Of a DNA stretch of 64,000 nucleotides, positions 1 to 64,000 are shown in pieces. The translations under genes and the position numbers were made by a program. This DNA comes from Collinsella tanakaei (GTDB lineage Bacteria > Actinomycetota > Coriobacteriia > Coriobacteriales > Coriobacteriaceae). Numbering within the stretch: the stretch's first letter is position 1; every line of letters starts with the position of its first letter. Below the pieces are notes generated by a model, which saw nothing but the letters and a program-made list of their open reading frames with translations, searched no databases and was not told the origin of the DNA. The stretch is taken from positions 62,001 to 126,000 of the forward strand of contig NZ_JAUDCO010000001.1 in assembly GCF_030373545.1 (NCBI RefSeq), in the 5' to 3' direction.

Positions 1-25
1 GACAGGCGAGCGGAAACCCTAGGGC

Positions 26-179
26 GACAGGCGAGGCCCCGGCGCGACACGGAAGGCCCCAGGGCGACACCGAAAACCCCAGCGTGACAGCGCAACCGGT
101 TCCATCGGCATCTTGTGTCGCGCTAGGGTTTTCCATGTCGCCCTGGGGCCTTCCGTGTCGCGCCGGGGCTTCCCGTGTC
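26..179. repeat. Large inverted repeat, 64-nt arms
   Basis: Arms at 26-89 and 116-179 are reverse complements with few mismatches, around a 26-nt centre. Each arm is built from roughly 20-nt units that share a GCGACA core followed by a CCCC-ending tract. It lies just upstream of the LacI gene. No T tract follows either arm, so a simple intrinsic terminator is unlikely on its own. It could be a dispersed palindromic repeat or the 3' end structure of a gene before the window. Confidence 0.8.
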
Positions 180-279
180 CCGCTGGGCGCGTGGGACCCG
201 GGCACTTCGGCTCCACACGCTTGTAGTAGAGTTAGATGCCGGAATCGATACTGACGACCCGAAGGCGGGAAGAGCCGAC

Positions 280-1296
280 ATGACCGTATCCAAGAGCACG
301 ACATCGACGCTGGCGGACGTCGCCGCGGCGGCAGGCGTGTCGCGCTCCACCGCCTCGCGCGCGCTCAACGACTCGCCCCGCATCAGCGAGGCCACCAAAG
401 CGCGCATCCGCCAGATCGCCAGCGATATCAACTTCGTGCCCAATGCGCGCGGCCGTGCACTCGCGGTCGGCCGCTCGGAAGCCATCGCGATGTTGGTCAC
501 CGAGCCTTTGAGCGAACTGTTCGCCGACCCCACCTACGGCGCGTTTCTGAGCGGCATCACCGAGGAGCTCTCGGAATCCGCCTACCTCCCCGTGCTGCTT
601 CAGGCTTCGAGCCCGCACGAGCGCGAGCGCGTAGTGCGCCACTTTGAGCGCCGCTCGTTCGATGCCGTCATCGACATCTCACCGTACCGCGGAAGCGACC
701 TGCTCGAGGTCCTGCGCTCGCTGGGCATCCCCACAGTGCTGTGCGGACAGCTCGAGGGCCACCCCTATCGTGACGTGTTCTCCACCGTCTACTCGGACGA
801 TATCGAAGGCGCCGAGCTTGCCGCCCGCGCCATGCTCGAGCGCGGCCGCACCGCCTGCGTGGCGATCCTGGGACCGCAGGACAACCCCGCCGTCGCGGAC
901 CGCGTGCGCGGCTACAAAAACGTCCTCGGCGACGCGCTGTCCCCCGATCGCATCCTCTATACGGGCTGGAGCGCCAGCGACGGCTTCCTCGCCATGCGCC
1001 ATCTGCTCGATCGCAACATGTCCATCGAGGGCGTGCTCGCCGGCTCGGACCGCATCGCGTCGGGCGTCATCGAGGTCCTGCGCGACCACGGCATGCGCAT
1101 ACCCGACGACGTCTCGGTGATCGGCTTCGACGACCACCCCATCGCGACGAAAGTCACGCCGCAGCTCACCACGGTCCGCCAGCCCCTGCACCAGGAGGGA
1201 GCCCTGGCGGCCGACATCGCGCTCCAGATGATCGACGGCACCGAGCCGACCACCAACGTCCTCCATATGGAGCTGGTCCGCCGCGCATCGCTGTAA
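280..1296 (+). CDS. LacI-family transcriptional regulator
   Basis: 338-residue DNA-binding repressor or activator. The N-terminal helix-turn-helix (about residues 9-30, reading LADVAAAAGVSRSTASRALN) is followed by the LacI hinge and a periplasmic-binding-protein-like effector domain with the usual VSVIGFDDHP motif near residue 285. An upstream in-frame start exists at 175, but the ATG at 280 starts the family-typical N terminus and has a GGGAAG ribosome site. The next gene downstream is galE, 205 bases away, so a galactose or glucoside signal is possible, but neither the ligand nor the target can be read from sequence. Confidence 0.9.
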   Translation: MTVSKSTTSTLADVAAAAGVSRSTASRALNDSPRISEATKARIRQIASDINFVPNARGRALAVGRSEAIAMLVTEPLSELFADPTYGAFLSGITEELSESAYLPVLLQASSPHERERVVRHFERRSFDAVIDISPYRGSDLLEVLRSLGIPTVLCGQLEGHPYRDVFSTVYSDDIEGAELAARAMLERGRTACVAILGPQDNPAVADRVRGYKNVLGDALSPDRILYTGWSASDGFLAMRHLLDRNMSIEGVLAGSDRIASGVIEVLRDHGMRIPDDVSVIGFDDHPIATKVTPQLTTVRQPLHQEGALAADIALQMIDGTEPTTNVLHMELVRRASL

Positions 1297-1501
1297 GGCG
1301 CCCCGACAAGAGGGGCCTCCCAGCAGGAAGGTGCCCTTTGTCAGGCAAACCGCACAATTCCCGTGCCGCGCGCTGTGCATATGTGCTCGTCCTTTGGTAT
1401 ATCCTGCACGAAGCGTGCCAAAAGGAGCATCCGCACCCTAAGCTATACTGAAGCCCGTATCCGCGCGGCGCGCCCGCGTTCGCGCGTCGAAAGGAGATGC
1501 C

Positions 1502-2560
1502 ATGTCTGCCAAGCTCAATCCTGCTGACACCTGCGTGCTGGTAACCGGCGGCGCCGGCTTTATCGGCTCCCACACCGTCGTCGAGCTGCTCGAGCGTGAC
1601 TACCAGGTCGTGATCGTGGACGACCTGTCCAACTCCAGCCCCGTCGCCATCGACCGCATCAAGCAGATCGTGGGCGACGACGCCGCAAAGAACCTCACCT
1701 TCTACGAGGCCGACGTGCTCGACCGCGAGGCCCTGAACCGCATCTTCGACACGCATCGCATCGACCGCGTCATCCACTTCGCCGGCTACAAGGCCGTCGG
1801 CGAGTCGGTCCACAAGCCGCTCGAGTACTACCACAACAACATCGGCAACACGCTCGCCCTGTGCGACGTCATGCGCGCGCACGGCTGCAAGTCCATCATC
1901 TTCTCCAGCTCCTCCACGGTCTACGGCGATCCGGACAACCCGCCCGTGACCGAGGCCGACCCCAAGAAGCCGGCCACCAACCCCTATGGCTGGACCAAGT
2001 GGATGATCGAGCAGATCCTCATGGACCTGCACACTGCCGATCCCGAGTGGGACGTCGTGCTCCTGCGCTACTTCAACCCCATCGGCGCGCATCCGAGCGG
2101 CCTGATCGGCGAGGATCCCAAGGGCATTCCCAACAACCTCGTGCCCTATGTGGCGCAGGTCGCCGTGGGCAAGCGCGAGTGCATCAACGTCTTCGGCGAC
2201 GACTACCCCACGCCCGACGGCACCGGCGTGCGCGACTACATCCACGTGGTCGACCTCGCCCGCGGCCACGTCGCGGCGCTCGAGTGGATGAACGGCCGCA
2301 CCGAGGTCGGCATCTTCAACCTGGGCACCGGCACCGGCTCCTCCGTGCTCGACGTGATCCACGCGTTCGAGAAGGCGTGCGGCAAGGAGCTCCCCTACAA
2401 GATCTGCCCGCGCCGCGACGGCGACATCGCGGCCAACTGGTGCGACGCGACCCGCGCCCGCGAGGAGATGGGCTGGACCGCCGAGTTTGATATCGACGAC
2501 ATGTGCCGCGACTCCTGGAACTGGCAGTCCCACAACCCCGACGGATTCGCCACGAAATAG
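1502..2560 (+). CDS. galE: UDP-glucose 4-epimerase
   Basis: 352-residue short-chain dehydrogenase/epimerase that interconverts UDP-glucose and UDP-galactose with bound NAD, serving the Leloir pathway and supplying UDP-galactose for surface glycans. The NAD-binding motif TGGAGFIGS is at residues 15-23, a catalytic serine region FSSSSTVYG near 135-142, and the catalytic YxxxK pair at Tyr162 and Lys166. Length is normal for GalE. An AAAGGAG site precedes the ATG. It is a single-gene unit closed by a strong terminator at 2584. A TATACT box at 1444-1449 may be its -10 element, but no good -35 was found. Confidence 0.95.
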   Translation: MSAKLNPADTCVLVTGGAGFIGSHTVVELLERDYQVVIVDDLSNSSPVAIDRIKQIVGDDAAKNLTFYEADVLDREALNRIFDTHRIDRVIHFAGYKAVGESVHKPLEYYHNNIGNTLALCDVMRAHGCKSIIFSSSSTVYGDPDNPPVTEADPKKPATNPYGWTKWMIEQILMDLHTADPEWDVVLLRYFNPIGAHPSGLIGEDPKGIPNNLVPYVAQVAVGKRECINVFGDDYPTPDGTGVRDYIHVVDLARGHVAALEWMNGRTEVGIFNLGTGTGSSVLDVIHAFEKACGKELPYKICPRRDGDIAANWCDATRAREEMGWTAEFDIDDMCRDSWNWQSHNPDGFATK

Positions 2561-2583
2561 ATCGTGCAATCAACGTACAATGG

Positions 2584-2616
2584 ACGGTGCCCGCAGATGC
2601 GCGGGCACCGTTTTTT
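2584..2616 (+). terminator. Intrinsic terminator of galE
   Basis: An 11-bp perfect stem (ACGGTGCCCGC at 2584-2594 with its complement at 2601-2611) and a six-base loop, followed directly by a run of T. Confidence 0.9.
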
Positions 2617-2643
2617 GTCGGCTCGTCCCAAGCGAGGTCACGC

Positions 2644-3657
2644 ATGTCCCATTCGTTCACCGAATTCCTCGGCAGCCATGTCGGCGAGGTCAACGACTAT
2701 CTTGCCGCTTTCTTCTGCGATCAGACCGACCGGGCCGACATCGAGCGCTACCTGTACGCTCCCTTGGGCGCGTTTTCGGCAAACGCCGGCAAGCGCCACC
2801 GTCCGCTCATCTGCATGCTCGCCTGCGCCGCGGTGGGCGGCGACTTCCACGCCGCGCTGAGCGCAGCGGCGGCAATCGAGCACTTCCAGTCCGCCGCCCT
2901 CATCCACGACGACATCGCTGACAACGGGCACCTGCGGCGCGGTAAACCCTGCGTGCACGTCACCGAAGGCGTCGGTATCGCCATCAACTGCGGCGACTAC
3001 GCGCTCACCTTGGTCACCGACGCCATCCTGCGCGACGCGTCGCTCGGCGATGCGGTCAAGCTGCGCGTCCTGCGCGAGCTCACGGACATGATGCAGCGCA
3101 CGGTCGAGGGGCAAGCACTCGATTTGGGCTGGGTGCGCGACGAGCGCTTCGATCTGGGGGTGGACGACTACCTCGCCATGGCCACGCTCAAGACGGCGCA
3201 CTACAGCGGTGCGGTGCCGCTGGCCTGCGGCGCCATCATCGGCGGCGGTACGGAGGAGCAGGTAGAGGCCCTGCGCTCCTTCGGTTTGGACACGGGCCTG
3301 GCCTTCCAGATCCAAGATGACCTGCTCAACCTGATCGGCGAGCGCGAGGCGCGCGAGAAGGACTTCCGCAGCGACATCACCGAGGGCAAGCGCACGCTCG
3401 TGGCCGTCCATGCGCTGGAGCACTCCTGCGACCGCGATGAGCTTGTGGACATCCTATCCCGCGAGACCGACGACCCGGCAGCGCTCGCGCGCGCCGTCGA
3501 GATCTTCGAGGCGAGCGGGTCCATCGAGTTCGCGCGCGCGCATGCCCTGGCGCTGATCGACCGGGCCAAGCAGACGCTCGCCGGCATCGAGCTCGACGAG
3601 GACTGCCGCGCATTGCTGCTGGCGATGGCCGACTTCTTCGTGGAGCGGCTGCACTGA
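2644..3657 (+). CDS. Polyprenyl (geranylgeranyl/farnesyl-type) diphosphate synthase
   Basis: 337-residue all-alpha prenyltransferase that condenses isopentenyl diphosphate with allylic diphosphates, feeding quinone, lipid-carrier or isoprenoid synthesis. The first aspartate-rich motif HDDIAD is at residues 88-93 with the following RRGKP. The second is QDDLLN at 224-229, ending in Asn rather than the usual Asp. The GKRHRP substrate motif is at 49-54. The open frame extends upstream to 2503 inside galE, but the ATG at 2644 comes after the galE terminator and has a GCGAGG site. Chain length of the product cannot be judged. Confidence 0.88.
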   Translation: MSHSFTEFLGSHVGEVNDYLAAFFCDQTDRADIERYLYAPLGAFSANAGKRHRPLICMLACAAVGGDFHAALSAAAAIEHFQSAALIHDDIADNGHLRRGKPCVHVTEGVGIAINCGDYALTLVTDAILRDASLGDAVKLRVLRELTDMMQRTVEGQALDLGWVRDERFDLGVDDYLAMATLKTAHYSGAVPLACGAIIGGGTEEQVEALRSFGLDTGLAFQIQDDLLNLIGEREAREKDFRSDITEGKRTLVAVHALEHSCDRDELVDILSRETDDPAALARAVEIFEASGSIEFARAHALALIDRAKQTLAGIELDEDCRALLLAMADFFVERLH

Positions 3658-3713
3658 CGCGCCCGCCGGGCCCGAGCGGCGGAGCGCCCGCGCGCGGCTG
3701 CTCGAGCCCGCTA

Positions 3714-3863
3714 TTATGCCAAAACGCTCCCCGCGATCAGCAGCACCGCGATCACGGCGAACAAGGCGAGCGACGCCAGCGCGCCCCGGTCCTCACGGAG
3801 CGGCGTGACCTGCGCTTCCGTGCCGTCCTCCAACACCAGGACCTCGCCCAGAAGCTTCAGCAT
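3714..3863 (-). CDS. Small single-helix membrane peptide (49 aa)
   Basis: A 49-codon frame running from ATG at 3863 to TAA at 3714. The first 29 residues are polar and acidic. Residues 30-49 form one strongly hydrophobic helix (ALASLALFAVIAVLLIAGSV) that ends almost at the C terminus, as in tail-anchored small proteins. A GGAAAGGG site sits about 8 bases before the ATG. It lies beyond the terminator of the histidine kinase, so it would need its own promoter. No family is recognised, and chance is possible at this size. Confidence 0.45.
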   Translation of the reverse strand: MLKLLGEVLVLEDGTEAQVTPLREDRGALASLALFAVIAVLLIAGSVLA

Positions 3864-3954
3864 CGCAATCACCCTTTCCGTCGCCCGTCTGTCCTTTCGA
3901 TGCTAGTGGCGCATTGAAAGGGCGCGGTAAGCCTGATGACAGGATCGTGAAAGG

Positions 3955-3993
3955 GGGCGTGCTCGGCAGGGTGCACCCCTGCCGAGCACGCCC
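3955..3993 (-). terminator. Terminator of the two-component operon
   Basis: A perfect 17-bp stem (3955-3971 and 3977-3993) with a 5-nt loop lies 17 bases after the histidine kinase stop. The downstream T content on the minus strand is modest (CCTTTC). Confidence 0.7.
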
Positions 3994-4009
3994 TCCCGAC
4001 CGGGCATGC

Positions 4010-5617
4010 CTACGCCGCGACGTTGAACGTCACGGTCACACATGCCCCGCCGGCCGCGTCGTTCGCCAGGCTGACGTCTCCCCCGTGCAGGCGAGCGAGC
4101 GTCTGCACGATGTTCAGCCCCAGCCCGAAATGCTTGACGCTTTTCGCCTCGCCGTAAAACGGATCGCATCCCCGATGCAGCGCCTCCGGCGTAAAACCGG
4201 GCCCGTCGTCGACCACGCGCACGCTCAGGTGCCCCTCGCTCTCGTCGCACGACATCGCAACCGCGACGCGCGACCGCGCGTGCTCGCATGCGTTGCCGAG
4301 CACGTTGCCGAGCACCTCCTCGATCAGCGCCCGATCCACGTCAATCGTCCCCGTGCGCGGCAAGGCCGCCGCATCGACGGCGAGGGCGAGCGCAGGCCGC
4401 TTGGCGCCGACGTACTCCTGCACGTAGCGCACCATCTCGCGCGAAAAATCGCCAGCAGGAACCGACGTGCGCACGACCGGGCGGTCGTCGAGCTTGGCGA
4501 TGCCGCTCATGGCCATCGTGTACGACTCGAGCCGCTCCACCTGCTCCGCAATCGTGGCGACCGTCTGCCCATCGACCGGCTCGCCGTGCTCCTCGCGCAG
4601 CTCGGCCATCTCGACCGTCCCCTTGAGCACCGTGATGGGCGTGCGCAGGTCGTGGGCAAACGCCGCGTTCAGCCGGCGGCGGTCCTCCACGATGCGCCAC
4701 AGCTCGCGCTGGGACGACTCCAGCGACACGCGCATCTTCTCGAACGCGTCGCCGAGCTTGGTAAACTCGCGTCCCGGCACCTCCGGTGTCACGAAATCAA
4801 GGTCCTGCCGGCCCACGCGGTCCGCACAGGTGCAGATCACATCGAGAGGGCCCGCCAAGCGCTTGCGGTAGAAGCGGCGGAAGAACAGATACGAGGTGAC
4901 ACCGAGCACCACGAAGGGCGTCAGGCCCGCGGCGATGCGCAGCGCGACCATAAGGGGCGTCTCGTATGCCATGGCGTCCTGCGAGACATAGTAGCCGATA
5001 TTGGACACCACGAACGCCTCGTCGCCATCGCCGAGCCGAGCGATCGGACCGGTGACCGGCATACGCTCCGCCCGCTCGCGCGCGTCGTATGCAGCAAGGT
5101 TCGAAGCGTCAATCGAGGCCAGGTCGTATGGGGAGCCGTCGCTTTCCTCGTAATCGGCCATGGTATAGTTGCCGCCCCAGTCGTAGACCGTAAGCGACGG
5201 ATCGGTGCGGACCATCTTGAGCGTGGCGTATCCAACGGGCGCCCCGGTATCGGCGTTGATCACGCCCCCGGAACTGTCGCCCACGAGCAAACCGCCGTCC
5301 GCCTGGTCGCGCATGCCCAGAAACGCGATGCGATCGGGCGCCTCGCCCGCCGATGCCAGCTCGATCGCCACGGCGGGAACGATTTCATCGGTCTCGGCAT
5401 CGTACACATACGGCCCGCCCCCGACGTCGACGCGACCCTCCCACACGGAGCGCTGAAACGTGTCGTATACCGACATGATGCCGATCATGAGCGCGATCGA
5501 CACGACGATGGACGTCAGCACGCATCCCGCCGCGTAGAGGAAAAACGACCGCATGAGCGGCATGTCGTCCCAAAACGTCCGCACGCGGCCGTCGCGTGCC
5601 GCCCGCCGCGCCCTCAT
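4010..5617 (-). CDS. Sensor histidine kinase
   Basis: 535-residue membrane sensor. A helix at about residues 24-46 and another at 222-246 enclose an extracellular domain of about 175 residues. A HAMP-like linker follows, then the phosphoacceptor box AHDLRTPITVLKG (His322) and an ATPase domain with the N-box GNACEH (near 441-446), DDGPGF and GLGL. Its ATG overlaps the stop of the response-regulator gene as ATGA, which decides the start; an in-frame start 30 bases upstream lies inside the regulator. The ligand is unknown. It phosphorylates the regulator encoded just before it. Confidence 0.93.
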   Translation of the reverse strand: MRARRAARDGRVRTFWDDMPLMRSFFLYAAGCVLTSIVVSIALMIGIMSVYDTFQRSVWEGRVDVGGGPYVYDAETDEIVPAVAIELASAGEAPDRIAFLGMRDQADGGLLVGDSSGGVINADTGAPVGYATLKMVRTDPSLTVYDWGGNYTMADYEESDGSPYDLASIDASNLAAYDARERAERMPVTGPIARLGDGDEAFVVSNIGYYVSQDAMAYETPLMVALRIAAGLTPFVVLGVTSYLFFRRFYRKRLAGPLDVICTCADRVGRQDLDFVTPEVPGREFTKLGDAFEKMRVSLESSQRELWRIVEDRRRLNAAFAHDLRTPITVLKGTVEMAELREEHGEPVDGQTVATIAEQVERLESYTMAMSGIAKLDDRPVVRTSVPAGDFSREMVRYVQEYVGAKRPALALAVDAAALPRTGTIDVDRALIEEVLGNVLGNACEHARSRVAVAMSCDESEGHLSVRVVDDGPGFTPEALHRGCDPFYGEAKSVKHFGLGLNIVQTLARLHGGDVSLANDAAGGACVTVTFNVAA

Positions 5618-6360
5618 CGCGCGCTCCAACGGTATCCGACACCCCACACGGTCTCGATGGGATCGAGGCCACCCGAGGCCTCGAGGAACTTCTTGCGGAT
5701 GCGGCGGATGTGCTCGCGCACGATGGCGGGGTCGCCCGCGGCGTTCCAGCCCCAGACCTGCTCATAGATGAAGGCGCGGTCGTACACGCGCCCCGGCTTC
5801 TTGCTCAGCAGAGCGACGATATCGAACTCCGTGCGCGTCAGATCCAACCGAATGGATGCCGGCGCATCCTGCCCGTCTTCCGTGAAAACCTCGACGGTGC
5901 GCTGGGCATAATCGATCGCCAGCCTGCCCGCAAACCATACGCGCGCCGACGCGTCCTCGCTCCGGCGCGACTCGCGGGCGAGATGCGCTCGCACACGGCT
6001 GCCGAGCACCTGCAGCGAAAACGGCTTGAGCACGTAGTCGTCTCCCCCCGACGCGAATCCGTCCAGCTGGTCGGCGTCCTCCACGCGCGCCGTCAAAAAG
6101 ATGATGGGACAGGACAGGCGCCGCCGAATATGACGGCAGACCTCGAAGCCATCCATGCCGGGCATATTGACGTCCAGCAGAACAAGGTCGAAGGCGGCCT
6201 GCGTCGTGCGCTCGCTTTCCTCCACCGCCTCGAGAGCGGCAGCTCCGCTCGTCGCGGTTGCGGTGGCATAGCCTTCCATCTGAAAGTAATCCTCCAGCAT
6301 GGAGGCGATCGCCTGCTCGTCGTCCACGATCAGCAGGCGCGGCCTGCGTTCAAATCCCAT
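5614..6360 (-). CDS. OmpR/PhoB-family response regulator
   Basis: 248-residue partner of the overlapping histidine kinase. Receiver domain: acidic pair Asp13/Asp14, phosphoacceptor Asp63 in LLDVNMPG, Thr90 and Lys112 in YVLKPF. The C-terminal winged helix ends with the family signature VWGVGYRW. The ATG at 6360 has a GGAGGG site 5 bases upstream, preferred over the in-frame ATG at 6393. The regulator is first in the pair, so both are probably made from one transcript starting in the divergent region 6361-6703. Confidence 0.93.
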   Translation of the reverse strand: MGFERRPRLLIVDDEQAIASMLEDYFQMEGYATATATSGAAALEAVEESERTTQAAFDLVLLDVNMPGMDGFEVCRHIRRRLSCPIIFLTARVEDADQLDGFASGGDDYVLKPFSLQVLGSRVRAHLARESRRSEDASARVWFAGRLAIDYAQRTVEVFTEDGQDAPASIRLDLTRTEFDIVALLSKKPGRVYDRAFIYEQVWGWNAAGDPAIVREHIRRIRKKFLEASGGLDPIETVWGVGYRWSAR

Positions 6361-6703
6361 AGGGCCCTCCGTTCGCGTGCTCGTTGGCCTCATGATGCCA
6401 GCCCCCTGTCAACAATCTGCCTACGCGCGCAAAAATCGGTCTACACCGGCGCGGACGATTGCCTCGCACGCGTGAGCGCAGCAACCCGTCGTCCGCGCCG
6501 TCTTTTGCTCGGATACCCCTTGGGACCATGCGGCAATCCCGCCGGTGCGTGCGAACATCGATTCTTTGTTGAAGTCATCGCCACGCACGCGGCATGTTGA
6601 GCAACGCTGGTAAGAACTTGATACACTATTTGTTTGATACATTCACACCCGCTCCGCCCGCGCCCCGGCCGGGCTTTTCCCACAGCTTTGGAAAGGGGTT
6701 CTC
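6361..6703. promoter_or_regulatory. Divergent intergenic region with candidate promoter
   Basis: 343 bases separate the response regulator (minus) from the peptidoglycan-binding-domain gene (plus). A possible plus-strand promoter is TTGAGC at 6597-6602, a 17-base gap, then GATACA at 6620-6625. TTGATACA-like runs are repeated at about 6618 and 6634. No strong hairpin or small gene was found in the remainder. Confidence 0.35.
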
Positions 6704-7609
6704 ATGGATCCTATCGTCAAGGGCATGCAGGGTCCCGCCGTCGAGGACGTTCAGTCCAGGCTTGTCCGACTCGGCTTTGCCATCGACTCCACCGAGGTCG
6801 ACGGTAAGACGTTTGGCGACAGCACCGCTCAGGCCGTGAAGGCGTTTCGCGCCGACAACGATCTGATACCCGGCGACGAGGTCGACACGGCATGCTGGTC
6901 GGCGCTGGTCGACGCTTCCTACCGTCTGGGCGACCGCACGCTGTACCTGCGTCTCCCCAATTTCCACGGTGCCGATGTGCGCGCGCTGCAGCAGGCGCTC
7001 AACGTGTTGGGCTTCGCCTGCGGCACCGATGACGGATACTTTGGCCCGCATACCGAAGCGGCTCTTCAGCAGTTCCAGGAAAACGTCGGCCTGTTTGCCG
7101 ACGGCATGGCGTTCCAGGACACCTTCGCCTATATCGCGCGCCTGCGCCACGTGTGGGAGGGCAAGCCGTCCATCGTCGAGGCGGAGGAGCGCATCGGGTT
7201 TGCCCGCGCCGCCGAAGTGCTCGAGAACTACCGCATCGCCGTGTGCGGCGACGACCCCATCTCGCGCGCTGTGGCGTCGCGCATGTGGAACATCGCTCAG
7301 GCGACGACCGAGTCGAGCGGCATGGTCCTGTGCGACGCCGGCTATCCCGATGATGTCGACCTTGTCCTCGAGCTGGCCAGCGACAGCCTCCCCGAGGACG
7401 CGGAGCCCACGCCCACCATTGTGCTTGCCGAGTGCAACAGCCTGACGCAGCGCATCAGCACGGCGTTCGCCGCGGCCAAGAGCAAGCCGGCGCATATCCG
7501 TATCGAGCTTTCCGGCATTACCGGATACAACGGCATGTTCACCTCGAGCGATGCCCAGACACTGGCCGTTCGCATGCTCGACGGCGTTTGCGCGGCATTG
7601 AGCGATTAG
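6704..7609 (+). CDS. Protein with two peptidoglycan-binding (PG_binding_1) domains, no export signal
   Basis: 301 residues. Two tandem three-helix peptidoglycan-binding repeats are visible at about residues 5-65 and 87-145, each with the GxxVxxLQxxL, DGxFGxxT and AVxxFQ pattern. The last 150 residues have an alpha/beta look and resemble a degenerate N-acetylmuramoyl-L-alanine amidase region, though no zinc-binding motif is evident. There is no signal peptide or membrane helix, so it appears cytosolic, like the actinobacterial regulator CwlM. That comparison is by layout only. A GGAAAGGGG site precedes the ATG. Confidence 0.75.
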   Translation: MDPIVKGMQGPAVEDVQSRLVRLGFAIDSTEVDGKTFGDSTAQAVKAFRADNDLIPGDEVDTACWSALVDASYRLGDRTLYLRLPNFHGADVRALQQALNVLGFACGTDDGYFGPHTEAALQQFQENVGLFADGMAFQDTFAYIARLRHVWEGKPSIVEAEERIGFARAAEVLENYRIAVCGDDPISRAVASRMWNIAQATTESSGMVLCDAGYPDDVDLVLELASDSLPEDAEPTPTIVLAECNSLTQRISTAFAAAKSKPAHIRIELSGITGYNGMFTSSDAQTLAVRMLDGVCAALSD

Positions 7610-7616
7610 GTACACT
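7588..7616 (+). promoter_or_regulatory. Promoter for tRNA-Gln
   Basis: TTGCGC at 7588-7593, a 17-base spacer and TACACT at 7611-7616 overlap the end of the preceding gene and would start transcription about 38 bases before the tRNA. Confidence 0.5.
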
Positions 7617-7660
7617 GATTGCGCCGTGCGGGGCCGACGAGCCTCGCCACGGTCATGTTT

Positions 7661-7734
7661 TGGGGCATCGTCCAGCGGCAGGACCCCGGTTTTTGGTGCC
7701 GGTTACGGGGGTTCGAATCCCTCTGCCCCAGCCA
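7661..7734 (+). tRNA. tRNA-Gln (anticodon TTG)
   Basis: 74 nt including an encoded CCA. The acceptor strands TGGGGCA and TGCCCCA pair perfectly, with discriminator G. The D arm is GTCC/GGAC, the anticodon stem CCGGT/GCCGG carries loop TTTTGGT giving anticodon TTG (Gln), and the T arm contains GGTTCGAATCC. The terminal 26 nt are also one arm of a perfect palindrome that continues into the downstream terminator. Confidence 0.97.
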
Positions 7735-7814
7735 TAGGCGATAAAAGAAGGCCAGCGGAAAAATCCGCTGGCCTTCTTTTATCGCCTATGGCTGGGGCAG
7801 AGGGATTCGAACCC
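7709..7814. repeat. Perfect 51-nt inverted repeat holding the tRNA-Gln 3' end and a terminator
   Basis: Positions 7709-7759 and 7764-7814 are exact reverse complements around an AAAA loop. The left arm is the T-arm, acceptor 3' strand and CCA of tRNA-Gln plus 25 downstream bases. The right arm therefore contains an inverted 3' fragment of the tRNA with no matching 5' half. The inner part (AAAAGAAGGCCAGCGGA and its complement ending in TTTT) is a good bidirectional terminator for the tRNA. Confidence 0.95.
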
Positions 7815-8348
7815 GAAGGGCCTCATGCTGCGCAAAGCGCGTGAGCGCCTTTGCCAGCATGAGTCGCAAGGGCGGCGCAGCCGCCCTTAGCGGGAGGTCA
7901 CTCGCCGCAGGTGAGCGACCGACACCCCTCTTCGCGAGCATGGGCGCGATGCACGTGGAATAATCTCCGGCATCCGCCCCATCGAGCGCCCAGCGATCGT
8001 TCGTGATCCGCGCTGTGGTCACGAGATGACGATTACTGAAAGGTCGGATCCCCGAAGGGCGTCCCGCCGTCGTGTGTGCGCTCATCAATCCTGCGGAAAC
8101 GTCAACGGCTGGGCATCGCAGCCCCGGCTGACTCCTCAACAATCCCCCAATGGCACCCCATTCGGGCTCAAGCGGAGGCCGCTTCTCGCTCAATCTGACA
8201 GGAAACGTGTCCTCGTGACCATCAGCGCGAAAACGAACGCATCATCCCGCCCGACGGTCCCCACTTAGCGCGCGGCACCCCAAAGTCGGGCGTGCGCGAG
8301 ACGGGCACGCCCGACAGTTCTACCCCATGAGGCGGGGCGAGCCGACAC
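7815..8348. other. Gene-poor stretch with three adjacent hairpins
   Basis: Next to the inverted tRNA fragment lie three consecutive stem-loops: 7822-7863 (outer stem CTCATGCTG, inner stem GCAAAGCGC), 7868-7888 (AAGGGCGGC with loop GCA) and 7896-7920 (GGTCACTCGCC-like, loop GCA). Open frames of 80-135 codons exist here on both strands, but they lack good ribosome sites and read through the tRNA fragment, so none is called. No other structure was seen from 7925 to 8348. This could be a structured RNA or a remnant of an integrated element. Confidence 0.5.
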
Positions 8349-9869
8349 CTAGCTGTTCAGCATCCGGTCGACGGCACCATGGCTTGCACGACGGAAATCC
8401 TCGCCGGTCAGCACTTCCTGCGGGATTCTGATGTTGTCGCTCAGTGCCCGCTTAAACGGAATGCGCAGCGACAGGGGCAAATCCTTCACGAGCCGCGCGA
8501 AATCGCGCGGGCTTTCCTGGTTGTTCGCCGCGCTTTCGCGCTCGTTGCCGAGCTGCTGCACGTGCGCCCGGTTCGCCGCGAACATCGCGCGATACATGCC
8601 CACGTGCAAGCGGATCTCCATCACGTTCACCTCGCGTGCGCGCTCGACCAGGCGCGCGCCCTCACGGTCGATGTCGCCCGCATAGTACACGTACGAAAAG
8701 CCGTACCCAATGTCGTTCAGATAGTCATCCAAAGCATGTGCAACGCACGCGTTGTGGCCCGCGCCGAAGATCACACCGCCGATGCGCCTGCCAAACAGGC
8801 GCACGCTCTTGCGGCCTTTCAGCAGCGTCACGATCTCCTCGTAGGTATCGATGTTCTCCACCACAATAAACGGCTGGTCGGCGCCGAGCCCATAAAAGCC
8901 CTGCAGCGGAGACATCTGGCACGAGGCGATCCGCAGGGCATTCGGATTGATGCCCTTGGAGGTGAGCTGGCGCATCAGCCGGTCGCCGCGTTTGCCCTCA
9001 AGCGCCTTCTCGTCATCGAAGATCTGGTAGGCGCGCTGCCGCCGCGAGGCATAGGAAACCTGCTCGCCCGCATGGGCGTCGAGCCACGCCTGCACACGTG
9101 CGACGTCGTCGGGCACACTCGGCTGTCCAGCAGGCTTTCTCGGCGTCTCGGTCTTCGCGGCATCCTTCGTCGTGGAAACCGCCGCCGCGCGCTTGCGAAG
9201 CGAGATCACTGCATTCAAGCCGCGCTTGACGACGGCAAGGCCGCGCGAACGACGCTCCTCACGAGGCGCAGCCGCCTTCGGAGCGCGCTCGCTGGCAACA
9301 GCACCGCGCGGCGCGCGCTTGGCCAGGGGCTCGGCTTCGCGCCGCTCGGCCCCCTTGCGAACCGAGCGACGCCTGCGCTCGCGGCGCTCGCGCACGCGGC
9401 CGTCGTTCTTGTTGGATGCAGGAGCATCACCGCCGGAATCCCGGCAGGCGGCCTCCTCCTCAGCGACGCGAGCACCCTCGGCAGCAGGCGCGTCCTGCTC
9501 GCTCGACGGAACGGCATCTTCTGCGGCGTCCCCATCTGCCTGCTCGGCGCGCAACGCCGCAAGCACCGCGTCCGCGTCGATGCCGGCAGCATCGAGGCGA
9601 ATGCGGTACGGCCCGAACTCGTCGCGCCCGAGCTGCACGATAAGGCCCCCGCTCACCAGAGCTTCGCGCATCTCGTCGATCCGCTCTGCCCCGTGCAGCG
9701 ATTTCAGCACCCGATCGAGCGCCCCGCGCTTGATCTTGAGCTCCTTGCGCTCAAGCAGGGCGAGCGCCAACACCGAGCACTGTTTCTCGTTGACGCCCAG
9801 TCGCTCATTGAGCCACGACGCCAGCGCGCCTACGGTTTCGGGACTATCGGATATCAGGACACGCCTCAA
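8349..9869 (-). CDS. JetD-like (DUF2220/Toprim) protein, no JetABC neighbours
   Basis: 506 residues from the TTG at 9869, which has a GGAGG site 8 bases upstream; an ATG at 9926 gives 525 residues but has a weak site. An N-terminal wing-like region (about 110 residues) is joined by a long Ala/Arg/Glu-rich low-complexity linker to a C-terminal domain. That domain carries FIVVEN, an FGAGHN loop and YYAGDIDREG, matching the Toprim-type acidic pattern (E, then DxD) of Wadjet JetD C termini. JetD cleaves DNA when working with the JetABC SMC complex. No such genes lie nearby, so this copy may have another nuclease role. The family call is by motif only. Confidence 0.6.
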   Translation of the reverse strand: MRRVLISDSPETVGALASWLNERLGVNEKQCSVLALALLERKELKIKRGALDRVLKSLHGAERIDEMREALVSGGLIVQLGRDEFGPYRIRLDAAGIDADAVLAALRAEQADGDAAEDAVPSSEQDAPAAEGARVAEEEAACRDSGGDAPASNKNDGRVRERRERRRRSVRKGAERREAEPLAKRAPRGAVASERAPKAAAPREERRSRGLAVVKRGLNAVISLRKRAAAVSTTKDAAKTETPRKPAGQPSVPDDVARVQAWLDAHAGEQVSYASRRQRAYQIFDDEKALEGKRGDRLMRQLTSKGINPNALRIASCQMSPLQGFYGLGADQPFIVVENIDTYEEIVTLLKGRKSVRLFGRRIGGVIFGAGHNACVAHALDDYLNDIGYGFSYVYYAGDIDREGARLVERAREVNVMEIRLHVGMYRAMFAANRAHVQQLGNERESAANNQESPRDFARLVKDLPLSLRIPFKRALSDNIRIPQEVLTGEDFRRASHGAVDRMLNS

Positions 9870-9870
9870 C

Positions 9871-9914
9871 GCGGGCACCTCCACAGCAGGGTGCCCGCAT
9901 CGCAAGCGGGCACC
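9871..9914 (-). promoter_or_regulatory. Three-arm leader with mutually exclusive hairpins over the ribosome site
   Basis: On the minus strand GGTGCCCGC (9914-9906), GCGGGCACC (9898-9890) and GGTGCCCGC (9879-9871) follow one another. The middle arm can pair with either outer arm. Pairing with the last arm would bury the end of the GGAGG ribosome site for the TTG at 9869; pairing with the first would free it. If translation starts at 9926 instead, these repeats are coding. Confidence 0.4.
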
Positions 9915-10089
9915 TCGGACGTTCATTCAGCGCCTTGCATCGTAGCACATGCGGCGTTGCGGCAGCTGAGGCATCGGGCACGCGAGACCCCTGCCGCCGC
10001 CCGATGTGAACAACGCCCGGCGCGCCTTCATATGCACCGGGCTCACACCGCTTGCCCGCCGGAAAAAGCATCAGGCCTCATTTCACGCC

Positions 10090-10122
10090 AAACGGGGCGC
10101 CCCGCCATGGAGCGCCCCGTTT
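10090..10122 (-). terminator. Terminator of cstA
   Basis: An 11-bp stem (AAACGGGGCGC at 10090-10100, complement at 10112-10122) lies 46 bases beyond the cstA stop. Stem ends are A/T rich on both sides, so it may act in both directions. Confidence 0.65.
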
Positions 10123-10168
10123 CATGCATGGAAGTATGTGCAAAGACGTCCGATGCTATCTCACGCAG

Positions 10169-12013
10169 CTACGCCTCGACGCTTGCGCGGTCGGCGGACG
10201 CCTCGGCAGCCTGCTCGCGCACGTGGGCGCGACCCATCTCGGTCCACTCGGGCTCCTCGTCGGGAAGCGAGCCGGCCTCCTTGGTGAAGAGCTCCTTCAG
10301 GCAGTTGTAGGCCACGATGACGCCGAGCACCATGAGCAGGATCGCAAAGACGAGCTGCAGGCCGGAGGTGGCGATGACCGCGGCGCCGGAAGCGGCAAGC
10401 GCGTTCACGCAGCCGATCGCGCTCTGCACGAGCGAGGTGAAGGTGCAGCACAGCAGGAAGGCGACAGGCACGTAAAGCATGAAGCCGCGGCGGCCGGTGC
10501 ACTTGCAGAAGACGGCGAGCGTGATCATGGTCATGCCGCCGAGCAGCTGATTGGAGGCGCCGAACAGCGGCCAGATGTTGCTATAACCACCGAATGCCAG
10601 CGCAAAGCCAAGAGCCAGCGTGAGCACCGTGGCGACCCAGGTGTTGGACGCGACCTTGGCGGCGCCGGTGAGCTCGGCCTGCTCGTCCTCGAGCGCGTCG
10701 TTGGTCCGGGCGAAGAACTCCTGGAACGAAAGGCGGCCGATGCGCGCAACGGCGTCGACCGAGGTGAGCGCAAGCGCCGACACGCACATGGTCATGAACA
10801 CGGTCGCAAGCGTCTGATCGACACCGAAGGCGGTCATGCCGCGGGCGATGCCCTGCGAGAAGATCGAGAACGGAGTGGCCGCGACGCCGTTGTTGAGCGC
10901 GCCGGTGCCGGCAGTGTTGAGGTCAGAGAACATGATGGCGGCGAACACGATGGCCAGCACGCCCACGAAGGACTCGACCACCATCGCACCATAACCCACG
11001 GGCAGCATGTCGGATTCCTTCTCGACCTGCTTGGAGGAGGTGTTGGTGGACACGAGGCTGTGGAAGCCGGACAGGGCGCCGCACGCGACGGACACGAACA
11101 GCAGCGGGAACACGAAGCTGCCGTTGGCGGCCATCTCGCCGAAGTCGACGACCATCGGCGCGGTCATCGTGGCCTGGCCGTTAGCACCGAGCACGAAGAT
11201 GCCCACCACGGCGCAAGCGATCATGACGAGCATCATGATGCTCGTGAGGTAATCGCGCGGCTGCTTGAGCGTCTGGATGGGCATGGCGGCCGCGAACAGC
11301 AGGTACACGGCGATGACGGCAAACCAGCCGAGCTTGGGCAGGTAGACCGGGAACTGCATGCCCACGGCGAACATGGCGACGAACAGCACCACGGCGAGCG
11401 CCAGCTCACGCACGCCGGACAGCTGGAAGCGGCGGTTGAGCCAACCGAAGGCGATGGCAACGAAGGTGAACAGGATGGAGATCGTGCCCGCCGTGCCGCC
11501 GGCATAGGACTTGGCGACGTCCACGGCACCCGCCGCGTCATAGGTCGCCTGGAACGTACCGGCAACCATGTCGACGAACGCCGCGATCACGATGATGGTG
11601 AACAGCCAGCTGAACAGCAGGAACAGGCGACGGCCCGTGCGGCCGATGTACTTCTCGATCAGCTGGGCGAGCGACTTACCGTTGTTCTTGACGCTCGCGT
11701 ACAGCGCGCCGAAATCGTGCACGGCACCGAAGAAGATGCCGCCCACGAGCACCCACAGAAGCACCGGCAGCCAGCCGAACATCATGGCCGCGATGGTGCC
11801 CGTCACCGGGCCCGCTCCGCAGATGGAGCTGAACTGGTGCGAGAACGCGGTAAAGCACGATGCGGGCGAGAAGTTCTTCCCGTCCTCCATGCGGCGCGCG
11901 GGCGTGACGGCATCGCGGTCGATGCCCCACTTGGCCGCCAGCCACCTACCGTAGCCCAGGTAGCCTGCGGCCAGCACGACCGCCGCTACGACGACAACGA
12001 CGATTCCGTTCAT
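10169..12013 (-). CDS. cstA: CstA-family carbon starvation transporter
   Basis: 614-residue polytopic inner-membrane protein of the CstA family, whose studied members import peptides or pyruvate when preferred carbon runs out. The family signatures are all seen: N-terminal GYLGYGRWL, FSHQFSSICGAGPVTG, FGAVHDFGALYAS, and SGFHSLVSTNTSSKQV in the middle. About 15 or more membrane helices are evident. The frame extends upstream to 12130, but the ATG at 12013 has an AAAGGA site and starts at the first helix. A clear promoter at 12249-12276 and a leader terminator at 12045-12084 precede it, suggesting attenuation. Confidence 0.93.
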   Translation of the reverse strand: MNGIVVVVVAAVVLAAGYLGYGRWLAAKWGIDRDAVTPARRMEDGKNFSPASCFTAFSHQFSSICGAGPVTGTIAAMMFGWLPVLLWVLVGGIFFGAVHDFGALYASVKNNGKSLAQLIEKYIGRTGRRLFLLFSWLFTIIVIAAFVDMVAGTFQATYDAAGAVDVAKSYAGGTAGTISILFTFVAIAFGWLNRRFQLSGVRELALAVVLFVAMFAVGMQFPVYLPKLGWFAVIAVYLLFAAAMPIQTLKQPRDYLTSIMMLVMIACAVVGIFVLGANGQATMTAPMVVDFGEMAANGSFVFPLLFVSVACGALSGFHSLVSTNTSSKQVEKESDMLPVGYGAMVVESFVGVLAIVFAAIMFSDLNTAGTGALNNGVAATPFSIFSQGIARGMTAFGVDQTLATVFMTMCVSALALTSVDAVARIGRLSFQEFFARTNDALEDEQAELTGAAKVASNTWVATVLTLALGFALAFGGYSNIWPLFGASNQLLGGMTMITLAVFCKCTGRRGFMLYVPVAFLLCCTFTSLVQSAIGCVNALAASGAAVIATSGLQLVFAILLMVLGVIVAYNCLKELFTKEAGSLPDEEPEWTEMGRAHVREQAAEASADRASVEA

Positions 12014-12044
12014 AGTCGGTCCTTTCCCCCGAAAGATATCGAAC

Positions 12045-12084
12045 AAAAAACGAGGGCCGTCGTATCCGTTCCGACGGCCCTCGT
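12045..12084 (-). terminator. Intrinsic terminator inside the cstA leader
   Basis: A perfect 13-bp stem (12072-12084 with 12050-12062) is followed on the minus strand by six T. It lies after the cstA promoter and 31 bases before the cstA ATG. A second strong hairpin (12089-12117) sits just upstream in the same leader. On the plus strand there is no T tract, so it serves minus-strand transcripts only. Confidence 0.85.
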
Positions 12085-12248
12085 CTATCAGCCGCCCGCT
12101 ATCGTGCGGGCCGGCTGCCGTGCAAGCCAACCCGCATCAAATAATCTGACGAATGATGGATAGCTGGGGGCATGCACGCATTGTCTCGACATCTCTCTTC
12201 TTGTTGCTGCGCGAACGCAACGCCGCGCATTCCTATGAAGCAGTGACC

Positions 12249-12276
12249 AGTCTACGCTTTAGCAAGGCAAAGTCAA
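12249..12276 (-). promoter_or_regulatory. cstA promoter
   Basis: On the minus strand TTGACT (12276-12271), 16 bases, TAGACT (12254-12249). It predicts a start near 12242 and a leader of about 230 nt before the cstA ATG. Confidence 0.65.
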
Positions 12277-12343
12277 CCTGTATGGTATTTGTTACGTGTC
12301 CGTTTCGTCCTCGCATCGACGGGCGCATCGCCCTGAGGAAGGG

Positions 12344-13249
12344 TTACTCCATCAGCAGGCGGGAGATCTCGTCTTCGACGCTGTCGTCCTCGGACCAATT
12401 GCCGTCCTCGTCGCGGTTGCACAGAAGCTCGAGGTCGACCGGGCGCGGCTCGGCGGAGTCGACGCTCTCCATCACGACCTCGCCCATCATGGTGTACAGC
12501 TCGTCCGTGCTCTTGTTGTAGACGGACGGGTCGCTCATGAACTCAGTGATGCGCTGTTCAAGGTCAGGCAGGATGTCGGCGAAGGTCTTGCTGGTCACCG
12601 TGACGTAGCACACCGCGGTATCGTTTGCATCGTCGACCTCGATGGACGTGATCTCGTAATCGAACCCGTCGAGCAGCGAGCCCACGAACTCCTCGCCCGT
12701 GACGCCGAACTCATCCATGCCGGCGCTCGCGTCGACCTCCTCGACGATCTCCTGATACTCCTCGGAGTTCTTATCCATGATGGCGTCGAACTCCGCCGAG
12801 ATGCCCTCGCGGATGATCTCTTCATCGGACTTGCCGCCAAGCCCCGGCAGCACGAACACTGCGAGCAGGGCGATGATGGCGACCGCCGCGACGACGATGG
12901 CGATGATCGGCCCCTTGCCGCCCTTCTTGGTCTCGGTCTGCCCGGCATAGACAGGAGGCTGCTGGGGAGGAACGGATGCGGTCTGCGCAGGCGGAACCTG
13001 CGGTGCGGGCTGAGGCTGGGGCTCGGGCGTCGGCGCGGGCTCGGGCGCGGGTGCCGGCGCAGGTGCGGGCTCGGGCTGCTCAGGGGTCAGCACCGTGGTC
13101 TCGGTCGGCTGAACCTGCTGGTCATCGGGCATGAGCAAGGTCGTGCCCGTCGACCTGCTCGCGGTGCCGCCCGCCTCCAGGGCGCTGCCGCAGCCGACGC
13201 AGAACTTCGACCCGTCGGGGTTCTCTTTGCCGCAAAACGGACAAAACAT
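12344..13249 (-). CDS. Zinc-ribbon, single-pass membrane protein with extracytoplasmic domain
   Basis: 301 residues. The N terminus is a double-CxxC zinc ribbon (CPFCG at 3-7, CVGCG at 17-21). A Pro/Gln/Ala/Glu-rich linker follows, then one membrane helix near 114-136 (IIAIVVAAVAIIALLAVFVL) and an acidic C-terminal domain of about 165 residues. The domain has the look of a small alpha/beta lipocalin-like or DUF-type fold, with no catalytic motif. The ATG at 13249 has an AAGGAG site; the longer frame to 13357 lacks support. Function unknown; similar layouts are common in gut Actinobacteria and Firmicutes. Confidence 0.85.
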   Translation of the reverse strand: MFCPFCGKENPDGSKFCVGCGSALEAGGTASRSTGTTLLMPDDQQVQPTETTVLTPEQPEPAPAPAPAPEPAPTPEPQPQPAPQVPPAQTASVPPQQPPVYAGQTETKKGGKGPIIAIVVAAVAIIALLAVFVLPGLGGKSDEEIIREGISAEFDAIMDKNSEEYQEIVEEVDASAGMDEFGVTGEEFVGSLLDGFDYEITSIEVDDANDTAVCYVTVTSKTFADILPDLEQRITEFMSDPSVYNKSTDELYTMMGEVVMESVDSAEPRPVDLELLCNRDEDGNWSEDDSVEDEISRLLME

Positions 13250-13461
13250 AGTCGTCTCCTTCCCACTGCGCGCCCGACGCGGCGCGCGGGCGCATGCTCG
13301 CCTTCCCTGTGCAAGCCGTCGTTTAAGTATAGGCCGCCGCACGCGTTCGCCCGGCACCCCATCGCTCGGCGGCGCGCGCCGTCCCCATAAACGGATGTCA
13401 CCGCGGGCCGCAGCCCTTGGGCCGGCGATCCGCGGCGACGAAGCGCGTATCCGTGCGGCGC

Positions 13462-14145
13462 TTACTCCTGCGCGCCGTACTTCTCGTAATAGGCGTCGAT
13501 AGCGGCCTTGATCGCATCGTCGATCACGACGCGGCCCGCAACCTCACGGTTGTAGAGGTGCTCGGCGACCTCGGCCATGCTCACGATGGACGCGACGGGG
13601 AACCCGTACTTCTCCTGGATCTCGGCCTGCGCGGTGTGCACGCCGCCCTTGCCGACCTCCATGCGGTTGAGCGACACGATCAGGCCCTTGACCTCAACGT
13701 CGGCAGCCGCCTTGAGCTTGGGATAGGTCTCGTCGATCGACTTGCCCGAGGTGGTGACGTCCTCGACCATGACCACGCGGTCGCCGTCCTTGAGCTCATA
13801 GCCGAGCATACCGCCCTTGTCGGCGCCGTGGTCCTTGACCTCCTTGCGATCAGAGCAGTACTTGACCTCCTTGCCGTAGAGCTCGTGCAGGGCGATGGTG
13901 GTAACGACGGACAGGGGGATGCCCTTGTACGCAGGCCCGAAGACGACGTCGAAATCGAGGCCGAAGTTGTCGTGGATCGCGCGGGCGTAGTACTCGCCCA
14001 GACGCTTGAGCTGCTCGCCGGTAACGTAGGCGCCGGCGTTCATGTAGAACGGCGAGGTGCGCCCGCTCTTGAGCGTGAACTCTCCGAACTTGAGCACGTC
14101 GGACTCGACCATGAACTCGATGAATTCCCGCTTGTAGTCTTCCAT
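13462..14145 (-). CDS. pyrE: Orotate phosphoribosyltransferase
   Basis: 227-residue enzyme joining orotate and PRPP to make orotidine 5'-monophosphate in pyrimidine synthesis. The PRPP-binding motif VVMVEDVTTSGKS is near residues 117-129, the orotate region FTLKSGRTSPFY is near the N terminus, and FGPAYKGIPL is present. The ATG at 14145 has a GGAAGGA site; the longer frame to 14265 has no family match. It stands alone here, not beside other pyr genes. Confidence 0.95.
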   Translation of the reverse strand: MEDYKREFIEFMVESDVLKFGEFTLKSGRTSPFYMNAGAYVTGEQLKRLGEYYARAIHDNFGLDFDVVFGPAYKGIPLSVVTTIALHELYGKEVKYCSDRKEVKDHGADKGGMLGYELKDGDRVVMVEDVTTSGKSIDETYPKLKAAADVEVKGLIVSLNRMEVGKGGVHTAQAEIQEKYGFPVASIVSMAEVAEHLYNREVAGRVVIDDAIKAAIDAYYEKYGAQE

Positions 14146-14565
14146 ATCAGTCCTTCCAACCTCGACGCGCGAAGCCGTCGCGATTCCTATATGCGCACCG
14201 CTATCATACCAGCGACCAGTGCGCGGTGCGCACGGCGCACAGAAGCGATGCGGCGCGGTGAACAAATCCGCAGCACGTCGCGCGCGATAAGAAAATTCTT
14301 TCGATAGATGCCGGGAAAACAGGGGCGAAGCTCGGGTATACGAGCTGACTATTTACTACCTCTACGCAGGTATTTCCGTTTGGAAAAAAATTTTCTACGG
14401 TCGGCGAAAAACCCTTGCAAAACAGCTTCGCTTTCCTGCAGTATTAAGCTGTGTCGACGTCTTCTACCCGCAGCACGGGCGGGAGGCGCCCGAACCCTTA
14501 TCTGACATCGTCCGCAGGACGAAACAGGCTCCGCAGAGGGGGAGCCGCAAGGAAAGGAGTTTTTC
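14146..14565. other. Divergent pyrE/ilvD intergenic region
   Basis: 420 bases, including an AT-rich patch at 14280-14410, unlike the surrounding DNA and likely to hold the pyrE and ilvD promoters. TATTAA at 14440-14445 is a possible -10 for ilvD, but no well-spaced -35 was found. Small hairpins occur at about 14476-14493 (CGGGCG) and 14528-14544 (GGCTCC). No T-box, leader peptide rich in Ile/Val/Leu or terminator was recognised, and a 65-codon open frame at 14308 has no ribosome site. Confidence 0.4.
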
Positions 14566-16209
14566 GTGGAACGCGCAATCGACAAGCTTGAGCCCTTCCA
14601 GCGGGCAATCACCAAGGCGCACCTCGCCTCCACCGGCGTTGCCGTCGATTCTCTCGAGAATCCCGACAAGCCCCTGATCGCGATCGCCAACAGCTGGAAC
14701 GAGATGTGCCCCGGCCACGAGCCGCTGCGCCAGCTCGCGTCCGAGGTCAAGAAGGGCATCCTCGAGGCCGGTGGCGAGCCCATCGAGTTCAACACCATCG
14801 CCATCTGCGACGGCATCGCCCAGGGCCATGCCGGCATGCACTACAGCCTCCCGCACCGCGAGATCATCGCCGACTCCTGCGAGGCCCAGATCCTCGGCCT
14901 GAACGTCTTCGACGGCGTCGTCTACATGGCCAGCTGCGACAAGATCGTCCCGGCCATGCTCATGGCCGCCGGCCGTATCAACCTGCCCGGCGCCCTTGTG
15001 TCCGCCGGTCCCTGCTGGGACGAGATCAAGCCGAGCGACTCCAAGGCCCTGCGCGCGTCCTTCCTGCGCGGCGAGGCCACCGAGCTCGACGTCATCGAGG
15101 GCACGCTCAAGTACTACACCGGCCCTGGCATCTGCCCGTTCCTGGGTACCGCCAACACCATGTGCTGCCTGGCCGAGGGCCTGGGCATGATGGTCCCCGG
15201 CGGCGCGCTGCAGCCCGCCCCCACCGCCATGCGCCGCTTCCTGGCCCGCCGCACCGGCGCCGCCGTCGTCGACCTGGTCCGTAAGGGCATCAAGCCGAGC
15301 GACATCATGACCGAGGCCGCCTTCCAGAACGCCGTGACGCTGCTCGCCTCCATCGGCGGCTCGCTCAACGCCCTGCTGCACCTGCCGGCCATCGCCGCCG
15401 AGCTCGGTCTCGAGGTCACCTGGGCGCAGGTCGCCGAGACCACGAGCCGCGTGCCGCTGGTCACCAACATCACGCCCAATGGTGATATGTCCTGCATCAA
15501 CCTCTACAAGGCCGGCGGCGTGCCCGCGGTCCTCAAGACCATCGAGAAGGATCTCGACACCTCCGTCATGACCATCAACGGCAAGACGCTCGGCGAGAAC
15601 CTCGAGGCCGACATCAAGATCGACCGCTCCGTCATCCGCACGCAGGATGACCCCGCCTCCGTCGCCAACGGCATCCAGGTCCTCTACGGCAACCTCGCTC
15701 CCGAGGGCACGCTCGTCAAGACCTCCGCGGTGCCCGACGATCAGCACACCTTCGACGGCCCGGCCATGTGCTTCAACAGCGAGGAGGAGTGCTTCGCCGC
15801 CTACAACGCGCACAAGATCCCCGCTGGCACCGCAGTCATCATCCGCTACGAGGGCCCCAAGGGCGGCCCGGGCATGAAGGAGCTGCACCGCGTCACCGAG
15901 ATCATGAAGGGCATCCCGGGCTCCGCTGTCATCACCGACGGCCGCTTCTCCGGCGCCTCCGGCGGCCTGTCCGTCGGCTATCTGTGCCCCGAGGCTGCTG
16001 AGGGCGGCCCCATCGCGCTGATCCAGGACGGCGACATGGTCCACATCAACCTGGCCGACAACGCGATCTCCTTCGACATCACCGACGAGGAGCTCGAGGC
16101 GCGTCGCCAGAACTGGACTCCGGTCGTCCATGACTTCAAGGGCAAGGTCCTCGCGCGCTACCTCAAGGAGGTCGGCCCCGCCAAGGACGGCGCTCTGCTC
16201 GGCGCGTAA
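14566..16209 (+). CDS. ilvD: Dihydroxy-acid dehydratase
   Basis: 547-residue iron-sulfur enzyme of branched-chain amino-acid synthesis, converting 2,3-dihydroxy-isovalerate and -methylvalerate to the 2-keto acids. Family blocks are clear: NSWNEMCPGH, the cluster cysteine in ASCDKIVPAMLMA (usually PGMLMA), GICPFLGTANTMCCLAE and the C-terminal TDGRFSGASGG. Translation starts at GTG with an AAAGGAG site 6 bases upstream. It is a single-gene unit with its own terminator; ilvE lies about 15 kb further on. Confidence 0.95.
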   Translation: MERAIDKLEPFQRAITKAHLASTGVAVDSLENPDKPLIAIANSWNEMCPGHEPLRQLASEVKKGILEAGGEPIEFNTIAICDGIAQGHAGMHYSLPHREIIADSCEAQILGLNVFDGVVYMASCDKIVPAMLMAAGRINLPGALVSAGPCWDEIKPSDSKALRASFLRGEATELDVIEGTLKYYTGPGICPFLGTANTMCCLAEGLGMMVPGGALQPAPTAMRRFLARRTGAAVVDLVRKGIKPSDIMTEAAFQNAVTLLASIGGSLNALLHLPAIAAELGLEVTWAQVAETTSRVPLVTNITPNGDMSCINLYKAGGVPAVLKTIEKDLDTSVMTINGKTLGENLEADIKIDRSVIRTQDDPASVANGIQVLYGNLAPEGTLVKTSAVPDDQHTFDGPAMCFNSEEECFAAYNAHKIPAGTAVIIRYEGPKGGPGMKELHRVTEIMKGIPGSAVITDGRFSGASGGLSVGYLCPEAAEGGPIALIQDGDMVHINLADNAISFDITDEELEARRQNWTPVVHDFKGKVLARYLKEVGPAKDGALLGA

Positions 16210-16239
16210 TCGCACGTCTCGCTCACAGCGCAGCGACTT

Positions 16240-16275
16240 AAGACCCGGTTGGCTCCCCGCCAACCGGGTCTTTTT
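16240..16275 (+). terminator. Terminator of ilvD
   Basis: A 14-bp stem (16240-16253 and 16259-16272) with loop TCCCC, ending in TTTTT. Confidence 0.92.
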
Positions 16276-16330
16276 CTGCCGCTCCGTGCACGGAATCGCC
16301 GGGACGGGAGGGGACGGGCCGGGAGGGGTT

Positions 16331-16363
16331 AAAACACCCCGATCGGCACAGGGCCAATCGGGG
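16331..16363 (-). terminator. Terminator of the HPr gene
   Basis: A stem CCCCGAT-GGC (16337-16347) with its complement at 16353-16363 and one internal mismatch, followed on the minus strand by TGTTTTAA. Confidence 0.75.
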
Positions 16364-16388
16364 CGCGCAACGCGTATGTGCGGGTAGC

Positions 16389-16661
16389 TTACTCGCCGCA
16401 GCCGCTGTTGATGAGCTCGACGAGCGCCTTCACGGCCTCCTGCTCGTCCTCGCCGTCGGCGGCGATGCAGATCGTGGTGCCGCAGGCCAGGCCCTGGGTC
16501 ATCAGCGCGAGCATGCTCTTGGCATTCACGCCGTCGCCCTCAGCATCGGCCTTCTTGACGGTGACGTTGGACTTGAAACCGGAAGCCGTCTTGCAGAACA
16601 GCGACGCCGGGCGGGCGTGCAGACCGGTGGCGTTGACGATCGTGGTCTCCTCAGAATACAT
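16389..16661 (-). CDS. ptsH: HPr phosphocarrier protein of the PTS
   Basis: 90 residues. HPr passes phosphate from enzyme I to the EIIA domains of sugar PTS systems. The active-site block TGLHARPAS places the phosphorylated His at 15. The VNAKSMLALM block carries the regulatory serine (Ser49 here, Ser46 in shorter relatives). The ATG at 16661 has an AAGGAG site; the longer frame is not family-like. Enzyme I is not in this window. Its place at the 3' end of the PTS operon suggests shared or linked expression. Confidence 0.93.
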   Translation of the reverse strand: MYSEETTIVNATGLHARPASLFCKTASGFKSNVTVKKADAEGDGVNAKSMLALMTQGLACGTTICIAADGEDEQEAVKALVELINSGCGE

Positions 16662-16767
16662 GGGACGTTCTCCTTTTCTCCGCGAGCCGAAGGCTCGGTA
16701 TCCCGCGCAGGCGCATCGCGCCCGCACATGTTGATCCTACAGTTTACCGTACCACGGCGAAGGGTCG

Positions 16768-17856
16768 CTACACCATCTCGCGAACGGCCTCGTGCAGGCG
16801 CTGACGGTCAGCCGGGTCGTCGCTGTTGTAGTGGCGGGAGTTGACGATGTACTCCTCGATGGTGTTGAGGTTCTCCTCGGTGGGCTCGATGCCGAGCTCG
16901 CCCAGAGTCAGCGGAAGATCCATCTTGCGCATGAACTCGCGCAGCTCGTCCTCCTTGTCTTTCAGGCCGTTGAAGTACAGCTGGCAGAACAGGCCCACGG
17001 CGACGATCTCGCCGTGAATGGCCTCGGCGGCCTCGTGCGTGAAGTGCGTGCGCACGCCGTCGTAGATCACGTGGGCGAGCTCCGACTGACGGAAGCTCTT
17101 GGTGGTGTTGGCGATCACGCCGGTGGTGATCACGTTCAGGAAGGCCATGTCGGTGAGGTTCTTGGTGACCTCGCCGGCGCGGTTGTCCTCGATGGCGGGA
17201 AGCGCGATCTTCTCGAGCACATCGTAGACGTAGGCAGCCATGTTGAAAGCCGTGAAGACGTCGATCGGCGTATCCTCGAGATGCATCTCGGGCTGGCCGT
17301 TCAGCATCTCGATCTTCTTGGCCATGGCGTCCATGATGCCGGCGGCGTTGTAGCGGTGCGGGCAGGCGGCGATCACGTCGAGATCCATGTACACGCCGTC
17401 GATCTCGTGGTCAAAACGCCAGGAGCGCAGCTTGCCGCCCTCGGCGGTGTACATGACGCTCATGCAGGTGAACGGCGCGCAGGTGGATGCGGACGTGGGG
17501 ACGTTGATGGCGCCCAGATGCGCCACCTCGCCCACGGCCTTGGCAAGGTCGGTGATCTTGCCGCCGCCGACGCCGACGATCTCGTCGCAGCCGGCCTCGT
17601 GCGCCTTGGCGGCCAGCTCCTCGGCGCCCTCGTAGCAGCACCAGCCCGTCCAGATCTCAAGCTGCCACTCGACGCCCGCGGCCTCCATGCTCGGGACCAG
17701 ACGGTCCTTGACCGCGTCCCAGGAGCGCGGACCGGCGACGATCAGCATCTTGTTGCCGAAACGCTTGAGCTCATCGCCCATCTGCTCCAAAAGACCGCGC
17801 TCACAGCGCACGCGACCGGCGCCAAACTTGATCGCGGTATCCAGTTCCACTGCCAT
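16768..17856 (-). CDS. Iron-type alcohol/polyol dehydrogenase (GldA/AroB-like)
   Basis: 362-residue NAD(P)-dependent dehydrogenase. The dinucleotide site GVGGGKITDLAKA is near residues 95-107, with PTSASTCAPFT after it. Metal-site candidates are Asp in GIMDAMAKK and the histidines in SELAHVIYDG and EAIHGEIVAVG. Relatives oxidise glycerol or reduce hydroxy/keto acids (GldA, HcxA). In this operon the substrate is more likely a sugar-derived hydroxy compound than glycerol, but that is inference. The gap to the aldolase gene upstream is 115 bases, so it may have its own promoter. Confidence 0.85.
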   Translation of the reverse strand: MAVELDTAIKFGAGRVRCERGLLEQMGDELKRFGNKMLIVAGPRSWDAVKDRLVPSMEAAGVEWQLEIWTGWCCYEGAEELAAKAHEAGCDEIVGVGGGKITDLAKAVGEVAHLGAINVPTSASTCAPFTCMSVMYTAEGGKLRSWRFDHEIDGVYMDLDVIAACPHRYNAAGIMDAMAKKIEMLNGQPEMHLEDTPIDVFTAFNMAAYVYDVLEKIALPAIEDNRAGEVTKNLTDMAFLNVITTGVIANTTKSFRQSELAHVIYDGVRTHFTHEAAEAIHGEIVAVGLFCQLYFNGLKDKEDELREFMRKMDLPLTLGELGIEPTEENLNTIEEYIVNSRHYNSDDPADRQRLHEAVREMV

Positions 17857-17971
17857 AGTTCCCTCTTTCTCCCTTTTTCGATGCTCGTGAACAGGGTATC
17901 TTTCGACGCACGGCGGGCGCGATGCCCCTGCAGCCCACCGTGCGCCGGAAAGACCGTAACGGTCCGGCGGC

Positions 17972-18631
17972 TTAGCCGCGGATCTCGCGGACGGCAGCCG
18001 CGGCCTCGGCCGTCAGGGCCTCGACGCGCGAGAAGTCGCCGTCGGCGAACAGGTTGGGCTTGACCATCCAGGTGCCGCCCGCGGCGAGGATCGCCTTGGA
18101 TCCCAGGAAGTCACGCACGTTGTCGGGGCTCACGCCGCCGGTGGGCATGAAGCGGTGGCCGACGAACACGGCGGCAAGCGCCTCGATGGCCTTCAGGCCA
18201 CCGTAGAGGTTGGCGGGGAAGAACTTGGTGATATCGAAGCCCAGGTTGATGAGGGTCGTCAGCTCGGCGGGAGTCACGCCGCCGGGGATGAGGTTGATCT
18301 CATGCTCAAGGCACCAGTCGATGATGGCCATGTCGTAGCCCGGGGACACGATGAACTTCGCGCCCGCATCGACGGCCTTCTTGCACTGCTCGAGGTTCAC
18401 CACCGTACCGGCACCGACCAGGATGTCGGGGCACTTCTCGGCCATCTCGTGGATGCAGTCGGCGGCAGCCGCGGTGCGGAAGGTCACCTCAGCCGCGGGA
18501 AGCCCGCCGGCAACCAGCGCGCTGGCCATGGGGACGGCGTCCTCGACCTTCTCGAGCACGACGACCGGCACGACGCCCGTCTTCTCGACCTGCTCGTAGA
18601 AACCATTGTTCTTCATGTACTCAGTCGACAT
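17972..18631 (-). CDS. eda: KDPG/KHG-type aldolase
   Basis: 219-residue class I aldolase that splits 2-keto-3-deoxy-6-phosphogluconate (or a stereoisomer) into pyruvate and glyceraldehyde 3-phosphate, the last Entner-Doudoroff step. The Schiff-base Lys136 is in ITKFFPA. The catalytic Glu48 is in AEVTFRT; VGAGTV and MPTGGVS are also typical. A GAGAGGAAG site precedes the ATG. It lies just after the dehydratase genes, which would make its substrate. Confidence 0.92.
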   Translation of the reverse strand: MSTEYMKNNGFYEQVEKTGVVPVVVLEKVEDAVPMASALVAGGLPAAEVTFRTAAAADCIHEMAEKCPDILVGAGTVVNLEQCKKAVDAGAKFIVSPGYDMAIIDWCLEHEINLIPGGVTPAELTTLINLGFDITKFFPANLYGGLKAIEALAAVFVGHRFMPTGGVSPDNVRDFLGSKAILAAGGTWMVKPNLFADGDFSRVEALTAEAAAAVREIRG

Positions 18632-18699
18632 CTTGCTTCCTCTCTCTTGTCGAGCTTACTTCCCGTTATATGCACCACAGGGTCGGCGCAGGCCTGCGC

Positions 18700-19869
18700 T
18701 TACGGCAGGCAGGTGCACCACACCTCCTGATTGTGGTAGATGGCAAAATCGTCAAAGCCCAAACGCTCCGCAGCGGGCTGCTCGCCGTCGCATACGTGCT
18801 CGAGCAGCTCGAGCAGGCTCGACCCGAGCTCGTCGATCGTCTGCGTCCCCTCGATGACGCCGGAGGCGTCGAAATCCATATTGTCCGCCATGCGCGCATA
18901 GGTCTCAGCGTTGCCCGTGACCTTGATGACGGGGATGAGCGGGTTGCCGATCGGCGTGCCGCGGCCCGTCGTGAAGATAAGCACCTGCGCACCGCCTGCC
19001 GTCATGCCGGACACCGACTCGATGTCGTAGCCCGGCGTGTCCATAACGACCAGACCGGGCTTCGTCGGCACAGCGCCATAAGGGACGACCTCCGCGATCT
19101 GCGAGGTGCCGCCCTTCGAGATGCCGCCCAGCGCCTTTTCCTCGAGTGTGGACAGGCCGCCGGCCATATTGCCCGGCGACGGGTTGGCGCCGCGCACGTC
19201 CACGCCCGCCGCGGCGAAGCTCTTCTCGAGCCCATGCACGATACGGTAGACGTCGTCGGAAACCTCGGGCGTGGCCGCGCGGGCCGCGAGGATATCCTCG
19301 GTGCCGATGAGCTCGGTCGTCTCGCCGAGCATCACCGTGCCGCCGGCGGCGACGACCGCATCGCTCACCGCGCCGACCACCGGGTTGGCGGCAAGACCGC
19401 TCGTGGCGTCCGAGCCGCCGCAGTTGGTCCCCAAGACCAGGTCGTCCAGGCCCATCTCGCAGCGCTCGACAGCGGCAGCCTGTTCCACAAGGGCGCGCGC
19501 AAGCTCGACGCCGTGCGCGACCGCGCGCTCAGAGCCGCCGCAGTCCTGAATCGTCATCACCTCGAGGGGCTTTTTGCTCACCTCGCGGATGCGCTCGGCA
19601 AGCTCGTAGGGCTTGGTGGTCTCGCATCCCAGGCCCACGAGCAGGGTCGCGAACACGTTGGGATTGAGCGCCAGGTTCACAAGGCAGCGACGCATGATCT
19701 CGATGCCCGAACCCACCTGGCCGCATCCCTTGGCACAGGGGACCGCTACCGCTCCCGGCACCGCTGCGGCGATGCGGCGCGCAACGACGTTGGCGCACCC
19801 GCACGTCGAGAGCACGAGCACATGGTTGCGGATACCTATGCGACCATCCGGTCGACGATAGCCCCTCAT
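18700..19869 (-). CDS. UxaA/GarD-family dehydratase, large subunit
   Basis: 389 residues matching the main domain of altronate/galactarate dehydratases, starting at the typical GYRRPDGRIGIRNHVLVLST. Conserved GCG and CGGSD blocks (GTNCGGSDATSG), GNMAGGLSTLEEKALG and a late TTGRGTPIGNP are present. These iron-dependent lyases remove water from sugar acids to give 2-keto-3-deoxy acids. The ATG overlaps the stop of the small SAF-domain gene (ATGA), so the two are translationally coupled subunits. The exact sugar acid cannot be read, and related SuyB proteins act on sulfolactate. Confidence 0.9.
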   Translation of the reverse strand: MRGYRRPDGRIGIRNHVLVLSTCGCANVVARRIAAAVPGAVAVPCAKGCGQVGSGIEIMRRCLVNLALNPNVFATLLVGLGCETTKPYELAERIREVSKKPLEVMTIQDCGGSERAVAHGVELARALVEQAAAVERCEMGLDDLVLGTNCGGSDATSGLAANPVVGAVSDAVVAAGGTVMLGETTELIGTEDILAARAATPEVSDDVYRIVHGLEKSFAAAGVDVRGANPSPGNMAGGLSTLEEKALGGISKGGTSQIAEVVPYGAVPTKPGLVVMDTPGYDIESVSGMTAGGAQVLIFTTGRGTPIGNPLIPVIKVTGNAETYARMADNMDFDASGVIEGTQTIDELGSSLLELLEHVCDGEQPAAERLGFDDFAIYHNQEVWCTCLP

Positions 19870-20177
19870 GCGCTCACCCCCGTCTTGACGCTCTCGATGA
19901 CATGGACATGGACGTAGCCGCCACGGGCGACGTCAGCCGTCATGATGCCGATGACCTCGCCGTACTTATGCGCAAGCTGGCCTGTGGCAAGCGGCGCGAG
20001 GCAGATCTTGTGAAAGCGCGGGATGTCCTCGAGCGCGACGAGCTCGTCGACCGTATCGCCCGACTTCGTCCGCACCGACACGGTGTCGCCGGCGGCGACC
20101 GCATCGATGACGGTTGCGACGTCGTCGATCGGATCCATGATGAGCGCGCGCTTTGTCGAGGGGGCCTTGCTTTCCAT
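19866..20177 (-). CDS. UxaA-family dehydratase, small SAF-domain subunit
   Basis: 103 residues that match the N-terminal SAF domain of altronate/galactarate dehydratase, including IPRFHKICLAPL and a closing GGYVHVHVIES block. In E. coli UxaA this domain is fused to the large part; here it is a separate gene overlapping the large-subunit gene by 4 bases. The ATG at 20177 has a GGAG site very close and an AGGAGGG further up; the longer frame to 20312 overlaps the previous gene and is not supported. An ATG 13 codons later is an alternative. Confidence 0.85.
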   Translation of the reverse strand: MESKAPSTKRALIMDPIDDVATVIDAVAAGDTVSVRTKSGDTVDELVALEDIPRFHKICLAPLATGQLAHKYGEVIGIMTADVARGGYVHVHVIESVKTGVSA

Positions 20178-20182
20178 CGCTC

Positions 20183-20755
20183 CTAGCCCTCCTCTTTCCC
20201 TACCTGGGACAGCGGGTCCTTGAACTCGCCGAACCGGATATCCGGGAAGCGCTCGGCCACATGGTCGCGCACCCACGCATACGTCTCGCGCATGCGGGAG
20301 CTGCGGACCCACAGGCCGGAGAGCTGCAGCACGTAATACACCTTGTCCGACCCGCTGGCGTCCATCTGCGCCTGCATGTCGGGCGTAATCTCGTCAAACT
20401 GATCGGCCGCTTTGTAGCCCATGATCTCGAGCATGAGGTCGTTGTTGCTCGCCGCCTTGAGGTCGACGCTCAGCACCTGGCTCCACGGCAGCGAGATGAC
20501 GTCTTCGGGCTTGGTGAGGTCGGTCACCTCGTCGGCGGTGAACTCGAACAGGGGCCTGCGGTCGAGCAGCTTGCGCACGCAAAAGGCCGTGGCCACGACA
20601 AAGCACGCCGCGACGATGACCGCAAGAATCGGCCACACGATATTGCCGCCGCCCTGGGTGAAGCCGAGCGCGACGACGCACACGGCAATGACAACATACG
20701 ACAGGCAGATGGCGACCAGCCGCCGCGCGTCGTTATAGACAACGAGTCTGTCCAT
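20183..20755 (-). CDS. Two-helix membrane protein with PH-like cytosolic domain
   Basis: 190 residues. Helices at about 12-32 and 39-60 (GNIVWPILAVIVAACFVVATAF) are followed by a soluble domain of about 130 residues with alternating hydrophobic strands. The layout resembles STM3941-type proteins, but this is a weak comparison. It ends 5 bases before the dehydratase small subunit and overlaps its ribosome site, so it is in the same transcript. No catalytic or transport motif is visible. Confidence 0.7.
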   Translation of the reverse strand: MDRLVVYNDARRLVAICLSYVVIAVCVVALGFTQGGGNIVWPILAVIVAACFVVATAFCVRKLLDRRPLFEFTADEVTDLTKPEDVISLPWSQVLSVDLKAASNNDLMLEIMGYKAADQFDEITPDMQAQMDASGSDKVYYVLQLSGLWVRSSRMRETYAWVRDHVAERFPDIRFGEFKDPLSQVGKEEG

Positions 20756-20782
20756 GGGATAAACCTCGCAGAGATTCCAACG

Positions 20783-21499
20783 TTAGCGCAGGACTTCCAT
20801 GAAGCCCACGACATCGGCCAGGCTATCGAACGAGAGGACCGCTTCGCTGCGAATCTTCTCGCGATTACCCACGGGCTGGTCCAGAATCGGATAGCCCTCG
20901 GTGACCGAATCCATATTCGTCAGGTCGTCGAAGATGAACGCCGACGTGAAGCCGCCTGCGTTGGCGGCGCAGATGCCCGCATAGCTGTCCTCGAGCACGA
21001 GTGTGTTGGCGGGATCGGCTCCGATGAGCCCCGCCGCCTTGAGGAAGATCTCGGGGTCGGGCTTGCCGTTTTCCACCTGCGTTCCGTCCACGATATAGGG
21101 GAACGCATGGGTGAGGTATTCGGCCTCGAGATACTCGTCGATCAGCGAGCGGACCGACGAGCTGGCGAGCGCGTAGGGAATGTTGCGCTCCTGCAGGTAG
21201 CTCAACAGCTCCAGCAGGCCCTTCTTCTTGCCCACACGGCCGTTTTGCTCCATGCGCACGGCCGTCTTCTGCTTCTTGATGTACTCGCGCCAGGTGACGA
21301 CGTCCTTGTCCTCACCGAACGCGTGCTTGAGGTCGGCGACGACCTCGCGTTCGATCTTGCCGCAAAGGCTCATGTACAAAGCGGGGTTCATCTGGAAGCC
21401 GAATGCGCGCGCCGTGCGCAGATACGCGCGGTAGCACATGCGCTCGCTGTCGAAGATGAGGCCGTCCATGTCGAACAGCACAGCCTGAAACGGACCCAC
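20783..21499 (-). CDS. HAD-superfamily hydrolase (beta-phosphoglucomutase-like)
   Basis: 238 residues. The nucleophile motif FDMDGLIFD is at residues 8-16, motif II Ser in LASSSVRS, motif III Lys in GKPDPEIFLKAA and motif IV in VLEDSYAG. The cap is inserted after motif I (C1 type), as in sugar phosphatases and phosphoglucomutases. It probably hydrolyses or isomerises a sugar phosphate linked to the PTS pathway. Translation starts at GTG with an AAAGGAG site. A terminator lies between it and the dehydrogenase gene upstream, so it may start a second transcript. Confidence 0.88.
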   Translation of the reverse strand: MGPFQAVLFDMDGLIFDSERMCYRAYLRTARAFGFQMNPALYMSLCGKIEREVVADLKHAFGEDKDVVTWREYIKKQKTAVRMEQNGRVGKKKGLLELLSYLQERNIPYALASSSVRSLIDEYLEAEYLTHAFPYIVDGTQVENGKPDPEIFLKAAGLIGADPANTLVLEDSYAGICAANAGGFTSAFIFDDLTNMDSVTEGYPILDQPVGNREKIRSEAVLSFDSLADVVGFMEVLR

Positions 21500-21530
21500 G
21501 GGTGCTCCTTTGCGGTCGATATGTCCATAA

Positions 21531-21574
21531 GAAAGGCCCGCACCCTCCTGCGGGTGCCGAAGGAGTGCGGGCCT
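21531..21574 (-). terminator. Terminator after the 2-hydroxyacid dehydrogenase
   Basis: Stem AGGCCCGCAC (21534-21543) with its complement at 21565-21574, extended by TCC/GGA, and followed on the minus strand by TTTCTTAT. It splits the catabolic region into an upstream PTS part and a downstream dehydratase part. Confidence 0.8.
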
Positions 21575-21591
21575 GGGGGTGGAGCGAGCTG

Positions 21592-22584
21592 TTACGCCCG
21601 GATCTCGTTCACCGGCTCCTCGCCGGCGACGAAACGCTCAACGTCTCCCACACACTTCTCGCCCATGCCGCGCAGGCACTCCTCCGTGTAGGCGGAGATG
21701 TGCGGGCACACGAGAACCTTGGGATGGTTGAAGTAGGGGTCGTCGGCCGCAGGCGGCTCGTCGTGCATGACGTCGATTGCCAGGGCCTTGATGGTGCCGT
21801 CCGCAAGCGCATCGAGCATCGCGGGCTGATCGATAAGATCGGCACGCGCGTTGTTGACCACATAGACGCCCTTCTTCATCTTGGCGAAGCACTCGGCGTT
21901 CAGGATGTGGAACGACGTCGGGTTGAGGTCGGCGTTGAGGGTCAGGATGTCGCAGTTGGAAACCACGGTATCCAGATCGGTGTACTCGAAGTCGACGCCC
22001 TGGGCGCGCAGCTTGTCGGCCCAATCGTCGTGATGCACCGGGTCGCAGGCCAGAACCTTGAGGTCGTAGCCGCGAGCCAGGATCTCGACGACACGGGAAC
22101 CGATGTTGCCGCAGCCGATGATGCCGAGCGTCTTGCCCGACACGCCGTTGCCCACGAACTTGGCGCGCTCGGCCCAACGGCCCTCGTTGGCCGCCACGTG
22201 CGAGTCGCTCACCTGACGCATGGCGTCAAGCAGGATGGCGACAGCGCCCTCGGCCACCGCGTCGCGCTCGACGAGCGGCGAGACCGTGGTAAGGATGCAG
22301 CCGGTCGCGTTGCAGGCCTTGACGTCGACGTTGTTGTAGCCGATGCCGTGACGCGAAAGCAGCAGCAGGTCGGTCTTGTGCTCAAAGAACTCCGCATCGA
22401 AAAACGGCGTCACCGAGGAGATGATGATGTTGTAGTCCTTGAGGGACTCGGCGAGCTCGGCGCCGTGGGCATCGCCCGCAACGCGCACGCGCTCGACCGT
22501 GCCGATCTTCTCAAGGCGCTCCATCTGGTCGGGGAAGCGGGTTCCGAACGACGAGGAGTTCACGATAGCGATCTTGTATTCCAT
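21592..22584 (-). CDS. D-isomer-specific 2-hydroxyacid dehydrogenase
   Basis: 330-residue NAD(P)H enzyme interconverting 2-keto and D-2-hydroxy acids. The Rossmann motif GIIGCGNIGSRV is near residues 152-163. The catalytic Arg is in VVNNARADLID, the Glu in DVMHDEPP and the His in CPHISAYTEE. It is transcribed directly after the PTS genes, 46 bases from EIIB. A KguD-like role, reducing an imported 2-keto-6-phospho sugar acid to the phospho-aldonate, fits the operon but is inference. Confidence 0.9.
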   Translation of the reverse strand: MEYKIAIVNSSSFGTRFPDQMERLEKIGTVERVRVAGDAHGAELAESLKDYNIIISSVTPFFDAEFFEHKTDLLLLSRHGIGYNNVDVKACNATGCILTTVSPLVERDAVAEGAVAILLDAMRQVSDSHVAANEGRWAERAKFVGNGVSGKTLGIIGCGNIGSRVVEILARGYDLKVLACDPVHHDDWADKLRAQGVDFEYTDLDTVVSNCDILTLNADLNPTSFHILNAECFAKMKKGVYVVNNARADLIDQPAMLDALADGTIKALAIDVMHDEPPAADDPYFNHPKVLVCPHISAYTEECLRGMGEKCVGDVERFVAGEEPVNEIRA

Positions 22585-22630
22585 AGGTGGAACTACCCTA
22601 TCCCTTTCTGCGTGAACCGCGAAGGCTCAA

Positions 22631-23125
22631 CTACTTGCCGCACTTGGCGAGGGCGGCGGCCAGGCCGACGTTCTCGGAGGACGGAATCTTCTGGAAGTAG
22701 ACGGTGACGCCCGCGTCGCCGATGGCCTTGGCGATGTCGGCGTCGTCGTCGGTCAGACCGACGGACTCGATGACCTTGGTGGAGCCGGGCTTGATGGCGA
22801 TGCCGCCGACGTTGAGCTCCTTGATGGGCACGCCGCCGTCAACGGCGACCTTGGCGTAGGCCAGCGACTTGAAGATCAGGGCTACCTTGTCGTCGCCGAA
22901 CTGGTCCTCGTTCCAACGGTCGACAAGACCCTGGGCGGAGTAGACCTTGATCTTGAGGCCGCCGGTGGACTGGGTGGACTCGTAGATCTCCTTCATGAAC
23001 TCATCGTTGGCGGTGGCATCGTCGATGACATAGGCGGTGTTGGTGCCCTTGCCCTTGGTCCAGACCTGCATGACCTGGCCGTGGACCAGACGGTCGTCGA
23101 TGCGCGCGAGGGTGATCTCAGACAT
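22631..23125 (-). CDS. Mannose-family PTS EIIB
   Basis: 164-residue cytosolic subunit that passes phosphate from EIIA to the incoming sugar. The active-site block ARIDDRLVHGQVM places the phosphorylated His at 15. Length and fold match EIIB of the mannose/fructose/sorbose group. An AGGAG site precedes the ATG. A strong intrinsic terminator lies between this gene and EIIA, so its level may be below that of EIIA, D and C. Confidence 0.93.
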   Translation of the reverse strand: MSEITLARIDDRLVHGQVMQVWTKGKGTNTAYVIDDATANDEFMKEIYESTQSTGGLKIKVYSAQGLVDRWNEDQFGDDKVALIFKSLAYAKVAVDGGVPIKELNVGGIAIKPGSTKVIESVGLTDDDADIAKAIGDAGVTVYFQKIPSSENVGLAAALAKCGK

Positions 23126-23154
23126 GGTGTTACTCCTATCCCTAGAGGGTGACT

Positions 23155-23195
23155 AAAAAGGGGCACATATCTCCCCATTAAGAGATATGTACCCC
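23155..23195 (-). terminator. Terminator between PTS EIIA and EIIB genes
   Basis: Stem of 13 positions (23183-23195 with 23160-23172, one mismatch: AGATATGT-CCCC arms) and a 10-nt loop, followed on the minus strand by five T. It sits inside what should be a single PTS operon and could cause partial termination or protect the 3' end of the upstream mRNA. Confidence 0.85.
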
Positions 23196-23206
23196 GTTGC
23201 GGCGAA

Positions 23207-23614
23207 TTAGCCCTTGAGGTTGGCGCGATTGATGAGACGGGCACCCATCTTGCCGGCCTCGAGCGCGGTGTTGGCAAGCTCGTGGCCGTCCTCGGCGATC
23301 TCGAGCTGCTGGATCGTCTCGATCAGCATGGGCATGTTCACGCCCAGGATGACGTCGCAGTCGACCTTGGCGACGCAGGCGAGCGCCACGTTGGAGGGGC
23401 TGCCGCCCATGAGGTCGCACATGATGATGGTGTGCGCGCCCTCGGCGTCGTTCTTCTCGACGATCTCGAACGCCTTCTCGCGCAGGTCATCGACGGACTG
23501 GCCGGGCACGAGGCCCAGGGCGTCGACGTTCTCCTGCTCGCCCATGATCATCTCGGCGCTCTTCTTGAGCTCGATGCCGAACAGACCGTGGGTGATGATG
23601 AGGACCTTGTTCAT
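23207..23614 (-). CDS. Mannose-family PTS EIIA
   Basis: 135-residue cytosolic subunit that takes phosphate from HPr. The phosphorylated His9 is in IITHGLFG; the MCDLMGGSPSNVA block is typical of the EIIA-Man fold. An AAGGAG site precedes the ATG. Thirty bases after the EIID stop. Confidence 0.93.
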   Translation of the reverse strand: MNKVLIITHGLFGIELKKSAEMIMGEQENVDALGLVPGQSVDDLREKAFEIVEKNDAEGAHTIIMCDLMGGSPSNVALACVAKVDCDVILGVNMPMLIETIQQLEIAEDGHELANTALEAGKMGARLINRANLKG

Positions 23615-23643
23615 GCGTATCGCTCCTTACAGCTCAAATCCGA

Positions 23644-24573
23644 TTAGAGGATGCCGATGACCGCGAGCACGATCAGGATGACCGTGAAGCCGAGCATGGC
23701 CTGGGTGACCTTCATGCCCTTCTTCTGGAAGAAGAAGAACAGGGCCATAACGGCGATCAGGGGCAGGATGCCGGGGATGATGCCATCCAGGGTCTCCTGG
23801 AGCACGAAGGGCTTGCCGGACAGGTCGGCCTGGATCGGGGTGGTCAGCTTGACGTAGCTGGCCGCCATGGCGCCCATCATGAACAGACCGAGCACGCCGA
23901 GCGCGTCGATGATGGACTTGATGCGGCCGCCCTTCATGACCTCGAGCGCGGCGCGACGGCCCATGGTGTAGCCCATGCGGGTGAACAGGTAGCCGTAGAT
24001 GAAGGTCGCGGTGGCGAAGCACACGAACGGCATGACGGCACCGAGCGGGTTGCCCTCCTGGCACAGGCCCAGGAACAGCGAGATGCAGATGTACTGAACG
24101 GTACCGGAGTCGATGGAGTCGCCGACACCAGCCAGCGGGCCCATCAGGCCGATCTTGGTGTTCTGGATCATCGTGGCGTCAAGCGCCTCCTCGCCGGCGT
24201 TGAGCGCCTTGGCGCGCTCCTCCTCGAGCGAGACGGTGATGCCGGAGATGATGCCGCCGCCCCAGACAGCCTGGGTGTTGAAGAACTGCAGGTGGCGCTG
24301 AAGGGCCTCGGCCAGGAAGACCTTGTTCTTGTAGAGCTTCTTGAGCACGGGGATCAGGCCGAAGCAGAACGCGGGGGCGATCATGCGGTCGAAGGTGTGC
24401 GGGACCTCGTTGGCCCACCAGAAGCGGAACCACGTCTTGAGGATGTCCTTGTTGGTGATCTCGTCGGGCTTGTTGGCCTCACCGAGCATCAAACGGGGAT
24501 CGGCGTGAATCATGCCGTCTTCGTCTAGATAATCGTTGATATCCTGGGAAAGCTTCTCGACAGCTTCACTCAT
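23644..24573 (-). CDS. Mannose-family PTS EIID
   Basis: 309-residue membrane subunit. The family blocks are WGGGIISGITVSLEEERA, GLMGPLAGVGDSIDSGT, and C-terminal helices ending in a long hydrophobic stretch. With EIIC it forms the sugar channel. The amphipathic N terminus is cytosolic. GAAAGGAAGGG precedes the ATG. Confidence 0.95.
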   Translation of the reverse strand: MSEAVEKLSQDINDYLDEDGMIHADPRLMLGEANKPDEITNKDILKTWFRFWWANEVPHTFDRMIAPAFCFGLIPVLKKLYKNKVFLAEALQRHLQFFNTQAVWGGGIISGITVSLEEERAKALNAGEEALDATMIQNTKIGLMGPLAGVGDSIDSGTVQYICISLFLGLCQEGNPLGAVMPFVCFATATFIYGYLFTRMGYTMGRRAALEVMKGGRIKSIIDALGVLGLFMMGAMAASYVKLTTPIQADLSGKPFVLQETLDGIIPGILPLIAVMALFFFFQKKGMKVTQAMLGFTVILIVLAVIGIL

Positions 24574-24617
24574 CGTAAAATCCCTTCCTTTCTATGGATA
24601 GCAGGGCTCGGGCGCGA

Positions 24618-25379
24618 CTAGGCGTCGGCCTTCGTGGTGAACATGTTGTAGCAGAAGGCGATGATGACGCCGAAGACGGCCCAGGTGATCATCGTGATGC
24701 TCATGCCGGCCTGGGTGGTGAGCACGACCAGGAAGTAGGCCAGGAAGAAGAACACGAGCAGCTTGCGGGAGCCGATGACGTGCATGGTGATGGCGATACC
24801 GAGGGCGGCAAGACCACCGGAGACGACGTCGAGCGCGTGCAGCACGGGGCCGTCGCTGATCATGTTCATGAAGTCGGAGATGACCGGGGCGCCCAGGTAC
24901 AGGGCGATGGTGATGGTCGGGACGAACAGCGCGAAGCCGATGAGGGAGGGCACGAGGCCGATCCACAGCTGCAGGTTGCGGGTGTCAGCCTTGAGGGCGC
25001 AGGCGTCCATGCGGCTCACGCAGATCGTGTTCAGGAAGAAGCGGAGCTGGTAGAGGTAGCTGCCCATGAGACCGACAGGCACGGCGATGGCGACTGCGGC
25101 CTCGGGGTCCAGGTCACCGATGCAGGCGACGGACACGGCGATGGCGGAAGCCACCGCGGGCTCGGAGGGCATAGCGCCACCGGGGGCGACGACGCCCATG
25201 TAGATCAGCTGGATGGTCGCGGTGACGATCATGGCCTGGTGCATGTCGCCGAGGATCAGACCGACCCAGAAGCCCGCCATAAGCGGCGAGAAACGCATGG
25301 TGAGGGTTGCATAACCGAGTGCGCGCGATTCGATTGCCGCAACAAACAGGGCAATCAGCAATGCTTGCAATAGTGTCAT
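24618..25379 (-). CDS. Mannose-family PTS EIIC
   Basis: 253-residue polytopic membrane subunit that binds and carries the sugar. Typical blocks are GDMHQAMIVTATIQLIYMGVVAPGGAMPSEP-like text and the following GGLAALGIAITMHVIGSRK. It is the first gene of the PTS transcript, so the operon promoter must lie in 25380-25949. The substrate is unknown; mannose-family PTS members also carry sorbose, glucosaminate, N-acetylgalactosamine and keto-sugars. Confidence 0.95.
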   Translation of the reverse strand: MTLLQALLIALFVAAIESRALGYATLTMRFSPLMAGFWVGLILGDMHQAMIVTATIQLIYMGVVAPGGAMPSEPAVASAIAVSVACIGDLDPEAAVAIAVPVGLMGSYLYQLRFFLNTICVSRMDACALKADTRNLQLWIGLVPSLIGFALFVPTITIALYLGAPVISDFMNMISDGPVLHALDVVSGGLAALGIAITMHVIGSRKLLVFFFLAYFLVVLTTQAGMSITMITWAVFGVIIAFCYNMFTTKADA

Positions 25380-25949
25380 TATGCCTTTCCTTTCTCTCCT
25401 CTTTTCCGGAAGCGATGGAGTGCGTCCGCTCCATTTCCCCCTTCGCCTGGGCGCGGGCCCTCCACGCCAAGGCAGCCTTTGGGCACAGAGCCCCTATGAC
25501 GAAGATTCTATGTGTTTTTATAGTGTCTCGAAAGAAAAAATTTTCCTAATTGGTGAACGGTGTGTAAGTTATCGTCTGCCGAATTTAGTACACATACAGC
25601 GCCGAAATGTGATACCGCTTACATGCGAAGTCACCTTTAATAGTTTCTGCTGGTAGATATCTGTTCTGTGCGTACGGCAAAATGTACTTCATTTTGTAGG
25701 TTTTTATCTCGCGGTCGTTAGAATGATTTATTATCGCTCGCATTTTACCGTTCACGCTTCTCGCGGCACCGTCCCCGGTCGCTTGGCCGCGTCTTCGTAC
25801 TAGAAAATTATTTTTTTCTACTTCCGTTCGCGATATTTTTTCGTCCTGCGGTGCGGACGCCGCTATATTGAATACAAAGCGCGTCGCATCACGCTATATT
25901 CGCCGCGATGCGCCCTGTACCTGTCGCTCTACAATCCGGGAATCCCACG
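25380..25949. promoter_or_regulatory. AT-rich divergent control region of the PTS operon and rpiR-type gene
   Basis: 570 bases, much richer in A/T than the surroundings. Visible elements are GTGAACGGT at 25553-25561 and its exact inverse ACCGTTCAC at 25747-25755, a short palindrome CAAAATG-N5-CATTTTG at 25678-25696, and CGCTATATT twice at 25861-25869 and 25892-25900. TATAAA (25522-25517, minus) and TAGAAT (25510-25505, minus) are possible -10 boxes for the PTS genes, without convincing -35 elements. No sigma-54 -24/-12 element was found. The sites are candidate operators for the divergent RpiR protein. Confidence 0.5.
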
Positions 25950-26801
25950 ATGGCACGAAACACCGTTCTCCTTAAGATCAAGGCGCTCTCCCCCTCGCTT
26001 TCCACCAAGGAGCAGCGCATCGCCGACTTCATCCTCGACGACCCGCGCTTCGCCTCGCGCATGACCATCAACGAGATGGCCGCGCAGCTCGGCGTTGCGG
26101 ACTCGACGGTGTTCAAATTTACCAAGAAGCTCGGGTACCGCGGATTCCGCGATTTCCGCACCGATCTGCTTGCCGAGGAGTTCGACCCGCAGATCTCGAT
26201 CCACGAGAACGTGACCCCCGAGGACGACCCCCTCACGGTCGCCCACAAGATCATCCACTCGAGCGCCAAGTCGCTCAACGACACCCTGGCGCTGCTCAAG
26301 CGCGAGGATCTGGAGCTCGCGCTCGACTTTCTGCTCGGCAGCGCGCGCATTTCGTTTTACGGATGCGGCGAGTCGGGCGTCATTGCGATGGACGCCTACC
26401 AGAAGTTCCTGCGCTCGCCCATCCCCTGCCACGCCGTCATGGATTCGCACATGCAGCTCATGCAGGCCGCCATGCTCACGCCCGACGACTGCGCCGTCGT
26501 GATCACCCACACCGGCGCCACGCGCGAGATGTACGCGGTGGCCCAGCTGGCGCACAACGCCGGCGCGCGCGTCATCCTCATCACGAGCTACCCGTCGCAG
26601 AAGATCTCCGAGTTCGCGGACATCACGTTCGTCTCGACCTCCGACGAGACGCGCTACCGCCCCGAGTCCCTCTCCTGTCGCTACGCGCAGCTCGCCATCA
26701 TCGATTCGCTCTACACGGCCATGATGTTCCGCCTGAGCGACGGCGCCGAGTCGCTTCACAAGATCCGCGAGGCCATCGACCTCATCAAGGACGAAAACTA
26801 G
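25950..26801 (+). CDS. RpiR-family (HTH + SIS) transcriptional regulator
   Basis: 283 residues. The N-terminal RpiR helix-turn-helix (about residues 1-75, with TINEMAAQLGVADSTVFKFTKKLGYRG-type text) is joined to a sugar-isomerase (SIS) domain starting with ARISFYGCGESG and including VVITHTGATREM. SIS domains bind phosphosugars, so an intermediate of the neighbouring PTS pathway is a likely signal. It is transcribed away from the PTS operon. The start at ATG 25950 matches the family; an in-frame ATG at 25908 is possible. Confidence 0.9.
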   Translation: MARNTVLLKIKALSPSLSTKEQRIADFILDDPRFASRMTINEMAAQLGVADSTVFKFTKKLGYRGFRDFRTDLLAEEFDPQISIHENVTPEDDPLTVAHKIIHSSAKSLNDTLALLKREDLELALDFLLGSARISFYGCGESGVIAMDAYQKFLRSPIPCHAVMDSHMQLMQAAMLTPDDCAVVITHTGATREMYAVAQLAHNAGARVILITSYPSQKISEFADITFVSTSDETRYRPESLSCRYAQLAIIDSLYTAMMFRLSDGAESLHKIREAIDLIKDEN

Positions 26802-26831
26802 CCGACCGCACGCGATCGCACCCGACGTTTA

Positions 26832-27599
26832 TCACGCGTTGTAACGGGCGAGGAACGCGCGCGTGCGCTCCTGCTGCGGGTTGCCCAGCACCTGATCGGG
26901 CGCGCCCTGCTCCACGATGGTCCCGCCGTCCATGAAGACCACACGGTCGGCGACGTCGCGGGCAAACGCCATCTCGTGCGTCACGATGATCATGGTGATG
27001 TCCTCGGCCGCAAGCTGACGGATGACCTTCAGCACCTCGCCGGTGAGCTCGGGGTCGAGCGCGGAGGTCGGCTCGTCAAAAAAGAGAATGTCGGGATTCA
27101 GGGCAAGGGCCCGCGCGATGCTTGCGCGCTGCTGCTGGCCACCCGAGAGCTGGCAGGGCACTTTGTCCTCGGTGCCGACAAGGCCCATCTTCTCGATAAG
27201 CGAGCGGGCCTGGCGCTCCGCCTCCGCTCGATCGCGCTTCTGCACCGCAATCGGCGCGTCCATGATGTTGCGCATGACCGTCATATGCGGAAACAGGTTA
27301 TAGCTCTGGAAGACCAGACCGAAGCGACTCTTGGCGCGACGCAGCTCGTCGCCCTTGACGTAGGCAACCTGCCCTGTTGACCCCGTGCTCGCAACCGTGA
27401 CGTCGCCGTAGCGCAACGAGCCCGCGTCGATGCGCTCGAGCATGGTCGCGCAGCGCAGCAGCGTGGACTTGCCACCGCCCGAGGGGCCGATGATCGCCAC
27501 GACCTCGCCGGGCCGCACGTCCAGCGTGATATCGCGCAGCACGACGTGGTCGCCAAAGGCCTTGCCCACGTGCTCCATGGAAAAGATCGGCTCTGCCAT
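26832..27599 (-). CDS. Polar amino-acid ABC transporter ATPase
   Basis: 255 residues, GlnQ/HisP type. Walker A GPSGGGKST is near residues 37-45, Q-loop FQSYNLFPHMTV, signature LSGGQQQR, Walker B ILFFDEPTSALD and the switch His in VTHEMAF. GAGGAGA precedes the ATG at 27599. It powers import through the permease encoded just upstream, with the lipoprotein receptor gene first in the operon. Confidence 0.93.
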   Translation of the reverse strand: MAEPIFSMEHVGKAFGDHVVLRDITLDVRPGEVVAIIGPSGGGKSTLLRCATMLERIDAGSLRYGDVTVASTGSTGQVAYVKGDELRRAKSRFGLVFQSYNLFPHMTVMRNIMDAPIAVQKRDRAEAERQARSLIEKMGLVGTEDKVPCQLSGGQQQRASIARALALNPDILFFDEPTSALDPELTGEVLKVIRQLAAEDITMIIVTHEMAFARDVADRVVFMDGGTIVEQGAPDQVLGNPQQERTRAFLARYNA

Positions 27600-27643
27600 C
27601 TTATCTCCTCGTCCTCGCCGGTTTTTGCGTCTCGCCGCGCGCG

Positions 27644-28297
27644 TCAGTCGTGATAGTAGTCCAGGCGCTTCTCGGCGATGCCGATAAGCGTCTCGACCAG
27701 GAAGTTGAACACCCAGTAAAACGCCGCCGAGATGGCAAACGGCACCATGCTCACCTGCGAGGCGACGAGCGCCTTGGCGGTCGAGAACATCTCGGCCACG
27801 CCGATGGCGAAGGCGAGCGACGTGTCCTTGACCAGGGTGATGATCTCGTTGCCCATGGCGGGCAGGATGCGCTTGACCACCTGGGGCAACACGATGCGCA
27901 CGAAGGTCTGCACGCGCGTATAGCCCAGGACCTCGGCGGCCTCGTACTGGCCGCGCGGGATGGACTGGATGCCGCTCCGGTAGATCTCGGCGAAGTACGC
28001 CGCGTAGTTGATGATGAACGCCACGATGCACGCCTGCCATTTGGAGTCGGGCGTGAGCTCGATGCCGAAGACGTAGTACGGGGCGAAGTAGATGGCGAAC
28101 ATCTGCAGCATGAGCGGGGTGCCGCGCATGATGGAGATGTAGACGCGGGCGACGGCGCGCAGCGGCGCGAAGCGGCTCATGCGCGCAAGCGCCACCGGTA
28201 CCGCGAGCGGTATGGAGCCCACGAGCGTGAGCACGAAGATCTGCACGGTGGTGCCGAAGCCCTCCAGCAGCATGCCTGCCATCGTCGTGATATCCAT
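27644..28297 (-). CDS. Polar amino-acid ABC transporter permease
   Basis: 217-residue HisM/GlnP-type membrane protein with about five helices and the coupling EAA loop region YEAAEVLGYTRVQTFVRIVLPQ. RGTPLMLQMF is the usual early block. The second ATG (28297) has GAAGGG at good spacing; the first ATG (28303) overlaps that site. Confidence 0.93.
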   Translation of the reverse strand: MDITTMAGMLLEGFGTTVQIFVLTLVGSIPLAVPVALARMSRFAPLRAVARVYISIMRGTPLMLQMFAIYFAPYYVFGIELTPDSKWQACIVAFIINYAAYFAEIYRSGIQSIPRGQYEAAEVLGYTRVQTFVRIVLPQVVKRILPAMGNEIITLVKDTSLAFAIGVAEMFSTAKALVASQVSMVPFAISAAFYWVFNFLVETLIGIAEKRLDYYHD

Positions 28298-28317
28298 GCG
28301 CATCCCTTCAGCGAAAT

Positions 28318-28352
28318 GGTGGGAAAACAGGGACAGTCCCTATTTTCCCACC
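28318..28352. repeat. 35-bp palindrome between receptor and permease genes
   Basis: GGTGGGAAAA-type arms with a single mismatch around a central A at 28335. It lies between the receptor gene and the permease gene and could limit read-through, raising receptor level. It contains GTCCCTATTTTCCC, which recurs exactly at 53286-53299 between araA and the FGGY kinase gene. Confidence 0.75.
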
Positions 28353-28379
28353 GGGTAATCCATGCGTATGCGAGGTGCG

Positions 28380-29228
28380 TTACTCGAGCACCCAGTTCTC
28401 ATAGGACAGGCCGTACTCGGCGTACTTGTCGCACAGCTCGGCAACCGTGCCGTCCTCGTCCATCTCGCGCAGGGTCTGGGTGACCTGCTCGGCGAGCGCC
28501 TCGCTGCCCTGCTTGAAGCCCACGGCGTAGTGCTCCTCGGACAGCATCTCGGGCAGCTGCACGTAGGCGTCGGGCTTGGCGGACATCTGGTACTCGGCGA
28601 TCGACAGGTCGCAGGCCACCGCGTCGACCGCACCGGACTCGAGCTGCATGAAGGCCGTGTTGTACTCGCCGATCTGGTCGAGCGAGGCAAACGTGGCGGC
28701 AAGGCTCGCCTGATCGCCCTCGAGCACGTCGAGCGCCGCGGAGTCGACCTGCGTGATCACCGTCTTGCCGGCAAGGTCGTCGAAGCTCTCGATACCGCTA
28801 TCGGCTTTGACTACGATGACCTGGCCGTTGAGCATATAGGGCGCCGAGAAGGTGTAGTCGTCCTCGCGGCCCTCCATGGTGAAGCCGTTCCAGATGCACG
28901 TGATGGCGCCCGAGTCGAGCAGCGTGTCCTTGGCATCCCAGTCGATGGGCTCGTACTGGACCTCCCAGCCGTTGCGCTCGGCGACCTCGGCGGCCAGATC
29001 GAGGTCGAAGCCGGTGAACTCGCCGTCATCGCCCACGTAGCCGTAGGGCGGATACGACTGGTCGAAGCCCACGACGAGGGTCGAGATGTCCGCGGAGGTG
29101 TCCTCGGCCGGCGCGGACGAGCCGGCGCTCTCGTTGGACGCGGGAGAGCCGCCGCACGCCGACAGCGCGAACGCGAGGGCGAACGCCGCGACGGCGGCGA
29201 CGAGCGACGGGAAGCGCTTGCTTTTCAT
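28380..29228 (-). CDS. Amino-acid ABC transporter substrate-binding lipoprotein
   Basis: 282 residues. A lipoprotein signal peptide ends in the lipobox LSAC at Cys25, followed by a Ser/Ala/Glu linker. The family-3 solute-binding fold begins LVVGFDQSYPPYGYVG and has FTGFDLDLAAEVAE, WDAKDTLLDSG and a DLAGKTV hinge. The short, acidic binding-site set suggests a polar amino acid, not assignable here. First gene of the three-gene import operon. AAGGGG precedes the ATG at 29228. Confidence 0.93.
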   Translation of the reverse strand: MKSKRFPSLVAAVAAFALAFALSACGGSPASNESAGSSAPAEDTSADISTLVVGFDQSYPPYGYVGDDGEFTGFDLDLAAEVAERNGWEVQYEPIDWDAKDTLLDSGAITCIWNGFTMEGREDDYTFSAPYMLNGQVIVVKADSGIESFDDLAGKTVITQVDSAALDVLEGDQASLAATFASLDQIGEYNTAFMQLESGAVDAVACDLSIAEYQMSAKPDAYVQLPEMLSEEHYAVGFKQGSEALAEQVTQTLREMDEDGTVAELCDKYAEYGLSYENWVLE

Positions 29229-29420
29229 GGTGAAACCCCTTCGGTGTATTCGCCAGCCCACATGGACCGGCGCTGCAATGCAACGGCAATCACTTTACTA
29301 TGATGGAGTGCTTCAAGCAAGGACTTTCTTTTTCGTCGGCGCAACAGGTGCAGGAGCCCAGGACAGCCAGGACGCCACGTCCCGAACCGCCCTTCCGGTC
29401 CGATGTCTTTTGCCGATCTT

Positions 29421-29548
29421 CGCGAAGTGAGTGCTTCATTTAGAAACCTGTGAGTATACCGAGACATAAGACCGACAACGGCGCAGGTAGATAAATTGCT
29501 ACTGTCAGGGTATACGAAGGGGTCTCGAATTTAAGCACTCACTTCGCG
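29421..29548. repeat. 128-bp element with 16-bp inverted ends, copy A
   Basis: Ends CGCGAAGTGAGTGCTT (29421-29436) and its exact inverse (29533-29548); the match extends outward to GATCT/AGATC with one mismatch. The inside is AT-richer and has GTATACC (near 29456) and GGTATAC (near 29510). A second copy of exactly the same length lies at 45181-45308, about two thirds identical by eye. Neither contains a gene. It resembles a miniature mobile element or a conserved structured RNA. Confidence 0.75.
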
Positions 29549-29568
29549 CAGATCCGAGGGCCTACAGC

Positions 29569-29606
29569 GAAAACCCGCCCGCGCGCTCGCGCGCGGGCGG
29601 GTTTTC
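29569..29606. terminator. Bidirectional terminator after the wall-protein gene
   Basis: A 17-bp perfect stem starting GAAAACCCGCCC and ending GGGCGGGTTTTC, centred at 29587-29588. T runs on both strands fit bidirectional use. It lies 30 bases past the wall-protein stop. Confidence 0.88.
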
Positions 29607-29636
29607 ATAGCGAATCATGCTGTCCGAGCGAAGCTC

Positions 29637-31559
29637 CTACTCGCGGAATCCATCCTCGAAAGGCACGCGCGTCCCGCGGCCCTTCTTGCCGGCGACCACG
29701 GCGCCGGCGCCGATGGCGGACAGGCCGGCGGAGACCGCAAGGCCGATGCTTGCAGCGTCGGCGGTCGCGGGCAGTTTCTCGCGCTCGTCGGCGGTCGCCG
29801 CGTGCTCATCCTTCTTGGCGCGCCCGGCGTCTTCGCCCTTCTGCTCCTCGGACGTCGAGGTGTCGTTGCCGGGGTTCTTGCCCTGCTCGTCAGACGTCAA
29901 CGTGTCGTTCGCAGTGGAATCGTCGGTCTCGGTCTTTTCCTGGGTGCTCGCCGAGGCGTCCTCGTCGTCGGCAGACGGCGAGCCCTCCGTCGAGGCGCCG
30001 TCGGCCGAGCCGGCATCGCTGTCGGAGCTGTCGTCGGTGGAGTCGGCGGCGTTATCGGAACCGCTGCCGCCGTCGGAATCGCCGCCAGCGCCAGAGCCGT
30101 TGTTGCTCGCGCCGTTCCCGGCGCCGGAACCGCCCTCGGAGCCGGGGCCGCTGTTGCCGGTATTGCCCTCGGCACCGCTGTCGTCACCGTTGTCGGAATC
30201 GTTGCCAGATCCGCTGTCAGAGCCGTTGTCGCTGTTCGAGCCGGAGCCGTTATCGGCGTTGCCGCCAGAACCGTTGTCGGCGTTGTCGCCCGACTCGTTA
30301 TCGGAGCCGGCGCCGTTGTCGGTCGTGCCACCGGTTACCGCATCGTTCGCGGGCGGCACGGGCTTGGGCGCGCTCCCGTCGTCCGACGAGGGACCGTTAC
30401 CCGCGGGCTCGTCGCTCTCCGAGCCATCCGGCTGCTCGCCGTCCCCGTCTCCGGGTTGTTCGCCCTCGTCGCCGGGCTTCTGGTTGCCGTCATCAGCATT
30501 CTGGTTGCCGTCCCCGGGCTTCTGGTCGCCGACGTCAGCATCCTGGTTGCCGTCACCCGGCTGCTCGCCGCCCTCTTCGGGCTTATCGGCCTGGGCCTCA
30601 TCCTCGGCGATGTACTCCAGGCAGGTCGCGCGCTCGCGCTCGTAGCGGGCGCGATAGCTGGCAGCCCACTGTCCACCGACGTTCTCGACGACCGCGTCGC
30701 ACAGCGCGTTCACGAACTCGCGGTCGGTCATGTCGTCGGTCAGCTTGGCCAGCTTAAAGTACTTCTGGCAGCCGCCCGAACCGAACAGGTTGCACATGCC
30801 CCAGGCCAAGCCCTTCACGCAGTCGGCGCGCCCGGAGATGTCCACGCCGAACGTGTTGCGCAGGATGCGCTCGACCGGCAGGTAATACTCCTGATACGCG
30901 AAATCGTCCTGCAGCGCGGAGAACTCGCTCGGGTTGGCCGCATATGCCGCGTGCCAAGCATCCTGCGCGAGCTGGCCGATCTCGGTCAGGCGCTTGGTCG
31001 ATGAATCGTAGATGTCACCCGAGCGGAGCTCATCGCCGCGCTCGATGACCGGCTCGAACATCGCATAGGTGTCGGGGTCGTAGGCGTAGCACGCCTCCAT
31101 GAACTCGACCAGCGAATAGCGGCGGTCAAACTGGTAGAACCCCATGGCGTTGTAGCCGTCGTAATAGCTGAAGCCCTGATCGTAGTTGCTCCCGCTCTCG
31201 TTCTCGGCGAAATACTTCATCTCGCTCGACAGCGAGTTCGGCGAGATGTTCATGGCGCGGCTCGCCATGAGCGAGTTGACCGACAGCATCATGATCGAGG
31301 GCATGCCCTGGGCCTCGGCCCTGGCCGCAGGATCATCGACGTACGCGTCGGCGCGGTCGAAGTCGCCGGGCGCCGGGAGCTCCTCGGACGCCTCGTCCTC
31401 TCCGGTGCCGGTGCCGTCGGCGGATGTACCCTCGGCCGCGACAAGCGCGTCCTCGGAGTCGGTATCGGTATTAGCAAACAACGTGGACGGGGTTGCCGCC
31501 GTGCCAAACGCCAGCGTTAGGGCGAGACCGGCAGCGATAGCCTGGTGCTGAGACTTCAT
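29637..31559 (-). CDS. Secreted LPxT-anchored wall protein with lysozyme-like N domain
   Basis: 640 residues. A signal peptide (about 1-27) is followed by an acidic region and a globular domain at about 100-330 with the block ENESGSNYDQGFSYYDG and YNAMGFYQFDRR. That text resembles the uncharacterised 'VgrG-related'/lysozyme-like secreted domains of gut bacteria. Then come PGDGNQ-type repeats and a long Ser/Asp/Gly/Asn-rich stalk. The C terminus has LPATA, a hydrophobic helix and KKGRGTR, a sortase signal with Ala in place of Gly. GGAGGAG precedes the ATG. The enzymatic role is not proven. Confidence 0.82.
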   Translation of the reverse strand: MKSQHQAIAAGLALTLAFGTAATPSTLFANTDTDSEDALVAAEGTSADGTGTGEDEASEELPAPGDFDRADAYVDDPAARAEAQGMPSIMMLSVNSLMASRAMNISPNSLSSEMKYFAENESGSNYDQGFSYYDGYNAMGFYQFDRRYSLVEFMEACYAYDPDTYAMFEPVIERGDELRSGDIYDSSTKRLTEIGQLAQDAWHAAYAANPSEFSALQDDFAYQEYYLPVERILRNTFGVDISGRADCVKGLAWGMCNLFGSGGCQKYFKLAKLTDDMTDREFVNALCDAVVENVGGQWAASYRARYERERATCLEYIAEDEAQADKPEEGGEQPGDGNQDADVGDQKPGDGNQNADDGNQKPGDEGEQPGDGDGEQPDGSESDEPAGNGPSSDDGSAPKPVPPANDAVTGGTTDNGAGSDNESGDNADNGSGGNADNGSGSNSDNGSDSGSGNDSDNGDDSGAEGNTGNSGPGSEGGSGAGNGASNNGSGAGGDSDGGSGSDNAADSTDDSSDSDAGSADGASTEGSPSADDEDASASTQEKTETDDSTANDTLTSDEQGKNPGNDTSTSEEQKGEDAGRAKKDEHAATADEREKLPATADAASIGLAVSAGLSAIGAGAVVAGKKGRGTRVPFEDGFRE

Positions 31560-31765
31560 TGCTCCTCCTTGGTTCTGCGTCTCCTGGCGGAGATGGTGCG
31601 GTAAAGGTGTGTTTGCGACAGAGCGCACAGAGGTGACGCTATTATGCCCAACGCGCAGCACTCTTACAACGTGGGTCAATCGGCGCTCACATCCTGCCGA
31701 CAACCGCGCGCCACGGAGCGCACGCCCTTTTCGCGCATGACCATCGAGCTGCGGTTTTAACGCAA

Positions 31766-31800
31766 AGGCCCGGGAGCCGCATGTGCGCGCTCCCGGGCCT
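31766..31800 (-). terminator. Terminator of ilvE
   Basis: A 12-bp stem AGGCCCGGGAGC (31766-31777) with its complement at 31789-31800, followed on the minus strand by TTTGCGTT. Confidence 0.8.
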
Positions 31801-31825
31801 CGATACCCTATGGGTGCGTTTGGCG

Positions 31826-32869
31826 TTAGCAGATCTCGACGACCCAGCCCTCGGGCCCCTCGAGCTCACCGGCCTGAATGGCGGTCAGGGTCTCACGGAG
31901 CTTGGCCATGACGGGGCCGACCTGCTCCATACCGCTTGCGAACACGATCTCGTCGGCGCCGTTGACGACCTTGCCCACCGGGCTGATCACAGCCGCGGTA
32001 CCGCACATGCCGCACTCCACGAACTCGCCGGCCTCGACCTCGGAGAACTTGACCGGGCGCTCGACGACCTCCATGCCGAGCATGTCGGTGGCGACCTGCA
32101 CCAGCGAGCGACGCGTAATGGAGGGCAGAATCGAGTCGGTCGCGGACTGCGGCACCACGAGCTTGCCGTCGCGGTCGACGAACAGGAAGTTCGCGCCGCC
32201 GGACTCCTCGACATAGGTGTGGGTCTGAGGATCGAGGAACATGTTGTCCGCGAAGCCCTCGGCGTGCGCCTGAACGCTCGGGTACAGCGACATCGCGTAG
32301 TTGAGGCCCGCCTTGATGGCGCCGGTACCGTGGGGCGCGGCGCGGTCGTACTCGGGAACCTTGACGGCCACGGGCTTGACGCCACCCGAGTAGTACGGGC
32401 CCACGGGCGTCACGAGGATGCGGAACTGGTACTCGTCGGCCGGCTTGACACCGATGACCTCGCCGGTCGCCACCATGAACGGGCGGATATAGAGGGTGGC
32501 GCCCGAGCCGAACGGCGGCACCCATGCCTCGTTGGCCTTGACGACCATCTTCACAGCCTCGAGGAACTTGTCCTCGGGGAACGGCGGCATCACGATACGG
32601 CGTGCAGAGTCGGCCATGCGGCTGGCGTTGAGGTCGGGACGGAAGCAGACGATCTTGCCGTCCTTGGTGGTGTAGGCCTTAAGGCCCTCGAAGACCTCCT
32701 GACAGTAATGGAAGATACCGGCGCACTCGGAAAGCGTGAGCGTGTGGTCGGCGGTCAGGCCGCCCTCCTCCCAGGCACCATCCTTGTAGTTGCAGACGTA
32801 GCTATAGTCCGTGGGACGATACGCGAAGCCGATGTTGCCCCAATCGATATCCTTCTTTTCGACCGCCAT
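31826..32869 (-). CDS. ilvE: Branched-chain amino-acid aminotransferase
   Basis: 347-residue PLP enzyme of fold type IV that makes or degrades Leu, Ile and Val with glutamate/2-oxoglutarate. The PLP lysine lies in GTGAIKAGLNYA, with the upstream YIRPFMVATG and the later EESGGANFLFV and GTAAVISPVG blocks of the BCAT subgroup. An AAAGGAG site precedes the ATG at 32869; the longer frame to 32983 is not family-like. Single-gene unit, divergent from cysE. Confidence 0.94.
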   Translation of the reverse strand: MAVEKKDIDWGNIGFAYRPTDYSYVCNYKDGAWEEGGLTADHTLTLSECAGIFHYCQEVFEGLKAYTTKDGKIVCFRPDLNASRMADSARRIVMPPFPEDKFLEAVKMVVKANEAWVPPFGSGATLYIRPFMVATGEVIGVKPADEYQFRILVTPVGPYYSGGVKPVAVKVPEYDRAAPHGTGAIKAGLNYAMSLYPSVQAHAEGFADNMFLDPQTHTYVEESGGANFLFVDRDGKLVVPQSATDSILPSITRRSLVQVATDMLGMEVVERPVKFSEVEAGEFVECGMCGTAAVISPVGKVVNGADEIVFASGMEQVGPVMAKLRETLTAIQAGELEGPEGWVVEIC

Positions 32870-33073
32870 GTTGATCTCCTTTGTTGTTTCGTGCTGCCGT
32901 GCTGAGCGAGCATGCGGCGTATTGCACGATTCTACTCCCCTTGGGTGGAGTGAGCGAAGTTTTTTACATTCGTATAACAGCACCCGGCTGACAAGGGTGG
33001 CGACAACTTTAATCCTAGCAATTCGCTATAGATTCGTTATACTTAGCCCATTCGCGAGACGAGGGGAGCCGCC

Positions 33074-33793
33074 ATGGGCTTCATCACCACCATCAAAGAG
33101 GACATCGCTGCCGTCAAGCACAACGATCCGGCGGCGCAAAACGGATTCGTCATCTTTCTGTCGTATCCGGGCCTTCACGCCAAGTGGATGCACACGCCTG
33201 AGCACTGGCTGTGGAACCATGGCGCGCGCAGCCTCGCGCGCATCGTCTCGCAGGTCACCCGCTTCTTCACCGGCGTCGAAATCCATCCGGCAGCGCAGCT
33301 CGGACGCCGCCTGTTCATCGACCACGCCATGGGCGTCGTGATCGGCGAGACGACGATTGTGGGCGACGACTGCACTCTCTACCAGGGCGTCACGCTTGGC
33401 GGCACGGGCAACGAGGTGGGCAAGCGCCACCCCACGCTCGGCAACAACGTCACCGTGGGCAGTGGCGCCAAGGTGCTCGGCAACATCACGATCGGAGACA
33501 ACGTCCGCATCGGCGGCAACTCCGTCGTGGTCAAGGACGTTCCGTCGGACTCCACCGTGGTCGGCGTGCCCGGGCGCGTGGTTCGCCGCAACGGATGCCG
33601 CGTGATGGCCGAGAGCTTTGACGCCAAGCTGCACCGCGAGAGCCTGCCCGACCCCGTCGAGGAGGCATCGCGCCTGAACCGCGAGGGCATCGCCGGCAAC
33701 GCCCGGCGCATCCACGAGCTCGAGCAGCAGGTGGCGGAGCTCACGGCACTCGTCAACGAACTCGCCGGCAAGCACGACGAAAACGGCGCATAA
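33074..33793 (+). CDS. cysE: Serine O-acetyltransferase
   Basis: 239-residue hexapeptide-repeat enzyme that acetylates serine for cysteine synthesis. IHPAAQLGRRLFIDHAMGVVIGE contains the catalytic His region, followed by TLGGTGNEVGKRHPTLG and left-handed beta-helix repeats. A coiled-coil-like tail of about 40 residues follows. GAGGGGAG precedes the ATG. TATACT at 33038-33043 is a likely -10 element. cysK is not adjacent. Confidence 0.92.
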   Translation: MGFITTIKEDIAAVKHNDPAAQNGFVIFLSYPGLHAKWMHTPEHWLWNHGARSLARIVSQVTRFFTGVEIHPAAQLGRRLFIDHAMGVVIGETTIVGDDCTLYQGVTLGGTGNEVGKRHPTLGNNVTVGSGAKVLGNITIGDNVRIGGNSVVVKDVPSDSTVVGVPGRVVRRNGCRVMAESFDAKLHRESLPDPVEEASRLNREGIAGNARRIHELEQQVAELTALVNELAGKHDENGA

Positions 33794-33934
33794 AGAAGGC
33801 GGACCGCCTGGCCCGCCTGATGTCTGTTTTGATGTGCGTCCGGGTGCGCCCCGTGGCGCCGCCCCTGGTGGCCGCCCCCTCGTACAGCACAAGATGTCCA
33901 AGGGCGAAGCCCATATCAGCCCCGTCCCCTTGAG

Positions 33935-34567
33935 CTATTTGTTGTCTTCGCGCAGGTTAGGGATGATGCGTTTGACGACCCAGAAGGCCACGACGATGAC
34001 GGCGACGATGATGAGGATGATCTTCACGATATCCGAGAAGCCCTCGACCTGCGCGGTCACGCTCTCCCAGGCACCGCCCGCAGCATAGCCGAGGCTGCAC
34101 AGGACGGTGTTCCACACGGCGGATCCCACCAGGGTGTACAGACTGAAGCGCACGACGTTCATCTTCGCCGTGCCCGCGGGGATCGAAATCAGGCTGCGCA
34201 CCACGGGAATGCAGCGGCACAGCAGCACCGTGATCTGCCCGCGACGGTCGAACCAGCCGATGGCCTTGGAGACGTCATCGGACTTGAATCCGAGCAGGCG
34301 CATGGGCTTCGTGTCGAAAAAGCCCTCGAGGCGATCCTGTGAGAGCAGGCGACCGATGCCGTAGAGCACGAACGCGCCCACGACGGAACCGGCGGTCGCC
34401 GCGACGATCACGAGCGGCAGCTCCATGCTGGTCTGAATGACCAGGAAACCCGACAGCGGCAGGATGAGCTCGCTGGGGATGGGCGGAAACACGTTTTCGA
34501 AGAAGATGAGGCCGAACACGGCAAGATAGCCGAACTGGCTGATAAACGAAAAGAATGCGTCTTCCAT
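33935..34567 (-). CDS. DedA-family membrane protein
   Basis: 210 residues with about five helices. Family blocks are FFENVFPPIPSELILPLSG near residues 22-40 and the GxxxGxxxxY-type helix, then RFIPVVRSLISIPAG-like text (CIPVVRSLISIPAGTAKM). DedA proteins act in undecaprenyl-phosphate or phospholipid flipping and membrane homeostasis. The ATG at 34567 has an AGAAGGG site; the frame to 34822 is not supported. Confidence 0.93.
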   Translation of the reverse strand: MEDAFFSFISQFGYLAVFGLIFFENVFPPIPSELILPLSGFLVIQTSMELPLVIVAATAGSVVGAFVLYGIGRLLSQDRLEGFFDTKPMRLLGFKSDDVSKAIGWFDRRGQITVLLCRCIPVVRSLISIPAGTAKMNVVRFSLYTLVGSAVWNTVLCSLGYAAGGAWESVTAQVEGFSDIVKIILIIVAVIVVAFWVVKRIIPNLREDNK

Positions 34568-34811
34568 AGACACCCTTCTGATCTGCACGCAATGCCGCTC
34601 CATGATAGCGGCACCGCACATCCCCGTCTTGCCATGCACCGGAAACCCACGAGATGAGAACGCAAATCTGACGAGGCAACGAGAACGCATGACACGACGA
34701 TGCGCCCTTGTCGTGCGAGCGCACCCCTTTTGTCGGACCCCTGTCGCACCTCCCCGCGAGCTGGTACCGGTATACTGGCAGGGTATGATTTCGCAACCCG
34801 AAGGAGCCTCC

Positions 34812-35651
34812 ATGGCCAGCATCAGTGTCGATTACTACTCCTCATCGCTCATGCGCACGACGACGCTCAACGTCATCCTGCCGTTCGACAACCCCAACGA
34901 CGCCTGGGCGGTCGACGCCGCCCTGCGCCGCGACCCGCATACCTGGGACGCCGCCCCCTATCCCCCGCGCAAGGCGCCGTTTCGAACGCTCATCCTGCTG
35001 CACGGCATCAACGGCAACCACACCGACATCATCTCGGAGACCCGCATCGCCAAATGGGCGGCCGAGCGCGAGCTCGCCATCGTGATGCCGTCGGGCTACA
35101 ACGCCTTTTACGTGGACAACCCCGAGACGCACAACTACTTCGGCCGCTTCGTGGGCCTGGAGCTTCCCCACGTCGTGCGCCGCATGTTCCCGCTGTCCGA
35201 GCGCCGCGAGGACATGTTCATCGGTGGCATCTCCATGGGTGCCTACGGCGCGCTGCGCAACGGCTTCAAGTACGCCGAGAACTTCGGCGGCATCATCGCC
35301 CTGTCCTCCGCCATGATCATCGACAACTTCGACGCGCTCATCCGCGACGAGCCGTTCTTCCTGTCGCGCCCCTTCCTGGAGTCCACGTTCGGCGACCTCG
35401 ATCACGTGATCGACTCCGACAAGGACCCCGCGCGCCTGGCGGCGGACGTCGTGTACTGCGACCGTCCGCGCCCGCGCGTGTTCATGGCATGGGGCAGCTC
35501 CGACCCGCTCGCACAGCCCAACCGCGTGCTCGCGGCGCGTCTACGCGGCACCGGTATCGAGGTCGAGCAGCGCGAGCTCGCCGGCGGCCACGACTGGGAC
35601 TTCTGGAACGAGGCGCTGCCGCAGGCGCTCGATTGGCTTCCGTCGCGTTAA
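34812..35651 (+). CDS. Esterase of the EstA/S-formylglutathione hydrolase-like group (first of two)
   Basis: 279-residue cytosolic alpha/beta hydrolase. The nucleophile elbow GGISMGAYG, an oxyanion LLHGINGN and a late His in GGHDWDFWN make a complete triad with an Asp before it. It resembles tributyrin esterases. The next gene is a diverged paralogue with the same layout. GAAGGAG precedes the ATG; the upstream frame to 34602 has no match. TATACT at 34771-34776 is a possible -10. Natural ester substrate unknown. Confidence 0.88.
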   Translation: MASISVDYYSSSLMRTTTLNVILPFDNPNDAWAVDAALRRDPHTWDAAPYPPRKAPFRTLILLHGINGNHTDIISETRIAKWAAERELAIVMPSGYNAFYVDNPETHNYFGRFVGLELPHVVRRMFPLSERREDMFIGGISMGAYGALRNGFKYAENFGGIIALSSAMIIDNFDALIRDEPFFLSRPFLESTFGDLDHVIDSDKDPARLAADVVYCDRPRPRVFMAWGSSDPLAQPNRVLAARLRGTGIEVEQRELAGGHDWDFWNEALPQALDWLPSR

Positions 35652-35756
35652 TCGCACCGACAAGCGCACGTGACGGGCGCGCAGCACGTATCATGGAAGG
35701 GGTATAACCCCCTACGACCGAAACACGAACGCGGCTTCTCGAGGGAGAGATTCGCT

Positions 35757-36644
35757 ATGGCATTGCTCAAGGTCGACTTTTACTCCAATTATCTCCAGCG
35801 CAACGTCATACTGACCGCTGTCGTCCCCGTCGACAAGATGGACGGCGCCAAGCGCGCCAAGCGCCGCCAGGGCCCGTATCGCACCATGTACCTGCTGCAC
35901 GGCCTGTTCGGGCGCGACTACGACTGGATCGACAAGACCCATGTGGTCGAGACCGCCGAGGCGCGCGACGTCGTGGTCATCATGCCGTCGGGCGAAGACG
36001 GGCTGTACCTCGACAAGCCCGAGATCAACGAATGGCACGGCAAGTTCATCAGCGAGGAGCTTGTCGACGTGACGCGCCATCTGTTCCCGCTGTCGCGCAA
36101 ACGCGAGGACACCTGCCTGGCGGGCATCTCGATCGGTGCCTACACCGCGCTCATCAACGGCCTGCTGCGCCCCGACCGCTTCGGCAGCATCGTCGCGCTG
36201 TCCGGTGCGTTCATGCGCGACCGTGTGCTGGAGGCGGTCGAGTCGCACAGCCCGCGCAAGCGCCGCTCCTACGAGCGCTGGTTCGGCGATCTGGACACGG
36301 TCATCGGCAGCGAGAAGGATTACGTCGCGCTCATCGACCGCTTCAAGCAGGACCCCGACCTGCCTAGACCTAAGTTCTACGGCGCGTGCGGTGAGCACGA
36401 CAACCTGTGCGAGAACAACCGCGAGGTCGTGCACCTGCTCGAGGACGCCGGCTTTGACGTGACCTACTGGGAGCCCGAGATCGGCTCCCACGAATGGCCG
36501 TTCTGGAACGCGTGGATCGACTGCGCGCTCGACTGGTACGCACCCGGCGAGATGAAGCCGAGCTCGGCGGAGGTCGACTACTCGGGGCTCACCACCCTGC
36601 GCCCGCCCAACGAAGGCAAGTTCGAACTCAAGGGCGAGGAGTAA
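35757..36644 (+). CDS. Esterase of the EstA-like group (second of two)
   Basis: 295 residues, paralogous to the gene 105 bases upstream: FYSNYLQRNVILTAVVPVD compares with YYSSSLMRTTTLNVILPFD. The nucleophile elbow is AGISIGAYT, the oxyanion block is LLHGLFGRDYD and the His is in GSHEWPFWN. GGGAGA precedes the ATG at 35757. The pair is probably one transcript with a terminator at 36651. Confidence 0.88.
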   Translation: MALLKVDFYSNYLQRNVILTAVVPVDKMDGAKRAKRRQGPYRTMYLLHGLFGRDYDWIDKTHVVETAEARDVVVIMPSGEDGLYLDKPEINEWHGKFISEELVDVTRHLFPLSRKREDTCLAGISIGAYTALINGLLRPDRFGSIVALSGAFMRDRVLEAVESHSPRKRRSYERWFGDLDTVIGSEKDYVALIDRFKQDPDLPRPKFYGACGEHDNLCENNREVVHLLEDAGFDVTYWEPEIGSHEWPFWNAWIDCALDWYAPGEMKPSSAEVDYSGLTTLRPPNEGKFELKGEE

Positions 36645-36650
36645 CACAAG

Positions 36651-36685
36651 GCGCGCGGCCCCACGGCGGGACCGCGCGCTTTTTT
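36651..36685 (+). terminator. Terminator of the esterase pair
   Basis: GCGCGCGG (36651-36658) pairs with CCGCGCGC (36672-36679), then six T. Confidence 0.9.
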
Positions 36686-36731
36686 CGACAAGGTGGCCGA
36701 CGAGTTTGTATCTGTCACCATCTTGTCTGAC

Positions 36732-36772
36732 GCCCGATGTGAAATACGTCGGACGTTTCCCACATCGGGCGC
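36732..36772 (-). terminator. Terminator-like hairpin after the ABC exporter operon
   Basis: Stem CGCCCGATGTG (36732-36742) with its complement at 36762-36772; the loop itself holds a small inverted repeat ACGT-CGGACGT. It is 15 bases from the exporter stop. A T tract is missing. Confidence 0.6.
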
Positions 36773-36786
36773 TCGGGCTGCGTCCC

Positions 36787-38673
36787 CTACATGAACTGGG
36801 AGTTATACAGCGCCGCGTAGGCGCCGCCAGCTTCGAGCAGCTCCTCGTGCGTGCCCTGCTCGATGATCGTGCCCGCGCTCATGACCAAGATGAGATCGGC
36901 GTCCACGATGGTCGATAGGCGATGCGCGATCACAAAGCTCGTACGCCCGGCCATGAGGTTTTCCATCGCGTGCACGATGGCGTGCTCGGTACGCGTGTCC
37001 ACGCTCGAAGTTGCCTCGTCCAGGATGAGGATCTTGGGGTCGGTCAGAATCACGCGCGCGATCGTCAGCAGCTGCCGCTGACCCTGGCTGATGTTCTCGG
37101 CGTCGTTTTCGACCCGCGTGTCGTAGCCATCGGGCATCGTGCGGACGAAGAAGTCGACGTGCGCCATCTTGGCGGCGCGCACGATCTCCTCGCGCGTGGC
37201 GTCGGGGCGGCCGTACGCGATGTTCTCGGCAATCGTCCCCTCGAACAGCCATGCGTCCTGAAGCACCATGCCAAAGTTCTGCCGCAGCTCGGCGCGGCTC
37301 ATGGCATGCGTGTCCACGCCGTCGAGCGTGATGCGGCCGCCGTCGATCTCGTAGAAGCGCATGAGCAGGTTGATGAGGGTCGTCTTGCCCGCGCCCGTCG
37401 CGCCGACGATGGCGATCTTGCGACCCGGCTCAGCGGTGAACGACACGTCGCGCATGAGCGGGCGCTCCGGATCGTAGCCGAAGCGGACGTGCTCGAACGC
37501 CACGCGGCCGCAGACCGGCTGCTCCACGTGCGCCGCGAGCTCGGGCGCCGGATCGGGTTCGATCTCGGCCTCGTCGAGCACGTCGAACACGCGCTCCACG
37601 CTCGCCAGCGCGCTCTGCAGCGTGTTGATGGTCATGGACATCTGCGTGAGCGGCTCGGACGCCTGCATGATGTACTGGAAGAACGCCTGGAACGTACCGA
37701 CGGTCAAACGTCCGGCGACCAGCATGGCGCAGCCGATGACCGCGATGACCACCTGGCACAGGCGTCCCACGAAGCGGATCGCGGGCGCGGCAGCGTTGGT
37801 CAGAAAGTCCGCGCGCCGGCTCGCGTCGGCCAGCTCCTGCGAGAGCCGGTGGATGTCGGCCGAGCTCGCGCGCTCGCGGTTGAACGCGCGGATGATCACA
37901 CGGCCGCTGTAGGCCTCCTCGACCGCGCCGGTGAGATGCCCCACCCACGACTGGCGCTCGGCCGCAAGCGCGAGCGTGCGCTTGGCGGCGATCTTGGTAA
38001 GGAGGATCGCGAGCGCCGAGAACACAAGGAAGATGCAGGCCAGAAGCGGGCTGTACACGAACATCATCACGATGGCGCCGCACACGCTGCCGATGGACAT
38101 GAGCAGGCGCAGCAGGCCGGTCTGCAGCACCTCGGACATCTTGTCGAGGTCGTTGGTAGCGCGACTCACCACCTCGCCGGGCTTGTGCGAGTCGAAAAAC
38201 GCGAGCGGCAGGCGGTTGAGTTTGCGCGCGATACGGTTGCGCAGCATGAGGTTCAGGCGCTCGGCGAAACTCGCCATGGTGAAGGTCTGCGCGGAATAAA
38301 ACGCAAACGCGAGGGTCCAGATGCCCAGGTAGATTGCGATATCGCGACCGCCGTGCTCCCAGGTGACGACAAAGTCGCGGCCCTGGGCGAAAGCGGCCTG
38401 GATCTCGGTCCACAGCAGGTCGATAACGTGCGCGCTGTACGCCGGCGCCGCAACGCTGAAACCGGTGTAGAACACGATGGAGACGATGACGACGACGAAG
38501 CGCCAGTGCTGGCCGCGCGACTCCGCCCACAGGCGACGCACGGTGCCCCAGGTATCGCGCGGGACCTCGGGGGCGTCCTCCTCAGATGCCGCACCGGTCG
38601 TGACAAGCTGCTCGTCCAGCGGGACCTTGTCCTGCTCGCGCTCGTCCTGCTTGAGCTCGTCCTTACGCGCCAT
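36787..38673 (-). CDS. ABC exporter half-transporter (canonical ATP site)
   Basis: 628 residues: an acidic N terminus, six membrane helices (about 50-340) and an ATPase domain with Walker A GATGAGKTT, signature ISQGQRQLL and Walker B ILILDEATSSVD. With the upstream-encoded half, it forms a heterodimeric exporter of the BmrCD/TmrAB class for drugs, lipids or peptides. The ATG at 38673 overlaps the end of the partner gene (stop at 38663) and has a GGAGGTG site. It is in the MarR-controlled operon. Confidence 0.92.
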   Translation of the reverse strand: MARKDELKQDEREQDKVPLDEQLVTTGAASEEDAPEVPRDTWGTVRRLWAESRGQHWRFVVVIVSIVFYTGFSVAAPAYSAHVIDLLWTEIQAAFAQGRDFVVTWEHGGRDIAIYLGIWTLAFAFYSAQTFTMASFAERLNLMLRNRIARKLNRLPLAFFDSHKPGEVVSRATNDLDKMSEVLQTGLLRLLMSIGSVCGAIVMMFVYSPLLACIFLVFSALAILLTKIAAKRTLALAAERQSWVGHLTGAVEEAYSGRVIIRAFNRERASSADIHRLSQELADASRRADFLTNAAAPAIRFVGRLCQVVIAVIGCAMLVAGRLTVGTFQAFFQYIMQASEPLTQMSMTINTLQSALASVERVFDVLDEAEIEPDPAPELAAHVEQPVCGRVAFEHVRFGYDPERPLMRDVSFTAEPGRKIAIVGATGAGKTTLINLLMRFYEIDGGRITLDGVDTHAMSRAELRQNFGMVLQDAWLFEGTIAENIAYGRPDATREEIVRAAKMAHVDFFVRTMPDGYDTRVENDAENISQGQRQLLTIARVILTDPKILILDEATSSVDTRTEHAIVHAMENLMAGRTSFVIAHRLSTIVDADLILVMSAGTIIEQGTHEELLEAGGAYAALYNSQFM

Positions 38674-40414
38674 GGCGCTCACCTCCCTTCATCTGCGATT
38701 CCGCGATGGCGCGGTACACCTCGCAGCTCTCCATGAGCTCCTCGTGCGTGCCCTTGCCGGCAACCGTACCGTCCTTGAGCACGATGATCTGATCGGCATG
38801 TAGGATCGTTGAAATGCGCTGCGCGATGATGAGCACCGCGGCGTGGCGCGTCTCGGGCTTGAGCGCGCGACGCAGGGCGGCATCGGTCTTGAAGTCGAGC
38901 GCTGAGAAGCTGTCGTCAAAGATGTACAGGTCGGCGCGCTTCATGAGGGCGCGCGCGATGGACAGGCGCTGGCGCTGGCCGCCCGAGAAGTTCGTACCGC
39001 CCTGCGCCACGCGCGCCTCCAGGCGCCCGGGCTGCTCGTAGACGAACTCGGCCTGTGCGACCTCGATCGCGTGGCGCATCTGCGTCTCAGAGGCCTCCTC
39101 GTTGCCGAAACGCAAGTTGCTGGCGATCGTGCCGCTGAACAGCCATGCCTTCTGCGGCACGTAGGCGATGCGCTCGTGCAGCTCGCTTTGGGCCATCTCG
39201 CGGATGTCGCGGCCGCAGAACCTCACCGCACCGTCCGTCACGTCGTGGAAGCGCAGCAGGAGCTTGGCCACAGTCGACTTGCCCGACCCCGTCGAGCCGA
39301 TGATCGCGGTCGTCTGCCCGCGACGGCATACGAAGTCGAGGTCGTGCAGGGTGTCCTCATCCGCATCCGAGAAGCGGAACGTCGCGTGGTCAAACGCCGC
39401 CACGACGTCGGACCCTGCCGTATCGCCGGCGTCCGCGGCCGCGTCCGAGGCCGCTTGGCCATCTAGGATCTCGGGCGTCAGGCTGATGACCTCGTCGGCG
39501 CGATTCAAGCAGGCGATGGCACGCGGCAGCGTGAGCGCGACCATCTGGGCCGCCATGATGTAGAACAGGATGAGCATGGCGTACTCGAGCACCGCCGAGA
39601 TGCTCGCGATCTCCATGGCATGCGCGCCCACACGGTCGCCACCCAGCCACAGCACCGCGACCTCGGTGATATTCATGAGGAAGAAGCTTGCCGCATCCAC
39701 GCCGGCGAACATCATATTCACCTTGATGGCCGACGACGCGTAATCCGAGAACACCTCGTCCAGACGACGCTCCTCGTGCCGCTCCTTGGTGAAGGCACGG
39801 ATGACGCGCACACCGATGATGCTCTCGCGCAGCACGATGTTCATTCGGTCGATGAGCTTTTGCAGGCGCATGAAGATCGGTGCCGCGTTGGCAATGGTCA
39901 GCGCGGCGATCACGAGCACGACCGCCGTCACCACGGCGAGCAAAAGGCCCATCTGCCAATCGATCAGGCAGGCCATCGTGATGCCGACGACGCACAGAAA
40001 CGGCAGCGGCAGCACCATCTGGATCGTCGCGATGATGGACTGCTGAATGACGTTGATGTCGTTTAAGGTGCGCGTGATCATCGAGCCGGTGCCGAACCGC
40101 TCGAAGTCGCTGCTCGAAAACGCCAGCGAGCTGTCGTAGATGGCGTTACGGATGTCGCGACCGACGTTGGACGACAGGCGCGCGGCGAGATAGGCGCCGG
40201 TGAGCGCGCCGCCGCTCGCCAGCATGGAGGCGCCGAGCATGAACGCGCCGCCGCTGATGAGGTGGTCGAGGTCGCCGTTGGCGATACCGGTGTTGACCAT
40301 GTTGGCCAGCATCGTGGGCACCAGCAAGGTGCCCGTGTTGTCGAGCAACAATACGATGAGCGTGATGGCCACGAGCTTCTTATAGGGCTTCAAGAATCGC
40401 ATGAGCAGCTTCAT
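38663..40414 (-). CDS. ABC exporter half-transporter (degenerate Walker B)
   Basis: 583 residues with six helices (about 15-305) and an ATPase domain. Walker A is GSTGSGKST, the signature FSGGQRQRLS, and Walker B LYIFDDSFSALD, so the catalytic Glu is Asp. This asymmetry is known in heterodimeric exporters, where one site is catalytically weak. Overlaps the next gene by 11 bases. Confidence 0.92.
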   Translation of the reverse strand: MKLLMRFLKPYKKLVAITLIVLLLDNTGTLLVPTMLANMVNTGIANGDLDHLISGGAFMLGASMLASGGALTGAYLAARLSSNVGRDIRNAIYDSSLAFSSSDFERFGTGSMITRTLNDINVIQQSIIATIQMVLPLPFLCVVGITMACLIDWQMGLLLAVVTAVVLVIAALTIANAAPIFMRLQKLIDRMNIVLRESIIGVRVIRAFTKERHEERRLDEVFSDYASSAIKVNMMFAGVDAASFFLMNITEVAVLWLGGDRVGAHAMEIASISAVLEYAMLILFYIMAAQMVALTLPRAIACLNRADEVISLTPEILDGQAASDAAADAGDTAGSDVVAAFDHATFRFSDADEDTLHDLDFVCRRGQTTAIIGSTGSGKSTVAKLLLRFHDVTDGAVRFCGRDIREMAQSELHERIAYVPQKAWLFSGTIASNLRFGNEEASETQMRHAIEVAQAEFVYEQPGRLEARVAQGGTNFSGGQRQRLSIARALMKRADLYIFDDSFSALDFKTDAALRRALKPETRHAAVLIIAQRISTILHADQIIVLKDGTVAGKGTHEELMESCEVYRAIAESQMKGGERHGA

Positions 40415-40479
40415 GCGGGAATCCTTTCCGTTCGTACCGTTTTACCTGCCGATGTTATGCGCGTGCGCATGGGGCACGC

Positions 40480-40965
40480 TCACTCGCCCGCCGCGAACTC
40501 GGTGCGTTCAAACTCGGCGGCGAGCGCTTGGGTGTACTCGCGCGCAAGGGCGAGCAACGCGATGCGGTCCTCGGGAGGAAGCGCGCAGAACGCGCGGCGC
40601 TCCGCCTGCTGAGCGGGAACGATGTAGCGCGCGGCAAATGCGCGGCCCTCGTCGGTGAAGGATGCCACCTTGTTCTTGCGGCTCCCCTCTTCGAACGCCA
40701 GCTCGATCAGGCCTTTTGCCTCGAGCGATTTGATCGCCGAGTTGATGGTCTGCTTGCTGAACGCCCATGAGTCGGTCAGGCTGCGCAGCGCGATCGAGCC
40801 CTCTCCCCGCTCGATGTCGTACATCATCCAGTACGCGCAGGTGGAAAGGCCGCATCGTCGCGCGAACCCGTAATAGATGCGATCCGCCTCTTTGTACAGG
40901 CAGTCGAGTTCCCTCGGGTCCGTGGGTGCCTTGGCGTGCGGGGCGGGCATCGCGTCGTGCTCCAT
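40480..40965 (-). CDS. MarR-family transcriptional regulator
   Basis: 161 residues with a winged helix (about residues 55-110: SLTDSWAFSKQTINSAIKSL then a basic wing). The first gene of the marR-exporter-exporter operon and probably its own repressor. GAGGAG precedes the ATG. Two similar 12-bp palindromes lie in its promoter. MarR proteins commonly respond to phenolic or antibiotic ligands. Confidence 0.9.
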   Translation of the reverse strand: MEHDAMPAPHAKAPTDPRELDCLYKEADRIYYGFARRCGLSTCAYWMMYDIERGEGSIALRSLTDSWAFSKQTINSAIKSLEAKGLIELAFEEGSRKNKVASFTDEGRAFAARYIVPAQQAERRAFCALPPEDRIALLALAREYTQALAAEFERTEFAAGE

Positions 40966-40994
40966 ACCATCGCTCCTCGTGGGTCAGCATTCTG

Positions 40995-41047
40995 TCCGAT
41001 TTCGGATTTCCTCGGGGCATTGTAGTCCGATACCGGATTATCGTCAA
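40995..41047 (-). promoter_or_regulatory. Promoter of the marR/exporter operon with two operators
   Basis: On the minus strand TTGACG (41047-41042), 17 bases and TACAAT (41024-41019). TCCGA-N2-CCGGA lies between the two boxes at 41026-41037 and TCCGA-TT-TCGGA at 40995-41006 just past the start. Their centres are 31 bp apart, about three helical turns. This layout fits repression by MarR. Confidence 0.75.
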
Positions 41048-41375
41048 CAATGCTCGTGCGGCAGCTCTTCAAGAATGATGGGGCCTCGTGCGTGCGACAC
41101 GCACCTCTTGCCCCGGCAGGCGCACCATCCTGACGTGTTTCCGAACCAAACAAACGGTCTGGGTCCGAGCGCGCAAGGCGAGATTTCTCTGCGTCGCTTA
41201 GCTCACTTCTGGCCCAACGGCTTCAACGACTCCCGTCATCCCCCGGTGCATGCGCAAGCACTCGGCATAGGCTTTCCACATGCCCGAGGCGCACAAAGAA
41301 CGCCCGCCGATGCGAACGGAAGCATCGGCGGGCGCCGGGGGAAAGGCTTGTCGCAAGGAGCTCGGCAAATGCCGT
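41048..41375. other. Intergenic stretch with one terminator
   Basis: 328 bases upstream of the marR promoter. It contains a small hairpin GTGCGT-GCG-ACGCAC (near 41089-41103) and the terminator at 41301-41334. Open frames on either strand lack ribosome sites. Nothing else was seen. Confidence 0.4.
41301..41334 (-). terminator. Terminator of the 101-aa gene
   Basis: CGCCCGCCGATGC (41301-41313) and its complement at 41322-41334, then TTCTTTG on the minus strand. Confidence 0.85.
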
Positions 41376-41681
41376 TTACTTCTCCCAGCCCTCCTGGATG
41401 GACTCGTAGAACGTAGCGGAATCGCACAAGTCGTGCAGGCTCTTGCCGTCGCGCCACGGAAGCTCGGCCATCTCGGAAAGCGTCGTGACCAGCTCGGAGC
41501 AATCGGTGAAGCGACCCTTGTCGTTCAGCTTCGAGCAGTCCTGGACGCGCCAGTACCCATCGGTATGCGTGATGTAGTACTGATCATCATCGATGTCCAT
41601 AAACACGCGAGTCTTGGAGCGCAGGTAGTTGAGGAGCTCCTCGAAGCTCAGGGGTATCGTCTCGTCAGCCTTCAGTCCCAT
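41376..41681 (-). CDS. Hypothetical protein (101 aa)
   Basis: 101 residues, acidic, no membrane helix or signal peptide. The N-terminal part reads like a short alpha/beta domain with FMDIDDDQYYITHTDG in the middle. A TAGGAGA site precedes the ATG at 41681 and a terminator follows the stop. No family is recognised. Confidence 0.75.
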   Translation of the reverse strand: MGLKADETIPLSFEELLNYLRSKTRVFMDIDDDQYYITHTDGYWRVQDCSKLNDKGRFTDCSELVTTLSEMAELPWRDGKSLHDLCDSATFYESIQEGWEK

Positions 41682-41891
41682 AATGGTCTCCTAGCTGTCG
41701 GGCGCCTTGCGGCGCGGTGGCCTTACTGACAATTCCAGTAAACCCGTAAGCGGCGCTGTCTATACGCTGAAATTGGTAGGCGGTGGATAACTTTGGAGCA
41801 GCGGCCGATTTGGTCACTTTAGCGGCGTGCAGTGACCGTTAGCGTTGTCCGCAGCGACACAAATTGACCCGCCCCCATCTTGTCCATCTTG

Positions 41892-42926
41892 TTACTCTTG
41901 CTTGCCGAAAGCCTTCATAAGGATGGTAACGATGCCACACAGCATGCCGCCGATGGGCCAGGCGACCCAAAACCATGCAGACGAGGTGCCGAGTGGCTCG
42001 AAGGCGTCGGGGTCGGGAGAAGACAGCACCGGCGCGAACAGCAGCACAAACGCGATGATAGTGGCCACGATCATGATGGCGCCGCATACAGCGCCGATCT
42101 TTTGGTCGGCACGCTTGCTCGCCAGCAAAGCCTCGCGGCGCTCGTCGTCCAGCTGCGCGCTGACGATGTCCTCGACCTCGAGGTCCTCCGCAACGGAACG
42201 GTTGTATTCTGCGACATCGGTGCGGCCGAGCAGCATGCCGTAATGGATGATGTTCCACACGCCCAGCGCGATGAAGAACAGCAGGAAGAACAGGGCAACG
42301 TTTTCGGTGGCCATCTCCTCGAGCATGACCAGGCAGCCGATACCCACAAAAATGAGGGCGATGCCCATGATGAGACCGACCGTAAACGCTTTACGTGCGC
42401 CCAGGCGATCATCCTCGGTGTAGAAGTCCTCGACGAAAGGGTGCGCCTTGATGAACGCAGTGTGGTCCATACCGGCGGGGACAAGGAACGCAAGGCCGAC
42501 GAGGATACCCGCAAGAACAATGATGACGAAGAGGCCGTCGCGCGCTCCCACCGAAGCCAAGTCGACCGCGCCTTCAAAGAACAGCCCGATGGCGATGCCG
42601 ACCAGGATGGTCGCAACGCCCGTGGGGACCTTCCAAGCCATCATGCGTTGATGCTCGTCGTAGCCGCAGATGTCGGTCGGCGGACCGACGGGGATAGATG
42701 CCGTCTTGGGCTCTGGCGCACGGCCGGTCAGGTCGCCCTGTACGAGGTCGTCGAGTGTGCATTCGAAAATCTGGCAGAGCTTGAGGAGCTTGTCCATCTC
42801 GGGATAGCTCTTTTCTGCCTCCCATTTGGTTACCGATTGACGGGATACGCCGAGCAGCATGGCGAGCTGCTCTTGGGTCATGTTGCGCGTGGCACGCAGG
42901 TGCTGGAGGTTGTCGCGAAAGCTCAT
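41892..42926 (-). CDS. XRE-family regulator with membrane domain
   Basis: 344 residues. A helix-turn-helix at about 3-60 (RNMTQEQLAMLLGVSRQSVTKWE) is followed by a linker and at least six membrane helices. Such proteins are membrane-tethered regulators found in Firmicutes and Actinobacteria; the signal is unknown. The ATG at 42926 matches the family start; AAGG precedes it. Single-gene unit. Confidence 0.9.
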   Translation of the reverse strand: MSFRDNLQHLRATRNMTQEQLAMLLGVSRQSVTKWEAEKSYPEMDKLLKLCQIFECTLDDLVQGDLTGRAPEPKTASIPVGPPTDICGYDEHQRMMAWKVPTGVATILVGIAIGLFFEGAVDLASVGARDGLFVIIVLAGILVGLAFLVPAGMDHTAFIKAHPFVEDFYTEDDRLGARKAFTVGLIMGIALIFVGIGCLVMLEEMATENVALFFLLFFIALGVWNIIHYGMLLGRTDVAEYNRSVAEDLEVEDIVSAQLDDERREALLASKRADQKIGAVCGAIMIVATIIAFVLLFAPVLSSPDPDAFEPLGTSSAWFWVAWPIGGMLCGIVTILMKAFGKQE

Positions 42927-43033
42927 GGTCGGCCTTTCGATTGGGGCTGCAATGCTTGCCGGCATCTCCAGTATGCAGGCGCCGCGAAGCCCATTCTACC
43001 AACCGCTGGGCTGCATTTTGGGACGAAATGCAG

Positions 43034-43059
43034 GCAACCGCCAGGCGCCTGGCGGTTGC
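43034..43059. repeat. 26-bp perfect palindrome
   Basis: GCAACCGCCAGGC and its exact complement, with no loop, between the XRE gene and the YeiH-family gene. T4 follows on the plus strand only. It may be a weak terminator for the minus-strand transporter gene or a protein-binding site. Confidence 0.7.
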
Positions 43060-43112
43060 TTTTCGCTGGTAGATAGTGTTGTTTTCCTCAATAAGCTCGG
43101 ATTCGGCTTTGG

Positions 43113-44165
43113 TTACCAAATCCCGAGCACGTGCTGCATGCCCAGGGACACCGCCGCGATGGCGATCCAGCAGGCGAGACCCATGAGGATCGGCTTGCCG
43201 CCGGTGCGCACGAGCTTGACGATGTTGGTGTTGAAGCCGATAGCAGCCATCGCCATGATGATGAAGAACTTGGAGAGCTCCTTGATGGGCGCCGTGATGT
43301 CCGTCGGCAGGGCGAACACCGTGGTAATTACGCTCGCGAGCACGAAAAAGACGATGAAGAACGGGAAGATCTTCTTGAGGTCGAAGGTGCCCGCAGCCTG
43401 ACCGCTCCCCTCGCCCGCTGCCGCGGCGCGCTTGGCCTGGCGCACTTGCCAAAATGCCAGCGCAAGCGTGATAGGGATGATGGCGAGCGTACGCGTGAGC
43501 TTGACGATGGTGGCTGCATCCAACGTATTCGCACCCGGATGCATGCCGTCCCACGCGGCGGCCGCAGCTGTCACCGACGACGTATCGTTTACCGCCGTGC
43601 CGGCGAAGAGGCCGAAGCCCTCGTTGGTCAGACCGAGCATGCCGCCGAGCGTGGGAAACACGAGCGCAGCGATGACGTTGAACAGGAAGATCACACTGAT
43701 GGACTGAGCGATCTCCTCGTCATCGGCGTCGATTACCGGCGCGGTCGCCGCGATGGCCGAGCCGCCGCAGATGGACGAGCCCACGCCGATGAGCGTCGAG
43801 ATCTTGCTCGGAATCTTGAGGGCGCGGCACAGGATGAAGGCCACGATGAGCGACGTTGCGATGGTCGACACGATAATGGGCAGCGACGTGGCGCCGACCT
43901 GCGCAATCTGTGCCAGGTTCAGGCCGAAGCCGAGCAGAATCACCGCGTACTGCAGGATCTTCTTCGACGTGAACTTGATGCCCTTCTGCAGCGGCTCGCC
44001 AGCCGCCTCGGGTACCACAAGCGCCAACACCATGCCGATGAGAATGGCGAACACCGGGCCCCCGATCACCTCGAACTGTTTGCCGAGCAGCCATGCCGGC
44101 ACAGCGACGACCAGCGCGAAAAGCACGCCGCGCCACATACCTTTGAAATCCTTCAGCAGCTCCAT
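43113..44165 (-). CDS. YeiH/UPF0324-family membrane transporter
   Basis: 350 residues with about ten helices. Family blocks are [18 protein letters not shown] and [18 protein letters not shown], each in a re-entrant-looking region. Members are proposed sulfate or sulfonate exporters (PSE family), without strong proof. The ATG at 44165 has a GGAAAGG site. A LysR regulator gene faces it across 138 bases, as in the E. coli yeiE-yeiH pair. Confidence 0.9.
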
Positions 44166-44181
44166 GTGCACGCCTTTCCTT

Positions 44182-44202
44182 GGTATCGATTGTTTCGATA
44201 CC
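44182..44202. promoter_or_regulatory. Candidate LysR operator in the yeiH/lysR gap
   Basis: GGTATCGA-N5-TCGATACC at 44182-44202, a perfect 8-bp inverted repeat with the ATC-N9-GAT LysR-box form. It lies 17 bases before the transporter ATG. A TATAAT at 44220-44225 on the plus strand may belong to the lysR promoter. Confidence 0.6.
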
Positions 44203-44303
44203 ATGCTATGACCTGCAGCTATAATGAATACCGTTCTTTTGCTTATCTTCTTATAAGAGTTTCTGATGATATGAGGAACGATGCGGCGCGAAGGAGGAGC
44301 GCG

Positions 44304-45176
44304 ATGCTGGATTACCGAGCTCGCACATTTCTTGAGGTGTATCGCCTGCGCAGTTACACGCATGCAGCGGCCGCGCTCCATATCACGCAGCCGGCGGTCT
44401 CGCAGCATATTCGGCAGCTCGAGCACCACTACGGCTGCATTCTGTTCACCAAGGCGGGGCGCGGGATCGAACCGACGCAAGCCGGCGAGCTGCTCTACCA
44501 CGCGCTCGACGTGATGCAAAACGACGACGCGCGCCTGCGGAGCGAACTTGATGTGCTCGCATCCGTTGACGTTGTACGACCGCCGCTACGCTTCGGCTGC
44601 ACGCGCACCGTCGCCGACTTTGTCGCCCCGCGCCTGCTCGCCGAGCACCTGACCCGCCATCCCGACGAGCGCATCCTCATGCGCACGGGCAACACATCCG
44701 AGCTCGTTGCCCTCATCGACCAGGGCGATATCGACTTCGCGCTGGTCGAGGGATCGTTTGACCGAAAAACCTTCGACAGCGCCGTCTTCTCCCATGAGCC
44801 CTATATCGCCGTTGCGAGCGAACCGATTGCGCCGGCACGGCTTGAGGACCTGCTTGGCTGCCGCCTCATCCTGCGCGAACCGGGATCGGGCACGCGCGAG
44901 ATCCTGGAACGCTATCTCGCTGTACGCAACTTCTCGGTCGATAACTTCGCAGGCGCTATCGAGGTGGCGAGCATTCCCGCCATCAAGGCATGCGTGCGAG
45001 CGGGCGCAGGCATCTCGTTTTTGTACCGCGTTGCCGTCGAGGAGGAGCTGCGCTGCGGGGAGCTGTACGATGCCACGCCCGGTGACGTATCGATCGAACA
45101 CGACTTCGCCCTCATCTGGCAACGCGGCAGCCGTTACGCCGCCCGCTACCGCGCCCTCATCCGCTCCTGGCAGTAA
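44304..45176 (+). CDS. LysR-family transcriptional regulator
   Basis: 290 residues. The N-terminal winged HTH (about 1-60: [24 protein letters not shown]) is followed by a two-lobed effector domain from about 85. Layout and partner suggest YeiE-like control of the divergent transporter, maybe in response to a sulfur compound. The ATG at 44304 has an AAGGAGGAG site and is preferred over the in-frame ATG at 44271. Confidence 0.92.
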
Positions 45177-45180
45177 CGCG

Positions 45181-45308
45181 CGCGAAGTGAGTGCTTCAAA
45201 TCGAATCTCCCGAGTAGAACCGCGCGCCCAAAGCACAAATCAGCAGGTACAGTAATTGCTATCGCTGCGGTATACAAAGCGATTCCGAATCTAAGCACTC
45301 ACTTCACG
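45181..45308. repeat. 128-bp element with inverted ends, copy B
   Basis: Ends CGCGAAGTGAGTGCTT (45181-45196) and AAGCACTCACTTCACG (45293-45308) pair with one mismatch. Same length as copy A at 29421-29548. Conserved inside: GCAGGTA near 45243, TAATTGCTA near 45252 and GGTATAC near 45269. It starts 4 bases after the lysR stop. Confidence 0.75.
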
Positions 45309-45323
45309 AAAAGAGATTCAAGC

Positions 45324-45383
45324 GACAAGATGGGGACGGGTTCAACCCCGTCGCGACGGGGTTGAACCCGTCCCCATCTTGTC
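45324..45383. repeat. Perfect 60-bp palindrome
   Basis: Positions 45324-45353 are the exact reverse complement of 45354-45383, with no spacer. Each arm starts GACAAGATGGGGACGGG. The tail CCCCATCTTGTC is also found at 41873-41884. It lies between element copy B and the araD terminator. No T run. Confidence 0.92.
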
Positions 45384-45394
45384 GGCCGCGCGTC

Positions 45395-45424
45395 AAAAAA
45401 GAACCCCGCGCAGAGGCGGGGTTC
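45395..45424 (-). terminator. Terminator of araD
   Basis: GAACCCCGC (45401-45409) pairs with GCGGGGTTC (45416-45424), then six T on the minus strand. Confidence 0.9.
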
Positions 45425-45452
45425 CAGCATGCAGATGATGCGAGCGCACGCG

Positions 45453-46163
45453 CTAGTGCGCACCGCCCTGGCCGTAGTAGGCGTTGGGACCATGCTTGCG
45501 CATATAGTGCTTGTCCTGCAGATACTGCGGAGCAGGACCGACGCCGGCCTGCAGCATCTCGGTGCGGGCCGCCATCTTGCAGACCTCGTCGAGCACCACG
45601 GCATGGTAAACGGCCTGCGCGGCATCCTTGCCCCAGCTGAAGGGGCCATGGTTGCGCACGAGCACCGCCGGCACGGCGACCGGATCGATATCGCGCTCGG
45701 TGAAGCCCTCGACGATGACCTTGCCGGTGTTGAGCTCGTAGGCCTCCTCGATCTCGGCCTCGGTCAGGCCACGCATGCACGGAATCGGGCCGTAGAAGTA
45801 GTCGGCGTGCGTCGTGCCGTAGGCGGGCACGTCGCGGCCGGCCTGCGCCCAGGACACCGCCCAAGCGGAGTGCGTGTGCACCACGCCGCCGACCTTGTCG
45901 CCCCACTCGCGATAGATGTACGCATGCGTCGCGGTATCGGAGGACGGATTGAGGTTGCCCTCGACCACCTTGCCGTCCAGGTCGCACACGACCATGGACT
46001 CAGGCGACAGGTCCTCGTAATCCACGCCGGAGGGCTTGATCACGAACAGGCCGCTCTCGCGGTCGAGCTCAGAGGCATTGCCCCAGGTGAATACGACCAA
46101 TCCGTGCTTGGGAAGGTCCATGTTGGCCTCGTAGACCTTCTCGCGCAATTCTTTGAGCATCAT
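45453..46163 (-). CDS. araD: L-ribulose-5-phosphate 4-epimerase
   Basis: 236-residue class II aldolase-fold enzyme converting L-ribulose 5-phosphate to D-xylulose 5-phosphate, the last step of L-arabinose entry. Zinc-binding His are in VVHTHSAWAVSWAQ and in the later NHGPFSWG; the substrate block FTWGNASELD is near residue 25. AGAAGGG precedes the ATG pair at 46163/46160. A 16-bp hairpin separates it from the permease genes upstream. Confidence 0.94.
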   Translation of the reverse strand: MMLKELREKVYEANMDLPKHGLVVFTWGNASELDRESGLFVIKPSGVDYEDLSPESMVVCDLDGKVVEGNLNPSSDTATHAYIYREWGDKVGGVVHTHSAWAVSWAQAGRDVPAYGTTHADYFYGPIPCMRGLTEAEIEEAYELNTGKVIVEGFTERDIDPVAVPAVLVRNHGPFSWGKDAAQAVYHAVVLDEVCKMAARTEMLQAGVGPAPQYLQDKHYMRKHGPNAYYGQGGAH

Positions 46164-46241
46164 GAGCTAGATCCCTTCTCGCAATCGTTGGCGATACGGA
46201 GCCCCGCGTTGGAGCCCCACTACCAAAGATACCCCACGGCA

Positions 46242-46282
46242 CGCCGCAAGGGCCGAGTTATTTGAGCTCGGCCCTTGCGGCG
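46242..46282 (-). terminator. Hairpin between permease and araD
   Basis: A perfect 16-bp stem (46242-46257 and 46267-46282) without a strong T tract. More likely an mRNA-stabilising or pausing structure than a full stop. Confidence 0.6.
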
Positions 46283-46310
46283 AAGGGGTATCGGGTTTCG
46301 GCAGCCGGCG

Positions 46311-47360
46311 TCACTCGACTTGCTTCTTACGCGCCAGAACGACGCTCTGGATAACCAGGAACAGGCAGATCATCGCGGCGACGGTGATCTTGGACCACCA
46401 GGCCTCGTCGAAGCCGGCGGAGGAGACGATGTTCTGGATCGTGGACAGCGAGAGCACGCCGAAGAACGTGCCCGCGATGTTACCCACGCCACCGGTGAGC
46501 ATGGTGCCGCCGATGATGGAGGCCGCGATCGCGTTCATCTCCATGCCGCTCGCGTTGGTGACGGCGCCGGAGCCGGAGTGCATGATGTACACGAAGCCGG
46601 CGATACCAGCGAGCAGGCCGCTGATGAGGTGCGCCAGGAACAGCGAGCGCTTGGTGTTGATGCCGAGCATGAGGGCGCTCTGGCGGTTGCCGCCCAGCGC
46701 GTAGAAGCTACGGCCCAGGCTCGTCCAGCGCAGGCCGACGAACAGCAGCACGACGATGATAAGGGCGACGGCCACGCCGATCTCCATATAGGCGGGCATG
46801 AACACACCGGAGTTGTTGGGCGAGCCCAAGAACGGGATGTAGATGCGCGTGCGCATAAGGGCGCCGAACGCCTCGTTCTCGACGTTGAAGGGCTCGGTGT
46901 GCACGATGGTGGTCATGCCGCGCGCGAAGAACATGCCGGCAAGCGTCACGATGAACGGCTGGATGTCCAAGTACGCCACGAGGAAACCTTGGATCAGGCC
47001 GAAGGCAAGACCGATGCCGAGCGCGATGAGCAGCGCGGTCAGCGGGCTTCCGCCCTGATAGTCAAGGTTCACGGCACAGCACATGGTAACGAGGCCGACG
47101 ACGCCGCCGACGGAGATGTCGATGCTGCCGCATATCATGACGATCGTAAGGCCGCATGCGGTGATGAGCAGCGGGGCGTTGGCGTTCAGGATGTTGAAGA
47201 ACGTCTGCCACTTGAGGAAGCCCTTGCCCAGGACGACCATGGCAAACAGGTACATGAGGATAAAGACGACAACCGTGATGATCAGCAACAGGTTGGTGTC
47301 GGTGAGGCTGCGCTTACCCTCTTTGGAGCCGCCTTTGGCGAGCTTTGCGAGAAGAGCCAT
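46311..47360 (-). CDS. Sugar ABC transporter permease (YjfF-like)
   Basis: 349 residues of the RbsC family, about ten helices. Typical blocks: MICGSIDISVGGVVGL, ALGGNRQSALMLGIN and GGTMLTGGVGN. Overall resembles YjfF of the YtfQRT-YjfF furanose importer. Abuts the second permease gene, with both likely forming the channel dimer. Substrate: probably arabinose in furanose form or a related sugar, from the ara context. Confidence 0.92.
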   Translation of the reverse strand: MALLAKLAKGGSKEGKRSLTDTNLLLIITVVVFILMYLFAMVVLGKGFLKWQTFFNILNANAPLLITACGLTIVMICGSIDISVGGVVGLVTMCCAVNLDYQGGSPLTALLIALGIGLAFGLIQGFLVAYLDIQPFIVTLAGMFFARGMTTIVHTEPFNVENEAFGALMRTRIYIPFLGSPNNSGVFMPAYMEIGVAVALIIVVLLFVGLRWTSLGRSFYALGGNRQSALMLGINTKRSLFLAHLISGLLAGIAGFVYIMHSGSGAVTNASGMEMNAIAASIIGGTMLTGGVGNIAGTFFGVLSLSTIQNIVSSAGFDEAWWSKITVAAMICLFLVIQSVVLARKKQVE

Positions 47361-48452
47361 TTATGCCGCCTCCACTTCAGTCTGCTTGGGGCTGCGCATC
47401 TTGTTCCACAGCGCCGACAGCTTCTGACGCACCACGGGGGCGCTGAGCACGACGAGCAGGATGACGACGATGGCCTTGTACGCAGGCAGAGCCGCGGAGG
47501 CCACGTTGAACTTGTACAGCGTCGTGGTCAGGAACTGGATGATGTAGGCGCCCATGATCGAAGCGCCCATGTTGAACTTACCACCGGACAGCGCGTTGCC
47601 GCCGAGAGCGACCGCCAGGATGGCGTCCATCTCGATGTCGGCAGCGATGTTGTTGTAGTTGATGGTGGAGATGCGGCTCACCTTGATCAGCGCGGCGACC
47701 GCGACGCACAGGCCCAGGATCACGAACGTGATGAACTTGATGAACACCGGGTTCAGGCCGTTCAGACGGGCGGCCTTCTCGTTGATGCCGACCGACTGGA
47801 CGTACAGACCGAGGTTCGTGAACTTGAGCGCCAAAAACGTCACGACGATGCAGATGATCGCGATGAAGCAGGGCGTCGGGATGGGGATACCCGGGATGAA
47901 GCCGCCGAAGTACGAGAAGGTCTCGTCGGAGATGATCGGCAGCTGGTTGTTGTTGATCCACGCGGCGATGGAGCGGCCGGCGGTGTACAGGATCAGGGTC
48001 GCAACCATCGGCTGCACCTTGAAGCCGGCGACCATGATGCCGTTGAACGCGCCGCACAGCATGCCGGCAGCGCATCCGACCAAAAAGGCGACGATGATGG
48101 GCGCCGCCAGGGTGTCGGGACGCATGTTGCCGCCGCACAGCACGGCGAGCATGGCGGAGCCCGCCACGGCGATCGTCGCGCCGACGGAGATGTCCTGTCC
48201 GCCCGTGGCCGCGGTGACCAGCGTCATGCCGATGGCGAGAATCGCCAGCTCGGAACCGTTGTTAAGAATGGAAATGATGTAGCCGGAAAGAACCGGGTTG
48301 CCCGCGTTGTCCGTGCCCATCGAAATCTCGAAGAAGGACGGGTCGGCGATCAGGTTGAACACAACCAGCAGCAAAAGCGCAGCGATCGGGATAATGATCT
48401 GGCTGTGCAGGATATGCGCGAGGGCGCCTCCCTTGCTTTTCGTCTCAGCCAC
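47361..48452 (-). CDS. Sugar ABC transporter permease (YtfT-like)
   Basis: 363 residues, RbsC family. Blocks: TGGQDISVGATIAVAGS, SVGINEKAARLNGLNP and LGGNALSGGKFN. It touches the ATPase gene, sharing its last base with its start, so the three are translated together. Confidence 0.92.
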   Translation of the reverse strand: MAETKSKGGALAHILHSQIIIPIAALLLLVVFNLIADPSFFEISMGTDNAGNPVLSGYIISILNNGSELAILAIGMTLVTAATGGQDISVGATIAVAGSAMLAVLCGGNMRPDTLAAPIIVAFLVGCAAGMLCGAFNGIMVAGFKVQPMVATLILYTAGRSIAAWINNNQLPIISDETFSYFGGFIPGIPIPTPCFIAIICIVVTFLALKFTNLGLYVQSVGINEKAARLNGLNPVFIKFITFVILGLCVAVAALIKVSRISTINYNNIAADIEMDAILAVALGGNALSGGKFNMGASIMGAYIIQFLTTTLYKFNVASAALPAYKAIVVILLVVLSAPVVRQKLSALWNKMRSPKQTEVEAA

Positions 48453-49966
48453 TATTCCTCACCTCCTGCGATGGTGCTCATGATGGTGTCCTGGTTCAGG
48501 TCGTCACCCGTGAGCTCGCCGACCTTCTTGCGGTCGCGCATGACGGCGAGGCGCGAGCAGGTGCGCAGCATCTCGTCGAGCTCCGAGGAGATGAACGTGC
48601 AGCTCATGCCCTCGCTCGCCAGCTGCAGCACGAGCTTCTGGATGTCGACCTTGGTGCCGATGTCGATGCCGCGGGTCGGCTCGTCGAGGATCAGGTAGTC
48701 CGGGTGGGTGAACAGCCAGCGCGCCAGGATGACCTTCTGCTGGTTGCCGCCGGACAGCGACTCGATCGGCGTGTCGGCCGAAGCCGTCTTGATGTCGAGC
48801 AGCTTGATGTACTCGTCGGCAATCTTGTAGGTCTCGGCCTTGCTGTAGGGCTTGAAGAAGCCGCGCAGAACCTGGTTGGCCAGGATGATGTTCTCGCGCA
48901 CGGACAGCGCGCCGATGATGCCGTCGCCCTTGCGGTCCTCAGGCAGGTAGGCGATGCCGTTCTTCATGGCGTCAAGCGGCTTGGAGATCTTGATGGTCTC
49001 GCCGTTCTTCTTCACGGTGCCGCCCGTCACATGGTCGGCGCCGAAGATGGCGCGGACGCTCTCGGAGCGGCCCGAGCCGAGCAGGCCGGTGAAGCCGTTG
49101 ACCTCGCCCTTGCGGGTCTCGAAGTCAAACGGCGCGATGCCGGTGTTGCTGGACAGGCCCTCGACCGAGAACACGGCGGAGCCGGCGCCCTCGCCCGCAT
49201 ACTCGGGGTAGTCGCCCTTGATGTCGTCCATGTCGTTCATCTGCTTGCCGAGCATGGCGGCAACCAGCTTCACGCGCGGCAGGTCCTCGATCTCGTACTC
49301 GCCGACGAGCTTGCCGTCGCGCATGACCGTGATCTTGTCGCAGACCTCGTAGACCTGGTCCAGGAAGTGAGTGACGAAGATGATGCCGACGCCGCGCTCC
49401 TTGAGCTGGCGCATCATCTGGAACAGCTTCTCGACCTCCTGCTCATCGAGTGACGAGGTCGGCTCGTCGAGGATCAGGACCTTGCAGTCCATGTCGACCG
49501 CGCGCGCGATGGCGACCATCTGCTGCATGGCGATCGAGCAGCTGCCGAGCTGCTGCTTGGCGCGCACCGGGATGCCCAGATTCTGGAGGATCTTGTCGGC
49601 ATCGGCGTTCATCTTGCGCCAGTTCTCGATCTTGGTGTGACCGCGGCCGATGTAGATGTTCTCGGCGACGGTCAGATTGGGGCAGAGGGTGATCTCCTGG
49701 TACACCGTAGCGATGCCCACGTCCTGGGCGTCCTGCGGAGAACGGATGATGACGGGCTTGTCGTTGCCCTCCAGGAAGATATCGCCCCCGTCTTTCTCGT
49801 ATACACCGGTCAGTACCTTGATCAGGGTGGACTTGCCTGCGCCGTTCTCACCCATCAGCGCGTGGATCTCGCCCTTGTTGAGGTTGAAGTCAACGTTTTG
49901 CAGGGCGCGCACGCCAGGGAAGTTCTTGCAGATATCCCTCATGCGAAGCAAGGTGGAATCGCTCAC
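48452..49966 (-). CDS. Sugar ABC transporter ATPase (RbsA/YtfR-like, two domains)
   Basis: 504 residues, two ATPase halves. First: Walker A GENGAGKST, signature region CSIAMQQMVAIARA, Walker B ILDEPTSSLD. Second: the typical weak P-loop GLLGSGRSES, signature LSGGNQQKV, Walker B LILDEPTRGID. Normal for RbsA-type. AGGAGG-type site upstream of the ATG. Confidence 0.93.
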   Translation of the reverse strand: MSDSTLLRMRDICKNFPGVRALQNVDFNLNKGEIHALMGENGAGKSTLIKVLTGVYEKDGGDIFLEGNDKPVIIRSPQDAQDVGIATVYQEITLCPNLTVAENIYIGRGHTKIENWRKMNADADKILQNLGIPVRAKQQLGSCSIAMQQMVAIARAVDMDCKVLILDEPTSSLDEQEVEKLFQMMRQLKERGVGIIFVTHFLDQVYEVCDKITVMRDGKLVGEYEIEDLPRVKLVAAMLGKQMNDMDDIKGDYPEYAGEGAGSAVFSVEGLSSNTGIAPFDFETRKGEVNGFTGLLGSGRSESVRAIFGADHVTGGTVKKNGETIKISKPLDAMKNGIAYLPEDRKGDGIIGALSVRENIILANQVLRGFFKPYSKAETYKIADEYIKLLDIKTASADTPIESLSGGNQQKVILARWLFTHPDYLILDEPTRGIDIGTKVDIQKLVLQLASEGMSCTFISSELDEMLRTCSRLAVMRDRKKVGELTGDDLNQDTIMSTIAGGEE

Positions 49967-49994
49967 CGGTATATCACCTCCTCGGTAGATGGAA

Positions 49995-50035
49995 GGAAGG
50001 GCGCGACGCTTATGGGTTGACGCCGCGCCCCTTCC
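49995..50035 (-). terminator. Hairpin between receptor and ATPase genes
   Basis: Stem GGGCGCG (49999-50005) with CGCGCCC (50024-50030) and flanking GGAA/TTCC. Weak T content; probably lets the receptor gene be expressed above the rest. Confidence 0.6.
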
Positions 50036-50066
50036 CCTCAGTTCTTAAGCGACTGGCAGACGGGAA

Positions 50067-51080
50067 TTAGATGCCGTTCTCGTCGATGTACTCCTGCGTG
50101 CAGTTCGTAGCGTCGGCGTAGCCCTCTTCCATGATGACGGTCTTCTCGCCGGGCTCCTCGCCAGCCTCGAGCTGCTCGATGATCTCGAGGATCGTGGAGG
50201 CCTGGTAGGGGTTGCACTGGCCGTCGTAGTTCCAGTTGCCGTTCATGACCTCCTCGAGCGCCCACTTGTTGTGGTCGAAGCCCATGATGATGACGTCGCC
50301 GTCAACGCCGTGGGTGATGTTGGAGGCGTCGAGGGCGGCCACGGCGCCACGGGCCATGTCGTCGTTCTCGGCGTAGATGACGTTGAAGGACTCGCCGGAG
50401 TCGATGACGGACTGGGTGATCTGCTGAGCGGTCTCGGCGTCCCAGTCAGCGGTCTGCTGAACGACGAGGTTCCAGCCCTTCTCCTCGACAGCCTTGTCGA
50501 GCGCGCCGGTGCGGCCGACCTGGGCAGCGGAGCCCATGGCGCCCTGGATGTGGATGATGTTGTACTCATCGAGAGCCTGCGACTCGAGCCAGTCGACAGC
50601 GGTCTGGCCCTCGGCGTCCATGTCGGACACGACGGCGGCCACGTAGAGGTCCTCGGGGGCGTCGACGACACGGTCGAACAGGATGACCTGGGTGCCGGCG
50701 TCCTTGGCGTCCTGCAGGGTGGTGTCCCAGCCGGCGGTGTCGGCGGCAGAGAGCAGCAGGTACTTGACACCGTTCTGGATGAACTGGTTCGCGGAGGTGA
50801 TCTGCTCCTCGTTCTTCATGCTGTAGGCAAAGGACGCGTCGAAGCCGTTCTCCTCGTTGAAGGTGTTCTTCATGTCGTTGTCGTTAGCGGTGCGGTAACC
50901 GGACTCGTTCGGGTCGTTGTTGATGACGCCGACCGTGATGAGCTCGGAAGAAGAGCCGCCCTCGGAGGTGCTGCCAGCGGTCTCGCCGCCGCCACCGCAA
51001 CCGGCAAGGGAGAGCGCGCCCAGGCCAAGACCCGCGCCGACGCCCAGCTTGACGAAATTGCGCCTCGAAACCTCTTTCAT
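50067..51080 (-). CDS. Sugar-binding lipoprotein (YtfQ-like)
   Basis: 337 residues. The N terminus has a Tat-like RRNFVKLGV followed by a lipobox LAGC near residue 28, so export may use the Tat route before lipid attachment. Ribose-binding fold: begins VGVINNDPNESGYRTA as in YtfQ, with YAENDDMARGAVAAL and GFDHNKWALEEV. Likely binds a pentose or furanose. GGAAGGGG precedes the ATG at 51080. First gene of the receptor-ATPase-permease-permease-araD set. Confidence 0.92.
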   Translation of the reverse strand: MKEVSRRNFVKLGVGAGLGLGALSLAGCGGGGETAGSTSEGGSSSELITVGVINNDPNESGYRTANDNDMKNTFNEENGFDASFAYSMKNEEQITSANQFIQNGVKYLLLSAADTAGWDTTLQDAKDAGTQVILFDRVVDAPEDLYVAAVVSDMDAEGQTAVDWLESQALDEYNIIHIQGAMGSAAQVGRTGALDKAVEEKGWNLVVQQTADWDAETAQQITQSVIDSGESFNVIYAENDDMARGAVAALDASNITHGVDGDVIIMGFDHNKWALEEVMNGNWNYDGQCNPYQASTILEIIEQLEAGEEPGEKTVIMEEGYADATNCTQEYIDENGI

Positions 51081-51580
51081 GGAAATCCCCTTCCATACAC
51101 TCCGGCGCGCTCCATCGCGCACCGGATAAACGACAGGCAGACGAACCCGGATGCCGTACGGGTCCTGTCACCCTTGGAAAAACATGCGGCCCAGCTCGGC
51201 TCGCCTAAACACATACGAACACCAGCCAAACACGCATATAGTAGTTATAAGGCGAATTATGGAGAAATGATTGTCGCATACCCTAAACGGTCAAAACTGG
51301 TTGGTGAACGGCAGGTGCCTCAAATCCGCTTCTACCAGTGATTACATTCATGCATGTAGCTGGCATTCTATTCATATAAGAAGGAATCTGACGCCCCGCG
51401 TCGCCTTCCGATCCGCTCGCGCATTCCCCGGCTCCGAGCAGACCAGCTGGTAACCCGCCGTACACAAAAGGAGCTGAACGTTCACTAAACGTTCAGCTCC
51501 TTTTCGGTTTATGCATTCTCTCGTTCGCGTGAAGCGGGGCACCCGCGCCGGCGCGCAGCGATGCCCCGCTCGACAGCTCC
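51081..51580. promoter_or_regulatory. Control region of the first ara transporter operon
   Basis: 500 bases between the FGGY kinase and the receptor gene. A bidirectional terminator occupies 51466-51504. TAAACGGTCA (51284-51293) and GTGAACGGC (51304-51312) resemble candidate operator words seen near the other sugar operons. On the minus strand TTGACC (near 51293) is a possible -35, without a strong -10. No gene was found. Confidence 0.4.
51466..51504. terminator. Bidirectional terminator after the FGGY kinase gene
   Basis: AAAAGGAGCTGAACGTT pairs with AACGTTCAGCTCCTTTT around a short loop. It carries the palindrome TGAACGTTCA. It ends the upstream ara operon and separates it from the second one. 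Confidence 0.88.
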
Positions 51581-53188
51581 TTAGGCGAACGCGCGCTCCG
51601 CGGCCTTCTCGGCCTCGTTGGCCTTCTTGAAGGTGGCCAGGAACGCACGGTACCCTTCGACGTCTGCCGGATCGGGCTCGATGGTCGTGCCCTCCATGTC
51701 GGCAAACACCTTGTTGTTGAGGTAGTCGGCGAGCGACTCGCCATCCTCGCGCCACGCCATGTAGGCGGCGGCGACGGCCTGGCCCCAAGCGCCGCCCTCG
51801 CCCGCGGTGGCCATGACGGTCACCGGGGCCTCGAGCGCCGCGGCGAGCAGGCTCTGGGCGACGACGGGCGTCTTGAAGATGCCGCCGTGGCCGTACAGTT
51901 TGTCGATCTTGACGTCCTCTGCGCGCAGGGCCTCGTTGCCGGCGGCAAGCGCACCGAAGGCGGCCATGATGTTCATGCGCATGAAGTTGGCGATGCTGAA
52001 CGTGGAGTTCTGGCCGCGAAGGACCATCGGGTAGCCGGTCTGGACGCCCATGACGGTCTCGCCCGAGATGAACGGGATGGACACAAGGCCGCCCGCGTCC
52101 TTGTCGCCGTCGAGCGCGGCGGTGAACAGCTTGGTGAACGCCTCGCCCTTGTTCACGTCGGCGCCCATGAGGGACGCGAAGTCGCACAGCAGGTTGACCC
52201 AGCCGTTGATGTCGGAGGTGCAGTTGTTGCAGTGCACCATGGCGACCGGATCGCCGACCGGCGTGGTCACGAGGTCGATCTCGGGGATGGTGGCGTCCTT
52301 CAGGCCGTGCTCGAGCACGATATTCGAGAACACCGAGGTGCCAGCCGACACGTTGCCGGTGCGCGGCGCGATGGAGTTGGTGGCGATCATGCCGGTGCCG
52401 GCGTCGCCCTCGGGCGGGCAGACGGGGCAGCCGGGCTCGAGATCGCCATCCGGGTCGAGCAGACGCGCGCCCTCGGCGGTCAGGTGGCCGGCGCACTCGC
52501 CCGCGACCATGATCTTGGGCAGCAGGTCCTCGACCTTCCACGCCACGCCCTTGCTCGCCACGAGCTCGTCGAACTTGGCCACCATGGCGGCATCGTAGTC
52601 GTGCGTCTCGGAATCGATGGGGAACATGCCCGACGCGTCGCCGATGGACAGGACCTTCTCGCCGGTGAGCTTCCAGTGCGCATAGCCCGCAAGCGTCGTG
52701 AAGAAGTCGATCTTGTCCACGTGCTCCTCGCCGTTCAGCACGGCCTGGTAGATGTGGGACACGCTCCAGCGCTCGGGGGTGTGGAAGGCGAAGAGATCGG
52801 ACAGCTCGTGGGCCGCCTGCGTCGTGGTGGTGTTGCGCCAGGTGCGGAACGGCACGAGCGGGTTGCCCTCAGCGTCGAAGGGCAGGTAGCCGTGCATCAT
52901 GGCGGAGATGCCCAGCGCGCCGACCTTCTTGAGGGTGACGCCGTACTTCTCGGCGACGTCGGCCTTCATGCTTGCGTACGCGGCGGCGAGACCGGCGAAG
53001 ATCTCCTCGTCGCTGTAGGTCCAGTAGCCGTCGACCAGCGAGTTCTCCCAGTCGAAGGCGCCGATGGCGATCGGCTCGCTGTCGGAGGCGACAAGCACCG
53101 CCTTGATGCGGGTCGAGCCGTACTCGATGCCCAGCGCGGTCGCACCGGACTCGATATCGGCGATGATCTGTTCTTTCGTCATGGCCAT
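51581..53188 (-). CDS. FGGY-family sugar kinase, probable L-ribulokinase
   Basis: 535 residues. The N domain begins with the ATP-motif text LGIEYGSTRIKAVLV, then ISAMMHGYLPFD; the C domain has GTGMIATNSIAPRTGNVSAGTSVF and KLYGHGGIFKTPVVAQS. It lies directly after araA, so its role is likely L-ribulose phosphorylation. It is not the classical E. coli AraB type but the other FGGY group seen in gut bacteria. An AGGAGAGG site precedes the ATG; a second ATG is two codons later. Confidence 0.85.
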   Translation of the reverse strand: MAMTKEQIIADIESGATALGIEYGSTRIKAVLVASDSEPIAIGAFDWENSLVDGYWTYSDEEIFAGLAAAYASMKADVAEKYGVTLKKVGALGISAMMHGYLPFDAEGNPLVPFRTWRNTTTTQAAHELSDLFAFHTPERWSVSHIYQAVLNGEEHVDKIDFFTTLAGYAHWKLTGEKVLSIGDASGMFPIDSETHDYDAAMVAKFDELVASKGVAWKVEDLLPKIMVAGECAGHLTAEGARLLDPDGDLEPGCPVCPPEGDAGTGMIATNSIAPRTGNVSAGTSVFSNIVLEHGLKDATIPEIDLVTTPVGDPVAMVHCNNCTSDINGWVNLLCDFASLMGADVNKGEAFTKLFTAALDGDKDAGGLVSIPFISGETVMGVQTGYPMVLRGQNSTFSIANFMRMNIMAAFGALAAGNEALRAEDVKIDKLYGHGGIFKTPVVAQSLLAAALEAPVTVMATAGEGGAWGQAVAAAYMAWREDGESLADYLNNKVFADMEGTTIEPDPADVEGYRAFLATFKKANEAEKAAERAFA

Positions 53189-53211
53189 GAGCCTCTCCTT
53201 AGAAGGAAGAA

Positions 53212-53241
53212 GGCCGCGCCCCGACGGGGCGGGACGCGGCC
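53212..53241 (-). terminator. Hairpin between araA and the kinase gene
   Basis: GGCCGCG-CCCC and GGGG-CGCGGCC arms. No T run. Likely an mRNA structure between genes. Further on at 53286-53299 is GTCCCTATTTTCCC, shared with the palindrome at 28318. Confidence 0.55.
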
Positions 53242-53315
53242 GAATCTTGCAGAGCTTCAGACGGGGACCACTGGAAAAGGTGCCTGTCCCTATTTTCCCG
53301 ATCCCCTATCGCGCA

Positions 53316-54812
53316 TTAGCGGTAGTACACCTCGCCGAGCTTCAGGTCGCGCTTGAAGTCGCGGATGTTGGTGTTGGCGTCGATGACCACGCTCTCGATG
53401 CCCATGGCGTCAGCCCAGTCGACCATCTGGTCGGCGGTGAGGTCATAGGAGAACGCGGTGTGGTGCGCGCCGCCCGCGTAGATCCAGGCCTCGGTACCAA
53501 CCTTGAGGTTGGGGCGCGGGGTCCAGAACACGGTGCCGGTGGGCAGCATCGGCATGGGCTTCTCGACCTTCTTGCAGTCGACGTCCTGGATGATCAGACG
53601 GAAACGATTGCCCAGGTCGATGAGGGAGGTGGCGATGGCCGAACCGGTCTTGGCGGTGAAGATCAGGCGCGCCGGATCCTCGCGGTCGCCCATGGACAGC
53701 GGCGTGGCGCGGATGGCGATGGGACCCTCGGCCACGGACGGATCGACCTCGGACATGTGGGACTCGAGGATGCCCTCCTTGCCCGGGACCAGGTTGTAGG
53801 TGTAGTCCTCCATGAGGGCGGAACCCTTGGCGTTGGGATCGCCGGCAGTCATGACCTTCATCAGGCGCACCATGGCAGGGGTCTTCCAGTCGCCCTCGGG
53901 GCCGAAGCCGTAACCCTTCTGCATGAGGCGCTGGATGGCCAGCGACGGCAGCTGCTTCAGGCCGCCCAGGTCGCCGAAGTGATCGGAGAAGGCGTTGTAG
54001 TTGTGATCAGTGAGGAAGCGCTCGATACCGATCTCCTGCTGGGCCTGGACCTCGACGTGACGACGGAACTCCTCGGGGTCACGGCCGTCGAGCACGAGCT
54101 CATAGGTGTCGTAGTACTCGTCGGCGAGCGCCTTGACCTCGGCGGGAGTGACGGCGTCGACATAGGGGGTGAGGTCGTTGATCGGCCAGGCGTCGACCGT
54201 CCAGCCGAAGACCTGCTGGGCCTCGATCTTGTCGCCGTCGGTCACCGCGACGTTGCGCATGGTGTCGGCGAAGCGGCACACGCGAATGTTGCGGCTCTCG
54301 TTAATGCCGACCGCGACGCGCTGCCACTGGCCGAGCTCGGCCAGGGCCGCCTCGTCCTTCCAGTAACCGAAGACCACCTTGTGGTTCCAGCGCATACGGG
54401 CAAAGATGTGGCCGAACTCACGCTCGCCATGGGCCGCCTGATTCTCGTTCATGAAGTCCATGTCGATGGTGTCGTACGGGATCTCCTCGTTGTACTGCGT
54501 CGCGAACTGGCACAGCGGCTTGCGGAGGTCGCGCAGGCCGGCGATGTAGTTCTTGGAGGGCGAGAAGGTGTGGGCCCAGGTGATGATACCGGCGCACTCG
54601 GGGTCGTTGTTGGCCTCGTTGAACGTGGCCTGGATGACATCGGCGGTCAGCAGGTTGGGCTTGAGCACGACCTCGAACGGGACCTTATCGGACGCGTTGA
54701 GTGCAGCCACGACCTCGGCGGAGTGCTCGGCGACGTGCTGGAGCACCTCGTCGCCGTACAGGTCCTGGGTGCACGGGCAGAAATAGAACTTGTACTTCTT
54801 GATCTCGAGCAT
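53316..54812 (-). CDS. araA: L-arabinose isomerase
   Basis: 498-residue manganese enzyme converting L-arabinose to L-ribulose. FCPCTQDLYG at the start, WAHTFSPSKNYIAGL, metal-site Glu and His in ALMEDYTYNL and ILESHMSEVDP, and a late GGAHHTAFS. Full length for AraA. AAGGAG site before the ATG. It sits between the permease and kinase genes in the ara operon. Confidence 0.95.
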   Translation of the reverse strand: MLEIKKYKFYFCPCTQDLYGDEVLQHVAEHSAEVVAALNASDKVPFEVVLKPNLLTADVIQATFNEANNDPECAGIITWAHTFSPSKNYIAGLRDLRKPLCQFATQYNEEIPYDTIDMDFMNENQAAHGEREFGHIFARMRWNHKVVFGYWKDEAALAELGQWQRVAVGINESRNIRVCRFADTMRNVAVTDGDKIEAQQVFGWTVDAWPINDLTPYVDAVTPAEVKALADEYYDTYELVLDGRDPEEFRRHVEVQAQQEIGIERFLTDHNYNAFSDHFGDLGGLKQLPSLAIQRLMQKGYGFGPEGDWKTPAMVRLMKVMTAGDPNAKGSALMEDYTYNLVPGKEGILESHMSEVDPSVAEGPIAIRATPLSMGDREDPARLIFTAKTGSAIATSLIDLGNRFRLIIQDVDCKKVEKPMPMLPTGTVFWTPRPNLKVGTEAWIYAGGAHHTAFSYDLTADQMVDWADAMGIESVVIDANTNIRDFKRDLKLGEVYYR

Positions 54813-54914
54813 AGCGTTGTTCTCCTTGCTCTAGAGATGAACGGGACGGGGCGCAAGACGAGCTCGCGGACCCCAGTGGACAGACGGACATATACCCATC
54901 CGTCCGCGCGGAAA

Positions 54915-54940
54915 GCGGGGGCCGGATGACCGACCCCCGC
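54915..54940 (-). terminator. Hairpin between permease and araA
   Basis: GCGGGGG (54915-54921) with CCCCCGC (54934-54940) and an inner CGG/CCG. No T run. Confidence 0.55.
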
Positions 54941-54946
54941 GAGTCG

Positions 54947-55918
54947 CTATTTGATGACCTGGTTGGCCGCGCGCTCGGAGAAGATCGCGACCATGACGAC
55001 GAACACGATACCGAGAATCAGCTGCTGGATCTCGGTGGTGAAGCCGAGCATGACCAAGCCGCGCTGGAGCACGAGGTAGGACAGGACGCCGGTCACGACG
55101 CTGGAGAAGCGGGAGCGGGCGCCGCCGTTGATGGGCATGCCGCCGAGAACCAGGGCGATGAGGATCTGGGTCTCGAGCATGTTGCCGGCCTGCGAGGTAA
55201 CCGAGCCGATGCGGATCGCGTTGATGAGCGCGGCGAAGCCGGTGATAGCGCCAGCGACGACGTAGATGATGATCTTGGTGCGCTGGACGTTGATGCCGGC
55301 AAAGCGGGCGCCGCTCTCGGAAGCGCCGATCGCCTTGAGGTTGGAACCGAGGGCCGTGAAGTGCAGCACCAGGTAGGCGAGGACGAGCACGGCGACGACG
55401 ATGCCGATCAGAAGCGGCGTGTTGGTGGCGAGCGCCGTCAGGTAGGTGGCGGCGTACACCGGGCTCGAGGTGGTGATGTAGGCAATGACGCCGCGGAGCA
55501 GGAACATCATGCACATCGTAACCACGAATGACTGGACCTGGCCCTTCACGTGGAACAGGGCGTTGATCAGGCCGATGACAGCGCCGGTCGCCATGCCGCC
55601 GAGGATGGCGAGGATCGGGTTGTACTGCGACAGGAAGCACACCACGGCGCAGGACAGGCCCATCATGGAGCCCTGGGAGAAGTCCAGGCAGCCCATGGAC
55701 ATGATCATGTACACGCCGACGGTCGCGATCATAAGCGTGAAGCCGCCAGAGATGATCAGGGTGATGTTGCGCGGCGTGACCAGCGCACCGCCCGTCAGGA
55801 TGGCGAAGATCGCCACGATCGCCACGAAGCTGATGATGGGCAAGAAGCTCTTGATCTGATGCCAGTCGAATTTCTTCTCCTGGGTCTCGGCCGCAGCCTT
55901 CGTATTAGTAGAAGCCAT
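54947..55918 (-). CDS. Sugar ABC transporter permease (second ara system)
   Basis: 323 residues of the RbsC family, about nine helices. MSMGCLDFSQGSMMGLS replaces the common SGGIDLS block; AIGASESGARFAGINV and GGMPINGGARSRF follow. It is not closely similar to the permeases at 46311-48452. GAGG precedes the ATG. Confidence 0.92.
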   Translation of the reverse strand: MASTNTKAAAETQEKKFDWHQIKSFLPIISFVAIVAIFAILTGGALVTPRNITLIISGGFTLMIATVGVYMIMSMGCLDFSQGSMMGLSCAVVCFLSQYNPILAILGGMATGAVIGLINALFHVKGQVQSFVVTMCMMFLLRGVIAYITTSSPVYAATYLTALATNTPLLIGIVVAVLVLAYLVLHFTALGSNLKAIGASESGARFAGINVQRTKIIIYVVAGAITGFAALINAIRIGSVTSQAGNMLETQILIALVLGGMPINGGARSRFSSVVTGVLSYLVLQRGLVMLGFTTEIQQLILGIVFVVMVAIFSERAANQVIK

Positions 55919-55931
55919 CTGTTTCGCCTCC

Positions 55932-57434
55932 TTAAATCATCTTCGCGATGATGTCTTGCTCGGTAAGCTCAGGGCTGCGGAACAGCTGCCCGTTGATCTT
56001 GCCGTCCTTCATGACCAGAATGCGGTCGCACATACCGATGAGCTCCATGATCTCCTCGGAGATGATGAGGATCGCCTTGCCCTGGTTGCGCATCTCCTCG
56101 AGCAGCGCGTAGATGTCGGCCTTGACGCCGATGTCGATGCCGCGCGTCGGGGAGTCGAGCAGCAGGATGTCGGACTGCTTGCCCAGCCAGCGGGCGAGAA
56201 CGACCTTCTGCTTGTTGCCGCCGGACAGGGCGGACACGTACTGGTCGACACCGACCATCTTGGTGGACATGATGTCGGCGTACTTCTGGGCGAAGGCCTT
56301 GAGATCCTTCTGCTTGAGGATAAGGCCCATGTCGCGCATCGAGGGCAGCGTGATGTTGTCCTGGATGGTGTCGTTGATCAGCAGGCTCTCGTTATCGCGG
56401 TCCTTGGAGGCGTAGGCGATGGAGTGGTCGATGGCGGCGTTGATGTCGTTGATCGGCGTGCCGTCGCCCAGCTGCACGATGCCCTCGCGGTCGTAGGAGG
56501 CGCCGAACATGGCCTTGCCCACCTCGTGCATGCCGCACTCGGACAGGCCGCCGATGCCCAGGATCTCGCCTTTGTGCAACTCGAGCGACACGTTGTCGAG
56601 CGACCCGGGAACGCTCACGTTCTGCATCATGATCGCGATCTCGCCCTGTGGCTCGAGCGTGTAGTCGGGGTAGTCGGTACGATAGTAGTGATCGTCCATC
56701 TCGCGGCCGACCATGAGGGTCTTGAGCTTGTCCTCGTCGACGTCCTTGGCGTTGATGGTGGTGATGTAGTCACCGTCGCGCAGGATGGAGATGCGGTCGG
56801 ACATGCGCAGGACCTCGGCCATGTCGTGGCTGATGAAGATCACGCAGTGGCCCTTGGCGCGCACGTCGAGCATGACCTCGAACAGCTTCTCGCGGCCGTC
56901 CTGGGACAGGGCCGTGGTGGTCTCGTCGACGACGAGGATCTTGGGATCGAACCACGTGGACTTCAAGATCTCGATGATCTTGCGCTCCTCGAAGTTGTAG
57001 TTCTCGATGGGCGCGGTGGCGCGGATCTTGGACAGGCCGAAGCCGTCGAGCAGCTCCTGGGCCTTCTTGTTCATGGCGGCGGTGTTCTTGATGCCGTACT
57101 TCATGAAGCGGTCCTCGTCACCCAGGAAGAGGTTCTCGGCGACCGTGAGGCCGTTCAGGGTGCCCAGCTCCTGGACGATGACGGCCACGCCGTGGTGGTT
57201 GCCGTCGACCTGGTTTTTGGGAGCGATCTGCTCGCCGTCCAGGGTGAACGTGCCGCCGCCGATGGGCAGGATGCCCGTGAGCATGTTGGTGAACGTGGAC
57301 TTGCCGGAGCCGTTCTCGCCGATCAAGGCGTGGATCTCGCCGGCGTTGAAGTCGAGGGACACCTCTTTGACGGCGTGCGTGGGGCCGAACTTCTTATCGA
57401 TCTTCTCAGCGTGAAGCAACAGCTTATCTGACAT
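55932..57434 (-). CDS. Sugar ABC transporter ATPase with degenerate motifs (second ara system)
   Basis: 500 residues, two ATPase halves. First: good Walker A GENGSGKST, but the signature region reads ENYNFEERKIIEI and Walker B is VVDETTTALS. Second: P-loop replaced by GGLSECGMHE (common), signature LSGGNKQKV intact, Walker B LLLDSPTRGID with Ser where the catalytic Glu is expected. So catalysis may rest mainly on the first half. GGAGGG precedes the ATG. Confidence 0.92.
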   Translation of the reverse strand: MSDKLLLHAEKIDKKFGPTHAVKEVSLDFNAGEIHALIGENGSGKSTFTNMLTGILPIGGGTFTLDGEQIAPKNQVDGNHHGVAVIVQELGTLNGLTVAENLFLGDEDRFMKYGIKNTAAMNKKAQELLDGFGLSKIRATAPIENYNFEERKIIEILKSTWFDPKILVVDETTTALSQDGREKLFEVMLDVRAKGHCVIFISHDMAEVLRMSDRISILRDGDYITTINAKDVDEDKLKTLMVGREMDDHYYRTDYPDYTLEPQGEIAIMMQNVSVPGSLDNVSLELHKGEILGIGGLSECGMHEVGKAMFGASYDREGIVQLGDGTPINDINAAIDHSIAYASKDRDNESLLINDTIQDNITLPSMRDMGLILKQKDLKAFAQKYADIMSTKMVGVDQYVSALSGGNKQKVVLARWLGKQSDILLLDSPTRGIDIGVKADIYALLEEMRNQGKAILIISEEIMELIGMCDRILVMKDGKINGQLFRSPELTEQDIIAKMI

Positions 57435-57448
57435 GGTGCATCCCTCCT

Positions 57449-58396
57449 TTACTTGACGACAGCGCCCTTGACGCGCTTGACGGTCAGGGTCACGACGATC
57501 AGCAGCGTAGCGCCGGTGACGACGTTATTGATGGTGGTGGGCATGCCGAGGGCCACGAAGCCGGCGAACATCATGGAGATGATCAGCTCGCCGATCACGA
57601 TGGCGACGACCGGGTGGCCGTACTTCTTGAAGGCCAGGCCGAAGAACGCGCCCATGAGCGGCGTGAAGTTCAGCGACTGGGAGAGCATGCCGGTCATCGG
57701 GGTCTGGGCGGTGCCGTAGCCGATGTACAGGACGGCCATGATGCCGACGAAGCCGGCGCACAGGATGAACGCGATGAACTTGTACTTGTCGACGTTCACG
57801 CCCATGTTCTTGGCGGTGAGCTCGTTGGTGCCGATGGCGTTGATGTAGGTGCCGACCTTGGTGTACTTGAGGATGAACCCGCACAGGAAGAACGCGATGA
57901 GCGCGAGGATCACGTTATACGGGTAGGAGCCGAACATGTTGTACTGGGCGTCCAGGCGGGTACCGGCCCAGTTGGACGCGAACACGCTGAAGCTCTCGTA
58001 GATCAGCGACAGGCCGACGGTGACGATCAGCGACGGGATGCGCAGGACCGTGTAGGCCAGGCCGTTGAAGAAGCCGAGCATGATGCCGCACACGATCGGG
58101 GCCACGACGAGGCCCACGACGCCGAACATCTGGCTGAAGCCGATCGACAGCAGGCAGGACAGGACCAGCACCGAGCCGATCGAGAAGTCCCACAGACCCT
58201 GGGTGACGATGAAGTACATACCGCAGCCGCCGACCGCGTAGATCAGCGCGCTCTGCAGGTAAGTCATGATCTGCGCGGGGGAACCGAACGTCTCGGGGCG
58301 CAGCACCTTGAAGATGGCCCAGCAGATGAGCGTCAGCACGACGAGGAAGCCCACGCCGAACCACTGGCTCTGCTGGAGTTTCTTGATTGCGTCCAT
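57449..58396 (-). CDS. Sugar ABC transporter permease (second ara system)
   Basis: 315 residues of the RbsC family. TQGLWDFSIGSVLVLS sits where SGGIDLSVG is usual, as in its partner. AIGTNELTAKNMGVN and AFFGLAFKKYGHP follow. GGAAGGAGAG precedes the ATG at 58396; the frame to 58453 overlaps the intergenic hairpin. Confidence 0.92.
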   Translation of the reverse strand: MDAIKKLQQSQWFGVGFLVVLTLICWAIFKVLRPETFGSPAQIMTYLQSALIYAVGGCGMYFIVTQGLWDFSIGSVLVLSCLLSIGFSQMFGVVGLVVAPIVCGIMLGFFNGLAYTVLRIPSLIVTVGLSLIYESFSVFASNWAGTRLDAQYNMFGSYPYNVILALIAFFLCGFILKYTKVGTYINAIGTNELTAKNMGVNVDKYKFIAFILCAGFVGIMAVLYIGYGTAQTPMTGMLSQSLNFTPLMGAFFGLAFKKYGHPVVAIVIGELIISMMFAGFVALGMPTTINNVVTGATLLIVVTLTVKRVKGAVVK

Positions 58397-58429
58397 CCAC
58401 CTCTCCTTCCAATGGTGATGGATACCGAT

Positions 58430-58473
58430 GGAGACGGGAGCAAGCCCCGGCAAGGGTACTTGCCCCCGTCTCC
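58430..58473 (-). terminator. Hairpin between receptor and permease genes
   Basis: GGAGACGGG-GCAAG pairs with CTTGC-CCCGTCTCC around a loop. No T run. Typical of a structure that keeps receptor mRNA more abundant. Confidence 0.65.
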
Positions 58474-58492
58474 AGGATGGCTAAACGAGGAT

Positions 58493-59704
58493 TTACGCGT
58501 GACGCTCCATAACGTCCTCGATGGACAGGGAGGTCGCGGCCTCATTGAGCTCGTCATAGCTCAGCTCGGCCAGAGCGGCGATCTCGTCGTCGTTGTACGG
58601 GTCGTCGTCGACGAAGTACTTCTCGTAGTTCTCGTACTCCTCGACGGAGGACACGAACACGTACGGGAACTGGATGTCCTTGCCGAACTCGCCCTGGACG
58701 GGGACGTAGCCCTCCTTGCCGCGGACGGCGTTGTAGACGAGCAGCAGCGCGTACAGCGGGTCGCAGAAGTGGCCGCCGGACTCGCAGTACATACCGCCGG
58801 TCTCGAGCTGCTCCTTGAGGTCCTCAAGGAAGTCGGTGGAGGCGACGCGGATGGTGCCGGTGAGGCCCATGTTGGCGAGCTGGCCGATGGAGCCGACCAG
58901 CGGGTCGCCGCCGCCGCCGGCGACGATCAGGGCGTCCATGTCGGGGTTGTTGTTGACGAACTGCTGGGTAACCTTGGCGCCCTCGGAGGAGGAGGTGTTG
59001 GCGTAAACCGGCTCAGTCATGGTCACCGGGTCGTCAGCGTGCTCCTTGTTCCACTTCTCGACGCCGTTCTGGTAGCCGATCCAGCGCTGCTGGAACGTGG
59101 CGTCGCCGACCGTCCAACCCTCGAGGCAGATGTTGCGGGCGCCCTTCTGGATGCCCTCGTAGGCATCGGGGTTGTCCATGGTGAGCAGCTCGATGAGCTT
59201 CTCACCGTTGCCGACCTCGTCCTCGTGGACAGCACCGACGTAGTACTGGGAGTTCTCAGCGGTGGCGTAGACCTCGGGGCTGTTCTCCTGGCTGATGATG
59301 CGGTAGAACTGAGCGAGGTAGACCTGGTTCTGGTCGCAGGTGGAGATAGCGGCCTGCATCTCGGAGTCAGCGGAGTTGCAGACGACGATGCCCTGGCAGC
59401 CAGCGGCGCAAAGGGTCTCGATGGAGGCGGTAACCTGCTCGGAGACGTGGCCCTGGTCGACGTAGGAGAGCTCGATGCCCAGGATGCCGGCGGCCTTGTC
59501 CAGGATGTTCTTGGACAGGGAGCCGAGCGCGTCGGTGGAGCTCCAGATGGAGACGCCGATCTTGATCTTCTCGCCCGAACCGCTGGCGGCACCGGAGCCG
59601 TTGCCGGACTCGCCGCCGCAACCGGCAAGCGCGCCGGCGGTCAGGCCGAGACCGGCCGTAGCAGCGCTGAGCTTGACAAAGTTGCGCCTCGAAACGTCTT
59701 TCAT
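58493..59704 (-). CDS. Sugar-binding lipoprotein (second ara system)
   Basis: 403 residues. Tat-like RRNFVKLSA, lipobox LAGC near residue 29. The binding domain begins KIGVSIWSSTDALGS and has VVCNSADSEM and an IRVASTDFLEDL hinge block. It is longer than and not closely similar to the YtfQ-like receptor, so the ligand may differ, for example an arabino-oligosaccharide. GGAAGGGG precedes the ATG. First gene of the operon that includes araA. Confidence 0.9.
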   Translation of the reverse strand: MKDVSRRNFVKLSAATAGLGLTAGALAGCGGESGNGSGAASGSGEKIKIGVSIWSSTDALGSLSKNILDKAAGILGIELSYVDQGHVSEQVTASIETLCAAGCQGIVVCNSADSEMQAAISTCDQNQVYLAQFYRIISQENSPEVYATAENSQYYVGAVHEDEVGNGEKLIELLTMDNPDAYEGIQKGARNICLEGWTVGDATFQQRWIGYQNGVEKWNKEHADDPVTMTEPVYANTSSSEGAKVTQQFVNNNPDMDALIVAGGGGDPLVGSIGQLANMGLTGTIRVASTDFLEDLKEQLETGGMYCESGGHFCDPLYALLLVYNAVRGKEGYVPVQGEFGKDIQFPYVFVSSVEEYENYEKYFVDDDPYNDDEIAALAELSYDELNEAATSLSIEDVMERHA

Positions 59705-60145
59705 GGAATACCCCTTCCATACATCCCGGCGCGCTCTCCCGCACGCCGGAAAACCTCGGGCCGACAGGCCCTCGTGCTTGCGGACGCTTTCGCGTCCCCG
59801 GAAAGCGTTTGGCGAGTGGTCGTTGAGCTACTGAACATTAACTAAACGCTTCGCCAAACATCGACAAAACATTTATATGCCGACATGACGCCTGCGCTGG
59901 CGTGCAACCTGCGAACGGTATCTATCCGTTGGCGAACGGTATTGATTTTTCCTATCTGATAAGTGTCATTTAGCAGCACTGATGTTCAGTGCCTTTCACC
60001 TATTCTTTTCTCGACATGCACCCACAAACCGTTTCGCATCTGTTCAGCTACCGTTCGCGGGATGTTTGGCTCCTTTTGGTCGACCCTCGTCAAAATAGGA
60101 GTACAGTGTCAATGTTTAGCAAATGTTTAGTTACGGGAGGGCATC
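59705..60145. promoter_or_regulatory. Divergent control region of the ara operon and its LacI regulator
   Basis: 441 bases. Two sites with the LacI/GalR core AA-N-CG-N-TT lie 41 bp apart at 59803-59810 and 59844-59851. GCGAACGGTAT occurs twice as a direct repeat at 59911-59921 and 59932-59942, with an inverted TACCGTTCGC near 60048-60057. GTTTGGCGA (59807-59815) and TCGCCAAAC (59851-59859) form another inverted pair. AATGTTTAG is repeated at about 60113 and 60122 near the lacI ATG. These are candidate operators. Confidence 0.55.
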
Positions 60146-61162
60146 ATGCCTACCGGAAAAGTCAGCGTTCGCGAAATCAGCCGTCTCACGGGTTACTCCC
60201 CGGCGACCGTGTCCAACGCACTGAACAATAAGCGCGGCGTGAGTGACGAGACCGCCGTGCATATCCGCCGCGTCGCCGCCGATCTGGGCTACCGCCGCAA
60301 CGGCAAGCTGCGCCAGGTCCAGTTCGTCATGGGCCGCAACTCCGGCCGCATGCTCGACGAGGGCTCGTTCCGCATGGCCGTGGTCAACGGCATCGAGGAG
60401 GAGGCGCGCGTCCACGGGCTCACCGTCTCGTACACCACCGTCGAGCTCTCCGACAGCGAGACGCGCGAGCGCGAGCTCGGCGCCATCATGTCCGACCCCT
60501 CCGCCGGCATCATCCTGCTCGGCACCGAGATGACCCAGCGCGACTACGACTTGTTCGCCAACGCGCCGGTACCGCTCGTGCTCGTCGACGGCCAGAGCGA
60601 CAACCATTTCTTCGAGTCCATCCTCTTCTCCAACGAGGGCTCGGCCTATCGCGCCGTGCGCTACCTCGTGCAGAAGGGCCATCGCGAGATCGGCTACCTT
60701 GCCGGCAAGCTGCGCATCCGCAACTTTCCGCTGCGCGAGCGCGGCTACGAGCGCGCGCTCGCCGAGGCCGGCGCCACGCCGCAGGCAAAGTTCCGCGTTT
60801 CGCTGGGAACCGACAAGATGGAGAGCGCCTACCGCGACATGCTCGCTTGGCTCAAGACCGATCCCGAGATGCCCACCGCGTTTTTCGCCGAGAACGACGC
60901 GCTGGCGGTCGGCGCCATGAAGGCGCTCACCGAGTGCGGCTACGACATCCCCGGCGACATCTCCATGGTCGGCTTCGATGACGTCGAGTTCGCCGGCGTG
61001 GTGCACCCCGGGCTCACCACGGTCCACGTGGCGCGCGCCGACTTGGGCCGCATCGCCGTACGCAAGCTCATCGAGCAGGTCGAGCATCCCACGCCCTACA
61101 CCTGCGTCACCCACATGAGCACGACGTTCGTGGAGCGCGACAGCGTCCGCGCCCTGATCTGA
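60146..61162 (+). CDS. LacI-family regulator, probable arabinose-operon repressor
   Basis: 338 residues. HTH at about 7-28 (VREISRLTGYSPATVSNALN), effector domain with MVGFDDVEFAG near residue 280. It is divergent from the ara operon, so it most likely controls it and itself through sites in 59705-60145. It is not AraR (which is GntR-HTH plus LacI-type domain) or AraC. GGGAGGG precedes the ATG. Confidence 0.9.
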   Translation: MPTGKVSVREISRLTGYSPATVSNALNNKRGVSDETAVHIRRVAADLGYRRNGKLRQVQFVMGRNSGRMLDEGSFRMAVVNGIEEEARVHGLTVSYTTVELSDSETRERELGAIMSDPSAGIILLGTEMTQRDYDLFANAPVPLVLVDGQSDNHFFESILFSNEGSAYRAVRYLVQKGHREIGYLAGKLRIRNFPLRERGYERALAEAGATPQAKFRVSLGTDKMESAYRDMLAWLKTDPEMPTAFFAENDALAVGAMKALTECGYDIPGDISMVGFDDVEFAGVVHPGLTTVHVARADLGRIAVRKLIEQVEHPTPYTCVTHMSTTFVERDSVRALI

Positions 61163-61215
61163 TGCGCTTGGCGCGCAGCGGGGCGCCCGGTGCGTCCCAG
61201 CCCATTCAAAAACGC

Positions 61216-61248
61216 AGGCGCGGGAGGGGTTGCAATCCTCCCGCGCCT
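61216..61248. terminator. Terminator between the LacI gene and glmS
   Basis: AGGCGCGGGAGG pairs with CCTCCCGCGCCT around a short loop; A run before and TT after allow use from both sides by the convergent genes. Confidence 0.8.
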
Positions 61249-61311
61249 TATGCACATGCCAGGAAGCTCCTGGTTTTTGCCTGAAAGACCGACGCCGCCG
61301 CGCGCGGCGCG

Positions 61312-63162
<1,851 letters not shown>

Positions 63163-63310
63163 AGATATATCCCCTCGTCTCGCCGTGAGCCGGCGTCAAA
63201 TCGCATGTCGGGTGCTCATTGTACTGGAGTAGACCTCTTTCCCTTCCCTCTACTGGTATGCGTATTGAGATACCACATGATGTCCACACGACGGCGTTTG
63301 CGCCCGATCG

Positions 63311-63349
63311 ATTGAAGCGCTCTAATTGACGCGTGCGGGGTGGTACAAT
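63311..63349 (+). promoter_or_regulatory. Operator and promoter of the third LacI gene
   Basis: ATT-GA-AGCGCT-CT-AAT at 63311-63326 is a symmetrical LacI-type palindrome. TGGTACAAT at 63341-63349 is an extended -10 (TG-N-TACAAT). The site lies where the -35 would be, which fits autoregulation. Confidence 0.6.
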
Positions 63350-63379
63350 CGTCGCCTGGAACCGATGGCAGGAGGATGT

Positions 63380-64000
63380 ATGGCAAAGGTGACGATAGGC
63401 GACGTCGCCCGCGAGGCGGGCGTCGCGCTCGGAACCGTCTCGAACGCGCTCAACCATCCCGAGCGCGTCCGGCCCGAGACCCTCGCCATCGTCAACGACG
63501 CCATCCGCCGCCTGGGCTACGCGCCCAACCAGAGTGCCCGTCTGCTCGCGGGCGGCCACAGCAAGACCTTCGGCCTGGTGCTCCCCCAGCTCAACCACGG
63601 CCTGAGCCTGCAGATCGCAAGCGGCGCCAGCACCGAGGCGCAGCGCCAGGGATACAGCCTGCTCATCGCGACCGCCAACGGCGACGAGGCGCTCGAGTCG
63701 AGCTATACGCGCTACTTCGCCGGCACCCAAATGTCCGGCGTTCTGGTCCAAGCCTCGTCGGCCGACCTCACGCGCATCGCCCCCACGGCGTCGCGCGTCC
63801 CCCTCGCCGTGCTGGACGCGGTATGCGACGGCGCGGGGCACTACGTCTCGGTCGACTGCGCCGCCCAGGGATCCCTTATCGCCGAGCACGCCGTGTCGCT
63901 CGGCGCCACGCGCATCGCGGTCATCGGCAGGACCATGACCCCCCAGACGACGCGCCGCCTCGAGGGTATCCGTGCATACATGGAGCTCCATCCCGACGTG
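63380..64000 (+). CDS. LacI-family transcriptional regulator (5' part, runs off the window)
   Basis: 207 codons are present and the frame is open to the end. HTH at about 5-26 (TIGDVAREAGVALGTVSNAL), then the hinge and the start of the effector domain (TFGLVLPQLNHGLSLQI). GGAGGA precedes the ATG. The target may lie beyond the window. Confidence 0.9.
   Translation, partial: MAKVTIGDVAREAGVALGTVSNALNHPERVRPETLAIVNDAIRRLGYAPNQSARLLAGGHSKTFGLVLPQLNHGLSLQIASGASTEAQRQGYSLLIATANGDEALESSYTRYFAGTQMSGVLVQASSADLTRIAPTASRVPLAVLDAVCDGAGHYVSVDCAAQGSLIAEHAVSLGATRIAVIGRTMTPQTTRRLEGIRAYMELHPDV

Follow-up and report, generated by a model that had tools for sequence, protein, structure and literature searches.

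A PTS-linked clade of UxaA/GarD dehydratases and a candidate pathway for phosphorylated sugar acids in Collinsella

Introduction

Sugar-acid use influences which gut bacteria thrive. The D-glucosaminate PTS pathway of Salmonella (dga) combines a mannose-family PTS with a PLP ammonia-lyase and a KDPG-type aldolase. Known enzymes of the UxaA family use 2S,3R acids as substrates; gluconate and 6-phosphogluconate are 2R,3S. The 2-ketogluconate route of Pseudomonas runs by way of KguD and 6-phosphogluconate into the Entner-Doudoroff pathway (PMC8313287, PMC6293094). Published substrates of the UxaA/GarD family are unphosphorylated (PMC6336799, PMC12632266), in agreement with an earlier reading of the present locus made from its letters (the sequence-only reading), which had stated that the UxaA enzymes known so far act on unphosphorylated acids. 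The related sulfolactate sulfo-lyase SuyAB is without the four iron cysteines (PMC6336799). In the literature, an altronate or idonate 6-phosphate dehydratase was not found, nor was any text joining altronate dehydratase, PTS, KDPG aldolase and RpiR.

The window analyzed here is a stretch of 64,000 nucleotides from a Collinsella tanakaei genome of 2.2 Mb, and includes an operon in which a split UxaA-type dehydratase is encoded together with a mannose-family PTS.

Results

The operon consists of 12 closely spaced genes on the minus strand (25379 to 16389), to which all operon coordinates below refer, with intergenic gaps of 5-115 bp and a 4-bp overlap between the two UxaA genes. The gene order is conserved in six further Collinsella records (L022-L027) and mostly conserved in Olsenella-type genomes, indicating that the arrangement is beyond chance. 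At an identity of at least 78%, the UxaA large subunit is found in only 7 of the 45 Collinsella genomes. The genes listed in the sequence-only reading, for PTS EIIA-D, a 2-hydroxyacid dehydrogenase, a HAD phosphatase, split UxaA, KDPG aldolase, an iron-type dehydrogenase, HPr and a divergent RpiR regulator, are all present at the places and with the functions given there. Two genes had been overlooked: one in the operon for a putative membrane protein of 190 aa, and the adjacent, convergent one for an IlvD/Edd-family paralog.

The first gene encodes a mannose-family PTS EIIC of the AgaW/Sor type (24618..25379; NCBIfam NF040757, 89 bits, and TIGR00822, 77 bits, both under cut-off), followed by mannose-family EIID (23644..24573; NCBIfam TIGR00828, 163 bits, under cut-off), mannose-family EIIA (23207..23614; Pfam PF03610 and TIGR00824, with an ITHG histidine motif in the translation) and mannose/sorbose-family EIIB (22631..23125; Pfam PF03830, 137 bits, with a DDRLVHGQV motif). 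All four components of a mannose-family PTS are thus there, with phosphorylatable histidines in EIIA and EIIB. An extra HPr phosphocarrier (16389..16661; TIGR01003, 93 bits) brings the HPr-family matches of the genome to three; an HPr gene also adjoins some Gat-type clusters. The RpiR-family regulator (25908..26801, plus strand, probable start 25950; NCBIfam PRK11337, 194 bits, under cut-off) keeps its divergent position in relatives. Upstream of the EIIC gene lies a candidate operator, CGGYNGRCGAWAA (25569..25581, minus strand). The window contains just one other exact copy, at 14398-14410, upstream of the gene for the IlvD paralog. Both sites are kept exactly in record L023, but the motif was defined post hoc, after inspection, and counts for little.

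The dehydratase is encoded by a small-subunit gene for a SAF-type N-terminal domain (19866..20177; a weak match of 32 bits to the N-terminal region of GarD TIGR03248, and no match in a Pfam search) and a large-subunit gene (18700..19869). In the large subunit, PF20629 (314 bits) and PF04295 (138 bits) are both above cut-off, placing it in the UxaA/GarD family, and it has the GarD fold (Foldseek TM 0.75 to 6u7l). In the alignment, its iron-site cysteines C25, C49, C82 and C150 fit the four conserved columns. Since these cysteines are kept, identity with SuyAB, which likewise has split UxaA-type subunits, was ruled out.

The KDPG aldolase of the Eda type (17972..18631; TIGR01182, 233 bits) is the sole PF01081 match in the genome. 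Alignments show that it keeps the equivalents of E. coli Eda E45, K133 and T161, as expected for Eda, whereas DgoA-type aldolases diverge at T161. The D-2-hydroxyacid dehydrogenase (21592..22584; Pfam PF02826/PF00389), a proposed 2-keto-6-phosphohexonate reductase, has the active-site Arg, Glu and His of its family in the alignment. Its best solved relatives are phosphoglycerate dehydrogenases, and the probable 2-ketogluconate reductase 9m0t matches at 118 bits; almost every Coriobacteriia cluster and one Lactobacillus cluster have an ortholog. The iron-type, GldA-like dehydrogenase (16768..17856; Pfam PF00465 and PF13685), possibly a 5-keto reductase, matches NCBIfam GldA (177 bits) and a glycolaldehyde reductase model, both under cut-off, and occurs near the UxaA clade described below only in Coriobacteriia. 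The HAD-IA, PGMB-like phosphatase (20783..21499; Pfam PF13419, and NCBIfam TIGR02009 under cut-off) is replaced in Ula-type clusters by a Cof-type HAD. Between the HAD and small-subunit genes, the 190-aa putative membrane protein (20183..20755) has no match in Pfam, and its position is conserved in Man-type clusters.

Every PTS-linked UxaA large subunit sits in a single clade (support 1.0), which is marked by the residues K47, T148-N149, G182, L214, E284, E382 and W384 and spreads over Coriobacteriia, Clostridia, Bacilli, Negativicutes and Coprothermobacter. In raw counts, which ignore relatedness, PTS EIIC/EIID genes lie beside 23 of the 26 loci of the clade and beside none of the 54 other UxaA loci, a 2-hydroxyacid dehydrogenase is nearby in 24/26 and 1/54, and an aldolase in 20/26 and 0/54, respectively. 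Two of the three clade loci without an adjoining PTS are contigs of <3.6 kb. Three PTS families, Man, Gat and Ula, have been recruited by the clade. The smallest combinations include a Clostridium sartagoforme cluster (L036) with only a Gat PTS, UxaA N and C genes and a DgoA-type aldolase, without a nearby reductase, and a Lactobacillus cluster with a Man PTS, UxaA and the 2-hydroxyacid dehydrogenase alone. No KdgK/DgoK-like kinase is present in 33 PTS-cluster loci or in the window, and plasmid records contain no clade member (best match 51.5%). The nearest non-PTS split UxaA genes adjoin a KDG permease and a DHDPS-type aldolase, and the UxaA paralog of the genome itself adjoins an SDR and a DapA-type aldolase. 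Gene content, the clade-restricted PTS linkage, the absence of a kinase and the aldolase type are direct observations in these loci.

The convergent neighbor of the operon is the IlvD/Edd-family paralog (14566..16209, plus strand), a proposed 6-phosphogluconate dehydratase, which accompanies the cluster in Collinsella, Enorma and Olegusella and, in Enorma, lies within the operon. Its third-Cys motif, GPGICPFLGTANT, is nearer to that of Edd, APGTCTFYGTANT, than to that of IlvD, but this likeness is local: the Edd model NCBIfam TIGR01196, which has a cut-off of 708 bits, gives 282 bits, the whole-length score puts the protein nearer DHAD, and a single motif is no proof of 6-phosphogluconate as substrate. 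No protein of the genome reaches the cut-off for Edd. The paralog as housekeeping DHAD was rejected because the other PF00920 gene of the genome, a separate ilvD, adjoins ilvA-like and ilvB-like genes. G6PDH was found in 0 of 16 cluster-bearing genomes, and in seven Olsenella-type genomes the only Gnd lies inside the cluster. Both this position of Gnd and, in Collinsella, the Edd-like motif of the IlvD paralog suggest that the 2-hydroxyacid dehydrogenase makes 6-phosphogluconate, which would be drained by Gnd or the IlvD paralog. If so, UxaA would more likely act on a (2S,3R) acid such as altronate 6-phosphate.

Discussion

More probably than not, the operon encodes an Entner-Doudoroff-type route that is fed by the PTS, is phosphorylated throughout and serves hexonic acids, keto-hexonic acids or both, with UxaA acting on a 6-phosphohexonate. 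The EII complex with its own HPr would import the candidate acid as a 6-phosphate, and therefore no kinase would be needed. By dehydrating a 6-phosphohexonate, most likely one of (2S,3R) configuration (D-altronate 6-phosphate, for example), the split UxaA would form KDPG, and the Eda-type aldolase would then cleave KDPG into pyruvate and glyceraldehyde 3-phosphate. From a 2-keto-6-phosphoacid, the D-2-hydroxyacid dehydrogenase would make 6-phosphogluconate by reduction; in Collinsella, the neighboring Edd-like IlvD paralog would convert this product to KDPG, and in Olsenella, Gnd would convert it to ribulose 5-phosphate. A 5-keto-6-phosphoacid is probably reduced by the iron dehydrogenase to supply the UxaA branch. 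RpiR would repress the operon until it is bound by a phosphorylated acid. The substrates of all these enzymes and the direction of each reaction are those that we infer from sequence, which does not fix the imported acid.

The sequence-only reading had proposed a chain from PTS through reductase and UxaA to aldolase. PTS phosphorylation feeding a KDPG-type aldolase gains support from the PTS linkage exclusive to one UxaA clade, the lack of a kinase and the Eda-type aldolase, and because of the same features UxaA is likely to act on a phosphorylated acid. The strictly linear order is less supported, in view of the Gnd and Edd-like IlvD variants, the reductase-less C. sartagoforme cluster and the 2S,3R preference of the UxaA family. 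In its linear form, the PTS would take up 2-ketogluconate, the 2-hydroxyacid dehydrogenase would make 6-phosphogluconate and the split UxaA would be a non-homologous 6-phosphogluconate dehydratase producing KDPG. We consider this possible but rather unlikely. The 2-hydroxyacid dehydrogenase is the most constant partner of the clade, the Lactobacillus cluster comprises no more than a Man PTS, UxaA and this dehydrogenase, the genome is without an Edd above cut-off, and Pseudomonas reduces 2-ketogluconate 6-phosphate to 6-phosphogluconate (PMC8313287). However, Collinsella and Enorma would then have both UxaA and the Edd-like IlvD paralog for one and the same step, 6-phosphogluconate, being 2R,3S, does not have the configuration that known family members need, and the clade also occurs with a DgoA-type aldolase and no reductase. 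The 2S,3R rule is based on free acids, and the PTS-linked clade may depart from it.

The HAD phosphatase, kept in most Coriobacteriia clusters as two unrelated types, could count against a fully phosphorylated route as a phosphate remover. UxaA, as in all known cases, would then work on the free acid, and a KDG kinase encoded elsewhere, for which the genome offers one distant PfkB-type KdgK match (29% identity), would re-phosphorylate KDG before the aldolase. Such a scheme is improbable, as it wastes PEP and ATP, the 33 PTS-cluster loci hold no kinase, HAD was not seen in the C. sartagoforme, Fonticella and Coprothermobacter clusters, and the other UxaA of the genome is the one adjoining a DapA-type aldolase. 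Least credible, and very doubtful, is that the acid is a pentonate, for example D-arabinonate, which enzymes of the UxaA family are known to use (PMC6336799). UxaA would then act on the 5-phosphate, the aldolase would give pyruvate and glycolaldehyde phosphate, and HAD and the iron dehydrogenase would lead on to ethylene glycol. The sub-cut-off GldA and glycolaldehyde reductase matches of the iron dehydrogenase fit this idea, but the Olsenella clusters, with their Gnd, imply an acid of six carbons, and the aldolase retains the Eda residues.

The phosphorylated hexonate route is preferred here, and the PTS-linked monophyletic UxaA/GarD branch as a whole is somewhat likely to dehydrate 6-phosphohexonates, e.g., D-altronate or D-idonate 6-phosphate. 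If true, the UxaA/GarD superfamily would gain its first branch with phosphorylated substrates, and this branch would form the core of a sugar-acid pathway that is fed by a PTS, has not been described before and combines freely with IlvD, DgoD, Gnd and PTSs of three families. In a set of gut anaerobes, database labels of "altronate/galactarate dehydratase" would then point to the wrong pathway and the wrong substrate, and the role of the only 6-phosphogluconate dehydrogenase in G6PDH-less Olsenella-type genomes would be explained.

With the altronate, galactarate, D-idonate and D-arabinonate dehydratases of the UxaA/GarD superfamily, the window enzyme shares the fold of 6u7l, both Pfam domains and the four cysteines, and split genes are also found among non-PTS members; PTS linkage, in contrast, is confined to its own clade, and a phosphorylated substrate would be new. 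The Pseudomonas route has in common with the operon the proposed step from 2-keto-6-phosphogluconate to 6-phosphogluconate and the subsequent use of KDPG aldolase, whereas the operon has a PTS for the permease and kinase, the IlvD paralog or Gnd for Edd, and an additional UxaA branch. Like the Salmonella dga pathway, the operon joins a mannose-family PTS for a sugar acid to a KDPG-type aldolase, but in place of the PLP ammonia-lyase it has UxaA and IlvD dehydratases and two dehydrogenases.

Organization and Distribution of the Operon

In this 2.2-Mb Collinsella genome, 12 genes lie in one run on the minus strand from 25379 to 16389, with gaps of 5–115 bp and one 4-bp overlap. The order is EIIC, EIID, EIIA, EIIB, a D-2-hydroxyacid dehydrogenase (2HADH), a HAD phosphatase, a 190-aa protein, the UxaA small and large subunits, KDPG aldolase, a GldA-like iron dehydrogenase (FeADH) and lastly HPr. 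Divergent from the operon lies the gene for an RpiR regulator. Every gene that the sequence-only reading named is present, but it overlooked the 190-aa gene (20183–20755), which has no Pfam match and is kept between the HAD and UxaA small-subunit genes in Man-type clusters only, and an IlvD/Edd-family gene (14566–16209) convergent with the operon. The order is kept in six other Collinsella records. As the large subunit occurs at ≥78% identity in just 7 of 45 Collinsella genomes, the cluster is accessory within the genus.

A 13-bp motif has just two exact matches in the window, one ahead of EIIC and the other ahead of the IlvD paralog, and both sites recur in C. tanakaei. As it was picked by eye after both sites had been seen, it is only a hint of co-regulation of the operon and the paralog.

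PTS Linkage of the UxaA Clade

Scanning 84,980 species genomes for large-subunit relatives yielded 80 loci. The gene context of 26 clade loci, those at about 55% identity and above, departs sharply from that of the other 54. Within 9 kb there is a PTS EIIC or EIID gene at 23/26 versus 0/54 loci (Fisher p = 4e-17, relatedness of loci ignored), a 2HADH at 24/26 versus 1/54, and a KDPG/KDPGal aldolase at 20/26 versus 0/54. Two of the three PTS-less clade loci (L043 and L046) are contigs under 3.6 kb, and the third (L033) is a cluster without EII genes. The large-subunit tree places all PTS-linked members in one clade (support 1.0); L074, from Thermoanaerobacter wiegelii Rt8.B1, was left out because its broken gene is too short. 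There, the large subunit matches as two separate pieces (10001–11157), which suggests a frameshift.

The clade is PTS-specific across phyla, which confirms and strengthens the association originally noticed. Its PTS is of the Man family in Collinsella, some Olsenella-type genomes and Lactobacillus, Ula in other Olsenella-type genomes, and Gat in Olegusella, Enorma, Clostridium, Fonticella, Sporolactobacillus, Pelosinus, Thermoanaerobacter and Coprothermobacter. The strongest argument that the substrate arrives phosphorylated is this repeated recruitment of unrelated PTS types by one dehydratase clade. In Thermoanaerobacter thermocopriae (L042 15398–21158), a second, Man-type PTS lies downstream of the Gat-type UxaA cluster; it is preceded by a 930-aa protein that reads like a LevR-type activator, and its EIIC is 54% identical to the window EIIC.

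Neither the window nor any of 33 PTS-cluster loci contains a homolog of E. coli KdgK or DgoK at E < 1e-4. The barest cluster, in Clostridium sartagoforme (L036), comprises a DgoA-type aldolase, Gat EIIA/B/C and UxaA N and C. On the simplest reading, the PTS would convert a hexonate to hexonate 6-phosphate, UxaA would convert this to 2-keto-3-deoxy-6-phosphohexonate, and the aldolase would then yield pyruvate and glyceraldehyde 3-phosphate.

Aldolase Type and Associated Dehydratases

Three E. coli Eda residues, E45, K133 and T161, are conserved in the window aldolase; in Gat-cluster aldolases, the position of T161 is occupied by Val, as in DgoA. T161 in Eda versus V154 in DgoA marks the stereochemical type. 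As the window aldolase is also the only PF01081 protein in its genome, the window pathway is expected to lead to KDPG, and the Gat versions to KDPGal.

Glucose-6-phosphate dehydrogenase is absent from the 16 cluster-bearing genomes. Exactly one Gnd (NCBIfam, 639–641 bits) occurs in each of seven Olsenella-type genomes, inside this cluster wherever the neighbourhood was read. As the usual glucose 6-phosphate route is thereby excluded, Gnd's 6-phosphogluconate, as an INTERMEDIATE, is probably made by the cluster.

In Gnd-less clusters (Collinsella, Enorma, Olegusella-type), an IlvD paralog replaces Gnd, lying inside the operon in Enorma. Its third cluster cysteine is in GPGICPFLGTANT, which resembles the Edd motif APGTCTFYGTANT and differs from CPTCGSCSGMFTANS of DHAD; by total score, the paralog falls well short of the cut-off for Edd. 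Housekeeping DHAD was rejected as the identity of the window paralog. In Collinsella phocaeensis (L026 ~14082–15700; G018:C1:236881-238501), the paralog is in two overlapping pieces (92% identity), as after a frameshift, from a broken gene or assembly error. Other Olsenella genomes carry its ortholog in a second cluster with Gat PTS, 2HADH and aldolase, where a DgoD-like dehydratase is present in one locus (L122) and absent in another (L120); the DgoD assignment is secure in L037, where the NCBIfam model for galactonate dehydratase scores 633 bits. One plan of PTS, 2HADH and aldolase thus takes three dehydratase families, UxaA, IlvD and DgoD.

Proposed Substrate of UxaA

Known UxaA-family substrates, all unphosphorylated, include D-altronate, galactarate, D-idonate, D-arabinonate, L-galactonate and L-fuconate (PMC6336799, PMC12632266). 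A 2S,3R arrangement, derived here from the formulae, is common to them. 6-Phosphogluconate is 2R,3S, a D-2-hydroxyacid dehydrogenase should give a 2R product, and 6-phosphogluconate would be handled by the Edd-like enzyme or Gnd; on these grounds, D-altronate 6-phosphate, also a KDPG precursor, is inferred to be the more likely substrate for dehydration by UxaA. FeADH, which resembles enzymes reducing the carbon adjoining a terminal CH2OH or CH2OP, is on that likeness proposed perhaps to make D-altronate 6-phosphate from a 5-keto acid. A serious rival is the linear scheme of the sequence-only reading, in which 2HADH reduces the phosphorylated acid delivered by the PTS, and UxaA and the aldolase follow. 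That earlier interpretation is supported in part: phosphorylated UxaA chemistry is rather likely for the clade, the precise sequence of steps less certain. No prior description of a PTS-linked phosphorylated UxaA pathway was found in the searchable literature.

The clade conserves residues of its own, among which K47 precedes the GCGQ motif and N149 takes the place of a Glu found in most other relatives; Lys47 could be a phosphate ligand. The predicted large-subunit structure (pLDDT 86.6) matches GarD best (6u7l, TM 0.75), and the four iron cysteines are retained.

Further UxaA Homologs

In Collinsella tanakaei ET10, a further, fused UxaA homolog (L023 19799 onwards; L123 4165–5667), which shares 45% identity with the large subunit in the window, lies ~9 kb from the UxaA of the PTS cluster. 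Split UxaA genes also occur outside the PTS-linked clade, beside a KDG permease and a DHDPS-type aldolase, so that a split UxaA is not unusual in itself. The second UxaA of the window genome (L104, G000:C2:1294-5407) is fused, falls outside the clade and neighbours an SDR and a DapA-type aldolase; this locus is probably a non-phosphorylative uronate or hexonate route.
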